Assembly (NCBI GenBank): GCA_004213885.1 | Contig: SGYL01000011.1 | Coordinates: 1 to 58,166 of the forward strand | Length of the DNA stretch: 58,166 nt | Origin: Alphaproteobacteria bacterium | GTDB lineage: Bacteria > Pseudomonadota > Alphaproteobacteria > Puniceispirillales > Marisalimonadaceae | Reading direction: 5' to 3' | Part shown: piece after piece, positions 1 to 58,166 of the stretch | Numbering within the stretch: the first letter of the stretch is position 1 | How the letters are laid out: each line of letters opens with the position of its first letter | Notes under the pieces: model-generated | Seen by the model: only the letters and a program-made list of their open reading frames with translations | Told to the model about the DNA's origin: nothing | The model's database searches: none | Program-made: the position numbers and the translations under genes

Positions 1-222
1 TAGAACAGGTAATAATGATACCATAAAGTAACCATGAGCAATTGTTTTACCTTCGGGCATCTCCTTTTTTGCTTTTTCAATATCAACATGTATCCATTGA
101 AAATCTCCAGTTGATTTCGCAAATTCGTCTATTTTTTTCTGAGTAACATCAAACCAATCACTTGGAGTTAATGGTTTGTCTATAAAAGTTTCAATTAGTG
201 AAGGGCTATCAATTATAATCAT
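1..222 (-). CDS. MaoC/NodN-like hot-dog hydratase, partial (3' end outside window)
   Basis: Reading the minus strand from an ATG at 222 gives 74 codons with no stop before the window edge. The peptide contains DVTQKKIDEFAKSTGDFQWIH and, further on, KTIAHGYF. Both match the N-terminal half of MaoC-like / NodN (R)-specific enoyl-CoA hydratases, where the Asp and His of the hydratase motif (here in the TGDFQWIHVD stretch) act on the enoyl-CoA. The start lies 1 bp from the stop of the upstream gene at 224-568, so the two are probably co-transcribed. The C-terminal half is not visible. A CoA-ester hydratase fits the acyl-CoA theme of the window, but the substrate cannot be told. Confidence 0.85.
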   Translation of the reverse strand, partial: MIIIDSPSLIETFIDKPLTPSDWFDVTQKKIDEFAKSTGDFQWIHVDIEKAKKEMPEGKTIAHGYFMVSLLPVL

Positions 223-223
223 T

Positions 224-568
224 TTATATATACTTATACATAAAATGTGATCTATCAGAAGTGTGCTCTCTAACTTGTTCGCTCCATCTTCCTTTTTCGA
301 CCGCTTTTGCCCATTCGGGGCTTTTGACAACCTGTGGGGAATCAATTTCATATAAAGCTACAAATTTTTGGTGAGGAGCATCCATATTTTTTGTTTCACC
401 AGCAATAGAGAATTGAAAAGGTTCACCTTTTCCTCTTGTTACTTTATTTACGCCAGGTACCTCAAGTAAATATGGAACATGTTCATCGTCATAAACTTCA
501 TTGAACAAATCCTCATATTGAGATTTTACATTCATAGAAACAATAAAAAGATATTTTGAGTCACTCAT
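224..568 (-). CDS. small dimeric alpha/beta-barrel (EthD-like) protein
   Basis: A 114-residue soluble protein with no signal peptide. The pattern (short beta-strand YLFIVSMNV, a helix, DEHVPYLLEVPGV, a second strand ending YEID, then a helix) is typical of dimeric ferredoxin-like alpha/beta-barrel proteins of the EthD/DUF4286 kind. Some of these are subunits or helpers of ring-modifying enzymes. No catalytic residues are diagnostic. It lies just upstream of the MaoC-like gene, with only 1 bp between this stop and that start, so they form a small minus-strand operon. Its specific function is unknown. Confidence 0.7.
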   Translation of the reverse strand: MSDSKYLFIVSMNVKSQYEDLFNEVYDDEHVPYLLEVPGVNKVTRGKGEPFQFSIAGETKNMDAPHQKFVALYEIDSPQVVKSPEWAKAVEKGRWSEQVREHTSDRSHFMYKYI

Positions 569-681
569 GTTTTTCCTTCTAAATGATTAATAGCAAGATT
601 TAAATATATTCAAAATTAAATCAAAATTAAAGCAATTAAAAGAAATCTTGTAAAAAATATCACTCTTACTAAAATATTGTG

Positions 682-1647
682 ATGTCATATAGAAAATACT
701 TTAAACTTGAAGGTGTCATCCCGGCAACATTACTTTCATTTAATGATGATATGTCGATTAATGAAAAGGAAAGCAGATCTCATATCAAATCCTGTGGTTT
801 AACAGATGGGATTACAGCCATAACTGTAAATGGACATTCTTCCGAGATTCATGCATGCAACTTTGAAGAACAAAAAAGAATTTTAGAATTTTCTCTAGAA
901 GAAGTAGGGGATAAGGTGCCAATTATAAATGGCGTTTATTCTGATGGAAGTTTAGAGGCTGCAAAAATTGCAAGAATGGCACAAGATTTGGGTGCATCTG
1001 CGTTATTATGCTTTCCTCCTCAAAGTATGAGTATGGGAGGATCATTAAGACCTGAAATGGCAATCGAACATTTTAAAAAAATATCTGATGCATCTGATTT
1101 GCCATTGATATGTTTTAATTATCCATCTTCTGGAGGATTGTCTTACCCTTTTGAAACTTTATTAAAATTATTTGATGAAGTTTCAACAATTAAGGCAATT
1201 AAAGACTGGTGTAATGACCCAATGTTGCATGAAAAACACATCAGAGTATTTCAAAGTTTACCAAATCCAGTTAACGTGTTGACTACTCACAGTGCATGGT
1301 TAATGTCTTCTCTAGTAATGGGGGCAAATGGATTATTATCTGGAGCTGGTAGTGTAATTGCGCCATTACAAGTAAGATTATTTAATGCAATTAAAAATAA
1401 TAATTTAGAAGAAGCTAAAGATATTAATGATAAAATATTTCCTTTAGTTCAACTGTTTTATAAGCCACCTTTTTTAGATATGCACAATAGGATGAAAGAG
1501 ACTTTAGTTATTTTAAATGCAATACAAAAAGCTGTTGTTAGGCCTCCTCTTATGAAACTACCATTAAAAGAAATTGAAGAATTAAAAAAGACAGTTAACA
1601 ATATTAATTTAGATAATAAATTAAACTTTGTTAAAACAGTTGCGTAA
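682..1647 (+). CDS. DapA-family class I aldolase/lyase (dihydrodipicolinate synthase-like)
   Basis: The product is about 321 aa, the usual size of the DapA/N-acetylneuraminate lyase TIM-barrel family. The Schiff-base lysine is visible in TIKAIKDWC (about residue 174), aligned with the GIK(E/D) motif. The usual NGTTGE segment reads NGHSSE. The tyrosine of the family motif YNVPSRTG is replaced by Phe in FNYPSSGG (about residue 145). These changes argue against lysine-biosynthetic DapA and for a catabolic lyase or hydratase acting on another pyruvate-type adduct. I prefer the ATG at 682 over the GTG at 679 immediately before it. It is divergent from the 224-568 gene and converges on the FAD-subunit gene, with 8 bp between their stops. 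Confidence 0.85.
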   Translation: MSYRKYFKLEGVIPATLLSFNDDMSINEKESRSHIKSCGLTDGITAITVNGHSSEIHACNFEEQKRILEFSLEEVGDKVPIINGVYSDGSLEAAKIARMAQDLGASALLCFPPQSMSMGGSLRPEMAIEHFKKISDASDLPLICFNYPSSGGLSYPFETLLKLFDEVSTIKAIKDWCNDPMLHEKHIRVFQSLPNPVNVLTTHSAWLMSSLVMGANGLLSGAGSVIAPLQVRLFNAIKNNNLEEAKDINDKIFPLVQLFYKPPFLDMHNRMKETLVILNAIQKAVVRPPLMKLPLKEIEELKKTVNNINLDNKLNFVKTVA

Positions 1648-1671
1648 AAAATTAGTTAAATATTTTTAACT
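1646..1671 (-). terminator. AT-rich hairpin plus U-run at the end of the 20-kb minus-strand array
   Basis: AGTTAAA at 1654-1660 pairs with TTTAACT at 1665-1671 around a 4-nt loop. On the minus strand this 7-bp hairpin is followed by AATTTTTT. It overlaps the last codons and stop (1656-1658) of the FAD-subunit gene. The stem is weak (two G/C pairs), so this is a plausible but not certain intrinsic terminator. No T-run follows on the plus strand. Confidence 0.4.
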
Positions 1672-2480
1672 GAACTTAATATTGTATTTTTACCAACTTT
1701 TCTTATCAAATCTCTTTTGTAAGTTGCCGAAGCATGTTGATCATCTTCTATGTCTAAATTCCAAGCAAAATCATTTAATAATTCGTCGATAAATTCGAAA
1801 TTTTTCATGTCCCACTCAATTACTGTAGGTTTAGAAGGAATGCCGCCAAGTGTAAATCTAATTTTATTATCATCGGTTACCACAGCAAATGAAGCTATAG
1901 CATAATCTGAGTATTTTTCTGAAACCTCATTAAACGCATAACCTGTAGCTTCTTTTTTAGTAGGAAATTCTAATTTGATAGCTATTTCATTCGAATTTTT
2001 TGAAGTTAAAAGTGGTCCAAGGTAAAAATCATTAGCCGAAATAGATCTAAGTCCTTTTTTACTTTTAAGATAAATTTTACCATTTAAAGCTAAAAAACAT
2101 AAAGGTAGTTCAGATGTCGGGTCTCCATGGCAAATTGACCCTAAAATGGTTCCTCTAGCTCTATGTTGAATCTGACCTACATAAGGTATTGATTGATAAA
2201 TTAAAGGCAATTTACTTTTTAAATCTGACCAATTTTCAAGTTCTAATTGTCTAAATAAAGGACCAATTTCAATTGTATTGTCTTTATTTTCTAATGAAAT
2301 TACATCTTTTAAAAAGTTAATATCAATAATAATTTCAGGGTTTGCAATCCTCATATTCAACATTGATATCAAAGATTGACCGCCAGCAAGAATTTGAGCT
2401 TTTTCACCATGAATATCTAGAACATCAAGAACTTCATTTATTGAACTACTCTTAATATATTTAAAGTTACAAGGTTTCAA
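1656..2480 (-). CDS. FAD-binding subunit of a molybdenum hydroxylase (CoxM-like), set 1
   Basis: A 274-aa protein with the two FAD-binding signatures of the CoxM / xanthine dehydrogenase medium subunit. AGGQSLISMLNMR lies near residue 32, and GTILGSICHGDPTSE lies near residue 110, a variant of the TIGGxxxHADPxxE motif. The CO-dehydrogenase flavoprotein C-terminal domain follows. In the heterotrimeric family this subunit passes electrons from the 2Fe-2S subunit to the acceptor. Its start overlaps the end of the Mo-subunit/CoxG fusion by 4 bp, so the two are translationally coupled. The matching 2Fe-2S subunit is not adjacent; the nearest candidate is at 9633-10139. It is the last gene of the co-directional array. 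Confidence 0.9.
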   Translation of the reverse strand: MKPCNFKYIKSSSINEVLDVLDIHGEKAQILAGGQSLISMLNMRIANPEIIIDINFLKDVISLENKDNTIEIGPLFRQLELENWSDLKSKLPLIYQSIPYVGQIQHRARGTILGSICHGDPTSELPLCFLALNGKIYLKSKKGLRSISANDFYLGPLLTSKNSNEIAIKLEFPTKKEATGYAFNEVSEKYSDYAIASFAVVTDDNKIRFTLGGIPSKPTVIEWDMKNFEFIDELLNDFAWNLDIEDDQHASATYKRDLIRKVGKNTILSSVKNI

Positions 2481-5428
2481 ATTTTTATACCGAAAAGTTT
2501 AAAGAGTTTTTTTAAAAATGTTTCATATGAACTTTTATTTAAAGTAAAAGATTGAAAGATTTGATTAACTAATATTTTTACTGATGAATTTATTAATCTG
2601 TTACCAACTATCATAATTTTTCCATCAACTTTAGCTCCATAAGAATAAGCTAAAAAACTCTTTTTATTTTTATTAATAATTTCAATTTTAGCGATCCCAG
2701 TTCCATTTCCAAGTTCACCATGGCCATTTCCAGAGATTTCAAAAGATTTATTTTGTTTTATTTTTTTTATAGAAACATTGAAAGAATATTCTCCTTTGAC
2801 TGGTCCAATACTTAGTTGAATTATTCCATTTAAATTATTTTTTGTAATTTCTTTTAAAGATTTACATCCAGGAATAATTGTTTTTAAATTTTTAAAATCA
2901 AATATTTTTTCCCATAATTCATTTTGATCAATATTTAATTCAAATTCTCCACTTCCATTTATTGGATGGTTTTTGAAATTGATATTTTCATTTATGTGTT
3001 TAGGTTTTTTTTCATTCTTATTTAAATTTAAATATTGATGAACTTTTGTGTTTGTTAGAGGAAGTTTAACATTTTTAATTTTTAAAGCGTCTGAGAAAGC
3101 GTTAGCAATAGCAACTGGGGTAGACATGCAATTTCCTTCACCAAGACCTTTGGATCCAAGAGGAGTAAATGGACTTGGAGTTTCTATATGAATTATCTCA
3201 GGTTCATTAACTTCATATGTTGATGGCAAGTGATAATCTTGAAAGGAACCAGATAAAAAACTTCCATTATCATTATATTTAAACTCTTCTAAAAGAGATG
3301 CACCAACTGCATGTGCATATGCACCATATATTTGACCATTTGCTAGCAGCGGATTAATAATTTTCCCTGCATCATGTCCTGTAACATATTCATCAATTTT
3401 AAGCTTGGATGTTATTGGATCAATTTCAATGCCACACACATCAAATACAAAACCATAAGCAAGTGATCCATTAATCTCATCTTTTTCATTGGGAGGTCTC
3501 AATTTTTCATTACCCCAAAAAACAGTTTCTCTCAAACTTGGATTTAACTTTTCTGGCAAATTTCCAGGAGACCAATGAGGTATTCCAACTAATCTTTTGA
3601 AATTTAAGTAATTGTCAGAATTTTTTTTGTCATAAACTTTTTCTTTATCAAATAAAATATTTTCACTTTTGCAATTAAGTTGACTTGCTGCAATTTTTTT
3701 TAGTTTTTTCTTTAGATTGTTTGCAGCATTAAAAGCTGAGCCAGCTACAGCTCCTGCAAATCTACTTGAGTAATTTCCTGCAGCTATTGACCAAGCATCT
3801 TTATGTGTATCGTGAGTTGTGTTGACAAAAACATCATTAATTTTAATTCCGAATACATCAGCGACTATTTGAGACAAAATTGTTTTATGACCTTGACCTT
3901 GTGGCAAGCTATCACACGTCACATAAACACTTCCTGTAGGGCCAATTGAAACACTTGTAGATGCTAATGCTCCTCCTTTATGCCCAGTTTTTTCTCTGTC
4001 TTTATAGGGCAAAGCTGTTGTGACATAACCCATATTTGATATCGAAGGTTCAATTATTGCAGAATATCCAATGCCATAAATTTTACCGTTTTTAATTGCA
4101 TCACTTTTTTTCTTCAAAATATTTTTATATGTAGAACTTTTGACAACTTTTTTTACAAGTTTTTGAAAATCACCCGAGTCTATTAATGCTCCGGAGGGTG
4201 ACTTATATGGAAATTGTTTTTTTTCAAGAAGGTTAACTTTTATGACATCAAGTACATTTAAATTTAATTCAACAGAAATTTGATGAACTAATCTCTCTAA
4301 TGCAAAATAATGTTGAGGTCCACCAAAACCTCTGTTTAGACCAGATGGAGTTTTGTTTGTTAATACTACTCTATTTCTACATCTGATATTTTTTACTTTA
4401 TATGCACCACTTAGATTTCCGTGCATTCTGTAAAGTGAAGCTGGTTCAGGGGCCCTTGGGTAGGCTCCAACATCATCTATTTGATCATAATCTAAAGCTT
4501 CAATAAGTCCTTTTTCATTGATACTTGCTCTTAATTTAGTTAATCTTCCCGATGCTGAAGAGGCGGCAGTGAGATGTTCTAATCTATCTTCCACCCAAAT
4601 TACTTGTTTATTTGAAAGCTTTGAAGCTAAACAAGTTAAAATAATCATGGGCATTATAGCTTGTTTTATACCAAAACTTCCTCCAGAATCTTCAAAAGAT
4701 ATTAATCTTAGTTTTCCTTCTTCAACTTTAAGTGCACGAGATAAAACAGAGTGTAAACTAAAAGGACCTTGAAAATTCGACTTTACGTCAAAAATCCCAC
4801 TTGCTTTGTCATATTCACTATGAACAACAAACCCCTCTAGAGGAGTACAACTATTTCTTGGATACTCTATCTCAATTTCAACAATTTTATGAGAATTTGT
4901 AAAAAATTTATTTGGTTTACCATACTCAAAATTTCTATCACTAACTACATTTGACTTATGATTTTTTTTATGAACAAATTTGGTTTTTGTATTAATCGCT
5001 TCTTTTATAGAAACAACTGGTTGGTTAACAGAATATTCTACGTCTATGAGTTGAAGTGCATCTTCACCAATGTATCTAGAAGTTGCTAAAATTATAGCTA
5101 TTGGTTCACCAACATAATGGACTTCATCAACAGTACAACACCAAGTTTTAAACTCTGTTCTTATTACAGACAAAAGTGGGTTTGAAATTTTACTAAAATC
5201 TTTTCCAGTAATAACACTGTGAACACCTTTGAGTTTTTTTGCTTTTGAAAAATCTATTCTTTTAATTTTCCCAGACGCATGTTCTGATCTCAGAACTACT
5301 GCGTGAAGAGCATCAGGTTTAAATGGCGTATCACTTCCAAATTGTCCTTTTCCATTCAGAAGTTTATCATCTTCAACCCTTTTTATATTATTTCCGATAA
5401 AACAATCAATAGGTTGGTCTTCAAGCAT
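2477..5428 (-). CDS. Molybdopterin-binding hydroxylase large subunit fused to a CoxG (SRPBCC) domain, set 1
   Basis: At 983 aa it is longer than the usual 750-800 aa CoxL-type subunit. Residues about 10-800 form the aldehyde oxidase/xanthine dehydrogenase a/b-hammerhead plus Mo-pterin domains. The active-site loop near residue 363 reads NRGFGGPQ, not the AYxCSFR of true form-I CO dehydrogenase. The catalytic glutamate is present in KGLGEGN (about 760). Residues about 820-975 are a CoxG-like domain, recognised from IIPGCKSL, GPVKGEYSF and AKVDGKI, ending in a basic amphipathic tail (FLKKLFKLFG) that could touch the membrane. CoxG is normally a separate protein linked to membrane attachment and quinone transfer of CO dehydrogenase. 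The fusion should tie this hydroxylase to the membrane. The substrate is unknown; an aromatic acid, aldehyde or N-heterocycle is likely from the neighbours. Confidence 0.92.
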   Translation of the reverse strand: MLEDQPIDCFIGNNIKRVEDDKLLNGKGQFGSDTPFKPDALHAVVLRSEHASGKIKRIDFSKAKKLKGVHSVITGKDFSKISNPLLSVIRTEFKTWCCTVDEVHYVGEPIAIILATSRYIGEDALQLIDVEYSVNQPVVSIKEAINTKTKFVHKKNHKSNVVSDRNFEYGKPNKFFTNSHKIVEIEIEYPRNSCTPLEGFVVHSEYDKASGIFDVKSNFQGPFSLHSVLSRALKVEEGKLRLISFEDSGGSFGIKQAIMPMIILTCLASKLSNKQVIWVEDRLEHLTAASSASGRLTKLRASINEKGLIEALDYDQIDDVGAYPRAPEPASLYRMHGNLSGAYKVKNIRCRNRVVLTNKTPSGLNRGFGGPQHYFALERLVHQISVELNLNVLDVIKVNLLEKKQFPYKSPSGALIDSGDFQKLVKKVVKSSTYKNILKKKSDAIKNGKIYGIGYSAIIEPSISNMGYVTTALPYKDREKTGHKGGALASTSVSIGPTGSVYVTCDSLPQGQGHKTILSQIVADVFGIKINDVFVNTTHDTHKDAWSIAAGNYSSRFAGAVAGSAFNAANNLKKKLKKIAASQLNCKSENILFDKEKVYDKKNSDNYLNFKRLVGIPHWSPGNLPEKLNPSLRETVFWGNEKLRPPNEKDEINGSLAYGFVFDVCGIEIDPITSKLKIDEYVTGHDAGKIINPLLANGQIYGAYAHAVGASLLEEFKYNDNGSFLSGSFQDYHLPSTYEVNEPEIIHIETPSPFTPLGSKGLGEGNCMSTPVAIANAFSDALKIKNVKLPLTNTKVHQYLNLNKNEKKPKHINENINFKNHPINGSGEFELNIDQNELWEKIFDFKNLKTIIPGCKSLKEITKNNLNGIIQLSIGPVKGEYSFNVSIKKIKQNKSFEISGNGHGELGNGTGIAKIEIINKNKKSFLAYSYGAKVDGKIMIVGNRLINSSVKILVNQIFQSFTLNKSSYETFLKKLFKLFGIKI

Positions 5429-5433
5429 TTAGT

Positions 5434-6213
5434 TTAATTTCCTTTGTAGGAGGGAGGGCGTTTTTCAGAAAAACTCTCCACGCCTTCTTTGAAATCATTA
5501 GAACTTCTTAATCTTCCATATGCTTCGCCTTCAAGATCTATGGATGTGTGAAGTGTTGCATTTTGTGTTGCATTTAATACAGATTTTATTGTTCGCTGAG
5601 CTAATGGAGATACACTTAAAAGTTCTTTAACAATTTTTTGTGTCATGTTTTCAAGTTCAGATTTTTCTACAAGTTCACAAGCAATACCTAATTGATAAGC
5701 TTCTTCACCAGACAGTCTTTTTCCACGCATAATAATGTTTTTAGTTCTTGAGATACCAATCATTTTAGCTAATCTTGCAGATCCTCCTGAACCAGGTATC
5801 ATTCCAATTTTCATTTCAGGAAGTGACAATTGAGAATCTTTTGTAACTATTCTAAAATCGCAAGCAAGGGAAAACTCAAAACCAACACCAAAACAATAAC
5901 CTTGTATCGCTGCAATTACAGGTTTTTTAATTTTTTCCGGTGTCATTACATTTTGCGCTAACATTGATAAATCCTCAGGTGTTTCTTCAAGAAAACCAGC
6001 AATATTTCCACCTGATGAAAAGTTATCACCATCTGCTCTTAAAACAATTACTCTTATATTTTCATTTCTATCAAGTTCATAAAATTGGTTTGCCATTACT
6101 TTTCTTTGAGAAAATAAAACTACATTCAAAGGAGGTCTTGATAAAACTATGTCAGCTCTACGATTTCTTTCATCAACCTCTACTCTAAATCCATCAAATT
6201 TTGATTTTTCCAC
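5434..6213 (-). CDS. enoyl-CoA hydratase/isomerase (crotonase) family protein
   Basis: A 259-aa protein of standard crotonase length. The first oxyanion-hole segment reads NFSSGGNI, the second GYCFGVGFEFS. Both catalytic glutamates of hydratases appear in place: Glu in GFEF and Glu in LPEMKIG, followed by IPGSGGSARL. It probably hydrates, isomerises or hydrolyses a CoA-thioester made by the CoA ligases upstream. It starts 17 bp after the HpaB-like gene and ends 5 bp before the Mo-subunit gene, within the same minus-strand array. A dienoyl-CoA hydratase acting on a dearomatised ring is possible but cannot be shown. Confidence 0.9.
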   Translation of the reverse strand: MEKSKFDGFRVEVDERNRRADIVLSRPPLNVVLFSQRKVMANQFYELDRNENIRVIVLRADGDNFSSGGNIAGFLEETPEDLSMLAQNVMTPEKIKKPVIAAIQGYCFGVGFEFSLACDFRIVTKDSQLSLPEMKIGMIPGSGGSARLAKMIGISRTKNIIMRGKRLSGEEAYQLGIACELVEKSELENMTQKIVKELLSVSPLAQRTIKSVLNATQNATLHTSIDLEGEAYGRLRSSNDFKEGVESFSEKRPPSYKGN

Positions 6214-6230
6214 AATATACCTCTGTAAAA

Positions 6231-7706
6231 TTATTCTGCAGCTTTGTTGTGCTTTATAGGTACATCATATTTACCCATCACTTTATCAACTACTTTTTCA
6301 AAATGATTCCAAGGTGTTTCTCTAAAGTTATGATTTCTTATAATAAATGAGGCGCCAGCATAAAATTTTTCATATTGTAGTTGTCTTCCAGCAAATTCTG
6401 ATCCTACAACATCCCATGCTAATTTAAATAATTTCATTCTATCTAAAGCATTCATTTGAGGTGTTTGGAAATAAGTTTCAAAGTCATTTAATAGTTCTTT
6501 ATTTTTCATGACTTTAATACTCGCAGGCATTTGAAACACACCACCACCGCATAAAGTTCTTAATTCATCAATAATCATCGAGTAATTATCAGTACAAAAA
6601 TTTAAGGCTGCATACATAATACGTCTATTAAACGTTTTAAAATTTTCTGGCCAATTCTCGGCATTTTCAATTTGTCCATAAATCATTCCAGAAAGGGTTG
6701 ACTCTAAAGCTGACATTTTACCTAAAGTTTCTCTTACAGCTGGAACTTCATCTGCGCCAGTAGCTTTTGCAACTTTATAACAGAGGCCAACAATTAATTC
6801 CATTTTTGACCAATATCTTACGTTAGATTGATGATTTCCATAACAGTGTGCAGGAGTTTTAAAGTATATCTCTCTAGCTTGTATTGCATCATCTTTAACA
6901 AATATCCTTTCCCAAGGAACTAAGACCTTATCGCACATTACTAGGACATCTGTTTCATCTTGGTTCCAAGATAAAGGTGCATCAAATTGATTATCATAAT
7001 GATTTGAAAGAGGTTGTCTCATCCACAAGGATAGTCCATTTGAATTACACGGTATCGCACAGGTTATTGATTGTTTTACTTGGTCAGGTGCCAAAGGTAT
7101 TAAATTTCCAATCCAAATTTCATTTGCAAAAATTGCGCTAGTTGCAAGCATTTTCATGCCTGATATAACTACACCTTTATCATTTTCTGATACCACTGAT
7201 AAAGTTGGAATTGGCAAATTTCTTTTTTGATAAAACTCAGGATTTCTTGCCGCTTGAGGAGGCACTACAGCGTATGATGCAAAAACATCATTTTTCTTCA
7301 TATATTCATAATAATTCAGTAAATTATCACTAAATTTATATTTTTCATTGTCAAATATATCTGTACTAGTTGACATACCAGTCACAAAACTTGCGACATG
7401 ATCCATTGACCTTCCCATCATTCCAGAGGTTTGGTCAGCAATGATTTTATGAGCCTTTGAACGTTTTCTTAAGTCATCTTTATTTTTAGCTTTAATAAAC
7501 CAGGTAGAAAAAGTCTCTCCGTTTTCTTCATAAGTTAAGTGCTCTTTATATTCTTTGGTATGTTTTAAATCATAGAGTTGTGCAACGGTTTTAGCTGCTC
7601 TTTTTAATGATGGATGTTTTGTAACATCAGAAACTTTTTCATCTCCAATAAATACAACTCTTCCATCTCGAAGTTGTTCTAAATGATCTTTTCCAGTTTT
7701 AATCAT
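6231..7706 (-). CDS. HpaB-type FADH2-dependent monooxygenase (4-hydroxyphenylacetate 3-monooxygenase family)
   Basis: A 491-aa protein matching the oxygenase component HpaB/PvcC over its full length. It opens TGKDHLEQLRDGR, has GRSMDH near residue 98, the flavin/substrate region ATSAIFANEIW, and a C-terminal GSEFAGRQLQYEKFYAG. The family ortho-hydroxylates phenolic substrates using reduced flavin from a separate reductase. Compared by eye with Thermus HpaB, Arg100 is kept (Arg99), but Tyr104 reads His103 and His142 reads Tyr145, so the substrate is probably not 4-hydroxyphenylacetate. It overlaps the cupin gene by 1 bp. No HpaC-size reductase is next to it; a flavin reductase lies far away at 51639-52301. 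Confidence 0.9.
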   Translation of the reverse strand: MIKTGKDHLEQLRDGRVVFIGDEKVSDVTKHPSLKRAAKTVAQLYDLKHTKEYKEHLTYEENGETFSTWFIKAKNKDDLRKRSKAHKIIADQTSGMMGRSMDHVASFVTGMSTSTDIFDNEKYKFSDNLLNYYEYMKKNDVFASYAVVPPQAARNPEFYQKRNLPIPTLSVVSENDKGVVISGMKMLATSAIFANEIWIGNLIPLAPDQVKQSITCAIPCNSNGLSLWMRQPLSNHYDNQFDAPLSWNQDETDVLVMCDKVLVPWERIFVKDDAIQAREIYFKTPAHCYGNHQSNVRYWSKMELIVGLCYKVAKATGADEVPAVRETLGKMSALESTLSGMIYGQIENAENWPENFKTFNRRIMYAALNFCTDNYSMIIDELRTLCGGGVFQMPASIKVMKNKELLNDFETYFQTPQMNALDRMKLFKLAWDVVGSEFAGRQLQYEKFYAGASFIIRNHNFRETPWNHFEKVVDKVMGKYDVPIKHNKAAE

Positions 7707-8092
7707 TAAAATTCCTCATCATTTTTGTAATAATGTAATTCAAACAAAGTACAACCATTTTCAGATTTAAATGGTCCATGATAAACTCCAGGTGGTCTGC
7801 ATGCATAAGTTGCTTTGTTAAATGTTTCTCCTCCATTGCCTTGTTCATCATTGCCAACAATTAGGTCACCAGAAACTAAAAAAACTTCTTCCCAATGATC
7901 ATGCACAAAAGGTTTTTTTGTATAAACACCTGGATCAAATCTTAATAACCTAGATCTGCTTCCAGTTTTTGTTACTTCATTTAAATCAGATGCTAAGATT
8001 TTTTGTTTAATACCCTCAGGATATCCATTAGGTGTTTTCCAGCCTTCTTCATTAGAAACTAATTCAAACTCAATATGTGGTTTTCTTTTCAT
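7706..8092 (-). CDS. small cupin-domain protein
   Basis: A 128-aa single cupin. Motif 1 supplies the metal ligands in FVHDHWEE (His64, His66, Glu68 or 69), and motif 2 supplies His105 in PPGVYHGPF, so a bound metal is likely. Small ChrR-like cupins are found as dioxygenases (for example the dihydroxyacetophenone dioxygenase group), isomerases or sensors. Directly upstream of an HpaB-type monooxygenase, with a 1-bp overlap, a role in handling the hydroxylated product is the natural guess. A non-catalytic function cannot be excluded. Confidence 0.8.
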   Translation of the reverse strand: MKRKPHIEFELVSNEEGWKTPNGYPEGIKQKILASDLNEVTKTGSRSRLLRFDPGVYTKKPFVHDHWEEVFLVSGDLIVGNDEQGNGGETFNKATYACRPPGVYHGPFKSENGCTLFELHYYKNDEEF

Positions 8093-8116
8093 AATAAGAT
8101 TATTATAGTTTTAAAA

Positions 8117-9640
8117 TTAATTGTCTAGTTCATATTCTCCAGCTAAAATTTTTCTTCTTAAAATTTTTCCTGTTGGAGATTTTGGAATCTCTTTTATAAA
8201 AACATAAGATTTTGGTCTTTTAAAATTAGATAGATCTGATTTTTTACAAAAGTCATCTAATTCATTAAATTTAATTTTTTTATTTCTTTTGATAAAAGCG
8301 GTAACTTTTTGGCCCCACTTTTCATCTTTCAGTCCAACTATTACAACCTCATTAACGTCTGGATGTAATGAAATAACATTTTCAATTTCTATTGGAAAAA
8401 CATTTTCACCACCAGTAATAATCATATCATCAACTCTTCCAGTTACGTACAGATCACCATTTTCATCAAAGTATCCTGTGTCTTTTGTAAAATACCAGTC
8501 ATCAATAATTGAACTTTTGTCAGCATCAGGTCTTTCTAAATAACCTTCAAAAGCTTCATCATTTTTTATATATGCTATAATTTCACCTTCTTCATTTATT
8601 TTTGTTTTAGAGTTTATATTTTTAGAATTTATCTTAACAACTCTTATATTTTGGTTAATTCCTGCCTTTCCTGCAGACCCAGGTTTGTTTAATGCGTTAG
8701 GTTCTATTGAAAAGGTATAAATTTCAGAAGAGCCATAATGATTTATTAATTGAGAAACTGAAAAGCTTTGCTTGATTTTTTTTATTAACCCGTCTGTCAT
8801 TGGTGCTCCAGCAAATCCTAGCTTATGACATGTCAACAATTTTTCTTTTTTAAAGTAGGGGGAATTTATCAAATCATGATAAAGCGTAGGTACTAAATAT
8901 AAAGATGAAATTTTATTTTTATCAATTAACTCTATAGCTTCTTGAGGATTATATTTAGGTTGAGCAATAAAATTACCATTTACTAATGTCATAGATAATA
9001 AAGATCTTACACCCATTGTATGATATAAGGGCATCACACCTAAAGTAGATTCATATCTTTCATATCTATTTTGTGCGATGTGTGCTATGGCAGAACTTCT
9101 TTCTGCAAAATGAGATCTTGGAACGCCTTTTGGTTCGCCAGTAGTACCTGATGTATACAAAATAATCGAACAATCTTTATAATCAGCTTCGGATGAATTA
9201 AATATCTTCTTCAAGGTTATTAAGCTTTTAAAATTTATATATTTTGAACTTTGTGAAGATGTAGATATTTTAATTATAGAGTTTGGTAAATTAAATAATT
9301 CTACTTCTTTTTCAGAATGGTCATCGCATATTATGCATTTTGAATTTGAATTTTTTAAAAAAAAAATTATTTCTTCAGATTTCACTCTCCAATTTATTGG
9401 AACTATAACAATTCCAGTTAGTTGACACGCCCAGTGAATTGTACACGCCTCAAAAGTATTTGGTAAAAGTGTCATTAACTTATCACCTTTTTTTAACCCC
9501 ATTTTTTTAAACGAGATTGCTAAACTTGAAATTTTATTTAACCAATTAGAATAGTTGAGATGTTTGTTTTGATAGGTGATTGCTATTGATTCAGGACAAC
9601 GATCAACTGAAGATAAAAATGTTGTTCCTAAATCAATCAT
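8117..9640 (-). CDS. AMP-dependent acyl-CoA synthetase/ligase (ACS1)
   Basis: A 507-aa class I adenylate-forming enzyme. The P-loop is visible in ILYTSGTTGEPKGVPRSH, the A5 segment in NHYGSSE, the hinge and A8 core in KDTGYFDENG, and the catalytic lysine in SPTGKILRRK near the C-terminus. It activates a carboxylic acid to its CoA thioester through an acyl-adenylate; the acid cannot be read from sequence. Its start overlaps the end of the 2Fe-2S subunit gene by 8 bp, and the cupin gene follows 24 bp downstream. It is one of four adenylate-forming ligases in the window. Confidence 0.92.
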   Translation of the reverse strand: MIDLGTTFLSSVDRCPESIAITYQNKHLNYSNWLNKISSLAISFKKMGLKKGDKLMTLLPNTFEACTIHWACQLTGIVIVPINWRVKSEEIIFFLKNSNSKCIICDDHSEKEVELFNLPNSIIKISTSSQSSKYINFKSLITLKKIFNSSEADYKDCSIILYTSGTTGEPKGVPRSHFAERSSAIAHIAQNRYERYESTLGVMPLYHTMGVRSLLSMTLVNGNFIAQPKYNPQEAIELIDKNKISSLYLVPTLYHDLINSPYFKKEKLLTCHKLGFAGAPMTDGLIKKIKQSFSVSQLINHYGSSEIYTFSIEPNALNKPGSAGKAGINQNIRVVKINSKNINSKTKINEEGEIIAYIKNDEAFEGYLERPDADKSSIIDDWYFTKDTGYFDENGDLYVTGRVDDMIITGGENVFPIEIENVISLHPDVNEVVIVGLKDEKWGQKVTAFIKRNKKIKFNELDDFCKKSDLSNFKRPKSYVFIKEIPKSPTGKILRRKILAGEYELDN

Positions 9641-10139
9641 TTAGAGATCTTTTAAACCTATTTGCCATAACTTCTTTAACTGCTTTGATTATGCCTGTAT
9701 AACCAGTACATCTACAAATATTACCACTTAATTTTTTTCTAATTTCTTCATCACTCAGATATTGTTTTTTTTCTAAAAGATATACTATTGTTGTTAAAAA
9801 TCCAGGTGTACAATAGCCACATTGAAGGGCATGATATTTTTTAAATGCCTCTCTTAAATCATCATATGTACTATTTTCAGAGATGCCTTCAATAGTGGTT
9901 ATTTCACCATCATGTATTTGAGGTGCGAGCATCAAACAAGATCTTACTGGTTCATTATTAAACAATATTGTACATGCTCCACAAATACCATGCTCACATC
10001 CAACATGAGTACCAGTCATGCCACAATCAAATCTCAAAAAATCACTTAAAAGTTGTCTTGGTTTTACTTGTTTTTGAAATAATTCGTCATTGAGTTTAAA
10101 ACTTATTTTTAACCTATTGTTATCATTATAGATTTTCAT
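9633..10139 (-). CDS. 2Fe-2S subunit of a molybdenum hydroxylase (CoxS-like), set 1
   Basis: A 168-aa protein with both iron-sulphur clusters of the CoxS family. The plant-type ferredoxin cluster lies in GCEHGICGACT with a later Cys in VRSC; the helical-domain cluster lies in QCGYCTPGF and ICRCTGY. It carries electrons from the Mo site to FAD. It sits between two CoA-ligase genes, about 4.2 kb upstream of the Mo-subunit/CoxG fusion, and is the only small subunit available for that enzyme because the other one (15535-16014) has its own FAD partner. This split arrangement is unusual. It starts 1 bp from the ACS2 stop. Confidence 0.92.
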   Translation of the reverse strand: MKIYNDNNRLKISFKLNDELFQKQVKPRQLLSDFLRFDCGMTGTHVGCEHGICGACTILFNNEPVRSCLMLAPQIHDGEITTIEGISENSTYDDLREAFKKYHALQCGYCTPGFLTTIVYLLEKKQYLSDEEIRKKLSGNICRCTGYTGIIKAVKEVMANRFKRSLND

Positions 10140-10140
10140 T

Positions 10141-11676
10141 TTAAATACTTTTTTCTTCGTGATTTTGTATTAATTTATATCGCATAGTTTTACCAGAACC
10201 AGTTCTTGGGACAAAATCAATTTGTTTTATAATATCAGGAATTTTATATTTTGATAACTCATTGACACAAAAATTTTTAATTTCATTTTCATTAAAAATT
10301 TCACCCTCTTTTAAAATAACAAAAGCAGCTGGAATTTCGCCAAGTTCTGAATGTTTTAATCCAACAACAGCACAATCTAAAATTTTTGGGTTTTTTAAAA
10401 TAGCTTCTTCAACTTCTGTTGGAGAAATATTTTGTCCTCCTCGAATAATAATTTCTTTAAGTCTTCCAGTTATTGTAATAAAACCATTTAAATCCTGTTT
10501 TGCTAAATCTCCTGTATAATACCAACCATTTTTTAAAATTTTATCAGTTTCATTTTCCTTTTTGTGATATCCAATCATAACATTTGGACCTCTACATATT
10601 AATTCACCCTCTTCACCAGGCTTTACATCAAGGTCATTACCATCAATAATTCTTACACTCATACCAGGTAAGGGGAGACCACATGATCCCATATTTTTTT
10701 CTTTGCCAGACCAATTCATCGTTACCATTGTTGAAGTTTCTGTAATTCCATAGCCATCTAAAAGTTCCAAGTTAAAATATTCTTCAAAATCATAATTTAA
10801 TTTAGCGGGCATTATCGCTCCAGCAGACACACATTTGTTAATATTATTTAAATTTAAGTTATCTTTTTTTCCAGTCGATAGAAGATAATGAAACATTGTC
10901 GGAACACCAGGTAGAAAATTAAATTTTTCTTTTTTAGTTTTATTAAAAATATCGATAGGTGAAAATTTTGGTAGTAAAAATTCTGATGCTCCAGCAGCTA
11001 GTATTCCAAGTACGCTTAAATTTAATGCATATGAATGGAAAAGAGGTAAAGGTGATAAAACTTTTGAGTTTTCATTTAAACCAGCGATTGGCATCCAACA
11101 TGATGCTACTACCCACAGCATTCCCCTTGTTGTAAGTAAAACGCCCTTTGGCTGACCTGTTGTCCCAGAAGTGTAGAGGATATAACTAGGTTTATTAATA
11201 TCATCTTTTAATAAAATAGATTGATGATTTATCTTTCTTATTTTTGAAAGGTTTAAATCTGCTCCTTGATCATCAATAGTAATAAATTGTATTTCGTTTT
11301 TTAACTTTAATTGTTTTTTAATTTTATCTTTGATTTCATTAGTTGTAATTACAATTTTCGTGTTTGAATCGTTCAATTTATATTCTATTTCAGATAATGT
11401 TGAATCATAATTTATGGGAACAACCAAACAACCTAATCGTATAATTGCAAAACAAGAAACAATCCAGTTCACAGAATTTGGCAGTATTATCGACGCAGTA
11501 TCATCGGGGTTTAAGTTTTTTTCATTTAGATAGAAGGATAAATTTTTTGTCTCAATGTTAAGGTTTTTATAAGAAATATTTTCTATTTCATCAGCATATG
11601 CAATTTTATCTTTTAATTCTTTTGCCTGTTTTTCAATTAAATCGTTAATTGGCTGGATTATGTCTTTTTTTATCAT
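10141..11676 (-). CDS. AMP-dependent acyl-CoA synthetase/ligase (ACS2)
   Basis: A 511-aa adenylate-forming ligase with ILYTSGTTGQPKGVLLT (P-loop), DGYGITET (A5), YTGDLAKQD (A7), the GRLKEIIIRGGQN hinge region and the C-terminal lysine in TGSGKTMRYK. The family includes long-chain, aryl and 4-coumarate-type CoA ligases. The genes on either side (SDR upstream, 2Fe-2S subunit downstream) fit activation of an acid made by oxidation within this pathway. It differs clearly from ACS1, so the two ligases probably act on different intermediates. Confidence 0.92.
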   Translation of the reverse strand: MIKKDIIQPINDLIEKQAKELKDKIAYADEIENISYKNLNIETKNLSFYLNEKNLNPDDTASIILPNSVNWIVSCFAIIRLGCLVVPINYDSTLSEIEYKLNDSNTKIVITTNEIKDKIKKQLKLKNEIQFITIDDQGADLNLSKIRKINHQSILLKDDINKPSYILYTSGTTGQPKGVLLTTRGMLWVVASCWMPIAGLNENSKVLSPLPLFHSYALNLSVLGILAAGASEFLLPKFSPIDIFNKTKKEKFNFLPGVPTMFHYLLSTGKKDNLNLNNINKCVSAGAIMPAKLNYDFEEYFNLELLDGYGITETSTMVTMNWSGKEKNMGSCGLPLPGMSVRIIDGNDLDVKPGEEGELICRGPNVMIGYHKKENETDKILKNGWYYTGDLAKQDLNGFITITGRLKEIIIRGGQNISPTEVEEAILKNPKILDCAVVGLKHSELGEIPAAFVILKEGEIFNENEIKNFCVNELSKYKIPDIIKQIDFVPRTGSGKTMRYKLIQNHEEKSI

Positions 11677-11693
11677 TGAGCTATTCCAAATTA

Positions 11694-12449
11694 TTAAATC
11701 ATACTATATCCGCCATTGATGCTAAATGTTTGTCCAGTAATCCACTCAGCATGCTTTGAGCTTAAAAAAATTACCATTGGTGCAACATCAGAAGTTTTTC
11801 CTAATCTCTTAATTGGATATGATTTTAGTATTTTATCCATATTTTTTTCTAGAATATCATTATCTGTATGAGATGTTTTTACAAGTCCTAATGATATGGT
11901 GTTTACAGTAATAGAATATCTTCCAAATTCCTTTGCAAGTGATTTACCTAACGCAATTGTACCACCTCTAGCTGCAGCTGTTATTGCTAAATTTGCTTCA
12001 CCAATTCTTGAGCTGTCACCGACTATATTAATAATTCTACCATCTTGATTATTTATCATTTTTTTTGAAACTAAATGACAACAATAAATAGTGCCTTTTA
12101 GACTTATATCTATTTGTTTGTTCCAGTCATCAATATTTGTTTCTACAAATTTTTTAATTTTAGTAAATCCTGCATTATTGATCAAAATATCAATATTACC
12201 AAAATCTTTGTAGATCTTTTGCAAAACATCTTGAGTTTCATTAAATTTTGAAATATCTAACTTATATGCTTTGGCTTGAACTCCAAGTTTTTTAATTTCG
12301 TTTAAAGTTTCTTCAGCTTGGTTTTCTGTCGAGTTATAAGTGAAAGCAATGTCTACCTTTTCTGAAGCTAAGCTTAATGCAATTTCTTTTCCAATATTTT
12401 TAGATCCTCCAGTCACTAAAGCTACTTTATTTTCTAATTCAAAATTCAT
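11694..12449 (-). CDS. SDR-family oxidoreductase with substituted catalytic motif
   Basis: A 251-aa Rossmann protein with the SDR cofactor motif TGGSKNIGKEIA, the NNAG motif and the usual C-terminal ITGQTFSINGGYS. The catalytic YxxxK cannot be found. Where it should be, the protein reads TAAARGGTIALGK, with Thr for Tyr and Arg for Lys, and the active-site Ser region reads NIVGDSSRIG. It therefore probably does not perform ordinary NAD(P)-dependent alcohol/ketone oxidoreduction. It could be a lyase, hydrolase or structural relative. It overlaps the end of the Mo-subunit gene by 4 bp and lies 17 bp from ACS2, so it is firmly embedded in the array. Confidence 0.85.
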   Translation of the reverse strand: MNFELENKVALVTGGSKNIGKEIALSLASEKVDIAFTYNSTENQAEETLNEIKKLGVQAKAYKLDISKFNETQDVLQKIYKDFGNIDILINNAGFTKIKKFVETNIDDWNKQIDISLKGTIYCCHLVSKKMINNQDGRIINIVGDSSRIGEANLAITAAARGGTIALGKSLAKEFGRYSITVNTISLGLVKTSHTDNDILEKNMDKILKSYPIKRLGKTSDVAPMVIFLSSKHAEWITGQTFSINGGYSMI

Positions 12450-14779
12450 TTTTTATCCTTATTGCTGATTAGATTATATAATTTGTTTGGAGTAATTGGA
12501 AGTTCAGTGATTTCAATATTGAGATGTTTAAGAGCATCACTCACTGCATTGGCAATGGCACCTGTCGCTCCAATTGTTCCACCTTCACCCATTCCTTTAA
12601 ATTTTCCTATATTATTTGGTAAAAAATTTTCTAAATGTGAAATGGAAATCTCTGGAACATCAAGTGAATTTGGTATTAAATAATCAGCTAATGTTGCTGT
12701 TTCTAACTGACCATTTTCGTTATACTTCATCTCTTCAAATAAAGCGGCTCCAATACCTTGTGCAACACCTCCTTGAACTTGACCATCAACAATCATTGGA
12801 TTTATTACTTTTCCACAATCCTCAGCTACAACATAATTTTTAATTTTAATTTTAAAAGTTTCAGGGTTGATTTTTATAGTCGCTATGTGAGTTGCTGTAG
12901 TACTAGCGCCAAAAATAGGATCGTAAGATTCAACAAAAATCAAGGGTTTTCGTAATTTTATGGGTAGAGTTTGCATGTCGGAGTATATAATTCTTGATAA
13001 TTCTGGAAAACTTAGTTTTTTATTAGAGTTTTTTTGGGTAATTAAATTATCCTCTATATCAATTTCAGTCTTAGGTACATTTAAAATAAAAGAAGCAACA
13101 TTTAGAATATGATTTCTGGCTTTTTTTGAAACTTTTATTGCTGCACCACCGGCTAATGCAGCACTTCTACTAGCATATGTTCCGGTCCCATGTGTTATTA
13201 AAGAAGTATTTCCTTGTTTTATTTTGATTGAATTTGGTGTAACACCTAAGTTATCTCCAACTACTTGAGATAGCGAAGTCTCCAAACCTTGTCCATGAGA
13301 TGCTATACCAAATGTAGCAGAAATACTTCCTGTAGAATCTATTTCTAATATCGAAGTTTCAGAACCTGTATTAAGAGGCATGCCTGGCGCAACTGAAATT
13401 TTAGAACCTATACCAGTTAGTTCACCATAGGTTGCTATACCAATACCCTCCCATTTTTTTGTATGTTTAATTTTATCATAGTTTATTAAGCTTAATGCTT
13501 TTTTAAGACATTCTTCAAAACCTACTTTGTCCCATACAATACCAGAGCCAATTTTAAAGGGTTGATCATTCTTTCGTATAATATTTTTAAGTCTTAGTTG
13601 AGATGGATCCATATTGATTTTTCTAGCTGCCATATCGACCAGACTCTCAATAACAAATACCGCTGCAGGCCTCCCAACGCCTCTATAAGGTCCAGTAGGT
13701 GGTTTATTAGATGTAATACATTTTACATTTGAATAAAAATTTTTAATCTTATATGGACCTTGTAAAAAACCTGCAACTTGCATTGGTTCAAGAGCTGCTG
13801 TCCAAGGATAAATTGAATATGCTCCAATATCTCCATAAACATTTGAATTTAAGCTTATAAAATTTCCCTTTTCATTTAGTAAAAGTTCTGCTTCTATTAT
13901 TTCTTCAAAACCTTGACTAGTTGTTAAAAGGTCTTCATATCTGTCTGATACCCATTTTATCGGAGTTTGTAGTTTATTAGCAATTGCAACTACAATCAAT
14001 TCTTCCATATATAAAGAAGCTTTACCTCCAAAACCTCCTCCAACATCTGGAGCTATTACAGTAATTTGATTGCCATTAATTCCTAAATAGGTCATTATTG
14101 CGTCTTTTATAATTCCTGGAACTTGAGTCGAAGAATATAGAGTTAGCTCATTAGTTCTTTTGTTTATATCACAAACATATGATCGTGGTTCCATTGCAAG
14201 AGGCGTCTTTCGACCCATTTTAAATATCTTTTTTATACTTATTAATTCATTGAGATTCACATCTTTAATATCACCTTGAGAAAATGTTCTTTCTAGGATG
14301 ACATTTGTTTTTAAAGAAGGGTGAACAAAATTTTTAGTTTCATTAGATGCATTTATTGTATCTATAATTGGTTCTAATTCTTTTAATTCAATATTGATTA
14401 AGCTTATTGCATCCTCTGCAATATATCTGTTTTTTGCTACAACTACTGCAATTGGTTCTCCTAGATATCTAATTCTTTTTTTACATAAAATATGCTGTTT
14501 TGTTGGAAGATATTTTTTCATATTTGACTTTGATATAATTGGAGAAATATGTTTCAAATCATCATATAAAAAAATGCCATAAACATTTTCTAATTTTTTT
14601 GCTTCTTCCAAATCTATAGAAATTATTTCACCGTGAGAAATCTCACTCCTTAAAAAAGCGACATGATACATTCCTGGAAAATTGATATCTGCTGTGTATT
14701 GTCCGTTACCATTCAGTAATCTTTCATCTTCAAATCTCAGAACATTTTTTCCTACATATTTTGTTTTACTTTTAATCAT
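12446..14779 (-). CDS. Molybdopterin-binding hydroxylase large subunit (form II CoxL-like), set 2
   Basis: A 777-aa protein of normal CoxL length. The active-site loop near residue 363 reads GPYRGVGRP, close to the AYRGAGR of form-II (putative) CO dehydrogenases, which are mostly hydroxylases of other substrates. The catalytic Glu is in KGMGEGG (about 727). The N-terminal RFEDERLLNGNGQY is the family opening. It belongs with the 2Fe-2S subunit at 15535-16014 and FAD subunit at 16004-16882; a lactonase-like gene is inserted between them. It is expected to hydroxylate an aromatic or heteroaromatic carbon, or oxidise an aldehyde, with water as oxygen donor. Confidence 0.93.
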   Translation of the reverse strand: MIKSKTKYVGKNVLRFEDERLLNGNGQYTADINFPGMYHVAFLRSEISHGEIISIDLEEAKKLENVYGIFLYDDLKHISPIISKSNMKKYLPTKQHILCKKRIRYLGEPIAVVVAKNRYIAEDAISLINIELKELEPIIDTINASNETKNFVHPSLKTNVILERTFSQGDIKDVNLNELISIKKIFKMGRKTPLAMEPRSYVCDINKRTNELTLYSSTQVPGIIKDAIMTYLGINGNQITVIAPDVGGGFGGKASLYMEELIVVAIANKLQTPIKWVSDRYEDLLTTSQGFEEIIEAELLLNEKGNFISLNSNVYGDIGAYSIYPWTAALEPMQVAGFLQGPYKIKNFYSNVKCITSNKPPTGPYRGVGRPAAVFVIESLVDMAARKINMDPSQLRLKNIIRKNDQPFKIGSGIVWDKVGFEECLKKALSLINYDKIKHTKKWEGIGIATYGELTGIGSKISVAPGMPLNTGSETSILEIDSTGSISATFGIASHGQGLETSLSQVVGDNLGVTPNSIKIKQGNTSLITHGTGTYASRSAALAGGAAIKVSKKARNHILNVASFILNVPKTEIDIEDNLITQKNSNKKLSFPELSRIIYSDMQTLPIKLRKPLIFVESYDPIFGASTTATHIATIKINPETFKIKIKNYVVAEDCGKVINPMIVDGQVQGGVAQGIGAALFEEMKYNENGQLETATLADYLIPNSLDVPEISISHLENFLPNNIGKFKGMGEGGTIGATGAIANAVSDALKHLNIEITELPITPNKLYNLISNKDKK

Positions 14780-15538
14780 TTAATTATATTCAATTCCTAA
14801 TTTAAAATTTTGGTTCCATTGCAAATAATCATGTCCACAAATTAAGTTAATTTTTTTTTGAGAAAGTTTCTTAATTTTTTGATAAGACTTTAGAAGTTCA
14901 GCTTTATTCCAAGCATTTTTAGGAACTTCTTCAAATTCTAAATTACGTAAAAGACTTACAGCGTCAGATGCAATTAAAAATTGATTTTTGTCCAAATTTA
15001 CTAAAAGACCAATTGAACCAGGAGTGTGGCCAAAAAGATCAATTGTTACAATCTTAGAATTATTAAAAAAATCAAACTCCTCATTAATTTTTTTCAATCC
15101 CATTGGCAAATCCCATTCATTTTTAATATATCCAAATCTTTTTGCATCAGATGAGTTAGCTGCGTGAAACTCATTATTATGACAATAAAATTCAGCATTT
15201 GTAAAAAATTCATTACATCCACAATGATCGGGATGTAAATGTGAATTAATAACAATATCAATATCTGTTGGCTTTATATTTTTTTTATTTAGTTCGGAGA
15301 TTAAATTAATTCCATTCATGTTTTTAGGTTTCATTATTTTTGATAATCCACCCCAGCGTTTTTCTGCGTTGGTTTCAACAGACGGGTGACATCCCGTATC
15401 AAATAGTATATTTAAATTTTTGTATTGAATTAGAGTTGATATAACTGGTAATAAGAATTTTTCATCATCTGTTATTTTTGGAATAAATATTTTCTTTTTG
15501 ATTTCAATCTGCCCTGAGTTTAAAAAGAAAAGCTTCAT
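14780..15538 (-). CDS. metallo-beta-lactamase-fold hydrolase, AHL-lactonase-like
   Basis: A 252-aa protein with the complete dinuclear zinc site: SHLHPDH (His100, His102, Asp104, His105), His in FGHTPGSIG, Asp in IASDAV and the last His in ICGHDYLQW. The overall layout (FDTGC strand, then NSHLHPDHCG) resembles the N-acyl-homoserine-lactonase branch. Inside an operon for molybdenum hydroxylases, hydrolysis of a lactone or lactam ring intermediate is more likely than quorum quenching. The stop abuts the Mo-subunit start by 1 bp, and the start overlaps the 2Fe-2S gene by 4 bp. Confidence 0.87.
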   Translation of the reverse strand: MKLFFLNSGQIEIKKKIFIPKITDDEKFLLPVISTLIQYKNLNILFDTGCHPSVETNAEKRWGGLSKIMKPKNMNGINLISELNKKNIKPTDIDIVINSHLHPDHCGCNEFFTNAEFYCHNNEFHAANSSDAKRFGYIKNEWDLPMGLKKINEEFDFFNNSKIVTIDLFGHTPGSIGLLVNLDKNQFLIASDAVSLLRNLEFEEVPKNAWNKAELLKSYQKIKKLSQKKINLICGHDYLQWNQNFKLGIEYN

Positions 15539-16014
15539 TTAATTCCCTTATGAGCTAAGATTTCTTTTGCAGCTTTAATTATATTTTCATAGCCTGTACA
15601 TCTACATAAATTTCCTGATAATGCCTCTCTAATCTCATTTTCAGAAAATTTAATTTTAGATTTTAGAAGTTCATCAATTATCATTAAAAACCCTGGTGTA
15701 CAAAATCCACATTGAAGAGAGTGATGAGCTTTGAATTTTTCTAAAATATTTCTGGTTTCAGGTTTCTCTTTAAAACTTTCAACTGTTTCAACTTTTTTTC
15801 CATCTAGTTGGACTGCAAATTTAAGACATGATCTTGCTGTTAAACCATCAATTTTTATTGTGCAAGAGCCACATATTCCATGTTCACATCCTACATGGGT
15901 GCCTGTTAAATTAAGGTTATCCCTCAAAAAATCTGATGCTAAAAGTCTAGCAGGAACCGTTAAATCATATTCAATTCCATTTATTGTAGTTTTTAGTTGG
16001 ATTTCATTTGACAT
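15535..16014 (-). CDS. 2Fe-2S subunit of a molybdenum hydroxylase (CoxS-like), set 2
   Basis: The protein is about 159 aa from the ATG at 16014. A GTG at 16038 would add eight residues but would lengthen the overlap with the FAD-subunit gene, so the ATG is preferred. Cluster ligands appear in GCEHGICGSCT with Cys in TARSC, and in QCGFCTPGF and LCRCTGY. It pairs with the FAD subunit upstream (11-bp overlap) and the Mo subunit at 12446-14779. It is similar to, but clearly distinct from, the set 1 small subunit. Confidence 0.92.
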   Translation of the reverse strand: MSNEIQLKTTINGIEYDLTVPARLLASDFLRDNLNLTGTHVGCEHGICGSCTIKIDGLTARSCLKFAVQLDGKKVETVESFKEKPETRNILEKFKAHHSLQCGFCTPGFLMIIDELLKSKIKFSENEIREALSGNLCRCTGYENIIKAAKEILAHKGIK

Positions 16015-16882
16015 TTGAAATAACTCTTGCTTTAACACATTTTTTTAACACTTTTTTTAAAAGAGAATCAGATAAATAATTTTTATAATCAATCGACCCA
16101 TGATTATCATTAACTGGGTTTATTGCCTCAAATAAATCTAATTTTTTATAAATAGACAAATCTTCATATATATTTTTTCCAGTAAATTTTTTTTCAATTT
16201 TTTCTAATCTTATTATTTTTTCGTCTACACCACCAATTGCAATTCTAGCGTTCTTAATAGTTTCGCAATTATCTTCTAATTCTAAAATTACACCTGTTTC
16301 TACTATCGCAAAATCTCCCTTACGAGAACTGTGCTCTTCAAATGCCCAACAATATTTATTTATTTTTGGTAATGTAACTGAAGTAACAATTTCATCATCT
16401 TCGACGTTTGTAACAAAGTGACTTTCAAAAAAATCATTTACCAAAATTTCTCTTTCTTTAAATTTATTTCTTACATTAATTTTTGCATTTAATAATGAAA
16501 TTAACAGGGGCCATTCTGAAGAAGGGTCTGCGTTTACAATACTACCCCCAAGTGTTCCTTGATTTCTAATCGTTTGATGAGCTACATATTTCAATGCATA
16601 CGAAATTATTGGGAAAAACAATTTTATCAAATTTGAATTAATAGCATTAGTATGAGTTAAAAGGGAACCTATTTCCAGGCTTGATGAACTTTCACTCTCA
16701 AAATTTAGATCTTTAATATCATTTATATCTAATAGTAAGTCAGGCTGACCAAGTCTAAAATTCATAAGAGGAACTAAACTCTGTCCGCCTGCAATTATTT
16801 TAACATTTTCTTCAGAATTTAAAATATCAAGTGCATGGTCAAGTGAATTAGCTCTAAAATATTTAAAGTCACTAGGCTTCAT
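16004..16882 (-). CDS. FAD-binding subunit of a molybdenum hydroxylase (CoxM-like), set 2
   Basis: A 292-aa protein with the canonical FAD motifs AGGQSLVPLMNFR (near residue 32) and TLGGSIVNADPSSEWP (near 111), more standard than those of the set 1 homologue. It has an N-terminal MKPSDFKYFRA opening and the CO-dehydrogenase flavoprotein C-terminal domain. It is first of the set 2 hydroxylase genes in transcription order, 18 bp after the ABC transporter ATPase gene, so transport and oxidation are likely on one transcript. Confidence 0.92.
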   Translation of the reverse strand: MKPSDFKYFRANSLDHALDILNSEENVKIIAGGQSLVPLMNFRLGQPDLLLDINDIKDLNFESESSSSLEIGSLLTHTNAINSNLIKLFFPIISYALKYVAHQTIRNQGTLGGSIVNADPSSEWPLLISLLNAKINVRNKFKEREILVNDFFESHFVTNVEDDEIVTSVTLPKINKYCWAFEEHSSRKGDFAIVETGVILELEDNCETIKNARIAIGGVDEKIIRLEKIEKKFTGKNIYEDLSIYKKLDLFEAINPVNDNHGSIDYKNYLSDSLLKKVLKKCVKARVISNVK

Positions 16883-16900
16883 AATTATAATGAATTAAGG

Positions 16901-17545
16901 TCACTTTAATTTAATTTCACCACGTTCAATAATGAAAGTACGGTCTAACATTTTTTCGTAATGTTTTTCGTTACTTTCTGCAACTAAGGTAGTAACACCT
17001 TGTTTTTTTAAATTATTTAATATTTCAATAATTCTTTTTGTCAGTGCTGGCGCTATACCTTCTGTGGGTTCGTCTAACAATAATAGTTTCCTGCCTACCA
17101 TAAGAGCTCTTGACAAAGCTATTAATTTTTGCTGTCCACCAGATAAACTTGTTGAAGGCCTATTTTTTAGATCTTTCGCTTCTGGAATAATTTTATATAT
17201 CCATTCAAGTCTTTCTTTCCAATCCTCTAAGCCGACGGCCCATACAGGTATCATTATATTTTCTTCTGACGACATGGAGGGAATTAATCTTCTATCTTCA
17301 GGCATATAACCTATTAACATTTGGGCTCTTTTTTCTGAAGGTAGAGTAACTAAATCTTCGTTTTCAAAGGCGATCTCTCCAGATTTTGTTTTAAGAATAC
17401 CCATAATAGTTTTAAGAAGCGTTGTTTTTCCAGCACCATTTCGTCCAATCAAACCTACCATTTCACCTTGACTTAGGCTAAGAGAGGCTTTTTTTAAAAT
17501 TCCAACTGGACCAATATCTACATTAATTTTATTTAGTGACAACAT
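16901..17545 (-). CDS. livF: LivF-type ABC transporter ATP-binding protein
   Basis: A 214-aa ABC ATPase, at the short end for LivF. Walker A is GRNGAGKTT, the signature is SLSGGQQK, Walker B is LLLLDEPTEG, and the LivF-specific EGIAPAL follows. It forms a heterodimer with the LivG-type protein to power a hydrophobic amino acid/amide (HAAT) type importer at the inner membrane. It follows livG with a 14-bp gap. Substrate specificity lies in the binding protein, and HAAT transporters are also known for aromatic acids and amides. Confidence 0.93.
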   Translation of the reverse strand: MLSLNKINVDIGPVGILKKASLSLSQGEMVGLIGRNGAGKTTLLKTIMGILKTKSGEIAFENEDLVTLPSEKRAQMLIGYMPEDRRLIPSMSSEENIMIPVWAVGLEDWKERLEWIYKIIPEAKDLKNRPSTSLSGGQQKLIALSRALMVGRKLLLLDEPTEGIAPALTKRIIEILNNLKKQGVTTLVAESNEKHYEKMLDRTFIIERGEIKLK

Positions 17546-17559
17546 TATAATATCCTAAT

Positions 17560-18306
17560 TTAACCCAAAACATATTGAATGACTTTTTTATCTTTTAATG
17601 CTTGTTTTGGAGGTGCATCGCAAATTATTTGACCTTGATAAAAAGCCATAACTCTATCAACATACCTTTCGACAATTTCCATATCATGTTCAACAAAAAG
17701 TACAGTTGTTCCACTTTCTTTAAGTGCTGAAATAACGATATCCATTATTCCAAATTTTTCTTCCACTGACACACCAGATGTAGGCTCATCTAAAAGTAAA
17801 ATTTTTGGATTTCCAACAACTGCCATTGCAATATCAAGTAATTTTCTCATTCCTTGAGATAACGTACTTACTACTAAATCTTTTTGCTTCATTATATTGT
17901 ATTGCTTTAAAATTTTGTCACATTGTTTTGATAATATATCATCATCTATTGGATCAAGTAAGGCGGAACCACTTTTTTTTGATAATGACATGGCAATCAT
18001 TAAATTTTGCTTAACTGTCATAGACATGAATACTTGACTAACTTGAAATGATCTACATACACCAATATGTGTTGCTTCTCTTGGTTTTATTCCGGTTATA
18101 TTTTTACCATTAAATTCTATTGAACCACTTGTAGGCTTTAAATACCCTGTAATCATGTTTACAAAGACTGTCTTGCCTGCACCATTTGCACCAATAATAC
18201 CAATAATTTCACCTTCTTTAACTGATATGTTTATATCTTCTGCAGCAATTATTCCTGAGAAAGATTTTTGAAGATTCGTAGTTTTTAAAATCTCTGTGGT
18301 AGCCAT
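17560..18306 (-). CDS. livG: LivG-type ABC transporter ATP-binding protein
   Basis: A 248-aa ABC ATPase. Walker A is GANGAGKTV, with Val where most homologues have Thr. The signature is TLSQGMRK, as in LivG, and Walker B is ILLLDEPTSGV, then HDMEIVERYVDRV. It is the partner of the ATPase at 16901-17545. The gap to livM is 1 bp, so co-translation is likely. Confidence 0.93.
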   Translation of the reverse strand: MATTEILKTTNLQKSFSGIIAAEDINISVKEGEIIGIIGANGAGKTVFVNMITGYLKPTSGSIEFNGKNITGIKPREATHIGVCRSFQVSQVFMSMTVKQNLMIAMSLSKKSGSALLDPIDDDILSKQCDKILKQYNIMKQKDLVVSTLSQGMRKLLDIAMAVVGNPKILLLDEPTSGVSVEEKFGIMDIVISALKESGTTVLFVEHDMEIVERYVDRVMAFYQGQIICDAPPKQALKDKKVIQYVLG

Positions 18307-18307
18307 T

Positions 18308-19264
18308 TTATTTTTTTTCTTTCTTAAAAGGATTTATTTTTTGAAACAAAGACCATAACCCACCTGGTAGAAAGAAAATTATTGCTAGTAATGTCCCTCC
18401 AATAATCATTTGCCATGCTTGAGGTGCAAACTCATAAGCATAAGTCCTGATAAATTCAAAAAATATTGCTCCAACAAATGGAGCTAGAATATTACCTAAA
18501 CCAGCCATTATTGTAACAAATACTAATTCGCCAGATACACTCCATAAAACCATAGAATCAGGATCAACTTGTCCCAGGGCAGCGGCCATAAGGCCACCAG
18601 CGCCTCCTGCTAAACAAGCAGAAATAACATATTTTATGTGAATTGCTTTTTCGACTGAATAACCTAAATATTCGACTCTAATCTCATTATCCATAATAGC
18701 GGTTGTTAAATGTCCTAAACTTGATCTTAAATATGCATGTGCAAATATTAAAGACAATATAACAACAAACCCTATAAAGTAAAAAAGGCCAAATCTACCA
18801 AGTTCAAACCCAAACATGGTTGAAGGAGAAATCGACATTCCATCTGTTGAACCTAAAAATTCTGCTTTAGCAAGAAGTCCATATAAAACCATGGAAAAAG
18901 CCAAAGATAGCATTGCAAAAAATATTTCTCTATATCTTCTAAGAATAAAACCAAGAACAAATCCTAACAATCCCGCAGCAGCTATTGCTATAATAACTCT
19001 TAAAAAAACATCCGTTACTCCTAAATATTTTTGTGCCATTGCAACAGCGTATGCACCAAATCCATAATATAAAGCGTGTCCAAAAGAAACCAAATTAGTT
19101 CTCCACAAGATCATCAATCCTAGAACAGCTAAACCTCTAGACAAACCATACATAAAATTATTTGACATCCATTCTGGCAAAATAAATGTGCCTAATAATA
19201 CAACTATAAAAACAAATCCTATGCCGACCTGAATTGTTTGTTCTTTTAAAATACCTTTAAACAT
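18308..19264 (-). CDS. livM: LivM-type ABC transporter permease
   Basis: A 318-aa inner-membrane protein with about 8-9 hydrophobic segments. It has the LivM conserved region LVSFGHALYYGFGAYAVA and the ATPase-coupling loop IRVEYLGYS. The C-terminus is short and basic. It overlaps the LivH-type gene by one base. Together they make the translocation pore of a HAAT-family importer. Confidence 0.93.
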   Translation of the reverse strand: MFKGILKEQTIQVGIGFVFIVVLLGTFILPEWMSNNFMYGLSRGLAVLGLMILWRTNLVSFGHALYYGFGAYAVAMAQKYLGVTDVFLRVIIAIAAAGLLGFVLGFILRRYREIFFAMLSLAFSMVLYGLLAKAEFLGSTDGMSISPSTMFGFELGRFGLFYFIGFVVILSLIFAHAYLRSSLGHLTTAIMDNEIRVEYLGYSVEKAIHIKYVISACLAGGAGGLMAAALGQVDPDSMVLWSVSGELVFVTIMAGLGNILAPFVGAIFFEFIRTYAYEFAPQAWQMIIGGTLLAIIFFLPGGLWSLFQKINPFKKEKK

Positions 19265-20160
19265 TATATTTTCCTTGGTTTTGGAGGAGCAAATAATCCT
19301 TCAGGTTTAATTATCAGCACTATAGCCATAATTGCGTATATTATGAATAACTCTAAGATTGGTGCTTGATGGACGGCAAATGCTCTAACCAATCCAACAA
19401 TTAAAGATCCAATGAGTGCACCGGGAACTGATCCCATTCCACCAATAACAACAACAGCAAAACTCATAACTACAACATCAATTGCAAATCCAGGTGATAC
19501 AGATATTGTTGGAGCTATATAAGCACCGCCTAAAGCTCCAAGCATCCCACCTATAATAAAAGTTATCAAATAAACTTTTGTTACATTTATGCCCATAGAA
19601 ACACTAACTTCTCTATCAAAAATAACTGATTGAAGAACTTTTCCATATTTTGTTTTTTTAAGGAAATACCAACAAATAAAAGCGACAATTATTGCAAGTC
19701 CAGCAAGTGTAAGAGAATAAACACCTTGAAAAATTCCTCCAACTTCAATGCCACCTAATTCCATCGCAGGGTAATATGGCATAAGAGGGTCAACGCCAAA
19801 TACATGTAATATTAGATCTTCAAGAATCCAAAAAAGTCCAAAAGTTGCAAGTACTATCAAATGAATATCTTCATTATACATTTTTCTTAAAATAAATCTT
19901 TCTATTATATAACCAAAAAAAAGTCCTACAATTATTGCAGATAGGAAAATAGCAAAGTAATACAAGAATGAATTATATTCATTATCACCTAAATAAATAA
20001 TAGAAATTGAAGCTAGATATGCACCCCAAGCAAAAAAACCACCATGAGCTACATTTAATATTTTCATTACACCAAAAGTTATTGTGAGGCCTAAACTTAC
20101 AATAAATAAATAAGAAGCATAAATTAAGCCGTCTAAAAGAACTGTTATTAAAAATTGCAT
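19264..20160 (-). CDS. livH: LivH-type ABC transporter permease
   Basis: A 298-aa polytopic membrane protein with the LivH signature LTITFGVMKILNVAHGGF near the N-terminus and the coupling-region residues around GINVTKVY. It ends in IIKPEGLFAPPKPRKI, a characteristic LivH tail. It is separated from the binding-protein gene by 60 bp containing a strong hairpin (20179-20208). Confidence 0.94.
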   Translation of the reverse strand: MQFLITVLLDGLIYASYLFIVSLGLTITFGVMKILNVAHGGFFAWGAYLASISIIYLGDNEYNSFLYYFAIFLSAIIVGLFFGYIIERFILRKMYNEDIHLIVLATFGLFWILEDLILHVFGVDPLMPYYPAMELGGIEVGGIFQGVYSLTLAGLAIIVAFICWYFLKKTKYGKVLQSVIFDREVSVSMGINVTKVYLITFIIGGMLGALGGAYIAPTISVSPGFAIDVVVMSFAVVVIGGMGSVPGALIGSLIVGLVRAFAVHQAPILELFIIYAIMAIVLIIKPEGLFAPPKPRKI

Positions 20161-20178
20161 TATTTCCTGCTTTGAAAA

Positions 20179-20208
20179 TTAGAGGAGAGTGATAAAACTC
20201 TCCTCTAA
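20179..20208 (-). terminator. perfect 11-bp hairpin between binding-protein and permease genes
   Basis: TTAGAGGAGAG at 20179-20189 is the exact inverse of CTCTCCTCTAA at 20198-20208 around an 8-nt loop. On the minus strand the stem is followed by only four T (TTTTC). This fits a leaky terminator or an mRNA-stabilising hairpin, the usual way binding proteins are made in excess over permeases. It is the strongest RNA hairpin I noticed in the window. Confidence 0.7.
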
Positions 20209-20220
20209 ATTGATGATATA

Positions 20221-21549
20221 CTAGTTACATTTTCTTCCAGGCATACCAGACTCTACCCATTTTTGAGATATCGCGCCTGCTGGCGGATAAATACATGATG
20301 CTGGGTATGTTATAATCTTTTCAATCCCTGGTTCACCTTTTGCTTTATTGTATTTTGTAACACCGTATGCGATAGAGTGAACAGCTTGATGGCCATCACC
20401 TCTTTTCATTTCAATAGTGTCAGCAAAAGACTCAAATGTAACACCTTTCATTGCAGCAATGACTTGGTCTTGTGTAGGAAATTTTCCTGCAGCTTTGGCA
20501 GCTTTATCCATTCCAACCTTATAAAGCATTACAGCTCTTGCATATTGATAAGATGGTCCAAGAGGATATGCACCATATTTTTTTTTGTAAGAATCAATAA
20601 ACCATTTGTTTAATGGTGTAGTATTATTTCGAACTACTAAACCAACATTACCACGTGTTCCCATAATAACTCCATCAGGAAACTTTTTGCCGAGAGAATC
20701 CACGCCTGATCCACCAACAGATGATACTAAGATTTTCTTTTGGAAAAAACCTCTTACAAGTGCCTGAAGCATAAATGCTTCAAAGTCACCATTCCAAAAA
20801 CTGGTATGAACTATTTTAGCCTTATCAAGAGATAAAGCAGAGATCTCTGATCCATACTGACCAGAAAAAAGTTTTGGAAACTGAGGTTTGCTTGATCCTA
20901 CAGCACTAGGCACGTACTGAGCCATTCCAAGTTTAAAGAACTTATAAGAATCTTGACCCCAAGCATAATTTTGATTTATGCCTGTATACATTTTGTCAGA
21001 TGTTGATACTTTCCCTTTAAAATATTCATCTGCAATATATTTGGCCGCAGCTAAACTATCACCAACAGCGTTACCTTGTGTTCTAAAAACATGACTTCTA
21101 AGTTTTTCTTCATAAAGTCTTTCAGTTCCGCACGTACTAAAGATTGTTAGCATTTTCACTTCATCAGCTACTGGACCAATGGCCATGCAATTTCCTGATG
21201 AAATATATCCAATCATTGCGTCAACATTTTGTTTTTGAACAAAATCTCTAAATAATCCAACTTGTTTTGTTCCACCGCCTGATTCGTCACTAAATATTGG
21301 GTTCATAGTTGCACCAGCAAAACCCTTAGTGTTATATGGTGCTGGCATTGTGCCCGAGTTTATAGCATCAATGACGATTTCAGCACCCTGTTTAGCTGGA
21401 GTTCCAAACGGACCAGCAGCAGGGCCTGTTAGAAATGATACCACACCAACTTTTACGGTATCTTTAGCATTTACAGACATAGGTAGAACAGAAGCAATTA
21501 AACCTGTAATTGCAATTTTACCTAATGTCTTTAAATTTGTTAATTTCAT
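20221..21549 (-). CDS. periplasmic substrate-binding protein of a HAAT-type ABC importer
   Basis: A 442-aa exported protein. The N-terminus KTLGKIAITGLIASVLPMSV is a Sec signal ending about NAKDT. The mature domain starts VKVGVVSFLTGPAAGPFG, as in Peripla_BP_6 proteins (LivK and relatives), with YISSGNCMAIGPVADE and the CGTERLYEE region following. It is longer than classic LivK (about 370 aa). The start is supported by a perfect Shine-Dalgarno AGGAGG (minus strand, 21555-21560) 5 bp from the ATG. Its ligand is not readable from sequence; the downstream hydroxylases suggest an aromatic or heterocyclic acid, or an amide. It is the first gene of the 20-kb array. Confidence 0.93.
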   Translation of the reverse strand: MKLTNLKTLGKIAITGLIASVLPMSVNAKDTVKVGVVSFLTGPAAGPFGTPAKQGAEIVIDAINSGTMPAPYNTKGFAGATMNPIFSDESGGGTKQVGLFRDFVQKQNVDAMIGYISSGNCMAIGPVADEVKMLTIFSTCGTERLYEEKLRSHVFRTQGNAVGDSLAAAKYIADEYFKGKVSTSDKMYTGINQNYAWGQDSYKFFKLGMAQYVPSAVGSSKPQFPKLFSGQYGSEISALSLDKAKIVHTSFWNGDFEAFMLQALVRGFFQKKILVSSVGGSGVDSLGKKFPDGVIMGTRGNVGLVVRNNTTPLNKWFIDSYKKKYGAYPLGPSYQYARAVMLYKVGMDKAAKAAGKFPTQDQVIAAMKGVTFESFADTIEMKRGDGHQAVHSIAYGVTKYNKAKGEPGIEKIITYPASCIYPPAGAISQKWVESGMPGRKCN

Positions 21550-21644
21550 TATCTCCTCCTAGTTAAAAACTAACCCTATATTTCAACAAAATGTTTTAAT
21601 AATCAAGAGCTTCTTTGAATAAAGATGAATAAATTAAAAAAATA

Positions 21645-22793
21645 TTATTTTTCAATAAATTTAGAAACTAAAAAACCAAGCAAAAGTCCCCAAAATGGGG
21701 CGCCAATATTAAATAAAGTAAATTCAGATAATGTTACTAAAAATGTTAATAATGCACTTAATGCATATTTGCTTTTGAAAGAATCAACAAATGATTGTTG
21801 TAAAACATTTAAAAGTGCAAGTCCTCCAAGGGTTATAATAAATTCTTTAGGCAATTCTTGAAGTAAATTGAAAACAAAAGGAGAATACAGACCAAATATT
21901 ATGCATAAAAATGAAAATATTATTGCAGAAATATATTGATTTTGGGTATTTGGGTTACTTGTTAATATTCCAGTTACAGGGCCTGTTAAACAAGTTGATA
22001 CAGCACCTAAATAAGCATTAAAAAATGAACCTAATCCACAATAGTATGTAATTTGATTTAAAGGTGGATTGTATTTTTTGTTTTCAAGTAAGACTATTCC
22101 TTGTCCATTTTGAATGAAAATAACTGTTATTATTAATGGTATAGTTAATTCTATGATTGGTTTCAAATTAAATTCAGGCATTGTTAAATAAATATTAATC
22201 AAACTTATTTCTCTAGTTGAAATATTAATCTTGTTTGTAAAATACATCACTAAAAGTCCTGATATCAAACATCCTAAAAGAGGAGGTATAGTTTTAATTT
22301 TTTTGGTTAAAAATAATAAAATGAAAAATGTTAAACTCATTATGCTTGCGAGCATCGGATAAGTGTTTAGAGAATTTATCCAATCAACACAGAAACTCAA
22401 AAAAATAGCTGAAACCATTCCCATAACAATTTCAGTTGGTATATTTTTTTTTAAAAAATTAATTATGTTAGTAAAACTAATTAAAAAAAGTAAGAAACTT
22501 GAGGTTAAGTAAACGCCTACAATTTCGTTTAATGAATAATTTTTTAGTGAATAACCAATTAAGATCATTCCTGGTATGCTCCACATTAAAACAAGAGGTT
22601 GTTTGTTTTTAAGTGTAAGTATTATGCTAAAAAAACCATTTACAGCAAAGCAACCAAAAAGCCATATAGATATATCTCTTGGGTCAATATTATTTGCAGA
22701 TGTAATTGAGAGCATAATTGCTACTGGACCAGAGATTGCAAAAAGAAAAGCAATAAAACTATCAACAAAATTATTTATAATTGAATTGTTCAT
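21645..22793 (-). CDS. benE: BenE-like benzoate/aromatic-acid membrane transporter
   Basis: A 382-aa inner-membrane protein with about 11-12 hydrophobic helices. The FAISGPVAIML start, LMWSIPGMILI, EIVMGMVSAIFL and TCLTGPVTGILTSNP segments match the BenE family of benzoate:H+ symporters. The closing LNIGAPFWGLLLGFLVSKF-type helix is also typical. It follows the UPF0280 gene by 12 bp and ends the block that begins with the third molybdenum hydroxylase, so it likely imports that pathway's substrate, perhaps a pyridine or benzene carboxylate. Confidence 0.85.
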   Translation of the reverse strand: MNNSIINNFVDSFIAFLFAISGPVAIMLSITSANNIDPRDISIWLFGCFAVNGFFSIILTLKNKQPLVLMWSIPGMILIGYSLKNYSLNEIVGVYLTSSFLLFLISFTNIINFLKKNIPTEIVMGMVSAIFLSFCVDWINSLNTYPMLASIMSLTFFILLFLTKKIKTIPPLLGCLISGLLVMYFTNKINISTREISLINIYLTMPEFNLKPIIELTIPLIITVIFIQNGQGIVLLENKKYNPPLNQITYYCGLGSFFNAYLGAVSTCLTGPVTGILTSNPNTQNQYISAIIFSFLCIIFGLYSPFVFNLLQELPKEFIITLGGLALLNVLQQSFVDSFKSKYALSALLTFLVTLSEFTLFNIGAPFWGLLLGFLVSKFIEK

Positions 22794-22805
22794 ACCAATT
22801 TTATT

Positions 22806-23648
22806 TCAAACCTCTAATACTTTAATTTTTTTATTAAACTTAATATTAAATTTATGACCTAAAATTAATATATTATCTTGAAGGTTAATTATAACTGATT
22901 TTATTAAATTTTTACTAATATAATATTCAGAAATATTTTTTCCTTTTGATATTGCTCGTCTTATTTCATTTTTCGTTAAATTTTCAACAGATACAGTTAT
23001 TAATTTATCATTTAAATCAGTATTTTCATAAAGATTGTTAGCAACTGTTTTTTTAACCTTATTTGAATTTTTAAGGTCTATATGATTGCCGATTATTGTC
23101 GCAGCAGCATCTGCTATTGAAGCTTTTTCAGCAATTACTGTAACGCTATCAGCTATCCCCATTGAAAAGCTTCTTCCTTTCCAACCAGATGTAGCAATTC
23201 CTCCAAATCCATTTATATCAGCATACTCAACTACAAAACTTGTTTCACCACCAATGCTAAAATTAAATTTCTCATTTTTGTTAATATATAAAGAAATATC
23301 CCCACCGTTATTAATATACATTTTGTTTACGTCAAATTTTTCTACAACTTTTAATAAAAGTAATTCAGCTATTGATCCTGCAACTGATGCCATTGGTGTT
23401 ATAAAATTAGGTAAAAATAATTGAGTAGATTCAAACATTGTATTTGCAATTTCACTTACAAATATATTTTTTTTGGAAGTTGGCTTTTTTAGCGTTTCAA
23501 TTTCAAAACTTAAATCTTTTAAAAATTTAGATGAATATTCGCAGATAAAATTATAAATTTCTATTTTTTTTGAAGAAAAGGCCTCAGCTATAATATTTGT
23601 AGGACCATTTTCCATAAATAATTTGTCATTTTCAATTAATGATTTCAT
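22806..23648 (-). CDS. UPF0280-family protein (ApbE-like fold)
   Basis: A 280-aa protein with the UPF0280 landmarks TPMASVAGSIAEL, YINNGGDI, FGGIATSGWKGRSFSMGIADSVTV and ADAAATIIGN. The family is structurally related to ApbE flavin transferases; its biochemical role is not established. It overlaps the 6-hydroxynicotinate-reductase-like gene by one base and precedes benE. A role in flavinylating or maturing the adjacent Fe-S/flavin reductase is an inference from position and fold only. Confidence 0.85.
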   Translation of the reverse strand: MKSLIENDKLFMENGPTNIIAEAFSSKKIEIYNFICEYSSKFLKDLSFEIETLKKPTSKKNIFVSEIANTMFESTQLFLPNFITPMASVAGSIAELLLLKVVEKFDVNKMYINNGGDISLYINKNEKFNFSIGGETSFVVEYADINGFGGIATSGWKGRSFSMGIADSVTVIAEKASIADAAATIIGNHIDLKNSNKVKKTVANNLYENTDLNDKLITVSVENLTKNEIRRAISKGKNISEYYISKNLIKSVIINLQDNILILGHKFNIKFNKKIKVLEV

Positions 23649-25087
23649 TAATCATCTTCTATAACTTTCTTATCTTTACCGTATTCACCACCATTTAAAA
23701 AAATATCTTTTATGGTTCTGATGTCATCTACGTGACCGCCAAGATTTTGATAATTTTCTTTTGTTAATGTGAATTCTAATGGTGCTACAATTGCAGGTGT
23801 TGGAACATAACCAAATGCGTTTTCAGGCATATCAAGTACATTCACCATAAATGTAATACCTCCTCCAGGCCATATGTATGGATTAGCGCCACCTGAAGTT
23901 AGTTCAGTCTTCTTGTTTTGTATTGATTTTGTTAGTTTAACTGGATTTTTCGTAACACCTGATCTTAATGACCCTCCCGCACCTCCAACAAATAAAACAG
24001 TGCATAAAGCTGGTTCACAATTTTCTTCAATTAATTTAACAGTATCGACTAGTTTTTCAGGAAATTTTTGTTTTTGTGGAATTAATTTTTCGTCTAATAT
24101 GTAGTATGAATATTCTTCACCAGTTGTAGATACCATTAAAAGAGACAATCCTGGTTTTGCACCTTTTTTTTCATTCCAACTTTTTAATATTGTTAGAGGA
24201 TCTGTAATATCAGTACCTCCCCAACCTGAACCAGGGTTAGCAACTTGAAAATATCTTCCCGGAGTGGATCTACGGCCATTAATTGAAATTCCAGTACTTT
24301 CCCAACCTAAAACTTTTCCAGCTTGATGTTCAGAAACAACTGCAGTTATATGATCATCGACTATAACAACTTCATCAACTAAACCTCTCCATTGAGATGC
24401 AAACATTCCTACTGTAGCAGAACCGCAACCTACTCTCATTTTATTTTCTTTAGCATCATTGATTATGGGAGGTCTTCCAGCTTGAACAATTATTTTTGCA
24501 CCATTATCAATTGTTAATTCAACGGCCTCTTTATTACAAAGGTTCATAATAACTTCACATGTCATTTTTCCTTCAATTTTGGTGCTTCCTGTTAAATGAT
24601 CAACGCCTCCAAGTGACATCATTTGGGATCCGTATTCACTTGTCATAACGTGCCCAACAGATTCACCATTATATCTGACAATGTCTCTCTCAGATCCAAT
24701 ATGTCTATCCGTATCTACCTTAATTTTTACACCACAATACGAAAATATTGCTTCCGTAACAATTGTCACAAAATCAATATCATCAATTTTTCTGTTAAAT
24801 ATAAATGGTGCAGGCTTATAATCAGGATATGTAGTTCCAGAGCCAATCGCAGTAATGAAAATATCTTTATCTGGAATTATCTTTCCATCCCAATCTTCAT
24901 TTAAAAAGGGTTTAATTTTCATTCCATTTTCTATACATTTATTTAAAATTACTAAAGGGTCTAATCTAATTATTTGACCATTTTTATTTGCATATCTATC
25001 ACATGCTCCAGATTTTCCTTCAGCTATATAACACATCACAGGACATGCATCACATCGTATTTTTTCAGGTTTATTAATTTGATGCAT
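23648..25087 (-). CDS. 6-hydroxynicotinate reductase-like iron-sulphur protein
   Basis: A 479-aa protein that opens with a four-cysteine cluster (Cys12, Cys15, Cys19, Cys29) in RCDACPVMCYIAEGKSGACD, consistent with a 4Fe-4S site. The body is rich in glycine motifs (VGCGSATVGMFASQW, NPGSGWGGTDI, FVGGAGGSLRSG). I recognise this from proteins annotated as 6-hydroxynicotinate reductase, which reduces 6-hydroxynicotinate to the 1,4,5,6-tetrahydro-6-oxo form in reductive nicotinate degradation. It overlaps the Mo hydroxylase gene by 14 bp and UPF0280 by one base. A molybdenum hydroxylase producing the hydroxypyridine next door supports the call. The family name comes from memory, so the exact substrate is uncertain. 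Confidence 0.68.
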   Translation of the reverse strand: MHQINKPEKIRCDACPVMCYIAEGKSGACDRYANKNGQIIRLDPLVILNKCIENGMKIKPFLNEDWDGKIIPDKDIFITAIGSGTTYPDYKPAPFIFNRKIDDIDFVTIVTEAIFSYCGVKIKVDTDRHIGSERDIVRYNGESVGHVMTSEYGSQMMSLGGVDHLTGSTKIEGKMTCEVIMNLCNKEAVELTIDNGAKIIVQAGRPPIINDAKENKMRVGCGSATVGMFASQWRGLVDEVVIVDDHITAVVSEHQAGKVLGWESTGISINGRRSTPGRYFQVANPGSGWGGTDITDPLTILKSWNEKKGAKPGLSLLMVSTTGEEYSYYILDEKLIPQKQKFPEKLVDTVKLIEENCEPALCTVLFVGGAGGSLRSGVTKNPVKLTKSIQNKKTELTSGGANPYIWPGGGITFMVNVLDMPENAFGYVPTPAIVAPLEFTLTKENYQNLGGHVDDIRTIKDIFLNGGEYGKDKKVIEDD

Positions 25088-27824
25088 TTTTACTAATCTC
25101 TATCGCTTCTAAAATCCTATCTGGCAGTGCAGGTAGTTTTGTAATAATTGCTCCAGTAGCATTTCTAAGTGCATTCATTATTGCAGGTGCCGTTGGGATT
25201 AAAACATGTTCACCAAGGCCTCTTGCACCAAAAGGTCCTTCTGGATCATTTTTTTCTATTAATATTGACTCAATTTCAGGAACATCTCCGATAGACGGAA
25301 TTAAATAATCATGAAGATTTTCAGTTTTTGAAGGAATATACTCTTCCATTAACGCAAAACCTATTCCTTGTGCAATTCCTCCTTCAATTTGGCCTTCAGC
25401 AAGAAGTGGGTTTATTGTTTTTCCAAGATCATGTGCAGCTATTATTTTATCAATTTTTAATAAGCCAAGTTCAGTGTCTACTGTAATCTCTGCCATCTGA
25501 GCTCCATATCCATAAACTGCATAAGGTATTCCTTGTCCATTTTCATCTAAAGATGTAGTTGGTGGGTCATATGTTTCTTTAGCAACTATAACATAATTAT
25601 TTTCAATTAATTGAAGTGTACTTAAATCAATTTTTTGTCTCTTATCTTGATTGGAAATTATTATTTCATTTTTTTCGATTTTAATTAAAGAGTCATTTCC
25701 CATGTTGCTAAGTCTGAGTATTTCAGACCTGAGTTTTAATCCTGCATTATACGCAGCTTTTCCGGTTACATAAGTTTGTCTAGAAGCTGAAGTTTTTCCA
25801 CAATCAGGGGTTAAAAATGTATCAGGACTAACTAGGTCTATATTTTCAATTGAAACACCAATTGCATCAGCTGTAATTTGAGCTATTACAGTATTTGACC
25901 CTTGTCCAATATCAGTGGCTCCTTGATGTAAAGATATTCTGCCACAATTAGTTAATCCAATTTTAATTGTTGAGGGGTTGGGAAGGGCTGTGTTACCACA
26001 ACCATACCAACAAGTAGCAATGCCAATACCCTTTTTATATCTTTTTGAGGTTTTATTGAAAGCAATATAACCTTGTTTTTTTTGTTTCCAATTTGCTTTT
26101 AAGGCTTCTAAACAATCAATGATTCCAACGGATTTTAATTTTTGACCACAAACAGTTTTATCTCCATCTTTTAATGAATTCTTTAATCTGAATTCTAATT
26201 GATCAATCTTAAGTTTGTCGGCTAGTTGATCCATTAATGTTTCCTGCAAAGCTGTTGCTTGAGGCACGCCAAATCCACGAAATGCTCCAGCAACAGGGCC
26301 ATTGGTATGAATTGCTCTTCCAACAGCTTGGTAATTCGGAACTCTATATGGTCCACTTGCATGAACTGGAACACGATTAGCAACTGTAGGCCCCCAGCTT
26401 GCATAAGCACCAGTATTAAAATCTCCAGAGAAGTTTATTGAATTTAAAAAACCTTTTCTATCACATGAAATTGAAGAACTCATCAACCCTGGATGTCTTT
26501 TTGTTGTTGATATCATAGATTCATTTCGAGAATATACAATCCTACATGGTTTTTTTGTTTTTAAAGCTACTAGGCCAAGATAAGGTTGAATTGATATATC
26601 TAGTTTTGATCCAAATCCACCGCCAGTTGCAGAAGGTATTATTCTGATATTATCTGGCTCCATATCTAATATTTTAGCAGTATCATCTCTATCCATATAG
26701 GGAGCTTGAGTACAGGCTTGTATAACTAAAACATTTTTCTCCATCCAAGCTGAACCTGCTTCAGGTTCAATGTAGGCATGTTCAACATAAGAAGTTTCTA
26801 AAACTCCATTCACTTTAAATTCAGTAGAAACATTTTTTTCAGGGTTTCCAGTTAAAACCTTTCCAAAAGTTAATATATTATTTTCTAAGTTTTCATTTCC
26901 AATTTTAACTCTAGTGTTTAAGGAGTCGTCAATTGTCATTACATCATCATCTTTTTTCCAGGTGATAGGAAAAGTATCCAGGTTTAAATTTTTAATACTA
27001 TCATATGAACCAGCTATAATTGCTACAGCCTCTCCACGAAAATTGACTTTATTTTTAGCTAAGACTGGTTGGTCTGCAAATGGTGGTATGACACCAAACA
27101 TATTTTTTCCTGGTATATCTTTTTCTGTTAGAACTATCTCGATTCCATGATTTTTTTCGATCCAGTCTTTATAATTACTAATTGTAAATGATGCTCTGTT
27201 AAATGGAGATCTTAAGACTTTAATTTGTAAAGAATTTTCTGGTGAAAAATCATCTCCAAATATTTCAGTGCCATCTAACTTTTTTTCACCATCAATTCTT
27301 TCAATTCTTTTCCCAACCTCTTTCACATTATTAACAGAAGAATTTTTATTTTCTGCAATTTTATTAACATTCATTACTGCGTTAACGATTTTTTTATATC
27401 CAGTGCACCTGCATAAAACCCCAGAGAGAGCAAATTCAACTTCTTCTTTTTTTGGGAATTTATTTTTTCTAAGGAGTGCTAAAGCAGACATCATTATTCC
27501 AGGAGTGCATATTCCACATTGAGCAGCCCCATGAATAGAAAAAGATTTTTTTAGAAGTATAAATTGTTCGTCATTGCAAACACCTTCTATAGTCTCAATT
27601 TTTTTGTTTTTAATTTTTCCTAATGTTAATAGACAAGAGCAAAAAGGATTATCATCCAGTAAGATAGTGCAGGAACCGCAATCACCAGCATTACAACCAA
27701 CTTTTGTTCCTTTGATTTTCTGGTTTTCTCTTAAAAATTCACTTAGTCTGACATTTAAGTTTTCAATAGATGAAACTTTTTTTTTGTTTAATGTAAAATT
27801 CAAAGTATCTTTGTGTATATTCAT
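25074..27824 (-). CDS. Molybdenum hydroxylase, 2Fe-2S domains fused to Mo subunit (MOP-like), set 3
   Basis: A 916-aa protein. Residues 1-160 carry two 2Fe-2S clusters (GCNAGDCGSCT with Cys in FCSC; QCGICTPG and LCRCTGY). Residues about 175-910 form the molybdopterin domains, with the active-site loop AFRGFGVPQ near 513 and catalytic Glu in RGLGEHV near 867. Length and domain order match Desulfovibrio aldehyde oxidoreductase (MOP), but a separate FAD subunit lies upstream, so it is a two-gene flavin enzyme. Next to a hydroxynicotinate-reductase-like gene, nicotinate 6-hydroxylation is the most economical proposal. Xanthine or aldehyde oxidation remain alternatives. Confidence 0.92.
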   Translation of the reverse strand: MNIHKDTLNFTLNKKKVSSIENLNVRLSEFLRENQKIKGTKVGCNAGDCGSCTILLDDNPFCSCLLTLGKIKNKKIETIEGVCNDEQFILLKKSFSIHGAAQCGICTPGIMMSALALLRKNKFPKKEEVEFALSGVLCRCTGYKKIVNAVMNVNKIAENKNSSVNNVKEVGKRIERIDGEKKLDGTEIFGDDFSPENSLQIKVLRSPFNRASFTISNYKDWIEKNHGIEIVLTEKDIPGKNMFGVIPPFADQPVLAKNKVNFRGEAVAIIAGSYDSIKNLNLDTFPITWKKDDDVMTIDDSLNTRVKIGNENLENNILTFGKVLTGNPEKNVSTEFKVNGVLETSYVEHAYIEPEAGSAWMEKNVLVIQACTQAPYMDRDDTAKILDMEPDNIRIIPSATGGGFGSKLDISIQPYLGLVALKTKKPCRIVYSRNESMISTTKRHPGLMSSSISCDRKGFLNSINFSGDFNTGAYASWGPTVANRVPVHASGPYRVPNYQAVGRAIHTNGPVAGAFRGFGVPQATALQETLMDQLADKLKIDQLEFRLKNSLKDGDKTVCGQKLKSVGIIDCLEALKANWKQKKQGYIAFNKTSKRYKKGIGIATCWYGCGNTALPNPSTIKIGLTNCGRISLHQGATDIGQGSNTVIAQITADAIGVSIENIDLVSPDTFLTPDCGKTSASRQTYVTGKAAYNAGLKLRSEILRLSNMGNDSLIKIEKNEIIISNQDKRQKIDLSTLQLIENNYVIVAKETYDPPTTSLDENGQGIPYAVYGYGAQMAEITVDTELGLLKIDKIIAAHDLGKTINPLLAEGQIEGGIAQGIGFALMEEYIPSKTENLHDYLIPSIGDVPEIESILIEKNDPEGPFGARGLGEHVLIPTAPAIMNALRNATGAIITKLPALPDRILEAIEISKNASN

Positions 27825-28672
27825 TATTCAATATCTAGTTTATTAATAATGTCTGCAACGACATCTTTTATTAATGATTGAGATGCTTTTAATCTATAAA
27901 CTTGTGTTGATCTAATATCGGTAATTGGTGAAATTTCATTTAACTGACTAAAATCGATTTGATTAAAAATATCTTCTTTTATGTTTTTATTAATTAATTG
28001 ACGTTCTATAGAAAAAATTCTTTTTGCTACTTCACTACATGATCCAATACTAATAGAAATATCCTCTATAATATTGTTTGAAATAAGTATGCGACAAGCT
28101 ACCATAGAAATTGATATTACAAGATATTTTCTTGCGCCAATTTTTTTAAAAGATGAACTCCCTTTTTCTTTTTCTTTAGGAATTATTATTGAAGTTAATA
28201 TTTCACCCTGTTCAAGTTTCGTTTTTCTGGAACCCAATATAAATTCATCTATAGGAATAATTCTTTGATTATCTATAGATGATAATTCTAACTTTGCATC
28301 TAAAGCAAGCAAACAAGGTATGCTATCAGCAGCTGGGGATGCATTACAAATATTACCACCAATTGTCCCTAAGTTTTGAATTTGAATTGAACCAACTTCC
28401 TTGGCACATGCTTTTAACATGTCAAAACAACTGGGTAAATTTTCATTTATTATATCTGTCCAAGTTGTAGCTGCACCAATTTTAGTATTTTTATTATGTA
28501 ATCCAAAACCTCTCATGGATTTAATATTAGTTATATCTAAAATATTTTTATCTAGAGATATATTGTTTGTAACTGGAAACAAATCAGTACAACCAGCTGC
28601 AATAGTTAAATCACTATTGTTTTTTAATACATCAAAAGCAGAGTTTAAGTCATTTGGTTGAAAATAATTCAT
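27824..28672 (-). CDS. FAD-binding subunit of a molybdenum hydroxylase, set 3
   Basis: A 282-aa protein with AAGCTDLFPVTNN (FAD motif 1, GGTDL/GCTDL type as in xanthine dehydrogenases) and TIGGNICNASPAADSIP (motif 2), then the C-terminal flavoprotein domain. The xanthine-dehydrogenase-like motif differs from sets 1 and 2 (GGQSL), which agrees with its separate partner. Its stop shares one base with the start of the 2Fe-2S/Mo fusion gene. It is first gene of the minus-strand block and divergent from hyuA with a 79-bp spacer that must hold both promoters. The spacer is nearly all A/T and I could not pick convincing -35/-10 pairs in it. Confidence 0.92.
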   Translation of the reverse strand: MNYFQPNDLNSAFDVLKNNSDLTIAAGCTDLFPVTNNISLDKNILDITNIKSMRGFGLHNKNTKIGAATTWTDIINENLPSCFDMLKACAKEVGSIQIQNLGTIGGNICNASPAADSIPCLLALDAKLELSSIDNQRIIPIDEFILGSRKTKLEQGEILTSIIIPKEKEKGSSSFKKIGARKYLVISISMVACRILISNNIIEDISISIGSCSEVAKRIFSIERQLINKNIKEDIFNQIDFSQLNEISPITDIRSTQVYRLKASQSLIKDVVADIINKLDIE

Positions 28673-28751
28673 TATTGATTTTGCAAATTCTAAATTTTAA
28701 TCATATTGTAAATTCTTATTTTATTAATAATCAAGTAATTTGTTATATATT

Positions 28752-30788
28752 ATGGTCCAGATAAAAGATAATTTAGTTGGAATTGATGTAGGGGGAACTT
28801 TTACTGATTTAATTTGTTTTGATTCTAAATCAAAAAGTTATAATTTCACAAAAGTTTTTACATCTGCAAAAAATCAATCACAGGGTGTTTTGAATGCTAT
28901 TGATAAGGCTTCAATTAATTTAAAAAAGCAAGACCTTATTATTCATGGAACTACCACCACTACAAACGCTTTGCTTGAAAGAAAAATTTCAAAAACAGCT
29001 TTAATAACTACAAAAGGTTTTAGAGATGTTCTTGAGTTAGGTAGAAGAACGAGACCTTTCCCTTATGGGTTGATAGCAGATTTTAAACCATTAATCCCTA
29101 GAAACTTAAGATTTGAAGTAGAAGAGAGAATTGATTTTCAAGGCAATGTTTTAAAGAAACTTAATGAAAGTGAATTATTAAAAATCTTAAAAAAAATAAA
29201 AGAATTAAACTGTGACTCCATAGTGATTCATTTTTTGCATTCATATGCCAATTCTTATCATGAAGTAAAAGCAAAAAATTTAATTTTAAAAAATTGGCCT
29301 AATAAGTATATTACAGCAGGTCATGAAATATTATCTGAAAGCAGAGAATTTGAGAGAGGTGTCACAGCTTCGATTAATGCTTCAGTTCAACCAATACTTG
29401 AAAATTATATTTACGATTTACAGCAGAGACTTAAAAGTAACGGTTACAAAAAAGAACTTCTAGTAATGAATGGTAATGGGGGAACTGTTTCTTCAAAAAT
29501 TGTTTCAAAAGAAGCTGCGAAGACGGTAATGTCGGGTCCAGCTTCAGGAGTAATAGCCGCAACATATGTGAGTAAATTATCAAAAGTTAAAAATATAATA
29601 ACCTATGACATGGGTGGAACGTCTACGGATGTATCACTTGTTGTAAATAATAAACCAGCAGTATCTTCTGAAACTGAAATTGAATATAGTATGCCTGTTC
29701 ATGTTCCTATGGTTGATGTAAGAACAATAGGCGCAGGAGGGGGGTCCATTGCTAAAATTAATGAAGCTGGTTTACTTGAAGTTGGCCCTGAAAGTTCTGG
29801 GTCTGACCCAGGTCCAATATGTTATGGTAATGGAGGAAAAAATCCTACTATATCAGATGCAAATTTTTTACTTGGAAGACTAAATCCAAAATCTTTAAAT
29901 ATAAAAGAAAATGATAAAATTAAAGAAGATACAGAGTTAATTTTAAAGAATAAAATTTCTGTAAAATTAAAACTGAACAACTACCAATCTGCAGAAGCAA
30001 TTCTTAAAATAGCAAATAACAAAATGGCAAATGCCATTCGCATGGTTTCAATATCTGTTGGAGAGGATCCAAGAGAATTTAGTCTTTTTTCTTTTGGCGG
30101 GGCTGGCCCAATGCATGCTTGTGAGTTAGCAAGAGAGTTAGATATTCCAAAGGTTTTTATACCTGCTAGGCCTGGACTGACAAATGCTCTTGGTTGTTTA
30201 GTAGCTGATTTGAGACAAGATTTTACACAGACACTTAATACTTCTTTAGAAGAAACTAATATAAAAAACTTACACTCTATACTTGAAAAATTTAGAAGTG
30301 ACGGAGTTTCATTGATAAAAAAACAAAAAGTTGAAATTGAAAAATTTTATATAGAATTTAGCTTAGATATGCAATTTTTAGGACAAACTCATATTATTAA
30401 AATTCCTCTTAAAGATGCGAAACCATCTAAAAATTTTATCAATAAGGAGTTTGAAAATGTTTATTTTAAAAGATTTAAAGTAAAGTTAGAAAAAATTTTA
30501 CCTGTGATTGTTAATATCAATGTATCAGTGATTGGGAAAAGAAAAGAATTGGACTTAAAAAAATTAATTAACTTTACCAAAAGTGAAAAAATTTCTTACA
30601 GAAAAGTTTATTTCAATGGAAAGTGGCATAAGACACCGACTTATTTGAGGGAAAATTTATTTCCTAAATTTAAAAAAACTGGACCTGCAATTATTGAACA
30701 ATTAGATACAACAATTGTAATACACCCCAAGGACAATTTTTTTGTGGATGATTTTGGGAACATTATTATTGAGATATATAATGATTAA
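28752..30788 (+). CDS. hyuA: hydantoinase/oxoprolinase family subunit A (HyuA)
   Basis: The product is about 678 aa from the ATG at 28752; a TTG at 28740 is a weaker alternative. The N-terminal ATP-binding motif is GIDVGGTFTDLI, then IHGTTTTTNALLERK, MSGPASGVIAATYV and DMGGTSTDVSLV, as in ATP-dependent hydantoinases, 5-oxoprolinases and acetone/acetophenone carboxylases. The family couples ATP hydrolysis to opening of a lactam/imide ring or to carboxylation. It forms a pair with HyuB (8-bp overlap) and is divergent from the set 3 hydroxylase, suggesting one pathway. Hydrolysis of a tetrahydro-oxo-nicotinate-type lactam is the inferred role. Confidence 0.92.
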   Translation: MVQIKDNLVGIDVGGTFTDLICFDSKSKSYNFTKVFTSAKNQSQGVLNAIDKASINLKKQDLIIHGTTTTTNALLERKISKTALITTKGFRDVLELGRRTRPFPYGLIADFKPLIPRNLRFEVEERIDFQGNVLKKLNESELLKILKKIKELNCDSIVIHFLHSYANSYHEVKAKNLILKNWPNKYITAGHEILSESREFERGVTASINASVQPILENYIYDLQQRLKSNGYKKELLVMNGNGGTVSSKIVSKEAAKTVMSGPASGVIAATYVSKLSKVKNIITYDMGGTSTDVSLVVNNKPAVSSETEIEYSMPVHVPMVDVRTIGAGGGSIAKINEAGLLEVGPESSGSDPGPICYGNGGKNPTISDANFLLGRLNPKSLNIKENDKIKEDTELILKNKISVKLKLNNYQSAEAILKIANNKMANAIRMVSISVGEDPREFSLFSFGGAGPMHACELARELDIPKVFIPARPGLTNALGCLVADLRQDFTQTLNTSLEETNIKNLHSILEKFRSDGVSLIKKQKVEIEKFYIEFSLDMQFLGQTHIIKIPLKDAKPSKNFINKEFENVYFKRFKVKLEKILPVIVNINVSVIGKRKELDLKKLINFTKSEKISYRKVYFNGKWHKTPTYLRENLFPKFKKTGPAIIEQLDTTIVIHPKDNFFVDDFGNIIIEIYND

Positions 30789-32475
30789 AGTTGATAAAAT
30801 AACATTAGGTGTAATTCAAGCTGGGTTACAACAAGTTTGTGATGAAATGGATCTCTCTTTTTCACGTTCAGCTTTTTCCCCTGTCATATCAGAAGCAAAT
30901 GACAGGTCAAATGGAATTTATTCTGCAATTAATGGGAGCTTGATTTCTCAAGGGTATAATGGTTTACCGGTCTTTGTTGGTACAATGGAGTATTCTACTT
31001 CTGAAATAATCAGACTTATCAAAGAAGAAAAAGTAGAAAAACCATACCCTGGTGATATTTACATAGTCAATGACCCTTACTTGGGAGGTACACATTTAAT
31101 GGATGTGAGGTTTGCTAAACCATATTTCAGAAATAACAAAATATGTTTTTGGTTGTCAAATACTGGACATTGGCCTGACATTGGTGGGAGTGTCCCTGGA
31201 GGATTTTCTGCTTCTGCTAATTCAGTAGAACAAGAAGGTTTAAGATTACCACCTGTAAAATTATTTAAAAAAGGCATTTTAGATAAAGAGATTTACTCAA
31301 TTATTTGTTCAAATATTAGGATATCTGAACAAAGAATAGGTGATGTAAAAGCACAAGAGGCCGCATTACTGGTTGGAGAGGAAAGATTAAATCATCTATT
31401 TAATAAATTTGGTGATAAACTTATACATAATTCTATAGAAGAGCTAAGAAAAAGTGGCTCAAATCAAATGAAATCATTTATAAATCAAATTCCAAATGGT
31501 ATTTATAAATCAAAAGCTTATGTTGACAGTGATGGCATTAAAAATGTGCCTCTAGAAATAAATCTCGAAGTAAAAAAACAAAAAGATAAACTTATTTTTG
31601 ATCTTTCTAAATCTTCTCTACCATGTATTGGTCCAATGAACTCAGTATTTGCTACGACAAAAAGTTCAATATACTTGGCAATGAGACATATATTTCCTGA
31701 AGTTGCTATAAATGGTGGTGCTTTTGAACCCTTAGAAATAAGAAGGCCTTCAGGAACATTTTTAGATGCAGTTTATCCTAGACCAGTTTCTGGATGTGCT
31801 GCAGAAGTTTCACAAAGAATTGCTGAAGCAGTATTTTTGGCTTTTGTTAATGTTCTAAAGCATAGGATTACAGCTGCTCCTGCTGGAACGAGTGGAAATT
31901 TTGCTTTAGGTGGATTTAATGATTTGAAAGACGGTAATTTTGTTATGTATCAATTATCTGGTGGAGGATATGGAGGTAATTCTTTGAATGATGGCATATC
32001 AAATGGATGCTCAACAATTGGTATTTCTAAAGCACCTCCTGTTGAAATAATGGAACAAAAATTTCCTGTTTTATATAATCATTATTCAATTCATGACAAA
32101 TCCTCAGGTGCAGGAGAGTTCAGAGGTGGATTTGGATTAGATTATGAAATAGAAATTTTATGCAAAGAGGCAACAGCAAGTTTTGTAATGGATCATGGGC
32201 GCTTTGGTCCCCCAGGTGTATTGGGCGGAACTGATGGCGGTAAAAATAAAGTAAAAATAAAAAGAAAAAATAAAAAAGATTATGTGCCTGAACATTTATC
32301 TAAGGAACAAGATTTAAGATTAAAAAAAGGTGATAAAGTTCAAATTCAAACTCCTGGTGGTGGAGGTTTTGGAAACCCAAAGAAACGAAAAAAACATTTA
32401 ATTATTAATGATATATTAGAAGAAAAACTTTCACGTAAAGATGCATTAAAAATATATGGAAAAAAAATTATTTAA
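30781..32475 (+). CDS. hyuB: hydantoinase B/oxoprolinase family subunit (HyuB)
   Basis: The product is about 564 aa starting at ATG 30781, which overlaps the hyuA stop by 8 bp. An upstream GTG at 30742 would extend far into hyuA and is unlikely. Hallmarks are GDIYIVNDPYLGGTHLMDV, SNTGHWPDIGG, SGAGEFRGGFG and the C-terminal glycine loop TPGGGGFGNP. It is the partner subunit of HyuA. Length matches typical HyuB (about 520-590 aa). Confidence 0.92.
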   Translation: MIKVDKITLGVIQAGLQQVCDEMDLSFSRSAFSPVISEANDRSNGIYSAINGSLISQGYNGLPVFVGTMEYSTSEIIRLIKEEKVEKPYPGDIYIVNDPYLGGTHLMDVRFAKPYFRNNKICFWLSNTGHWPDIGGSVPGGFSASANSVEQEGLRLPPVKLFKKGILDKEIYSIICSNIRISEQRIGDVKAQEAALLVGEERLNHLFNKFGDKLIHNSIEELRKSGSNQMKSFINQIPNGIYKSKAYVDSDGIKNVPLEINLEVKKQKDKLIFDLSKSSLPCIGPMNSVFATTKSSIYLAMRHIFPEVAINGGAFEPLEIRRPSGTFLDAVYPRPVSGCAAEVSQRIAEAVFLAFVNVLKHRITAAPAGTSGNFALGGFNDLKDGNFVMYQLSGGGYGGNSLNDGISNGCSTIGISKAPPVEIMEQKFPVLYNHYSIHDKSSGAGEFRGGFGLDYEIEILCKEATASFVMDHGRFGPPGVLGGTDGGKNKVKIKRKNKKDYVPEHLSKEQDLRLKKGDKVQIQTPGGGGFGNPKKRKKHLIINDILEEKLSRKDALKIYGKKII

Positions 32476-32499
32476 ATTAATAAAATTTAATATTGTTAG

Positions 32500-34056
32500 A
32501 TGATTAAACAGGAAATTCATTTGGAGAATGTTTTTAGCAGAAATTTAAAATGCTTTAAAAACCGTCCACTAAATGTATGGGTATTTATTGAAGAATCTAT
32601 CAGATTACATTCTAAAAAAACATGTATCATCGATGAAAACAAAAATTATTCTTATTCACAAATTTTAGAATTAGTAAACTCTCTAGAAACTTTGTTTTTG
32701 AAATACAATTTTAAAAAGAAAGATAGAATCGGTATACTTTTTGAAAATGACATCAGTTTTGTGATTGTGTCATTGTATTGTATTAGAAGAGGCTTAATAC
32801 TTGTACCTTTAAATCCTAGATCCTCAAGATTTGAAAATAATACTATTTTGAATGATTGTAATGCAACTGCTGTGGTTTTTAATTCATCTTTAACTAATAA
32901 AATTTCTGATATAGAAAAAGATGTAATTCAAATTAGTTTTAAACTTGAAGATTTAAATAATCCCTCTCATAAAGATTTTTCCAAGGAAGCTAATTTAATT
33001 GATACTGAAACCGCTATAATATTATATACCTCAGGAACGACTGGAAAGCCTAAAGGAGCAATGTTAACTCATTTTAATGTAATACATTCTTGTTTACATT
33101 ATAAAAATGCTTTTAATTTAACTTCTCATGATCATTCAATTTTAGTTGTTCCAGCAAGTCATGTTACAGGAATAGTTGCTCATTTTTTGCTTATGATATT
33201 TATTGGTGGTAGTTTAACTCTTAAAAAGAAATTTGAGGTTAAAGACTTTTTAAATACTGCTGAAGATCAAGGGTTAACATATTTGATTATGGTGCCTGCA
33301 ATGTATAATTTATGTATTGAAAGAGGGGAATTTAATAGTTCAAGATTGTCTAAATGGAGAATTGGTGGGTTTGGCGGAGCACCAATGCCTATTGGCACAT
33401 TGAAAAAACTAAAAAAAGTTCTTCCAAACTTGTCATTAATTAACATTTATGGAGCAACAGAAACAACTTCTCCAACTACTATAATGCCAAAAGAATATTC
33501 AATTGATAAGTTAAATAGTGTTGGCAAATGTGTTCCAACTGGTCAAATAAAAATCATTAATGAAAAACAAGAAGAATTAAGGTCAAATCAACACGGTGAA
33601 TTATTGATCTCAGGCCCAATGGTTATTCCAGGTTATTGGAATAATGATGTAGCTACAAAAAAAGAATTTACAGAAAATGGCTTTTGGAAATCAGGTGATG
33701 TTGGCTTTAAGGATGAGGAAGGTTATGTCTATATATTAGATAGAAAAAAAGATGTTATTAATAGGGGTGGATATAACGTTTATTCTTCAGAAATTGAAAA
33801 TTTAATAAGTTTACAAAATAGCGTAATTGAAGTTGCGGTTATACCTCATCCAGATGAAGTTCTTGGTGAAAAAATTCATGTGGTAATTTTTAAAAATGAC
33901 TCATTGTTAGTTGATCAATTAAAGTTAATTTGTAAAACTAAACTGGCTGACTACAAACAACCTGATTATTGGACAGTTGTAAAAGATTATTTGCCCAAAA
34001 ATAAAAATGGTAAAGTTATGAAAAAAGATTTATCAAAATTATATAATTTATTTTAA
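32500..34056 (+). CDS. AMP-dependent acyl-CoA synthetase/ligase (ACS3)
   Basis: A 518-aa adenylate-forming enzyme with ILYTSGTTGKPKGAMLTH (P-loop), NIYGATETTSP (A5), KSGDVGFKDEEG (A7), the RKKDVINRGGYN hinge and the C-terminal lysine in NKNGKVMKKD. The sequence is of the short/medium-chain or aryl-CoA ligase type. It starts 24 bp after hyuB and precedes ACS4 by 14 bp, so it belongs to the hyuAB transcript and may activate the ring-opened dicarboxylate or a downstream acid. Confidence 0.92.
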   Translation: MIKQEIHLENVFSRNLKCFKNRPLNVWVFIEESIRLHSKKTCIIDENKNYSYSQILELVNSLETLFLKYNFKKKDRIGILFENDISFVIVSLYCIRRGLILVPLNPRSSRFENNTILNDCNATAVVFNSSLTNKISDIEKDVIQISFKLEDLNNPSHKDFSKEANLIDTETAIILYTSGTTGKPKGAMLTHFNVIHSCLHYKNAFNLTSHDHSILVVPASHVTGIVAHFLLMIFIGGSLTLKKKFEVKDFLNTAEDQGLTYLIMVPAMYNLCIERGEFNSSRLSKWRIGGFGGAPMPIGTLKKLKKVLPNLSLINIYGATETTSPTTIMPKEYSIDKLNSVGKCVPTGQIKIINEKQEELRSNQHGELLISGPMVIPGYWNNDVATKKEFTENGFWKSGDVGFKDEEGYVYILDRKKDVINRGGYNVYSSEIENLISLQNSVIEVAVIPHPDEVLGEKIHVVIFKNDSLLVDQLKLICKTKLADYKQPDYWTVVKDYLPKNKNGKVMKKDLSKLYNLF

Positions 34057-34070
34057 GTAGGAGATAATTT

Positions 34071-35693
34071 ATGAAAGGTTTAATGCAAGATCATCCATTA
34101 TTGATTTCATCAATATTTGAGCATGCTATTAATAATTACCCAACCCAAGAAATAGTAAGTAATACAGTTGAAGGGGGCATTCATAAATATAATTATAAAG
34201 ACTGGGGTAATAGAACAAAACAATTAGCTAATGCGCTAAAGGATTATGGTGTTTTAGAAGGTGACAGAATTGGAACATTAGCGTGGAATGGCTACAGGCA
34301 TTTAGAACTTTATTATGCAACTTCTTCCAGTGGCTTAATTTGTCATACCATGAACCCAAGGTTACATCACGATCAAATAGCTTACATTGTCAATCATGCA
34401 GAAGATAAAATCATTTTTGTCGATTTAAATATTTTAGATTTGATTAAACTAGCAGCGCCAAGCTTTAAATCAGTAAAAGCTATTGTGGTGATGACTGATA
34501 GTAAAAATATGATCGATTTAGAATTATCTAATGGAATTGAAGTTTTATGTTACGAAGACTTTATTGATAAAAAACCCATTGAATTTGATTGGCCAAATTT
34601 AGATGAAAAAACTGCATCATCGCTATGTTATACTTCGGGAACAACTGGAAATCCAAAAGGTGTATTATATACTCATAGATCAACCGTTCTTCATGCTTAT
34701 GGTATCAATCTAAAAGATGCAATACCATATGGAGCAAAAGATGTTGTGATGCCAGTCGTTCCAATGTTTCATGTAAATGCATGGGGGACACCTTATGCTG
34801 CGGCTATGTGTGGAACAAAATTTGTATTTCCTGGTGCTAAATTAGACGGGGAAAGTTTAACTGATTTAATGAATCAAGAGAAAGTGACAATATCATTAGG
34901 AGTTCCAACTGTTTGGTTATTACTATTAAATCATTTGAGAGACAGTGGCAAAAAACTAGATACAGTTCAAAGATTAATTATTGGTGGTTCAGCATGTCCA
35001 AGAACATTATTTGAAGGTTTTGGAGAAGAATACAATGTAGATGTTATACATGCATGGGGCATGACCGAAATGAGTCCGATTGGAACTGCAAATATGCCTT
35101 TATATAATACAACAGTAAAAAATAAAGAAGAATATTATGATCAAAAAATTCCTCAAGGAAGAACTGTTTTTGGTCATCAAATGAAACTGATTGATGATGA
35201 AGGTAACATCATGCCAAATGATGGCAAGACACAAGGAAGATTACTTTCAAGAGGTTATTGGGTTTTAAAAAGTTATTATAATGACGACACTCAAAAAGAT
35301 AGGTTCTTTGATGGTGGATGGTTTGATACTGGAGATATTGCTACAATTGATAAAAACGGATTTATGACAGTAACAGATAGAAATAAAGATATTATTAAAT
35401 CAGGAGGCGAATGGATAAGTTCTATTGATTTAGAAAATATTTGTGTAGGTCATCCCTCAGTAGCAAATGCTGCTGCAATTGCAATTCCAGATGAGAAATG
35501 GGATGAAAGACCTATGATTGTTGTTCAACTTTTATCAGGTAAAGAAGTTTCAAAAGATGAAATTTTAAATTTCTACTCAGGAAAAATTGCCAAATGGATG
35601 ATACCAGATAGAGTAGAGTTTGTTGATACCATACCCTTAGGTGCAACAGGTAAAATTTTGAAAACTAAATTGAGGGATATGTTCATTAATTAG
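34071..35693 (+). CDS. fatty acyl/3-methylthiopropionyl-CoA ligase-like (DmdB/AlkK family)
   Basis: A 540-aa ligase that I recognise from the DmdB/AlkK branch. It opens [15 protein letters not shown], has [58 protein letters not shown] and [10 protein letters not shown], and the C-terminal lysine in [10 protein letters not shown]. The family activates medium-chain fatty acids or the DMSP product 3-methylthiopropionate. A good Shine-Dalgarno (AGGAG, about 34060) precedes the ATG. Its stop abuts the stop of the convergent SDR. With the kinase/ACAD pair beyond, it could equally supply 4-hydroxyacyl-CoA. Confidence 0.92.
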
Positions 35694-36476
35694 TTAGACC
35701 ATATGACGTCTGGCAATAAGTGACCCACCGTCAACTGGTAATACTATTCCAGTAATGTAAGCACTTGCTTTTGAGGAAAGAAAGATAGCTGCTCCTGCCA
35801 TGTCTTCAGGGACGCCTATTCTTTTTCTTGGTACAGAGTTTATTATTTCTTTTTCATACTTTTTTAAAGTTTCATTCATCATTTGACTTTGAAAAGGTCC
35901 TGGAGCAATCACATTAATGTTAATATTTCTGTCTGCCAATCTATTGGCCAACACCCTTGTTAATTGATGCACAGCAGCTTTTGAAGCGGGGTATGAATAT
36001 GTTTCAGCTCGAGGTATCCCAATTCCATCAATAGAGCCAACATTAATAACTCTAGAGGGATCCGAATCAGTACCACTTTTTTCAAGCAATTTAACAAACT
36101 TTTGAGTTAAGAAAAATATTGATTTAACATTTGTATCCATAACTTTGTCCCAACCATTTTCTGGAAAATTATCAAAGTCTGCGCCCCAGACTGCTCCAGC
36201 ATTATTAACTAAAATATGCAATTTTTTTTCATTTTTATTAATTGTTGAAAATAAATTTTGTATTTCATTGATTTGTGTAAGATCTGCTGGTATTGATATA
36301 CATTGACCAAACTTTGATAATCTCATGGCTGTATTATCACATTGTTCTTTTTTTCTTGAAGAGATATAAGTTTTTACCCCTTGCTTAACAAACCCTTCGG
36401 CAATCATTTCACCTATACCTCTTGATCCACCTGTAATTAAAGCCACCTTACCTTTTATATCAAAAAGATTATCCAT
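35694..36476 (-). CDS. SDR-family oxidoreductase (FabG-like)
   Basis: A 260-aa classical SDR: TGGSRGIGEMIA cofactor motif, NNAGAVWG, catalytic Ser in INVGSIDG, and YPASK (Tyr/Lys pair) followed by VNVIAPGPF-like and YITGIVLPVDGG segments. It probably oxidises or reduces a 3-hydroxyacyl-CoA or a small alcohol. It is convergent with the DmdB-like ligase (adjacent stops, no space) and divergent from the kinase gene. In levulinate-type pathways an SDR serves the 3-hydroxyacyl step, which suits its position. Confidence 0.9.
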   Translation of the reverse strand: MDNLFDIKGKVALITGGSRGIGEMIAEGFVKQGVKTYISSRKKEQCDNTAMRLSKFGQCISIPADLTQINEIQNLFSTINKNEKKLHILVNNAGAVWGADFDNFPENGWDKVMDTNVKSIFFLTQKFVKLLEKSGTDSDPSRVINVGSIDGIGIPRAETYSYPASKAAVHQLTRVLANRLADRNININVIAPGPFQSQMMNETLKKYEKEIINSVPRKRIGVPEDMAGAAIFLSSKASAYITGIVLPVDGGSLIARRHMV

Positions 36477-36550
36477 ATAAACACCTTCACTTGTAATAAA
36501 ATTTATAATAATTTAATTAAAAAAAAATTAAATTAAAAATATTTGTGACT

Positions 36551-37627
36551 ATGAATACTGAGCTTATAGAAGTTAGAAAAGATGAAAAACTAAATGAAGA
36601 AAGTTTAAAAATACTTTTTTCCGATTTGTTAAAAAGTAAAATAAATAACTTTAGTTTAAAACAATTTAGCGGAGGCCATGCAAACTTAACTTATTTGATT
36701 TTAGTCAATGATGAAGAGTACGTATTAAGAAGGCCGCCTTTAGGACCAATAGCCCCATCAGCTCATGATATGAAAAGAGAGCATAAAGTACAAAGATCAT
36801 TACATAGTATTTTTCCTTTAGTTCCAAATAGCATTTATTTTAGTGATGATGTGTCCATTGTAGGAAGTCAATTTCACATTATTGAGAGGAAAAAGGGATT
36901 TGTAATCAGAAAAGAATTCCCTGATTTTTTACCATTAAATTTAAATTTCATAAATCAAATGTCTGATCAAATGATAAAAATTTTGTCTGATTTACACAAG
37001 ATTAATCCAATTGATGTAGGTTTAGAAAAATTTGGTAGACCAGAAGGTTTTGTAGAAAGACAATTACTAGGTTGGGAAAAAAGATGGAAGTTAGCAACAG
37101 AAAATACTTCACTAAATACTATTTTTGATGATTTACTAGAAAATTTAAAAATAAGTATTCCAAAGTCAAAAATTGTTTCGATTATTCATAATGATTTTAA
37201 ATTAGATAATATAATGTGGAATAATAGTAATTTTTTATCTCCTGAAGCAATATTTGATTGGGATATGTGTACATTAGGAGATCCACTTATGGATTTAGGG
37301 TATATGTTAAACTACTGGATTGACAAAGAGGATGATAAAGATGCAAAGCTGATTACTTCTATGCCAACAACTGGAAACAAAATTTTGTTTCCTTTGAAAA
37401 GTAAAATTATTAAGCTATATTCAAAATATACGGGTTTTGATGTAAAAAATATAAATTGGTATTACGCATTTGGAGCCTTTAAATTATCTGTTATTTTACA
37501 GCAAATTTATGTTAGATATTTAAAAGGGCAAACTAAAGATAAAAGATTTGCAAATTTTAATAAAAGAATTGACGCTCTAATTAAAAGAGCAAATGGAATA
37601 AATTTAAATGAAGTTGGAGAATATTAA
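36551..37627 (+). CDS. aminoglycoside-phosphotransferase-fold kinase (ACAD10/11- and LvaA-like)
   Basis: The product is about 358 aa from the ATG at 36551 (a GTG at 36545 is possible). APH-fold motifs are complete: [11 protein letters not shown] (Brenner loop with catalytic Asp) and [17 protein letters not shown] (metal-binding Asp). The N-terminal [15 protein letters not shown] and VLRRPPLGP are typical of the APH domain fused to acyl-CoA dehydrogenase in vertebrate ACAD10/ACAD11. The next gene is an acyl-CoA dehydrogenase whose start overlaps this stop by one base. That family of kinases phosphorylates 4-hydroxyacyl-CoA, so the same reaction is inferred here. Confidence 0.9.
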
Positions 37628-38829
37628 TGAACTTTGAGTTTTCTAATAAAGTTATAGAATTACAAAATAAATTAACAAATTTTATGAATGAAAACGTTTA
37701 CAAAAACGAAGAAGTTTTTGAAGATCAGTTAAACAAAAATGGACGTTGGACTATCCCACCTATTCTTGAGGAATTAAAAGAAAAAGCAAAAAAAGAAGGG
37801 TTATGGAATTTGTTTTTACCTGAAAGTGATTTAGGAGCGGGTCTTAAAAATATTGAATATGCTCCTTTATGTGAAATTATGGGAAGATCTCCAATTGGTG
37901 CTGAAATTTTCAATTGTTCTGCTCCAGATACAGGTAATATGGAAGTTTTTGTTAGATATGGAACTGATAATCAAAAAGAAAAGTGGTTAAAACCTTTATT
38001 AAATGGAGAGATTAGGTCTGCATTTGCGATGACTGAACCTAATGTTGCATCTTCCGATGCATCCAATATTCAAGGTTCAGTTGTTAGAGATGGTGATCAT
38101 TATATTATCAATGCACGAAAGTGGTGGACTTCAGGAGCTATGGATCCAAGATGTAAGATTATGATTTTTATGGGTAAATCTGATCCTAAAGCAGAAAAGT
38201 ATAAGCAACAATCTATGATTTTGGTGCCTATTGATACTAAAGGGGTAAAAGTTTTACGTCATTTACCGGTATTTGGCTATGATGATGCACCTCATGGTCA
38301 TGCTGAGGTTGAGTTTGACAATGTAAGAGTTCCTGTTGAGAATATACTGCTCGGTGAAGGCAGGGGGTTTGAAATTGCTCAGGGTCGGCTTGGCCCAGGT
38401 AGAATACATCATTGCATGAGATTGATTGGTCAGGCTGAAAGAGCATTAGAATTGATGGTTGCTCGTGCAAAGTCTAGAGTTGCTTTTGGAAAAACACTTG
38501 CTGAACAAGGTGTTGTTATGGATCAAATAGCTTCAAGTCGTTCTGAAATAGAACAATCTAGATTATTGGTTTTAAAAGCAGCACACATGATGGATACAGT
38601 AGGTAACAAAGTAGCTCGTAAGGAAATTGCTATGATTAAAGTAGTAGTTCCGAACATGGCTGCAAAAGTTATAGATAGATCAATACAGGTTCATGGAGGT
38701 GGCGGAGTTTCAGCTGATTTCCCTTTATCATACGCATACGCTAATGCAAGATATCTAAGACTTGCAGATGGTCCTGATGAAGTTCATAATATGACTATCG
38801 CTAAATTAGAATTAAAAGATAAAAATTAA
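37627..38829 (+). CDS. acyl-CoA dehydrogenase, ACAD11-like
   Basis: A 400-aa flavoprotein. FAD/substrate motifs include [16 protein letters not shown], the [11 protein letters not shown] region, and [14 protein letters not shown] with the [29 protein letters not shown]-type C-terminal half typical of ACAD10/11-like enzymes. In the position of the usual YEG glutamate it reads ADGP, with Asp. Its ATG overlaps the kinase stop (TAATG), which mirrors the kinase-dehydrogenase fusion of vertebrate ACAD10/11. It may convert a 4-phosphoacyl-CoA to an enoyl- or 3-hydroxyacyl-CoA rather than perform simple desaturation. Confidence 0.92.
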
Positions 38830-38846
38830 TTAGGAAAAATCCTAAT
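38829..38846. repeat. palindrome TAGGA-N4-TCCTA, copy 1
   Basis: ATTAGGA (38829-38835), AAAA, TCCTAAT (38840-38846) form 7-bp arms in the 20-bp gap between the ACAD gene and the double-hotdog gene, 4 bp before the next ATG. The same core with different A/T loops recurs at 51056-51071 and 52299-52312, and I found no copy inside a gene. Confidence 0.6.
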
Positions 38847-38849
38847 ATA

Positions 38850-40079
38850 ATGTTTAACTTTACTAGCTTTAAGTCAATAATATCTAAAGATGATTTTTCA
38901 AATAATATAATTAAGTTAAGTTCTGTTGAGAGAATATTTGAGGATTCATATATATTTTGCCATAAAGTTTTTGGTTTCAAGTCAGCAGTAAATCCTAATA
39001 CTTCACTTAAAACTGTTAGAATAAATTCTATTAATGATGATATTTATGTAGAAACTAAAATATCAAAAATTAATAATAAAAAAGTAAAATTTGAAAATGC
39101 TTTGATGGTCTCATCAGGCATTAAAGAAAGTAAAATTGGTGTTAGAGTTTTCGAAGTTAACGAAAATTTTGAAAATCTGTTAAAAAATACGAAGGTTTTT
39201 AATCAAAAATTAAACTTTTTTACTTCTTATAAAGGTATAGTTCGAACTGAAGAATGTGACCAAATGTATCATATGAATGTTCAGTTTTACTTTGATAAAC
39301 ATTCTAATGCTGTAAAAATATTTACAAATAATATTTTCAAAAATAAACTTTTTAAAATTAAATCTGAAAGATGTATTTTTTATAAAGAAGTGCATGAATT
39401 TTCTGCATTAGAGATAGTGATTTTTGTAAAAAATTTAAAAAAAAATCATTTGACTTTGCAATCTATACTTTATTGTACTTCAAAACATTATGTTTCAGCT
39501 TATTTTGAAACTGAAATCTTATTTGAAAGTGATGCAAAGCAAATATTAAAAGTTGTTGATCTTTTATTACAAAAGAAACAAAATACATTTGTAAACGAGT
39601 TTAATTTTATAAAATTGAGAAAAATTAGACCATTTAGAATTTCAAAAAGACCCTCAGAAAATTCTATTATCACTTGCAGAAAGGCTTCAAATACATGGGA
39701 TCTTGATTTTGATGGATATGCCACTCATAAATTTCTTATATCTTGTGTTTCAGATGCAGCCACCCAATTGTTTACAAAATGTGGAGTAAATCATAAGTGG
39801 AGATCAGACTATCAAATTGGTTCGGCTGCTTTAGATTACATTGTGAGATATTATTACTATCCTACAATTGGGATGGCTATTTCTTTGAAATCAAATTTTA
39901 TTGAAATTAACGAAAAATCTTTTAAATTTTGTCATCATTTGATTGATGACGCTACAAATAGAGTTTTGATGGACATCCAGATAGTTGCAGTACTTTTTGA
40001 TTTAAAGAAAAGAGTTGCTATTAAATTACCAAAAAGTTTTAGAAAAAAAGCAGGAGCTCTTTTAATTAAAAATCAGTAA
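38850..40079 (+). CDS. double-hotdog thioesterase-like protein
   Basis: A 409-aa protein that is poorly conserved by eye. The first half has an acyl-CoA thioesterase-like motif around residue 132 (RTEECDQMYHMNVQFYF), matching the xxxDxxGHMNxxxY pattern of 4HBT hot-dog enzymes, with Tyr in place of the usual Gly. The second half (from about residue 280, WDLDFDGYATHKF to LKKRVAIKL) looks like another hot-dog fold with a degenerate helix. It overlaps the convergent ACAD gene by 7 bp. Release of CoA from intermediates, or hydration, is possible. I am confident it is a real gene but only moderately confident of the fold. Confidence 0.7.
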   Translation: MFNFTSFKSIISKDDFSNNIIKLSSVERIFEDSYIFCHKVFGFKSAVNPNTSLKTVRINSINDDIYVETKISKINNKKVKFENALMVSSGIKESKIGVRVFEVNENFENLLKNTKVFNQKLNFFTSYKGIVRTEECDQMYHMNVQFYFDKHSNAVKIFTNNIFKNKLFKIKSERCIFYKEVHEFSALEIVIFVKNLKKNHLTLQSILYCTSKHYVSAYFETEILFESDAKQILKVVDLLLQKKQNTFVNEFNFIKLRKIRPFRISKRPSENSIITCRKASNTWDLDFDGYATHKFLISCVSDAATQLFTKCGVNHKWRSDYQIGSAALDYIVRYYYYPTIGMAISLKSNFIEINEKSFKFCHHLIDDATNRVLMDIQIVAVLFDLKKRVAIKLPKSFRKKAGALLIKNQ

Positions 40080-41191
40080 TTACTATATATTTTAAATTGT
40101 TCTAAATGGTGGTCACTATCACCCATTAAATGATCTATCATAACTAATCTTTTGGCATAATTATGTAAATTATATTCCCAAGTCATTGCAATACCACCAT
40201 GTAATTGAATACATTCTTCAGCCACAAGTTTTCCTGTACGGCCAACTAAGTTTTTTGCAGCAGATATATTTTTATATTTTGTGTTTTTATCTTCTTCATA
40301 TGTTCCTGCAGCAAGCATAACAGCAGATTTTGCTTGCTCTATTTCAATCATTATATCAACCATTCGGTGCTGTAATGCTTGAAATGATCCAATGCGTTTG
40401 CCAAATTGTTCTCTGGTTTTAAGATATTCTAGTGTCATATTAAAACAAACTTGCATTGCTCCAATAGATTCTGCTGATAAAGCAAAAGCACCTGCGTAAA
40501 GTGTTTCAAGAAGAGCGTTATAAGCATCAGAATTTTTACTTAATTCCTTAGCAGGTATTTCAGAAAACTTTAATTCAGCTGCCCTGTATCCATCAATTGT
40601 ATTATAAGATCTTATGTCACAATGTGATTTGTCTATTTCATAAAGGCCAAAGCCATTTTGATCAAAATCATTTCCTGAAAACCTTGCAGTACAAATTATT
40701 TTGTCAGCAAAGTCACCATTAAGTACAAAAGATTTTTGTCCAGTTAAAAAGACAGCATCATTTTTATAATTTGCCTTTGTTTTTATATAAGTTTCATCAT
40801 ATCTTGTGTCAACTTCGCTATGACCAAAGGCATAAATTTTTGAAGCTGATGAAATTTCATCAAGTACTGATGTCTCAATATCTTTAGAATGTGTTAGAGA
40901 AGTAATTGATAGAATGCCAGACGAAAGAAAAGGCTCAACAACTAAATGCTTACCAATTAACTCAAAAACAATCATAATATCTTCACCAGTTCCTCCTAAT
41001 CCATTAAAGTTTGGAGAAATTAAAGCACTTAACATTCCAATTTCTGAGCATTCTTCCCAAAATTTTTTATTAAAACCCGTTTCGGAGCTTGATACTTCAT
41101 GGTGGTTTTTAAATTGTGTGTAATGATCATTAAGAAGTCTGTCACAACTTTCCTTAAGCATTTTTCTTTCTTCTGACAAATTAAAGTGCAT
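40073..41191 (-). CDS. acyl-CoA dehydrogenase, short subunit type
   Basis: A 372-aa flavoprotein opening MHFNLSEERKMLKESCDRLL, with the TREQFGKRIGSFQALQHRMVD FAD-contact segment and LHGGIAMTWEYNLHNYAKR. In the region where most dehydrogenases have the YEG catalytic glutamate it reads LMGDSDHHL. Dehydrogenases of this form often pair with a second ACAD gene to make heterotetramers. The partner is probably the gene 6 bp upstream (41198-42394), transcribed in the same direction. Confidence 0.9.
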   Translation of the reverse strand: MHFNLSEERKMLKESCDRLLNDHYTQFKNHHEVSSSETGFNKKFWEECSEIGMLSALISPNFNGLGGTGEDIMIVFELIGKHLVVEPFLSSGILSITSLTHSKDIETSVLDEISSASKIYAFGHSEVDTRYDETYIKTKANYKNDAVFLTGQKSFVLNGDFADKIICTARFSGNDFDQNGFGLYEIDKSHCDIRSYNTIDGYRAAELKFSEIPAKELSKNSDAYNALLETLYAGAFALSAESIGAMQVCFNMTLEYLKTREQFGKRIGSFQALQHRMVDIMIEIEQAKSAVMLAAGTYEEDKNTKYKNISAAKNLVGRTGKLVAEECIQLHGGIAMTWEYNLHNYAKRLVMIDHLMGDSDHHLEQFKIYSNY

Positions 41192-41197
41192 TTTAAA

Positions 41198-42394
41198 TCA
41201 CATTCTAAATTCTGATTTGGCCACAATATTTTTTTGAATTTCATTTGATCCACCATAAATAGATATTTTACGATAAATAAAATATTGTTTAGCTAGTGGA
41301 CCGGCGTATTCAGGACCTATAGTTTTTTGATTCCATCCTTCATCAAATTGTTCAGAAATGTATGGTAATGCTTGAGGTCCTATGGCTTTACGCAGTAAAT
41401 CAGAGGTTTTTTGTCTAATAATTGATCCTTTGATTTTTAAAAGTGAACTTTCCATAACTGGAGCTTTACCTGACTCAGCAGATGAAATTGCTCTTAAATT
41501 AAAAATTTCCATAGCTTTTAAATCAATTTCCAGCTCTGCTATTTGAGAAGAAAATAATGGATCTTGAATTAGGGGTTTACCATTTTTGTAAGTCTTATTA
41601 GCAATTACTTTTAAATGATTGATTGCTGATTTTGAATTAGGGACACCGGCTATGCCAGTTCTTTCATGTGTAAGAAGATACTTGGCATAAGTCCAACCTT
41701 TATTTTCTTCTCCCAATAGGTTTTCTTTAGGAACCTTAACGTCTTTTAACCATACTTCATTGACCTCATGTTCTCCATCAAGGGTAATAATTGGTCTAAC
41801 TTCAATGCCAGGAGTGTCAATATCAATCAGCAAAAAAGAAATACCATTTTGAGGTTTGGTATCCGTGTCTGTTTTAACTAAGCAAAATATTTTGTTTGCG
41901 AACTGACCAAGGGTTGTCCATGTTTTTTGGCCATTAACAATGTAGTGATCTCCATGATCAACAGCTTTGGATTTTAAACTTGCTAAATCAGATCCTGAGC
42001 CAGGCTCTGAATAGCCTTGAGCCCACCAATCATCACAATTTAAAATTCTTGGCAGATAGTATTTTTTTTGTTCCTCGTTTCCAAATTCCATTAAAACAGG
42101 ACCAAGCATATTTAACCCAAAAGGTACAATTCTTGGTGCACCTGCTTTCACAATTTCTTCTTCAAAAATATGTTTTTGAGTGTTTGACCAACCAGTTCCG
42201 CCATGTTTCTTTGGCCAATTGACTGCAAGCCAACCCTGGGCACTAAGTGCTTTCATAAACTCTTCATAATCATTTTTGTCTAATCTTTGAAATTTTTTAA
42301 CTTTATTTGAAATTCGTTGTGATAAATTTTCAGATAACCAGTCTTTAATTTCTTGCCTAAAATCATTTTCATCTTGTGTAAAGTTAAAATCCAT
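41198..42394 (-). CDS. acyl-CoA dehydrogenase, partner subunit type
   Basis: A 398-aa acyl-CoA dehydrogenase with YSEPGSGSDLASL (FAD/substrate loop), VNGQKTWTTLGQFA and the C-terminal SIYGGSNEIQKNIVAK. Here the YEG position reads YGG, as in the FadE-type subunits of bacterial sterol or branched side-chain degradation. The next gene downstream is a second, shorter ACAD with a 6-bp gap. Together they probably act on a branched or bulky acyl-CoA. It is divergent from the CoA-transferase genes. Confidence 0.92.
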   Translation of the reverse strand: MDFNFTQDENDFRQEIKDWLSENLSQRISNKVKKFQRLDKNDYEEFMKALSAQGWLAVNWPKKHGGTGWSNTQKHIFEEEIVKAGAPRIVPFGLNMLGPVLMEFGNEEQKKYYLPRILNCDDWWAQGYSEPGSGSDLASLKSKAVDHGDHYIVNGQKTWTTLGQFANKIFCLVKTDTDTKPQNGISFLLIDIDTPGIEVRPIITLDGEHEVNEVWLKDVKVPKENLLGEENKGWTYAKYLLTHERTGIAGVPNSKSAINHLKVIANKTYKNGKPLIQDPLFSSQIAELEIDLKAMEIFNLRAISSAESGKAPVMESSLLKIKGSIIRQKTSDLLRKAIGPQALPYISEQFDEGWNQKTIGPEYAGPLAKQYFIYRKISIYGGSNEIQKNIVAKSEFRM

Positions 42395-42449
42395 TTGTAA
42401 CCTTCAGTAAAATATTTATATTGTTTATAAATATAAAATTAGAGAATCT

Positions 42450-43163
42450 ATGAAAATAAACAAGCTTTTTAATTCAGTAAATGATGTTATGTCAGATGTT
42501 TTTGACGGTGCTGTGATTATGTTAGGAGGGTTTGGTGAAGCAGGTAGTCCCGTTGAATTAATACATGGTTTAATTGATACAAAATGCAAGGATCTAACAA
42601 TTATTGCTAATAATGCGGGTAATGGGAAAATAGGACTTGGAGCTCTTATTGGAGAAAACCAAGTTAAAAAAGTCATATGTTCTTTTGCGAGATCACCTAA
42701 GAGTATTACTTTCAAAGAATTATATGAAAATGACAAGATAGAACTAGAAGTAGTTCCTCAAGGCACACTTGCAGAAAGAATAAGGTCTGCTGGAGCAGGT
42801 ATACCAGGCTTTTATACACAAACATCCGTAGGAACACCATTAGCTGAAGGAAAAGAAATAAAGATTTTTGATGGTAAAGAATATGTTTTAGAAAAATCGC
42901 TCAAAGCTGATTTTGCTCTGATAAAAGCAGAGACTTCTGATCGGTATGGTAATTTAACATATAATAAAACTGCAAGAAATTTTAATCCTATTATGTGTAT
43001 GGCTGCAAACCAAACTATAGTCCAAGTAAAAAAAATTGAAAAAGAAGAAAATACTGATCCAGAAAAAATAATTACACCAGGTATTTTTGTAAACAGGGTA
43101 ACTGTTGTAAGTGATCCAATTATAGAAAGTATTGCAATTGACAATGGGGAGACATATCCATGA
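42450..43163 (+). CDS. 3-oxoacid CoA-transferase subunit A
   Basis: A 237-aa alpha subunit with GGFGEAGSPVELI, NNAGNGKIGLGALI and GTLAERIRSAGAGIPGFYT, matching ScoA/PcaI/AtoD. It moves CoA from succinyl-CoA to a 3-oxoacid together with subunit B, whose gene overlaps by 4 bp. It could feed acetoacetate or 3-oxoadipate into central metabolism; the two uses cannot be told apart by eye. Confidence 0.93.
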   Translation: MKINKLFNSVNDVMSDVFDGAVIMLGGFGEAGSPVELIHGLIDTKCKDLTIIANNAGNGKIGLGALIGENQVKKVICSFARSPKSITFKELYENDKIELEVVPQGTLAERIRSAGAGIPGFYTQTSVGTPLAEGKEIKIFDGKEYVLEKSLKADFALIKAETSDRYGNLTYNKTARNFNPIMCMAANQTIVQVKKIEKEENTDPEKIITPGIFVNRVTVVSDPIIESIAIDNGETYP

Positions 43164-43807
43164 ATGAATTTATAAACTTAGGTTGGACCAAAAATGAGAT
43201 TGCAAAGAAAATTGCTAATGAATTTCCTCATGGTTCATATGTAAATTTAGGTATTGGCATGCCTGAGTTGGTGTCAAAGTTTGTAGATGAGTGTAAGGAA
43301 ATTATTTATCATTCAGAAAATGGTCTTTTAGGTATGGGGCCTCCTGCCAATGAAAATGAATTAGATTTTGAATTAATTAATGCTGGGAAAAAGCCAGTCA
43401 CTATTTTGCCTGGAGGAAGTTATTGCCATCATGCTGATAGTTTTTCAATGATAAGAGGTGGTCATATTGATTATTGTGTGTTAGGTGCTATGGAGGTTTC
43501 TGAGGGTGGTGATCTTGCAAATTGGACGACTGGTAAAGGAATTCCTGCTGTAGGTGGTGCAATGGATTTAGTTGTTGGTGCAAAAAATGTTTTTGTTATG
43601 TCACAACACACAACTAAAGATGGCAGCCCAAAATTTTTAAAAAATTGTTCATTACCTTTAACTGGAAAATCAGTAGTCACAAGAGTTTATTCTAATTTGG
43701 CTATATTAGATGTAACACCTGAAGGATTTAAACTAAAAGAAATGTCCGAAAAAATTGACTTTGATCTTTTACAAAAAGTAACAAAAGCGAAAATAATAAC
43801 TAATTAA
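43160..43807 (+). CDS. 3-oxoacid CoA-transferase subunit B
   Basis: A 215-aa beta subunit. The catalytic glutamate, which forms the glutamyl-CoA thioester, is in HSENGLLGMGP near residue 51. VNLGIGMPELV at the N-terminus and LPGGSYCHHADSF are typical. It overlaps the A-subunit gene by 4 bp and the convergent RraA-like gene by 4 bp. Confidence 0.93.
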   Translation: MNEFINLGWTKNEIAKKIANEFPHGSYVNLGIGMPELVSKFVDECKEIIYHSENGLLGMGPPANENELDFELINAGKKPVTILPGGSYCHHADSFSMIRGGHIDYCVLGAMEVSEGGDLANWTTGKGIPAVGGAMDLVVGAKNVFVMSQHTTKDGSPKFLKNCSLPLTGKSVVTRVYSNLAILDVTPEGFKLKEMSEKIDFDLLQKVTKAKIITN

Positions 43808-44505
43808 TCATAATATTTTACTTTATCGCTATTTATAAGTTCAACTATCTTTTGTGGTATTTTTAGACCATTTTGAACTTCAGCGTCTCTTCCTTTTTCT
43901 ATTTCTGCAACTCTTTGAACTTTTATTGCAATCTCATCAATCCTTTCGAATGGAACAACTGCAACACCATCTATATCTCCAACAATTAAATCACCAGATT
44001 TAACAGACATACCTCCAATTGTAATAGGAAAACCAATTTTTGCAGGCCCGCTATTATAAGGTGAATTTGGATTTATTCCTGTACAAAAACAAGGAACTTT
44101 TGTTTCAATCACTCCATTATAATCTCTTATAGGTCCATCTGTCACAATTGCTTTCCCACCATTATTTCTTATCATGCCAATTATACTGTCGCCTACAGAT
44201 GCTGTTTCTTGCCAACCGTTAACAGTGTTAACTATTATATCATTAGTTTTGATTTCATTTAAGACGATTTGCATACCTAAAACGTCAGCAGCACCACTAT
44301 CAACAGTTAGAGCAGAGCCAACTACATGAAGTTTTTTATCTGAATCATCTAACAGTTTAATATTGCCATTTAGTGCAGCATAACCTTCAAGTGCGTCGCA
44401 TATAAAGCCAGTTGGAACATTGTTAAATAATGCTATCTGTTCCGACGTAGGTTTTTTTTCTGGTTTAATTTTTTTTATTTGAATTAATGGTGGGTTTTCA
44501 ATCAT
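43804..44505 (-). CDS. RraA-family protein (HMG/CHA aldolase or oxaloacetate decarboxylase-like)
   Basis: A 233-aa protein with the RraA active-site pattern: GDSIIGMIRNNGGKAIVTDG, then PIRDYNGV (Arg-Asp pair) and VGDIDGVAVVP. Despite its name the family includes 4-hydroxy-4-methyl-2-oxoglutarate aldolases from aromatic degradation and oxaloacetate decarboxylases, besides the RNase E regulator. At 233 aa it is longer than E. coli RraA (161 aa), favouring a metabolic role. It is divergent from the hydroxyacid-oxidase-like gene. Confidence 0.88.
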   Translation of the reverse strand: MIENPPLIQIKKIKPEKKPTSEQIALFNNVPTGFICDALEGYAALNGNIKLLDDSDKKLHVVGSALTVDSGAADVLGMQIVLNEIKTNDIIVNTVNGWQETASVGDSIIGMIRNNGGKAIVTDGPIRDYNGVIETKVPCFCTGINPNSPYNSGPAKIGFPITIGGMSVKSGDLIVGDIDGVAVVPFERIDEIAIKVQRVAEIEKGRDAEVQNGLKIPQKIVELINSDKVKYYD

Positions 44506-44583
44506 TTTTTACCTTTTTATTTTTACAAATTAATTTTTTGATAATATTAATATTATATAAACTTTATTAAAAACCAATTCTAT

Positions 44584-45765
44584 ATGAAAAATTTAATGGA
44601 CAAATATCCAAGAGTTCTTGATTTGCTTCAAAAAGCAAAAAAAAGGTTACCTCATTTTGCTTCTGAGTATCTTTTTTCTGGAACAGGTTATGATCTTGCA
44701 ATAAAAAATAACACAGAGATTTTAAAAAATATTTTTCTCACTCCAAAATATGTTCAAGGTGTGGTTGAGCCAAACTTAAAAGTTAATTTGTTTGGTGATA
44801 TATATGATGCTCCATTTGGTGTTGCTCCAGTTGGTTTAACGGGTTTGATTTGGCCTCGTGCTGAAAAATATTTGGCAAAAATGTCAGTAAAAAACAATAT
44901 CCCTTTTGCATTATCAACAGTTGCTTGTGCATCTATAGAGGATACGGCAAAACATTTAGATGGAAGAGGATGGTTTCAACTTTATCCACCAGATGACAAG
45001 TCAATTCGAAATGACTTACTAAAAAGAGCTAAAAATTCAAATTATAAAGTGCTAGTTGTTACGGCTGATATTCCGGCATCGAGTAGAAGAGAAAGGTTAC
45101 GATTAGCAGGCGTGTCTGTTCCTCCAAAAAATAACTTAAGAACATTTTACCATGCTGCAATTAGACCTTCATGGTCTTTTCAAACTTTGACAAATGGATT
45201 GCCAAAATTTGGAACAATGGATCAGTATATGGATGGAAATTGGCACGGGACAAAAAAAGTCAAAGCTGGTTTTGCTGGAAGTCAAATGAAAAGATTTTTG
45301 GATTGGGATTATTTAAAGGAAGTAAAAGATATTTGGAAAGGACCAGTTGTATTAAAGGGTATTATGCATTCAGATGATGCAGTAAAAGCCTCTAGAATTA
45401 TTGACTGCATTTATTTATCTAATCATGGTGGTAGACAACTTGATTTAGCTCCAAGCCCTATACAAATACTTCCAGAAGTTAGAAAAAGCCTAAAAAAAGA
45501 TTTTCCTATTATTATTGATAGTGGGTTTTATTCTGGGCAAGATATGTGTAAAGCAATCATGTTAGGAGCAAACTTTGTGATGACTGGTAGACCATTTTTT
45601 ATTGGCATAGCTGCTCTTGGAGAAATAGGTGCTCAGCATGTTCACGACATAATAAAAGATGAAATACAAAATGTAATGGAGCAAGTTTGTTGCAAAGATA
45701 TTAAAAGTTTACCAAAAGAAAAACTATCTATTAATAATAATTATTACCTCAAAGATTTAAATTAA
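44584..45765 (+). CDS. FMN-dependent alpha-hydroxyacid dehydrogenase/oxidase-like protein
   Basis: A 393-aa TIM-barrel flavoprotein of the lactate dehydrogenase/glycolate oxidase family. The catalytic histidine lies in YLSNHGGRQLDL (near residue 281), the FMN lysine in VVLKGI, and the Arg region in SSRRERLRL. The phosphate-binding DGGVRRGxD motif reads DSGFYSGQD, losing both arginines, and QLY is followed by PPDD. It may be a divergent hydroxyacid oxidase with altered FMN contacts. It converges with the ThDP enzyme with a 4-bp overlap. Confidence 0.87.
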   Translation: MKNLMDKYPRVLDLLQKAKKRLPHFASEYLFSGTGYDLAIKNNTEILKNIFLTPKYVQGVVEPNLKVNLFGDIYDAPFGVAPVGLTGLIWPRAEKYLAKMSVKNNIPFALSTVACASIEDTAKHLDGRGWFQLYPPDDKSIRNDLLKRAKNSNYKVLVVTADIPASSRRERLRLAGVSVPPKNNLRTFYHAAIRPSWSFQTLTNGLPKFGTMDQYMDGNWHGTKKVKAGFAGSQMKRFLDWDYLKEVKDIWKGPVVLKGIMHSDDAVKASRIIDCIYLSNHGGRQLDLAPSPIQILPEVRKSLKKDFPIIIDSGFYSGQDMCKAIMLGANFVMTGRPFFIGIAALGEIGAQHVHDIIKDEIQNVMEQVCCKDIKSLPKEKLSINNNYYLKDLN

Positions 45766-47426
45766 ATTTGATCGAATCTTTTGCCAGGCAATACCATTTC
45801 TTGACCAGTTTTTACGTGGAGTAAACTTGGTAGATTTTTTTCGTCTGACCATTTTTTTGCAGTTTTGAATTTATCAATAAATTCGTCTGTTTTATTTACT
45901 GTGATACCAATGCCACCCATAGCATCAGCAAATTTTGCAAAATCAGGATTTTTTAATCCAGTATGTTTATATTTACCTTGATAATTTTTATGTTGATGCA
46001 TCCGGATAGTGCCATACATCTCATTATCAACGACTATGATTACTATGCCAGCATTGAATTGGACCGCAGTGGCAAATTCGTTATGTGTCATTTGAAAACA
46101 ACCATCACCTGCAAATGCAATAACATTTGAATTTTTAAATCTTAATTTCGCAGCGATTGCTGCAGGAACACCATAACCCATTGACCCTGAAATCGGTGCT
46201 AATTGAGTTTGTGTTTGTGTAAATCTTAACAATCTATGAACCCAAATAGCGTAATTACCAGCACCATTGGTAATTATTGTATTTTCATCAATTTCAGATT
46301 TTAATTCCCTAATGCTCCTTGTTAAGTCCACTCCAGAATTAGGTGAAAGTAAATTTTGATCTCCCCATTCCAAATAGTTTTTATGTAAATTATCACAATT
46401 ATTTTCTTTCTTGAAGAAATCTGTATTACTTAAATTTTCAATTGTATTTTTTAAACTTTCAATGAAATTAATTGGATTAGAAACTATTCCAAGATTAGGT
46501 TTGTAAATCTTGCCTATTTCTTCTGGCCCAGGGTGAATGTGAGCAATAAACTTTTTATTTTCAGGTATCTCTAAAAGCGTAAAAGCTTGGGATGGGTTTT
46601 CACTTAGCCTATTTCCCAATAAAGTTATAAAATCACTTTCCTTAATATTTTTAATAACTTCAGGGTTTACTCCAAGCCCGAGATCCCCGGCATAATTTTT
46701 GTGTAGGTTATTAAAAAAACTTTGTCTTCTATGAGAAGTGTATACAGGAACGTTTGTAAGTTCTGAAACTTTTTCAAGATTTAATGCAGCTTCTTTAGAC
46801 CAAACCGAACCACCCACAATAATAACAGGATTTTTTGAAGATTTTAATTGTTCAATATATGTTGCTAAGTCTTCATTAGTTGGTCCTGACTTTGGAACAG
46901 TTACAAAATCAATAGGTTTTTCGTCAACTTCATCTCGCAACATGTCTTCTGGCAATGTTATGATTACTGGGCCTGGTCTGCCACTTAAACTAGTATGAAA
47001 TGCTCGTGAAAGAATTTCAGGAATTCTTTGTGCGTCCTGAATTTCAAATACCATTTTACATATACCACCAAAAAATTGTTGATAATCTACTTCTTGAAAA
47101 GCATCTCTTGAAAACATTTTTCTTTCAACTTGGCCAACAAACATTATTAAAGGGGTACTATCTTGTTGAGCTATGTGTATTCCAGATGCTGCGTTTGTTG
47201 CGCCAGGACCTCTTGTTACAAATGCAATTCCAGGACGTCCTGTGAGCTTGCCGTCTGCTTCTGCCATGATAGAAGCGCCACCCTCATGTTTACATAAAAT
47301 TGTTTCAATTGAAGTATCTTGTAATCCATTCATGACAGACAAATAACTCTCCCCAGGAACACAAAAAACTCGTTCCACATTTTGTTTTTCTAAAATCTTA
47401 ACGATTAATGTTCCGGCTTCAATCAT
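45762..47426 (-). CDS. thiamine diphosphate enzyme, acetolactate synthase-like
   Basis: A 554-aa ThDP-dependent enzyme with the three standard domains. The activating glutamate is Glu48 in CKHEGGASIMAE, GPGATNAASG follows, and the ThDP/Mg motif is GDGCFQM through DNEMYGTI. It is a catabolic ALS-like protein, lacking an adjacent regulatory subunit (IlvH). Possible reactions are decarboxylation or carboligation of a 2-oxoacid, which would link with the hydroxyacid-oxidase-like gene convergent to it. The exact reaction is not readable. Confidence 0.9.
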   Translation of the reverse strand: MIEAGTLIVKILEKQNVERVFCVPGESYLSVMNGLQDTSIETILCKHEGGASIMAEADGKLTGRPGIAFVTRGPGATNAASGIHIAQQDSTPLIMFVGQVERKMFSRDAFQEVDYQQFFGGICKMVFEIQDAQRIPEILSRAFHTSLSGRPGPVIITLPEDMLRDEVDEKPIDFVTVPKSGPTNEDLATYIEQLKSSKNPVIIVGGSVWSKEAALNLEKVSELTNVPVYTSHRRQSFFNNLHKNYAGDLGLGVNPEVIKNIKESDFITLLGNRLSENPSQAFTLLEIPENKKFIAHIHPGPEEIGKIYKPNLGIVSNPINFIESLKNTIENLSNTDFFKKENNCDNLHKNYLEWGDQNLLSPNSGVDLTRSIRELKSEIDENTIITNGAGNYAIWVHRLLRFTQTQTQLAPISGSMGYGVPAAIAAKLRFKNSNVIAFAGDGCFQMTHNEFATAVQFNAGIVIIVVDNEMYGTIRMHQHKNYQGKYKHTGLKNPDFAKFADAMGGIGITVNKTDEFIDKFKTAKKWSDEKNLPSLLHVKTGQEMVLPGKRFDQI

Positions 47427-47440
47427 ATTAAATCCTCATT

Positions 47441-47815
47441 TTATTTGAATTTTTCTCTGTAAGGAGAGTTATCAGGCATCATATCCAAAGACACGTCTAG
47501 TATCAAATTATAAAGTAGATACGAAGATAAAGTTTTTCCGTGTCTATCTAGACGAAGAGAACTGTTAACACCACCTCCAAGAGCATTTCGAATAACAAAG
47601 TTTAAAGCCATTAAATTTGGTAATTCATATCTTTTTACGCTTGTAGCGCCAAAATGCTTAAAAATAGATAAGATCGTATCTTCTGTTGCATTTGTCTGTA
47701 TATTTTTCCAACCAACTTTATTATATGCAATTAAAGAAACATTCGATACATCTCCTTTGTCTCCAGCTCTGCCATGAGCTATAGAATGAACAGGTAGTTG
47801 TATTGTTTTTAACAT
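47441..47815 (-). CDS. AtuA-associated C-terminal ferredoxin-like domain protein
   Basis: A 124-aa protein with HSIAHGRAGDKGDVSNVSLIA, the hallmark of the C-terminal domain of AtuA/DUF1446 proteins, and FVIRNALGGGVNSSLRLD. It is encoded separately here, 69 bp downstream of the gene for the large AtuA domain. The two domains are single-chain in many other bacteria. A Shine-Dalgarno AGGA (in ATTAGGATT, minus strand, about 47820-47828) supports the start. Confidence 0.9.
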   Translation of the reverse strand: MLKTIQLPVHSIAHGRAGDKGDVSNVSLIAYNKVGWKNIQTNATEDTILSIFKHFGATSVKRYELPNLMALNFVIRNALGGGVNSSLRLDRHGKTLSSYLLYNLILDVSLDMMPDNSPYREKFK

Positions 47816-47855
47816 TTTAATCCTAATTTAAACTTCAAATTGAATCTTAATTTAA

Positions 47856-47867
47856 TTAACATGTTAA
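47856..47867. promoter_or_regulatory. 12-bp perfect palindrome between the two AtuA-domain genes
   Basis: TTAACATGTTAA is a perfect palindrome in the 69-bp gap between the AtuA large-domain gene and its small partner. It could be an operator or part of a weak hairpin. The surroundings are A/T only, so chance is possible. Confidence 0.25.
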
Positions 47868-47884
47868 GTTAAATCAAGAATTAA

Positions 47885-49246
47885 TTAAATTATTTCTATA
47901 TTTATCTGCGGTTCGACAATTTTTCTATCTATTAAGATTGATGCAGTTGACGTTTCTTTAGTAATCGATGTTCTCGCCCCACCTCCTGCTGAAGGGCCAG
48001 AACAATAAAGAGAGTAAGTTTCAGCTACAAACTGTTCGGCATCTTCTTTTTTTTCAAAAAAGCCTGCTGATCTAATCCTATAATCTCCGTCTACATTATT
48101 GTAGTAATTTGTTTGTTCACTGGATGAAAAATGAACGGAGCCTGCACCAATAATATCAAATCTAGTTTTGCCTTGTAATCCAATTTTTTGGATTCTTTTT
48201 TCAATAACTTCTATAGCTAATTTAGCTCTTTGAAGTGCGTTTGGTCCAGCATAACTCATTTCAGCCTCTCCCATAAATCCACTTTCAGAGCAAATAGTAG
48301 CTTTTAAAAGCTCTGGTTTTTTGTGACCTACGGCGCCTTTAACTAATACCTTATTAGGTTCTTTTTCTAACAAATTTAGCTCAGACATGTCTGCAACTAC
48401 GTCTGGAACAATATACTGATTAGGATTATGTGTTTCATAGAGTAATTGTTCAGTTATTGTGGCTTTATTAACTAATCCTCCAGTGTTTTTAGGTTTAGTA
48501 ATAAAAAAATCCCCGTTTTCATGGAATTCTGCAATTGGAAAACCAACATTAAACAAGTCTGGAACGTCTTTAAAACCTGGATCAGCAAAATAGGCACCAG
48601 TTACTTGTGCTCCACATTCCAAAAGGTGTCCACAGATGGTTCCGGAAGAAAGCATATCTAAATTTTTTGCATCCCAATCGAATTCGTGAATTAAAGGACC
48701 TAAAGCAAGTGCGCTGTCAACTGACCTTCCAACAATTACAATATCTACATCTTTTTTTAATGCATTAGCTATTGGAAAGGCACCTAAATAAACATTAGCT
48801 GCTGTAATTTTTGAGTTTTTTATATCTAGACCTTCCATGGTGGGGGAATTTAGAATATCTTTTTCACTCACATAATTTAGAATATCGTCTCCTAGAACTA
48901 CTGCAATTTTGGGCTTTCTAATTTTTTTTTCTATTGCTATTTCAACTATTCTTTTAGCTGCTCCCAAGGGATTTGCCGCTCCCATATTTGAGATGATTTT
49001 TATTTTATGCTCTAAACAGTCTTCTAATACTGGCTTTATGTAATAGTCTAAATATGGAGAATAACCTTTAGTATCATCATTAATTCTATATTGTTGTGCA
49101 ATAGCAAGGGTTCTTTCTGCTAACACTTCGAACATTAGATATTTCGGTTCGTTAATGCTTTTGAAATCTTCAACAATAGGAATTGATGCATCATATCTAT
49201 CACCAGCAAAACCAGCACCACAACCTATATAAACTTTTTTTGACAT
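47885..49246 (-). CDS. AtuA/DUF1446-family protein, large domain
   Basis: The product is about 453 aa from ATG 49246; an in-frame ATG at 49264 adds six residues. YIGCGAGFAGDRYDAS is the family N-terminus, followed by NMGAANPLGAAKRI, IVGRSVDSALALGPLIHEF and GAGSVHFSSSEQ. AtuA is required in Pseudomonas for acyclic terpene (citronellol/geraniol) use, but its reaction is not settled, and homologues are widespread without terpene genes. No geranyl-CoA carboxylase is in the window, so a terpene pathway is not supported here. The small C-terminal domain is the next gene. Confidence 0.9.
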   Translation of the reverse strand: MSKKVYIGCGAGFAGDRYDASIPIVEDFKSINEPKYLMFEVLAERTLAIAQQYRINDDTKGYSPYLDYYIKPVLEDCLEHKIKIISNMGAANPLGAAKRIVEIAIEKKIRKPKIAVVLGDDILNYVSEKDILNSPTMEGLDIKNSKITAANVYLGAFPIANALKKDVDIVIVGRSVDSALALGPLIHEFDWDAKNLDMLSSGTICGHLLECGAQVTGAYFADPGFKDVPDLFNVGFPIAEFHENGDFFITKPKNTGGLVNKATITEQLLYETHNPNQYIVPDVVADMSELNLLEKEPNKVLVKGAVGHKKPELLKATICSESGFMGEAEMSYAGPNALQRAKLAIEVIEKRIQKIGLQGKTRFDIIGAGSVHFSSSEQTNYYNNVDGDYRIRSAGFFEKKEDAEQFVAETYSLYCSGPSAGGGARTSITKETSTASILIDRKIVEPQINIEII

Positions 49247-49310
49247 TATTACATAATTGAACATAATTTATTTTATGTAAAATTGTTTTTAATTTAGATT
49301 GGAGATGTTT

Positions 49311-50051
49311 ATGTCAAAAATAGCTGTTGTTACTGGTGCTGGTACTGGTGTAGGTCAAGTTGTGGCAAAAAAGCTGTCTGAAGATGGAATGAGCGTTATG
49401 CTTGTTGGAAGAAGGCTTGAAAAACTAGAAGAAACAAAAGCTATTTGTGCAGATAATGTTGAGATATTCTCTTTAGATGTTAGTAAGCCTGATGATGTTG
49501 AAAAATTCTATAAAAATATTGAGAGTACATATGGTAGGTTAGACGTTCTTTTTAATAACGCAGGAGTAGGTATTCCTGCAAAGACTATGGATCAGATATC
49601 ATTTGATGAATGGAAGTATGTTGTTGATATAAACCTTAATGGGATGTTTTTGTGTGCAAAATACGCTTTTGATTTAATGAAGAGACAAAATCCTCAAGGT
49701 GGAAGAATTATTAATAATGGTAGTGTCTCATCTATGACGCCTAGGCCAGGTTCAATTGCATATACATCAACAAAGCACGCAATTACTGGCATGACAAAAA
49801 CAATTTCCCTAGATGGTAGACCTTTTAAAATTGTATGTAGTCAAATAGATATTGGTAACGCTGAAACACCTATGACTCAAAGAATGAAAGAAGGTGTTCC
49901 TCAAGCCACAGGTAAAACTTCTATAGAGCCAGTGTTTGACGCCAATTACATTGCAGATGCAATATCTTCTATCTGCAAAATGCCATTAAACACAAATGTT
50001 TTAAACATGACAATTATGGCTAATGACATGCCATTTGTTGGAAGAGGATAA
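49311..50051 (+). CDS. SDR-family oxidoreductase
   Basis: The product is about 246 aa starting at the ATG at 49311, preceded by GGAG at 49301-49304. An upstream ATG at 49305 is too close to that ribosome site. Motifs: TGAGTGVGQVVA (cofactor), NNAGVGIPA, catalytic Ser in NNGSVSS, and YTSTK. It is a classical NAD(P)-dependent alcohol/ketone dehydrogenase of unknown substrate. It converges on the 3-hydroxyisobutyrate-dehydrogenase-like gene with 2 bp between the stops. Confidence 0.9.
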   Translation: MSKIAVVTGAGTGVGQVVAKKLSEDGMSVMLVGRRLEKLEETKAICADNVEIFSLDVSKPDDVEKFYKNIESTYGRLDVLFNNAGVGIPAKTMDQISFDEWKYVVDINLNGMFLCAKYAFDLMKRQNPQGGRIINNGSVSSMTPRPGSIAYTSTKHAITGMTKTISLDGRPFKIVCSQIDIGNAETPMTQRMKEGVPQATGKTSIEPVFDANYIADAISSICKMPLNTNVLNMTIMANDMPFVGRG

Positions 50052-50052
50052 G

Positions 50053-50074
50053 GTTATAAAATTTTTTTAATAAC
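50053..50074. terminator. AT-rich convergent hairpin
   Basis: GTTAT at 50053-50057 and ATAAC at 50070-50074 enclose a run of A then T; the pairing extends with one bulge to about nine pairs. It lies between the stops of two convergent genes, overlaps the end of the minus-strand one, and could serve both directions. The stem is mostly A/T, so its strength is doubtful. Confidence 0.35.
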
Positions 50075-50935
50075 TGGGAAGTAAAGATCTCCATAGCCTT
50101 CATCAATTGCTTTAGAAAATAAATAGTTAATCGTAGTGCTTCCAGGTGTGCTTAATCCCATTTGATTAGCCATTTCTAGAGCATAAGATAAATCTTTTTG
50201 AGCGTATTTTACTGAGAATGCTGGGTTAGGGAAATTATCTTGTACAATACTCTTTAAACCATGATTTTTAAGAGCAAAACTGTCACCAGAACAATTAGAA
50301 ATGTTTTTAAATAATGTTTCCGTATCAATTTTATAATGTTCGGCAATTTTTGATGCTTCTGTGAGTGCTAAAACATTTTGAAAAAGTATCATATTATTTA
50401 TTATTTTTGTAAATTGGCCAGTCCCAACAGGTCCACAATGCATAATATCCGAGCCCATTAGTTCAAGAATTGGTTTTATTTTCTTAAAAAGATCATTGGT
50501 GGCACCTACCATTATTGCTAATGTGCCATCAATCGCAGCTTGTCGGGTTCTGGCTATTGGTGCATCTGCAATAAAGGCGTCTTTTATTTTAAGATCTTTT
50601 TCTAATTTAAGCATTAAATCAGGTTGAGATGTTGACATATCAATAATGATTTGATTTTTCCTGATGAAAGACATTACATTCTCTTTATAGTAGAGATGCT
50701 CAACATGTTTTCCACCAGGTAGACAGGTAATAATTAAGTCATTTGTTTTAAATATTTCTTCAATATTTGAGGCTTGTTTCAAATTCATCTTTTTTAGAGT
50801 ACTTAATTTGCCATTATCGATGTCAAATCCTTGAGGAGACAATTCTTTATACTTTGTTAAATTTTTGAACATAGGCATTCCCATAACACCTAATCCTATA
50901 AATCCAACGGTATTAATTTTTATATTTTTTTGCAT
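50054..50935 (-). CDS. NAD(P)-dependent beta-hydroxyacid dehydrogenase (3-hydroxyisobutyrate dehydrogenase family)
   Basis: A 293-aa protein with GFIGLGVMGMPMFKNL (Rossmann), the DMSTSQPD substrate motif, and GPVGTGQFTKIINNM, whose Lys is the catalytic residue. This family includes 3-hydroxyisobutyrate and tartronate-semialdehyde dehydrogenases/reductases. The ThDP enzyme nearby might make a semialdehyde substrate, but that is speculation from proximity. Confidence 0.9.
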   Translation of the reverse strand: MQKNIKINTVGFIGLGVMGMPMFKNLTKYKELSPQGFDIDNGKLSTLKKMNLKQASNIEEIFKTNDLIITCLPGGKHVEHLYYKENVMSFIRKNQIIIDMSTSQPDLMLKLEKDLKIKDAFIADAPIARTRQAAIDGTLAIMVGATNDLFKKIKPILELMGSDIMHCGPVGTGQFTKIINNMILFQNVLALTEASKIAEHYKIDTETLFKNISNCSGDSFALKNHGLKSIVQDNFPNPAFSVKYAQKDLSYALEMANQMGLSTPGSTTINYLFSKAIDEGYGDLYFPVIKKIL

Positions 50936-51055
50936 AATTTGATCCCTAAATTTCTCTTAGGTTGATATTAACTATAGTTTTGAATTTTAAAATTTTTATT
51001 TTTAAATATCTTCTTAAGAGAAGTTTATAGATTTATATCATTATATGAAACTATA

Positions 51056-51071
51056 TTAGGAAATATCCTAA
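51056..51071. repeat. palindrome TAGGA-N4-TCCTA, copy 2
   Basis: TTAGGA, AATA, TCCTAA with 6-bp arms lies in the intergenic region between the 3-hydroxyisobutyrate-dehydrogenase-like gene (minus) and the YciI-like gene (plus). Same core as 38829-38846 and 52299-52312. Confidence 0.6.
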
Positions 51072-51143
51072 CAATATATGAGCCTTTATTTGTTTAAAAT
51101 GATTGGTGATATGATAATAAAAGCACTTTTTAAATAAGCAACT

Positions 51144-51224
51144 ATGATTATTGACACATTAATTGGTATGATTTTAGATATTTTTGTGAATTGTTTTTAT
51201 TATAGAAAAAGAGAAAGTGAGTAA
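51144..51224 (+). CDS. possible 26-residue membrane micropeptide upstream of YciI-like gene
   Basis: ATG at 51144 opens 26 codons ending in TAA at 51222-51224, 3 bp before the YciI-like start. The peptide begins MIIDTLIGMILDIFVNCFYY and ends in a short charged tail, resembling a small single-pass membrane protein. No Shine-Dalgarno is visible before it. It also overlaps a TTGACA at 51151-51156 that could be a promoter element for the next gene. It may be a chance ORF. Confidence 0.2.
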   Translation: MIIDTLIGMILDIFVNCFYYRKRESE

Positions 51225-51227
51225 ATT

Positions 51228-51620
51228 ATGACTGAGCCAAAAGTAACAAAACAAGACATCTTAAATGCTTCAAGCCAAATGTTAAACAAAGACTTGTATG
51301 TGGTCTTTACTAAGCCCACAAAAGGTTTAGGACCTGTTATGGAAAATATTGACGAGCATTTAAAATTTCAAGTTTCCTTAGAGGAAAAGGGTATTATGTT
51401 TGGGGCAGGCCCATTTTGGGAAGATAATGAGATAGATTGGGCTGGTGAAGGCATGGTTATTATAAGAGCAAATTCTTTGTCAGAGGCCAAAGAAATAGCT
51501 GCGACTGATCCTATGCATAAATCTGGAGCAAGATCATTTACAGTTAAACCTTGGCTTTTAAATGAAGGTACGGTAAATTTATCTATAAATTATTCAAATG
51601 GAAATTTTACTTTAAAATAA
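51228..51620 (+). CDS. YciI-like family protein
   Basis: A 130-aa protein with a dimeric alpha/beta-barrel YCII-type fold. Recognisable parts are the LYVVFTKPT strand, LKFQVSLEEKGIMFGAGPFW, and the AKEIAATDPMHKSGARSFTVKPW C-terminal region; the His/Asp pair (DPMHK) is the usual putative active site. Biochemical function is unknown for most members. The flavin reductase gene follows 18 bp downstream, so the two likely form an operon. Confidence 0.88.
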   Translation: MTEPKVTKQDILNASSQMLNKDLYVVFTKPTKGLGPVMENIDEHLKFQVSLEEKGIMFGAGPFWEDNEIDWAGEGMVIIRANSLSEAKEIAATDPMHKSGARSFTVKPWLLNEGTVNLSINYSNGNFTLK

Positions 51621-51638
51621 TAAATTTTAGGAGTTATT

Positions 51639-52301
51639 ATGCATTATGATTGTGTTAATGGAAGTCACGGTTTGCCTCATGATCCTTTTAAGGCCATTGT
51701 GGCCCCAAGGCCTATTGGCTGGATTGGGTCTAAGGGTAACTCAGGAGTTCAAAATCTAGCTCCTTATAGTTACTTTAATGCCGTTGCTGACAAACCCCAT
51801 TTTGTTATGTTTTCATCAGTTGGAATAAAAGATAGTGTTAAAAATATTGAAGAAACTGGGGTATTTACTTTCTCTTTGGCTACAGAAAAGCTCTTTAATG
51901 CGATGAATGGCAGTTCAGTGCCAGCTAATTACGAAATTGATGAATTTAAATTAACTAATTTACCTTATGTTCAGGGCAAATTTGTGGATGCCCCTTATGT
52001 AAAGGATAGTCCAGCAGCATTAGAATGTGAATATTGGAAAACTGTTGATATGCCGGGTGCTGATAGAGGAAATGGTAAGGGGACATATGTTATTTTTGGG
52101 AAGGTTTTAGGTGTTTATATTGATGATGAATTCATTGAAGATGGTTTCTTTAATGCTTCAAAGGCTAGACCTTTGGTTAGATTAGGTTACATGAATTATG
52201 GTGTTGTTGGTGAAGAAAATACTTTTGCTAAAAACAGGCCACAATTAGATGAAAAAGGAAACCTTCTTGAAGTAAATGAATGGGACGGTGTTTATAGATA
52301 G
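51639..52301 (+). CDS. flavin reductase-like FMN-binding split-barrel protein
   Basis: A 220-aa protein with FKAIVAPRPIGWIGSKG, NLAPYSYFNAVADKPH and TFSLATEKLFNAMN, typical of the DIM6/NTAB flavin reductase-like family. It may reduce free FMN/FAD or act on bound flavin, and could supply reduced flavin to the HpaB-type monooxygenase 44 kb away, though nothing but function links them. A ribosome site (TAGGAG, about 51629) precedes the ATG. Confidence 0.88.
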   Translation: MHYDCVNGSHGLPHDPFKAIVAPRPIGWIGSKGNSGVQNLAPYSYFNAVADKPHFVMFSSVGIKDSVKNIEETGVFTFSLATEKLFNAMNGSSVPANYEIDEFKLTNLPYVQGKFVDAPYVKDSPAALECEYWKTVDMPGADRGNGKGTYVIFGKVLGVYIDDEFIEDGFFNASKARPLVRLGYMNYGVVGEENTFAKNRPQLDEKGNLLEVNEWDGVYR

Positions 52302-52312
52302 GATATATCCTA
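52299..52312. repeat. palindrome TAGGA-N4-TCCTA, copy 3
   Basis: TAGGA, TATA, TCCTA with 5-bp arms. The first TAG is the stop codon of the flavin reductase gene, so this copy overlaps its very end. Same core as copies at 38829 and 51056. Confidence 0.6.
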
Positions 52313-52654
52313 ATTAATGCTATTTTAACTTTTATATTTATCAAATTTTTCTCTTTTATTTATTAAATATTTCGAAACACCTAACCTAAATTATAAAATA
52401 TTGAAATTAGAAGCTCAAATTTTTGACAAAAAATCACGTTTAGTGAAATTAATTTTAAAAAAAAACTTCTTTTTGCCAATTAATTGACACTATATTTGGT
52501 CCTATAAATTTATTAGAATACTAGATATTCTAAAAACTTAAAATTTTGTAAATTTACACAATATTAACGACTTAAATTGAACAAATTTTAGTTTTAAATC
52601 TTAAATTTCATAATTAGAATCTTTCTTCAAATCACTAAAAAGAAAGAATTAATT
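52313..52654. promoter_or_regulatory. 342-bp non-coding leader of the two-partner secretion operon
   Basis: This is the longest gene-free stretch in the window. It is extremely A/T-rich, with no ORF or RNA gene that I recognise. Two perfect TTGACA hexamers occur at 52423-52428 and 52484-52489. The second is followed by TATAAA at 52503-52508 with only a 13-bp spacer, too short for a standard promoter. A 10-bp palindrome CAATTAATTG (52477-52486) overlaps the second hexamer. The length suggests regulated expression of the secretion genes. Confidence 0.4.
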
Positions 52655-52684
52655 GTGAGTAGATTTAATAATCCAAAAGTAAAA

Positions 52685-54412
52685 ATGAGGAATTTTCTAA
52701 TTACCTTATCAACTTTACTTCTTTTTGCTTCAAAAACTGCAAATAGTGTGCCAGATGCTGGTAGTTTGTTAAAGGGCGAAGAAGATATTAAAAGTTACAA
52801 AAAAATCCCTCGAACTATTCCTAAAATTGATAAAGAAAAAGATAAAAAGTCTAAGCCTGTTGGGGATTTAAAATCTTCAATATTTGTTAACGATATAAGG
52901 TTTTCAGGAAAAATTGAGAAGTTTAAAGTTTCTAAATTAAAATCTTTGTTAAAAGATTATATAAACAAAAATTTAACTTTTTCTCAGATAAATGAAGCCG
53001 TTGAATTAATTCAAGAGTTTTATTTAGTTAATGATTTTTTTCTTGCGAGAGTGACCCTTCCTGAACAAGAAGTTGTTGATGGAATAATATATTTAAACAT
53101 CAATGAAGGAAGGTTAGATAAAAAGGATCCATATGTAATAAAAGCTGAAAATCTTAGATTGTATAAAGATATTTTAACTGATTATTTAGAAAACGCACTC
53201 AGCACTGGTGTTACTAAAAATGGATTAGAGCGCGCTCTTCTAAATATTAATGATTTACCTGGAGTATCAGCTGTATCTTCAATTGAGCCTGGGGTTGAAG
53301 AAGGATCATCTAAAATCGTGCTTAATGTCGTTGAAGATGACTTGGTATCTGGAAGCATAACCTTAGATAATCATGGTAATAGATATACAGCTAAACAAAG
53401 AAATACTATAAAAATTGATTTCAACAATCCTTCTAAAATTGGGGATAAGTTATCAATAACTAAAACATTTAATGCTGGAGAAAAATTTGATTTTACACAA
53501 TTCGATTATGAGGTTCCTGTTGGTCAGAGTGGTTTTAAAGCCTTTGCTTCAGCTTCCAGACTTGAGTTTGAAATTGGAAAAGAGCTGAGAACAAATCCAG
53601 TTTCTTTAGGTAACGCCGATACTATTGAAGTTGGAGTTAAATATCCTATTCAAAGAACTAACAATCAATCAGTATTTTTGAAAACTAGTATTGAAAAAAA
53701 GGAAATTTATAATGAAACAACAGGAGTTTTAACAAATGATAAAACGCTTGAAAATGCTAAGATAGGATTGGATTTTGAAGGAAAAAATATCTTTCAAGAT
53801 AGCAGTTTAACTGGTGTTTCAGTTTCAGGTATATTTGGAGATCTCGATTTATCAAAAGTTAATTCAGATTATTTAAATGACCAAAAAGCATCTGGGCCTA
53901 AAACACATGGTGATTTTAACAAAGTTGTTCTAGATTTCTATCATATCCACAAATTTACGGATAAAATTAATTTTAAATATTATGGTTCTCTTCAACATGC
54001 TTCAAAAAATTTAGATAGTTCTGAAAAATTTTCTTTAGGTGGTGTATCAGGTGTAAGGGCTTATCCATCTGGCGAAGCATCTGGAGATGAGGGGCATAAA
54101 TTATCTTTTGAAGTTCAATATGATCTTTCAAAACCAGATATGGATTTTGATTTGATAGGAACTTTGTTTTATGACTATGGAAAAATAAGACAATACAAAA
54201 ATTCTTCAAATATTAATCTTACAACTCCAAATGAATACAGTTTATCTGGGTGGGGTGTTTCTTTTGACTTGATAGCAAATGAAAGGGTTAAATTAAACTT
54301 TGGATGGGCTCAAGCAATAGGAGATAATGATGGACAGTCAGCTTCTGGTAATAATAGCGATGGTAGAGGTGGTTCTTCTCGTGCTTGGTTTCAGGTTGTT
54401 TTTAGGTTTTAA
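52685..54412 (+). CDS. TpsB-type two-partner secretion transporter (ShlB/FhaC family)
   Basis: The product is about 575 aa from ATG 52685, giving a clean signal peptide FLITLSTLLLFASKTANS; a GTG at 52655 would add ten residues. After a Lys-rich linker, two POTRA domains follow (about residues 65-150, ending YLNINEGRL, and 150-220, ending VVEDD in the mature order), then a 16-strand-type beta-barrel. The barrel carries the conserved loop-6 motif VRAYPSGEASGDEG (VRGYxxGExxGDxG in the family, with Ala for Gly) and FYDYGKI. It sits in the outer membrane and exports the TpsA protein encoded 2 bp downstream. The last residues (AWFQVVFRF) end in Phe, as expected for BAM substrates. Confidence 0.93.
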   Translation: MRNFLITLSTLLLFASKTANSVPDAGSLLKGEEDIKSYKKIPRTIPKIDKEKDKKSKPVGDLKSSIFVNDIRFSGKIEKFKVSKLKSLLKDYINKNLTFSQINEAVELIQEFYLVNDFFLARVTLPEQEVVDGIIYLNINEGRLDKKDPYVIKAENLRLYKDILTDYLENALSTGVTKNGLERALLNINDLPGVSAVSSIEPGVEEGSSKIVLNVVEDDLVSGSITLDNHGNRYTAKQRNTIKIDFNNPSKIGDKLSITKTFNAGEKFDFTQFDYEVPVGQSGFKAFASASRLEFEIGKELRTNPVSLGNADTIEVGVKYPIQRTNNQSVFLKTSIEKKEIYNETTGVLTNDKTLENAKIGLDFEGKNIFQDSSLTGVSVSGIFGDLDLSKVNSDYLNDQKASGPKTHGDFNKVVLDFYHIHKFTDKINFKYYGSLQHASKNLDSSEKFSLGGVSGVRAYPSGEASGDEGHKLSFEVQYDLSKPDMDFDLIGTLFYDYGKIRQYKNSSNINLTTPNEYSLSGWGVSFDLIANERVKLNFGWAQAIGDNDGQSASGNNSDGRGGSSRAWFQVVFRF

Positions 54413-54414
54413 TA

Positions 54415-57400
54415 ATGACTTTCCTCAAAGGCAAAATATGTAAACTTATTGCTATAAATTCTATAGTATTTTCATGTTTTGTTTTTGACAGTAATTCTCA
54501 AGAACTGCCTGAAAACCCCTCGGTTATTCACGGTAATGCTTCTTTTGAAAAAGTTGGTAATAATCTGACGATCAAGCAAAGCACTCAAAAACTTATAACA
54601 AATTGGTCATCATTCAATATTGGAAAGGCAAATCAAGTTGAATTTAAACAGCCAAGTTCTATTTCTACTGCCCTAAATAGGGTTCAATCAAATGACCCAA
54701 CTCATATTTATGGAAGTTTAAAATCAAATGGTCAGCTTGTCTTGATTAATCCAAGTGGTGTTTTATTCCACAATGGATCAAAGGTAGATGTAGGGTCAAT
54801 AATCGCCTCAACATTAAATTTAAAGGATGGAGATTTTGTAAATGGTAAATATGTTTTTCAAAAAAATGGGTTATCTGGCGTAGTAAATAATCAGGGAGAA
54901 ATTAAGGCTTTTGAAGGAGGAACTATAGCTTTAATAGCTCCTCAGATACAAAATAAAGGAAAAATTGAAACAACAAATGGAACTGCAGCTTTAATTTCAG
55001 GAGAAAGAGTTAGTTTAAGCCTAAATGGAAATAATTTAATTCAATATTCGATTGAAAGGGGGGTTTTAAATTCTTTAATTGATAATAAACAGGCAATTAA
55101 AGTTAATAATGGAACAATTATTTTATCTGCAAAAGGGGTAAAGGAAGTTAAAAATGCAGTTGTTAATAATTCTGGTACATTAAGAGCTGATGGGATAACC
55201 AAGCAAGGTGGTAAGATTTTTCTTACTGCTAGAAATGGAAAAATTTCAAATTCAGGAATAATTGCAGCCAATTCTGATGAAAATAAGGCTGGGTCAGTAA
55301 GAGTTACTGCCGAAAAAATAGAAATTAATGATAATTCGTCTATCCAAGCTATAGGTGAAAAGTCAGGAGGATTAATTGAAATTGGCGGAAGCTGGCAAAA
55401 TAACAACAAAGATGTTTATCAAGCAACTGAAACAACAATATCTGAAGGTGTATCACTAGATGCATCGGCTTATGATTTTGGAGATGGTGGTGAAATTGTT
55501 GTCTGGTCAAATATTCATGATTCAAACTCAAAAACAATTGTAAAAGGGTCTTTGAAAGCTGATGGAGGAAAAATTAGAGGAAACGGAGGTAGAATTGAAA
55601 CTTCTGGGTATAGTCTTGATATTAATGATATAAAAATTTCAACAAAATCAAATATAAGAAATGATGGTAAGTGGCTGATTGATCCTTTTAATATAACAAT
55701 TGGTTCTGGCAGTGATTCTAATGTTAATGGAAGTTTAACTTCTACTGGCGATGACGCTTTTATTGATGTTGGAACATTACAAACAGCATTATCTTCAAGT
55801 AATGTAACAGTTCAAACAGGAGGTGGAGGCTCTCAACAAGGATATATTACAGTTCAAAACTCAATTTCATCAAGTAGTGCTAATGATTTAACTTTAGATG
55901 CTCATAGAGACATTATAATTGACGCTAGTATTACAAGAACTGGAAGTGGTGGTCTAATTCTGGAGCCAGGATCTGGTACCGTAAATGGGAATGGAAGTAT
56001 CAACTTGTCGGCAGGCAGTAATATTTCAACTTCTTCAGGGGCAAATGTATATAATGACATTCAATTAAATGGCTCTGGAAATATTGATTTTGGAAGTAAT
56101 ACATCATCAACATTTAGGGGTGTGATTTCAGGAACAGGTAATCTTCGTAAAATCGGAACAGGTACTGTAACTCTTCGTGGTAATAACACTTACACTGGCA
56201 CAACTGATATTCAAAATGGAACATTAACCATCAATAGCGGTTCTTTATCAGATAATACTGCCGTAAATGTTAATTCCACTGGAACTTTTTCTGTACAAAA
56301 TTCCCATAGAATATTATCTCTAACCGGAGATGGGAACGTTACTATTTCATCTGGTAGAACTTTGTCTTTCGGTAGTACTGGAAATAATACTTTTAATGGT
56401 ATTATTTCAGGTTCAGGTGGTTTAACTAAATTAGGTTCAGGCACTTTTACATTGAGTAATGCTAACACTTACTCGGGAAATACTACAATTTCTGAGGGTG
56501 AATTTATAGTTAAAGGAACTCTCTCTAATAATTCTGACGTTTCTGTAGCTTTAGGATCAACTTATACTTTAGATAATGATGACACTGTTGGGTCATTATC
56601 AGGAGCAGGAACTATTGCGGTACCTTCTGGTATAACATTAACCTCAAATGCTGGAAGCAGTTCAACATTTTCTGGAAATTTATCTGGTGACGGCTCTTTT
56701 ATAAAAAATGGTTCTGGTATTTTAACTTTATCTGGAGCTAACACAATAACTGGGTCAACAACAATTAGACAAGGTTGGATCAGCATAAGCGCCGATAATA
56801 ATTTAGGGACTGCTCCCGGTACTGTATCTTCTTCGCATTTAATTTTGAATGGAGGTGGGCTTCAAACTACAGCTAATTTTTCTTTAAATTCAAACAGAGG
56901 CATTAACTTAGGCTCAAATAATGGAAGTATTTCAACAAATTCTTCAACTACTTTTACCTATGCAGGAAATATTGGAGGAAGTGGTAATCTAACTAAATCT
57001 GGTAATGGGGTATTATTATTAACAACATCAAATAATTACTCAGGCACAACCACTATCAGTTCCGGATCTTTAAGCATTGATAATGACGATAAACTTGGAA
57101 CTGTGCCTGGTTCACCAACAGCAGGTCACTTAATTTTAAATGGTGGTACTTTACTAGCTAATTCTACATTTACGTTAAATAGCAATAGGGGAATAAATTT
57201 AAGTAATAATTCCAATGTAGAAGTGGCTGATACAGTCATATTAAGCTATGACGGTATTATTGCAGGTAACAGAGATCTAACAAAATTAGGTTTAGGAACT
57301 TTCCTACTATCAGGAGCAAGTAGCTACTCCGGTGACACGAAAATCAATGCAGGCACATTACAGACAACTGGAACTTTAGCTGATACAACTGATGTATCTG

Positions 57401-58166
57401 TAGCTTCTGGGGCTATTTATGATGTTGATGCCACTGATACAATTAAGTCACTAGAAGGTGCTGGTAATGTTGAACTAGCCAACGGTATAACACTAACGAA
57501 TGGTGACACAACTACAACACGAGTAATATCAGGAGTAATAAGTGGATCAGGTAATTTAACTAAGGCTGGTTCAGGAACATTAACTTTATCTGGAGCAAAT
57601 ACTTACGAGGGGATAACAACAATAAGTGCGGGCAAGCTGAGCATTAGTGCTGACAGTGGTTTAGGAGCAGCCCCAGGTTCAGCCTCAGCAGGTCATTTAA
57701 CCTTAAATGGAGGAACTTTAGAATCTACAGCTGACTTTACGTTAAATTCAAATCGAGGTATTGCCCTTGGTGCAAGTAATGGAATAATAGACGTTAATTC
57801 TAGTACTACCTTAACTTATGGCGGTATTATGGCTGGCTCAGGGACGTTAACAAAGGAAGATTCTGGTACTTTAACCCTCTCAGGCGTAAATACCTATACA
57901 GGTTCAACAACAATTAATGGTGGAACTGTTAGTATTAGTGCTGACAGTGGATTAGGAGCAGCTCCTGGTTCAGCTACTGCAGGTCATTTAACCTTAAATG
58001 GAGGAACTTTACATTCTACAGCTGACTTTACGTTAAATTCAAATCGAGGCATTGCTCTTGGTACAAGTCATGGGACATTCAATGTTGATGGATCTAGAAC
58101 CTTAACTTATGGCGGTATCATTGCAGGATCAAATAATCTTACAAAATCAGGAGATGGTATTTTATT
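54415..58166 (+). CDS. TpsA exoprotein: FHA secretion domain plus autotransporter-type beta-strand repeats, partial (3' end outside window)
   Basis: From ATG 54415 the frame stays open for about 1250 codons to the window edge. A short hydrophobic leader (LIAINSIVFSCFVF) is followed by the two-partner secretion domain, with NWSSFNIGKANQVEF, TALNRVQSNDP and INPSGVLFHNG (about residues 60-125). A segment WLIDPFNITIGSGSD near residue 422, typical of filamentous haemagglutinins, precedes the repeats. From about residue 560 on, autotransporter-associated beta-strand repeats (GSGTLTLSGANTYTGSTTI type) continue to the edge, giving a long right-handed beta-helix. It is probably a secreted or surface-anchored adhesin. 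The C-terminus is unseen. Confidence 0.95.
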   Translation, partial: MTFLKGKICKLIAINSIVFSCFVFDSNSQELPENPSVIHGNASFEKVGNNLTIKQSTQKLITNWSSFNIGKANQVEFKQPSSISTALNRVQSNDPTHIYGSLKSNGQLVLINPSGVLFHNGSKVDVGSIIASTLNLKDGDFVNGKYVFQKNGLSGVVNNQGEIKAFEGGTIALIAPQIQNKGKIETTNGTAALISGERVSLSLNGNNLIQYSIERGVLNSLIDNKQAIKVNNGTIILSAKGVKEVKNAVVNNSGTLRADGITKQGGKIFLTARNGKISNSGIIAANSDENKAGSVRVTAEKIEINDNSSIQAIGEKSGGLIEIGGSWQNNNKDVYQATETTISEGVSLDASAYDFGDGGEIVVWSNIHDSNSKTIVKGSLKADGGKIRGNGGRIETSGYSLDINDIKISTKSNIRNDGKWLIDPFNITIGSGSDSNVNGSLTSTGDDAFIDVGTLQTALSSSNVTVQTGGGGSQQGYITVQNSISSSSANDLTLDAHRDIIIDASITRTGSGGLILEPGSGTVNGNGSINLSAGSNISTSSGANVYNDIQLNGSGNIDFGSNTSSTFRGVISGTGNLRKIGTGTVTLRGNNTYTGTTDIQNGTLTINSGSLSDNTAVNVNSTGTFSVQNSHRILSLTGDGNVTISSGRTLSFGSTGNNTFNGIISGSGGLTKLGSGTFTLSNANTYSGNTTISEGEFIVKGTLSNNSDVSVALGSTYTLDNDDTVGSLSGAGTIAVPSGITLTSNAGSSSTFSGNLSGDGSFIKNGSGILTLSGANTITGSTTIRQGWISISADNNLGTAPGTVSSSHLILNGGGLQTTANFSLNSNRGINLGSNNGSISTNSSTTFTYAGNIGGSGNLTKSGNGVLLLTTSNNYSGTTTISSGSLSIDNDDKLGTVPGSPTAGHLILNGGTLLANSTFTLNSNRGINLSNNSNVEVADTVILSYDGIIAGNRDLTKLGLGTFLLSGASSYSGDTKINAGTLQTTGTLADTTDVSVASGAIYDVDATDTIKSLEGAGNVELANGITLTNGDTTTTRVISGVISGSGNLTKAGSGTLTLSGANTYEGITTISAGKLSISADSGLGAAPGSASAGHLTLNGGTLESTADFTLNSNRGIALGASNGIIDVNSSTTLTYGGIMAGSGTLTKEDSGTLTLSGVNTYTGSTTINGGTVSISADSGLGAAPGSATAGHLTLNGGTLHSTADFTLNSNRGIALGTSHGTFNVDGSRTLTYGGIIAGSNNLTKSGDGIL
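56782..58166 (+). repeat. 97-residue repeats inside tpsA
   Basis: Type A units carry SADSGLGAAPGSATAGHL, then LNGGTL and FTLNSNRGI. They begin at 56782, 57073, 57640 and 57931; the spacings 56782-57073 and 57640-57931 are both exactly 291 bp (97 codons). The last two copies are nearly identical at DNA level over about 140 bp (57640-57780 against 57931-58071). A type B unit (GTLADTTDVSVASG through SLEGAGN) is inserted from about 57364. Further type B-like units lie at about 56221 and 56506. Confidence 0.9.

Follow-up and report, generated by a model that had tools for sequence, protein, structure and literature searches.

The window, i.e., the whole stretch of 58,166 nucleotides that was analysed, comes from a marine SAR116 bacterium and carries an HmfA-like gene (positions 2477–5428) in which the large subunit of a molybdenum (Mo) hydroxylase is fused to a CoxG domain in a single chain of 983 amino acids. 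The gene lies on the minus strand, and the plus strand of the same interval is full of stops. The molybdenum hydroxylase part (residues 26–740; 3209–5353, minus) comprises the Pfam domains Ald_Xan_dh_C (residues 26–135, E = 7.7e-23), MoCoBD_1 (156–400, 4.3e-56), and MoCoBD_2 (428–740, 1.2e-60); it contains the active-site loop TPSGLNRGFGGPQHY (residues 360–374; 4307–4351, minus), within which NRGFGGPQ occupies residues 365–372, and a GLGE motif whose Glu764 (3137–3139, minus) is presumably the glutamate that xanthine oxidase family enzymes use in catalysis. A variable linker (residues 801–822; 2963–3028, minus), delimited by alignment and region-wise identity, leads to the CoxG (SRPBCC) domain (residues 827–961; 2546–2950, minus), which scores 73.8 bits with the COXG profile PF06240 (cut-off 22.2; E = 1.4e-20), and is followed by a short basic C-terminal tail (residues 963–983; 2480–2542, minus) with a helix predicted at low confidence for residues 969–978. 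The sequence-only reading, which had described such a fusion at these coordinates, with the GLGE motif near residue 760 and a CoxG/SRPBCC domain within residues 820–975, is borne out on all of these points, and the gene is now assigned to the minus strand.

The neighbouring genes, all on the minus strand, complete an operon in which the Mo, FAD, and 2Fe-2S subunits stand together, as judged by Pfam and coordinates. The FAD subunit (HmfB-like, PF00941; 1656–2480) has 4 bases in common with the fusion gene; upstream of the latter lie an enoyl-CoA hydratase (ECH) family gene (HmfE-like; 5434–6213), an HpaB-type flavin monooxygenase (PF11794/PF03241; 6231–7706), a cupin (PF12973; 7706–8092), an acyl-CoA ligase (HmfD-like; 8117–9640), and the 2Fe-2S subunit (HmfC-like, Fer2_2; 9633–10139). 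A branched-chain-type ABC importer of five genes (16901–21549, minus) may be linked to this operon: such an importer directly adjoins the cluster in three loci (L027, L030, and L032), and the hmf-type operons of Dinoroseobacter and Azospirillum also include one.

The fusion recurs as a single open reading frame in several assemblies, at 44–97% identity, which rules out an assembly artefact; a chance fusion was likewise rejected. Altogether, 36 fused open reading frames were collected and reduced to 26 distinct sequences forming one clade (12 from SAR116, one from Acidiferrobacteraceae, seven plasmid-borne, and six from further genomes), in which the SAR116 members branch apart from the others. 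Glu764 and the RGFGG loop are kept in 26/26, and an RG[FY]GG core is common to the fused and split members. A CoxG domain is present in every complete collected protein at least 43% identical to the window protein (the same 26), the exception being a split form from Geobacillus (Mo subunit 42%), while the unfused Mo subunits among those collected reach at most about 32%; the rarity implied by the sequence-only reading did not hold. The fusion gene occurs in 14 of the 37 genomes of the host family, and, of the 52 plasmid records covering at least 80% of a query that spans the junction, 35 match it as a single piece with no less than 34.5% identity; seven of the matching records were opened, and all were single open reading frames. 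Recurrence in so many plasmid and genome records led to the rejection of a rare fusion. L048, G328, and G372 matched the query with an internal stop; L048 was discarded as a fusion, its Mo subunit and CoxG being two neighbouring open reading frames, and a Cupriavidus campinensis match seemingly devoid of CoxG proved to contain it in a gene spread over several frames. For comparison, 43 unfused open reading frames were reduced to 32 by dropping duplicates and all unfused frames of eight loci, namely, L014 and L032 (fused genes truncated where the contig ends) and L028, L029, L031, L034, L035, and L038 (truncated copies of the adjacent Mo subunit). At least 11 of these 32 have a separate CoxG gene in their 1.5-kb flanks, a lower bound because the search for such genes was confined to these flanks and relied on similarity to the protein of the window itself.

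The gene content of the opened plasmid loci (n = 7) is that of hmfABCDE, the published clusters of furoic-acid catabolism, as given in excerpts of PMC6678421, PMC12064950, and PMC6604932, and the window holds homologues of all five hmf genes at 35–60% identity. Against five hmf-type plasmid operons, the large subunit is 44–45%, the FAD subunit 35–40%, the ligase 48–52%, and the ECH protein 56–60% identical; the 2Fe-2S subunit reaches 47–48% in the two loci (L068/L070) where it is the best match. The table of identities covers five of nine long SAR116 loci and five of seven plasmid loci, and a second table covers all nine SAR116 loci. The window's large subunit groups in a single clade with its counterparts from operons whose gene content matches hmf, and the Hmf label was assigned from operon content rather than from the HmfA sequence of C. 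basilensis. The Acidiferrobacteraceae loci speak against it: the ligase next to their fusion gene shares only 23% identity with the window's HmfD-like ligase, and an HmfE was not seen on these short contigs.

The same operon occurs in a split form on plasmid pHTA426 of Geobacillus kaustophilus (L075), where an hmf-type operon carries CoxG as a separate gene overlapping the stop of the Mo gene. The ligase and ECH protein of this operon are 48–54% and 48–51% identical, respectively, to those of hmf-type plasmid loci, and its CoxG is identical over residues 2–152 to PDB entry 2PCS, deposited as a "conserved protein". The branching of the CoxG domains mirrors that of the Mo subunits: the fused domains come together, then the G. 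kaustophilus CoxG, and then the CoxGs encoded next to the closest group of unfused Mo subunits. The CoxG part of the window protein alone finds 2pcs (1.1e-18), 2ns9 (1.1e-6), and the Mycobacterium smegmatis CoxG 8uds (0.0019) in the PDB. An AlphaFold2 model of residues 803–983, of moderate confidence (mean pLDDT 67.3), has as its four top PDB matches 2pcs, two chains of 2ns9, and 8uds (Foldseek 1.3e-12 for 2pcs and 2.6e-8 for 8uds), so that the C-terminal domain is predicted to adopt the CoxG fold. The full-length model was set aside, its pLDDT of 42.6 being too poor to place CoxG relative to the FAD side.

An identity as CO dehydrogenase was rejected on the active-site loop and the family score. 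The Form I motif (A/S)YRCS(F/L)R, as given in PMC13240472, is absent from the fusion protein, which has TPSGLNRGFGGPQHY instead, and the protein scores 342.5 bits against TIGR02416, far below the curated cut-off of 991; no CoxL above the cut-off was found in the host genome (84% complete). The earlier judgement that the loop is not of the CO-dehydrogenase type was correct, as was the suggestion that CoxG accompanies hydroxylases other than CO dehydrogenase.

The match of the operon to hmfABCDE and the homology of all five genes make the fusion protein most likely the alpha (Mo) subunit of 2-furoyl-CoA dehydrogenase or of a close heteroaryl-CoA relative. As a whole, the locus is probably best read as encoding a three-subunit dehydrogenase of the HmfABC type, or one acting on another five-ring heteroaryl-CoA, which CoxG would hold at the membrane and supply with quinone. 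The HmfD-like ligase would convert the acid into its CoA ester, and the Mo centre would hydroxylate the ring, drawing the oxygen from water. Electrons would then pass from Mo through the 2Fe-2S clusters of the HmfC-like subunit to the FAD of the HmfB-like subunit. The CoxG domain, aided by the basic tail, would keep the complex at the membrane, and its SRPBCC pocket would take up quinone and present it to FAD, such that the quinone pool, and not NAD(P), is where electrons enter the respiratory chain; in the last step, the HmfE-like protein would convert the ring-opened thioester to 2-oxoglutarate. The quinone pool is the predicted acceptor because CoxG occurs on every complete collected HmfA-type protein and as a separate gene in Geobacillus. 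The physiological acceptor of HmfABC is not named in the excerpts of the hmf literature consulted (PMC6604932 and PMC12064950). The prediction made here is that the furoate pathway earns respiratory energy, and it offers a role for 2PCS, whose deposition gave none; the operon also suggests that SAR116 bacteria of the ocean possess a furan-acid pathway. Koenig and Andreesen (1990) reportedly worked on 2-furoyl-CoA dehydrogenase itself and may name the acceptor. In favour of this reading, a coxG mutant of Oligotropha grows more slowly on CO, and its authors propose membrane recruitment (PMC4240915); UbiG is also present in the host genome. Against it, UbiA (TIGR01474) was not found in that genome at 84% completeness.

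The SAR116 substrate may differ, because the SAR116 sequences form their own branch and HpaB and cupin are present. It is possible, if doubtful, that SAR116 has a paralogue of furoyl-CoA dehydrogenase acting on a different heteroaromatic acid (e.g., one with a pyrrole, thiophene, or substituted furan ring), with HpaB and its partner, the cupin, providing an extra ring step. Both genes lie inside the operon in 9/9 long SAR116 loci, and an HpaB homologue was found in only one of six other fusion-bearing genomes, at 27% identity (at least six such genomes being counted, with two candidates scored per genome). Moreover, the cupin is 56–65% identical to proteins adjoining HpaB in three other bacteria, within flavin reductase-HpaB-cupin-amidase modules. 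Against a paralogue stand the HmfD-like and HmfE-like proteins, which are as close to the hmf-type plasmid loci as those of G. kaustophilus.

A second alternative, to which we give somewhat less credence, is that CoxG is a membrane tether only, with FAD passing electrons to quinone unaided at the membrane surface and nothing carried in the SRPBCC pocket. In Sulfolobus, CoxG is needed for membrane binding of glycerol-3-phosphate dehydrogenase (G3PDH) and not for quinone reduction, i.e., it only relocates the enzyme (PMC11962113), and in the Oligotropha coxG mutant, the CO dehydrogenase is catalytically active (PMC4240915). On the other hand, an excerpt of a marine CO dehydrogenase survey describes CoxG as quinone-binding, citing Kropp 2025 (PMC13240472), and a whole 140-residue domain kept with dN/dS below 1 is more than a tether needs. 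The crude dN/dS is 0.12–0.53 for the CoxG part and 0.07–0.16 for the Mo part in five pairwise comparisons, which are not independent because the window is a partner in all, and silent sites are near saturation in the most distant pair. The CoxG part evolves faster in four of the five and about equally in the closest pair, as might befit an inert remnant, or a domain that binds lipid and takes no part in electron flow; this is improbable, given the dN/dS below 1, the branching in parallel with the Mo subunit, and the separate overlapping gene in G. kaustophilus. As for the tail, the last 32 residues do carry a net positive charge, as first described, but the amphipathic character also attributed to it is for the most part no stronger than in shuffled tails (hydrophobic moment reaching the 5% level in only 2/18 tails) and was rejected as proof of membrane binding. 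The original view of an unusual one-off fusion newly extending CoxG coupling to organic substrates is very improbable: although the fusion is real and the enzyme no CO dehydrogenase, the plasmid and host-family counts, the separate CoxG genes beside unfused Mo subunits, and the non-CO partners in print speak against it.

Beyond the quinone-delivering HmfABC-type reading, we see an even chance that CoxG serves Mo hydroxylases at large as a portable module for quinone docking, being fused to the Mo subunit in HmfA, independently to the FeS subunit (L085, L087, and L088), and behind an FAD-FeS chain (L086), and otherwise encoded in a gene adjoining that of the Mo subunit. If this generalization is true, many enzymes of the "xanthine dehydrogenase family" would be respiratory and would use organic substrates to reduce the quinone pool; 2-furoyl-CoA dehydrogenase would be the clearest case and 2PCS its ready-made structure. 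The natural pairs of fused and split forms provide a means to ask whether CoxG carries quinone or only anchors.

Among known systems, the nearest are the HmfABC-type loci of the Cupriavidus basilensis and Pseudomonas kind, whose plasmid representatives share the Mo-CoxG fusion and which likewise combine three subunits, a CoA ligase, and an ECH-family gene in one operon; the SAR116 operon differs in gene order (FeS subunit and ligase first), in the inserted HpaB and cupin, and in lacking UbiD/UbiX inside the operon. The fusion is common, which goes halfway to refuting the sequence-only reading, and is most likely the genetically known HmfA, but its characterisation stops short of CoxG: the domain is not mentioned in the excerpts of the hmfABCDE literature, no paper linking CoxG to HmfA was found in the open-licence literature searched, a 2018 review describes the hmfABCDE enzymes, in the excerpt consulted, as lacking detailed enzymatic characterisation (PMC6604932), and a 2025 paper, likewise in excerpt, lists HmfA as "furoyl-CoA oxidase" (PMC12064950), which speaks against a quinone-coupled dehydrogenase. 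The G. kaustophilus operon has the same gene set (Mo subunit 42%, ligase 48%, ECH 46%, 2Fe-2S subunit 52%, and CoxG 32% identical to the window), with CoxG separate and overlapping instead of fused. The aerobic Mo-Cu CO dehydrogenase (CoxMSL with CoxG) shares the enzyme family, the kinds of subunits, and the CoxG partner, but has the YRCSFR loop and a separate CoxG protein. Non-CO partners of CoxG already in print are the Sulfolobus G3PDH (PMC11962113) and 3-hydroxypyridine dehydrogenase, the latter as cited in an excerpt of the same paper. The G3PDH of Sulfolobus acidocaldarius resembles the present system in that a CoxG-like anchor brings to the membrane a flavin dehydrogenase that oxidises an organic compound, and differs in its unrelated catalytic subunit and in a separate CoxG shown to act as an anchor only.

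The 983-aa fusion protein was placed at 2477-5428 by the sequence-only reading; the coordinates hold, with an open reading frame that begins at ATG on the minus strand, and the plus strand there is full of stops. The proposed joining of a Mo subunit and CoxG in one chain is borne out by three Pfam Mo-hydroxylase domains (residues 26-740) and a COXG match (827-961, E=1.4e-20). Searched by itself against the PDB, the CoxG part hits 2pcs, 2ns9 and, more faintly, the M. smegmatis CoxG structure 8uds. For a model covering residues 803-983 (mean pLDDT 67.3), the four top PDB hits are 2pcs, two chains of 2ns9, and 8uds; the full-length model reached a pLDDT of only 42.6. Crude dN/dS values for five pairs were 0.12, 0.33, 0.26, 0.32, and 0.53 in the CoxG part and, in the same order, 0.11, 0.09, 0.10, 0.07, and 0.16 in the Mo part. 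The last 32 residues carry a net charge of +2 to +7 in all 18 proteins examined, and the hydrophobic moment of this tail is at the shuffle 5% level in just 2 of the 18. The same reading held that the active-site loop is not that of CO dehydrogenase, and 26 distinct fused proteins agree: all contain RGFGG, and none contains YRCSFR, the CO-dehydrogenase loop motif according to PMC13240472. The Glu of the GxGE-type motif is likewise present in 26/26, with one protein reading GVAE. As a CoxL candidate the window protein was rejected (342.5 bits against a cut-off of 991), and no locus above that cut-off was found in the host genome, which is 84% complete.

Among 61 genomes (the host and 60 relatives), the fusion gene occurs in 14 of the 37 from the host family and in none of the 24 from other families of its order; two of the 14 copies are cut by contig ends, that of genome G007 before the CoxG part. 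Loci with 84-97% identity to the query fusion protein belong to SAR116. Across 397 genomes sampled from the phylum, the host included, at least six others carry the fusion, all of them 45% identical along almost the full length, a lower bound with two candidates scored per genome; at the next-best match the score drops from 911 to 399 bits and the alignment stops at residue 791, without CoxG. Residues 691-983 match 535 plasmid records, 52 of them at a coverage of at least 80%: 35 match in one piece (34.5-38.4% identity), one, from G. kaustophilus, in two pieces, and 16 further rows (25.5-33.2%) are split, either into two matching pieces or into two annotated genes. Seven of the 35 loci were opened (L068-L074), and each holds a single ORF. 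In a Cupriavidus campinensis plasmid copy (L101:3962-6913), the fusion gene is spread across several reading frames, with the CoxG part present.

The same operon on G. kaustophilus pHTA426 has CoxG as its own gene, the ATG of which overlaps the Mo-subunit stop (TGATG); its product (L075:9381-9839) is PDB 2PCS over residues 2-152, with a different first residue, and was deposited under the title 'Conserved protein'. The fused proteins form one clade in the Mo tree without G. kaustophilus (support 1.0); once G. kaustophilus is included, as their sister, support is 0.71 for the fused clade and 1.0 for the node that unites the two. The fused domains group together in the CoxG tree as well (0.80), their sister being 2PCS (0.80), and these in turn adjoin CoxGs encoded next to Mo subunits from the nearest unfused group. 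Judging from these matching trees, it seems that the Mo subunit and CoxG were partners both before the fusion and after it. At this moderate support, the Geobacillus split form may be either the old state kept or a fusion lost.

Of 32 unfused Mo subunits, at least 11 have a separate CoxG ORF in their 1.5-kb flanks, and 18 of 100 sampled genomes have a COXG match. Six regions from five of these 18 were opened, selected because they had long open frames or a Mo subunit nearby, and in four of them CoxG is joined to another electron-transfer subunit of other Mo hydroxylases: as FeS-CoxG ORFs (L085:926-2131, L087:942-2168, L088:762-1928) and as a 697-aa FAD-FeS-CoxG ORF (L086:1289-3382). Because these four CoxG domains occupy a branch apart from the HmfA fusion in the CoxG tree, the fusions look independent of it. 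At locus L090, CoxG is without a second domain. Besides the fusion, the host genome yielded a single further CoxG, a stand-alone gene (L007:1456-1923; contig C1, about 151,050), with no Mo hydroxylase within its 3.4-kb locus and with a nearby ORF for a putative ETF-quinone oxidoreductase.

Electrons in this family flow from Mo through Fe-S to FAD. In Oligotropha without coxG, CO dehydrogenase works and growth on CO is slowed sevenfold, recruitment to the membrane being the role that its authors propose for CoxG (PMC4240915); CoxG is menaquinone-binding according to PMC13240472, citing Kropp 2025; and in Sulfolobus a CoxG-like protein anchors G3PDH and is dispensable for quinone reduction (PMC11962113). 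Membrane coupling by CoxG is therefore more probable than its carriage of quinone. The host genome encodes UbiG, and UbiA (TIGR01474) was not found in it. Among the open-licence papers searched, none tied CoxG to HmfA in its title or the start of its abstract; the one paper there with both 'CoxG' and 'furfural', a tobacco review, mentions each once.

The surroundings of the operon vary: an ABC importer directly precedes the hmf-like cluster in three SAR116 loci (L027, L030, L032), and in the window (10141-16882) and six other long loci that position is occupied by a second ligase, an SDR and a second Mo hydroxylase. This second enzyme is a three-subunit set (12446-16882); a third has FeS and Mo in one 916-aa chain plus a FAD gene (25074-28672). 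Two ORFs beside the third (479 and 280 aa; 22806-25087) gave no Pfam hit at an E threshold of 0.001 and may resemble 6-hydroxynicotinate reductase. A ShlB/FhaC-type outer-membrane transporter with a POTRA domain (52655-54412) has no visible link to the operon.

In all seven plasmid loci (L068-L074), the fusion gene is followed by the FAD subunit, the 2Fe-2S subunit and an AMP-binding ligase; the enoyl-CoA-hydratase-like gene comes next in six and lies upstream in Caballeronia NK8. Near these operons are UbiD/UbiX (four loci), GMC oxidoreductase (two), XdhC (two) and BenE (one). This gene set matches the published hmf clusters, in which, according to PMC6678421, PMC12064950 and PMC6604932, hmfD encodes 2-furoyl-CoA synthetase, hmfABC 2-furoyl-CoA dehydrogenase, hmfE 2-oxoglutaroyl-CoA hydrolase, hmfF FDCA decarboxylase and hmfH GMC oxidase, together with psfD for Mo-cofactor insertion and the transporter benE. 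Against L068-L072, the window proteins show identities of 44-45% (Mo subunit), 35-40% (FAD subunit), 48-52% (ligase) and 56-60% (hydratase-like); the HmfC-like FeS subunit is 47-48% identical in L068 and L070, and the better match in L069, L071 and L072 (48-54%) is the other FeS subunit of the window (15535-16038). Gene content and clustering suggest the Hmf label for the window operon. Against this label, the ligase adjoining the fusion in two Acidiferrobacteraceae loci is just 23% identical to the HmfD-like ligase and 29% identical to a different window ligase, and HmfE was not seen on their short contigs.

The SAR116 operon begins with the FeS subunit and ligase and has a cupin and an HpaB-type monooxygenase ahead of the hydratase, an order kept in all nine long loci (L027-L032, L034, L035, L038); in the shorter loci L018-L020 and L033 the HpaB end is visible. 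The cupin shares 56-65% identity with the HpaB-adjacent protein in the flavin reductase-HpaB-cupin-amidase modules of Thioclava, Roseateles and Caballeronia, and the window HpaB is just 33-35% identical to the HpaBs of two of these modules. The monooxygenase and cupin seem to travel as a unit (window 6231-8092; L073:24649-28468, L083:5454-9993, L084:5443-9455), with genes for flavin reductase, amidase and DUF2848 beside them elsewhere; the window also encodes a protein with a flavin reductase domain (51639-52301). Ordinary hmf sets are without HpaB, any homologue occurring in one of six other fusion-bearing genomes at 27% identity; with HpaB and the cupin, the SAR116 operon may act on a second or different substrate.
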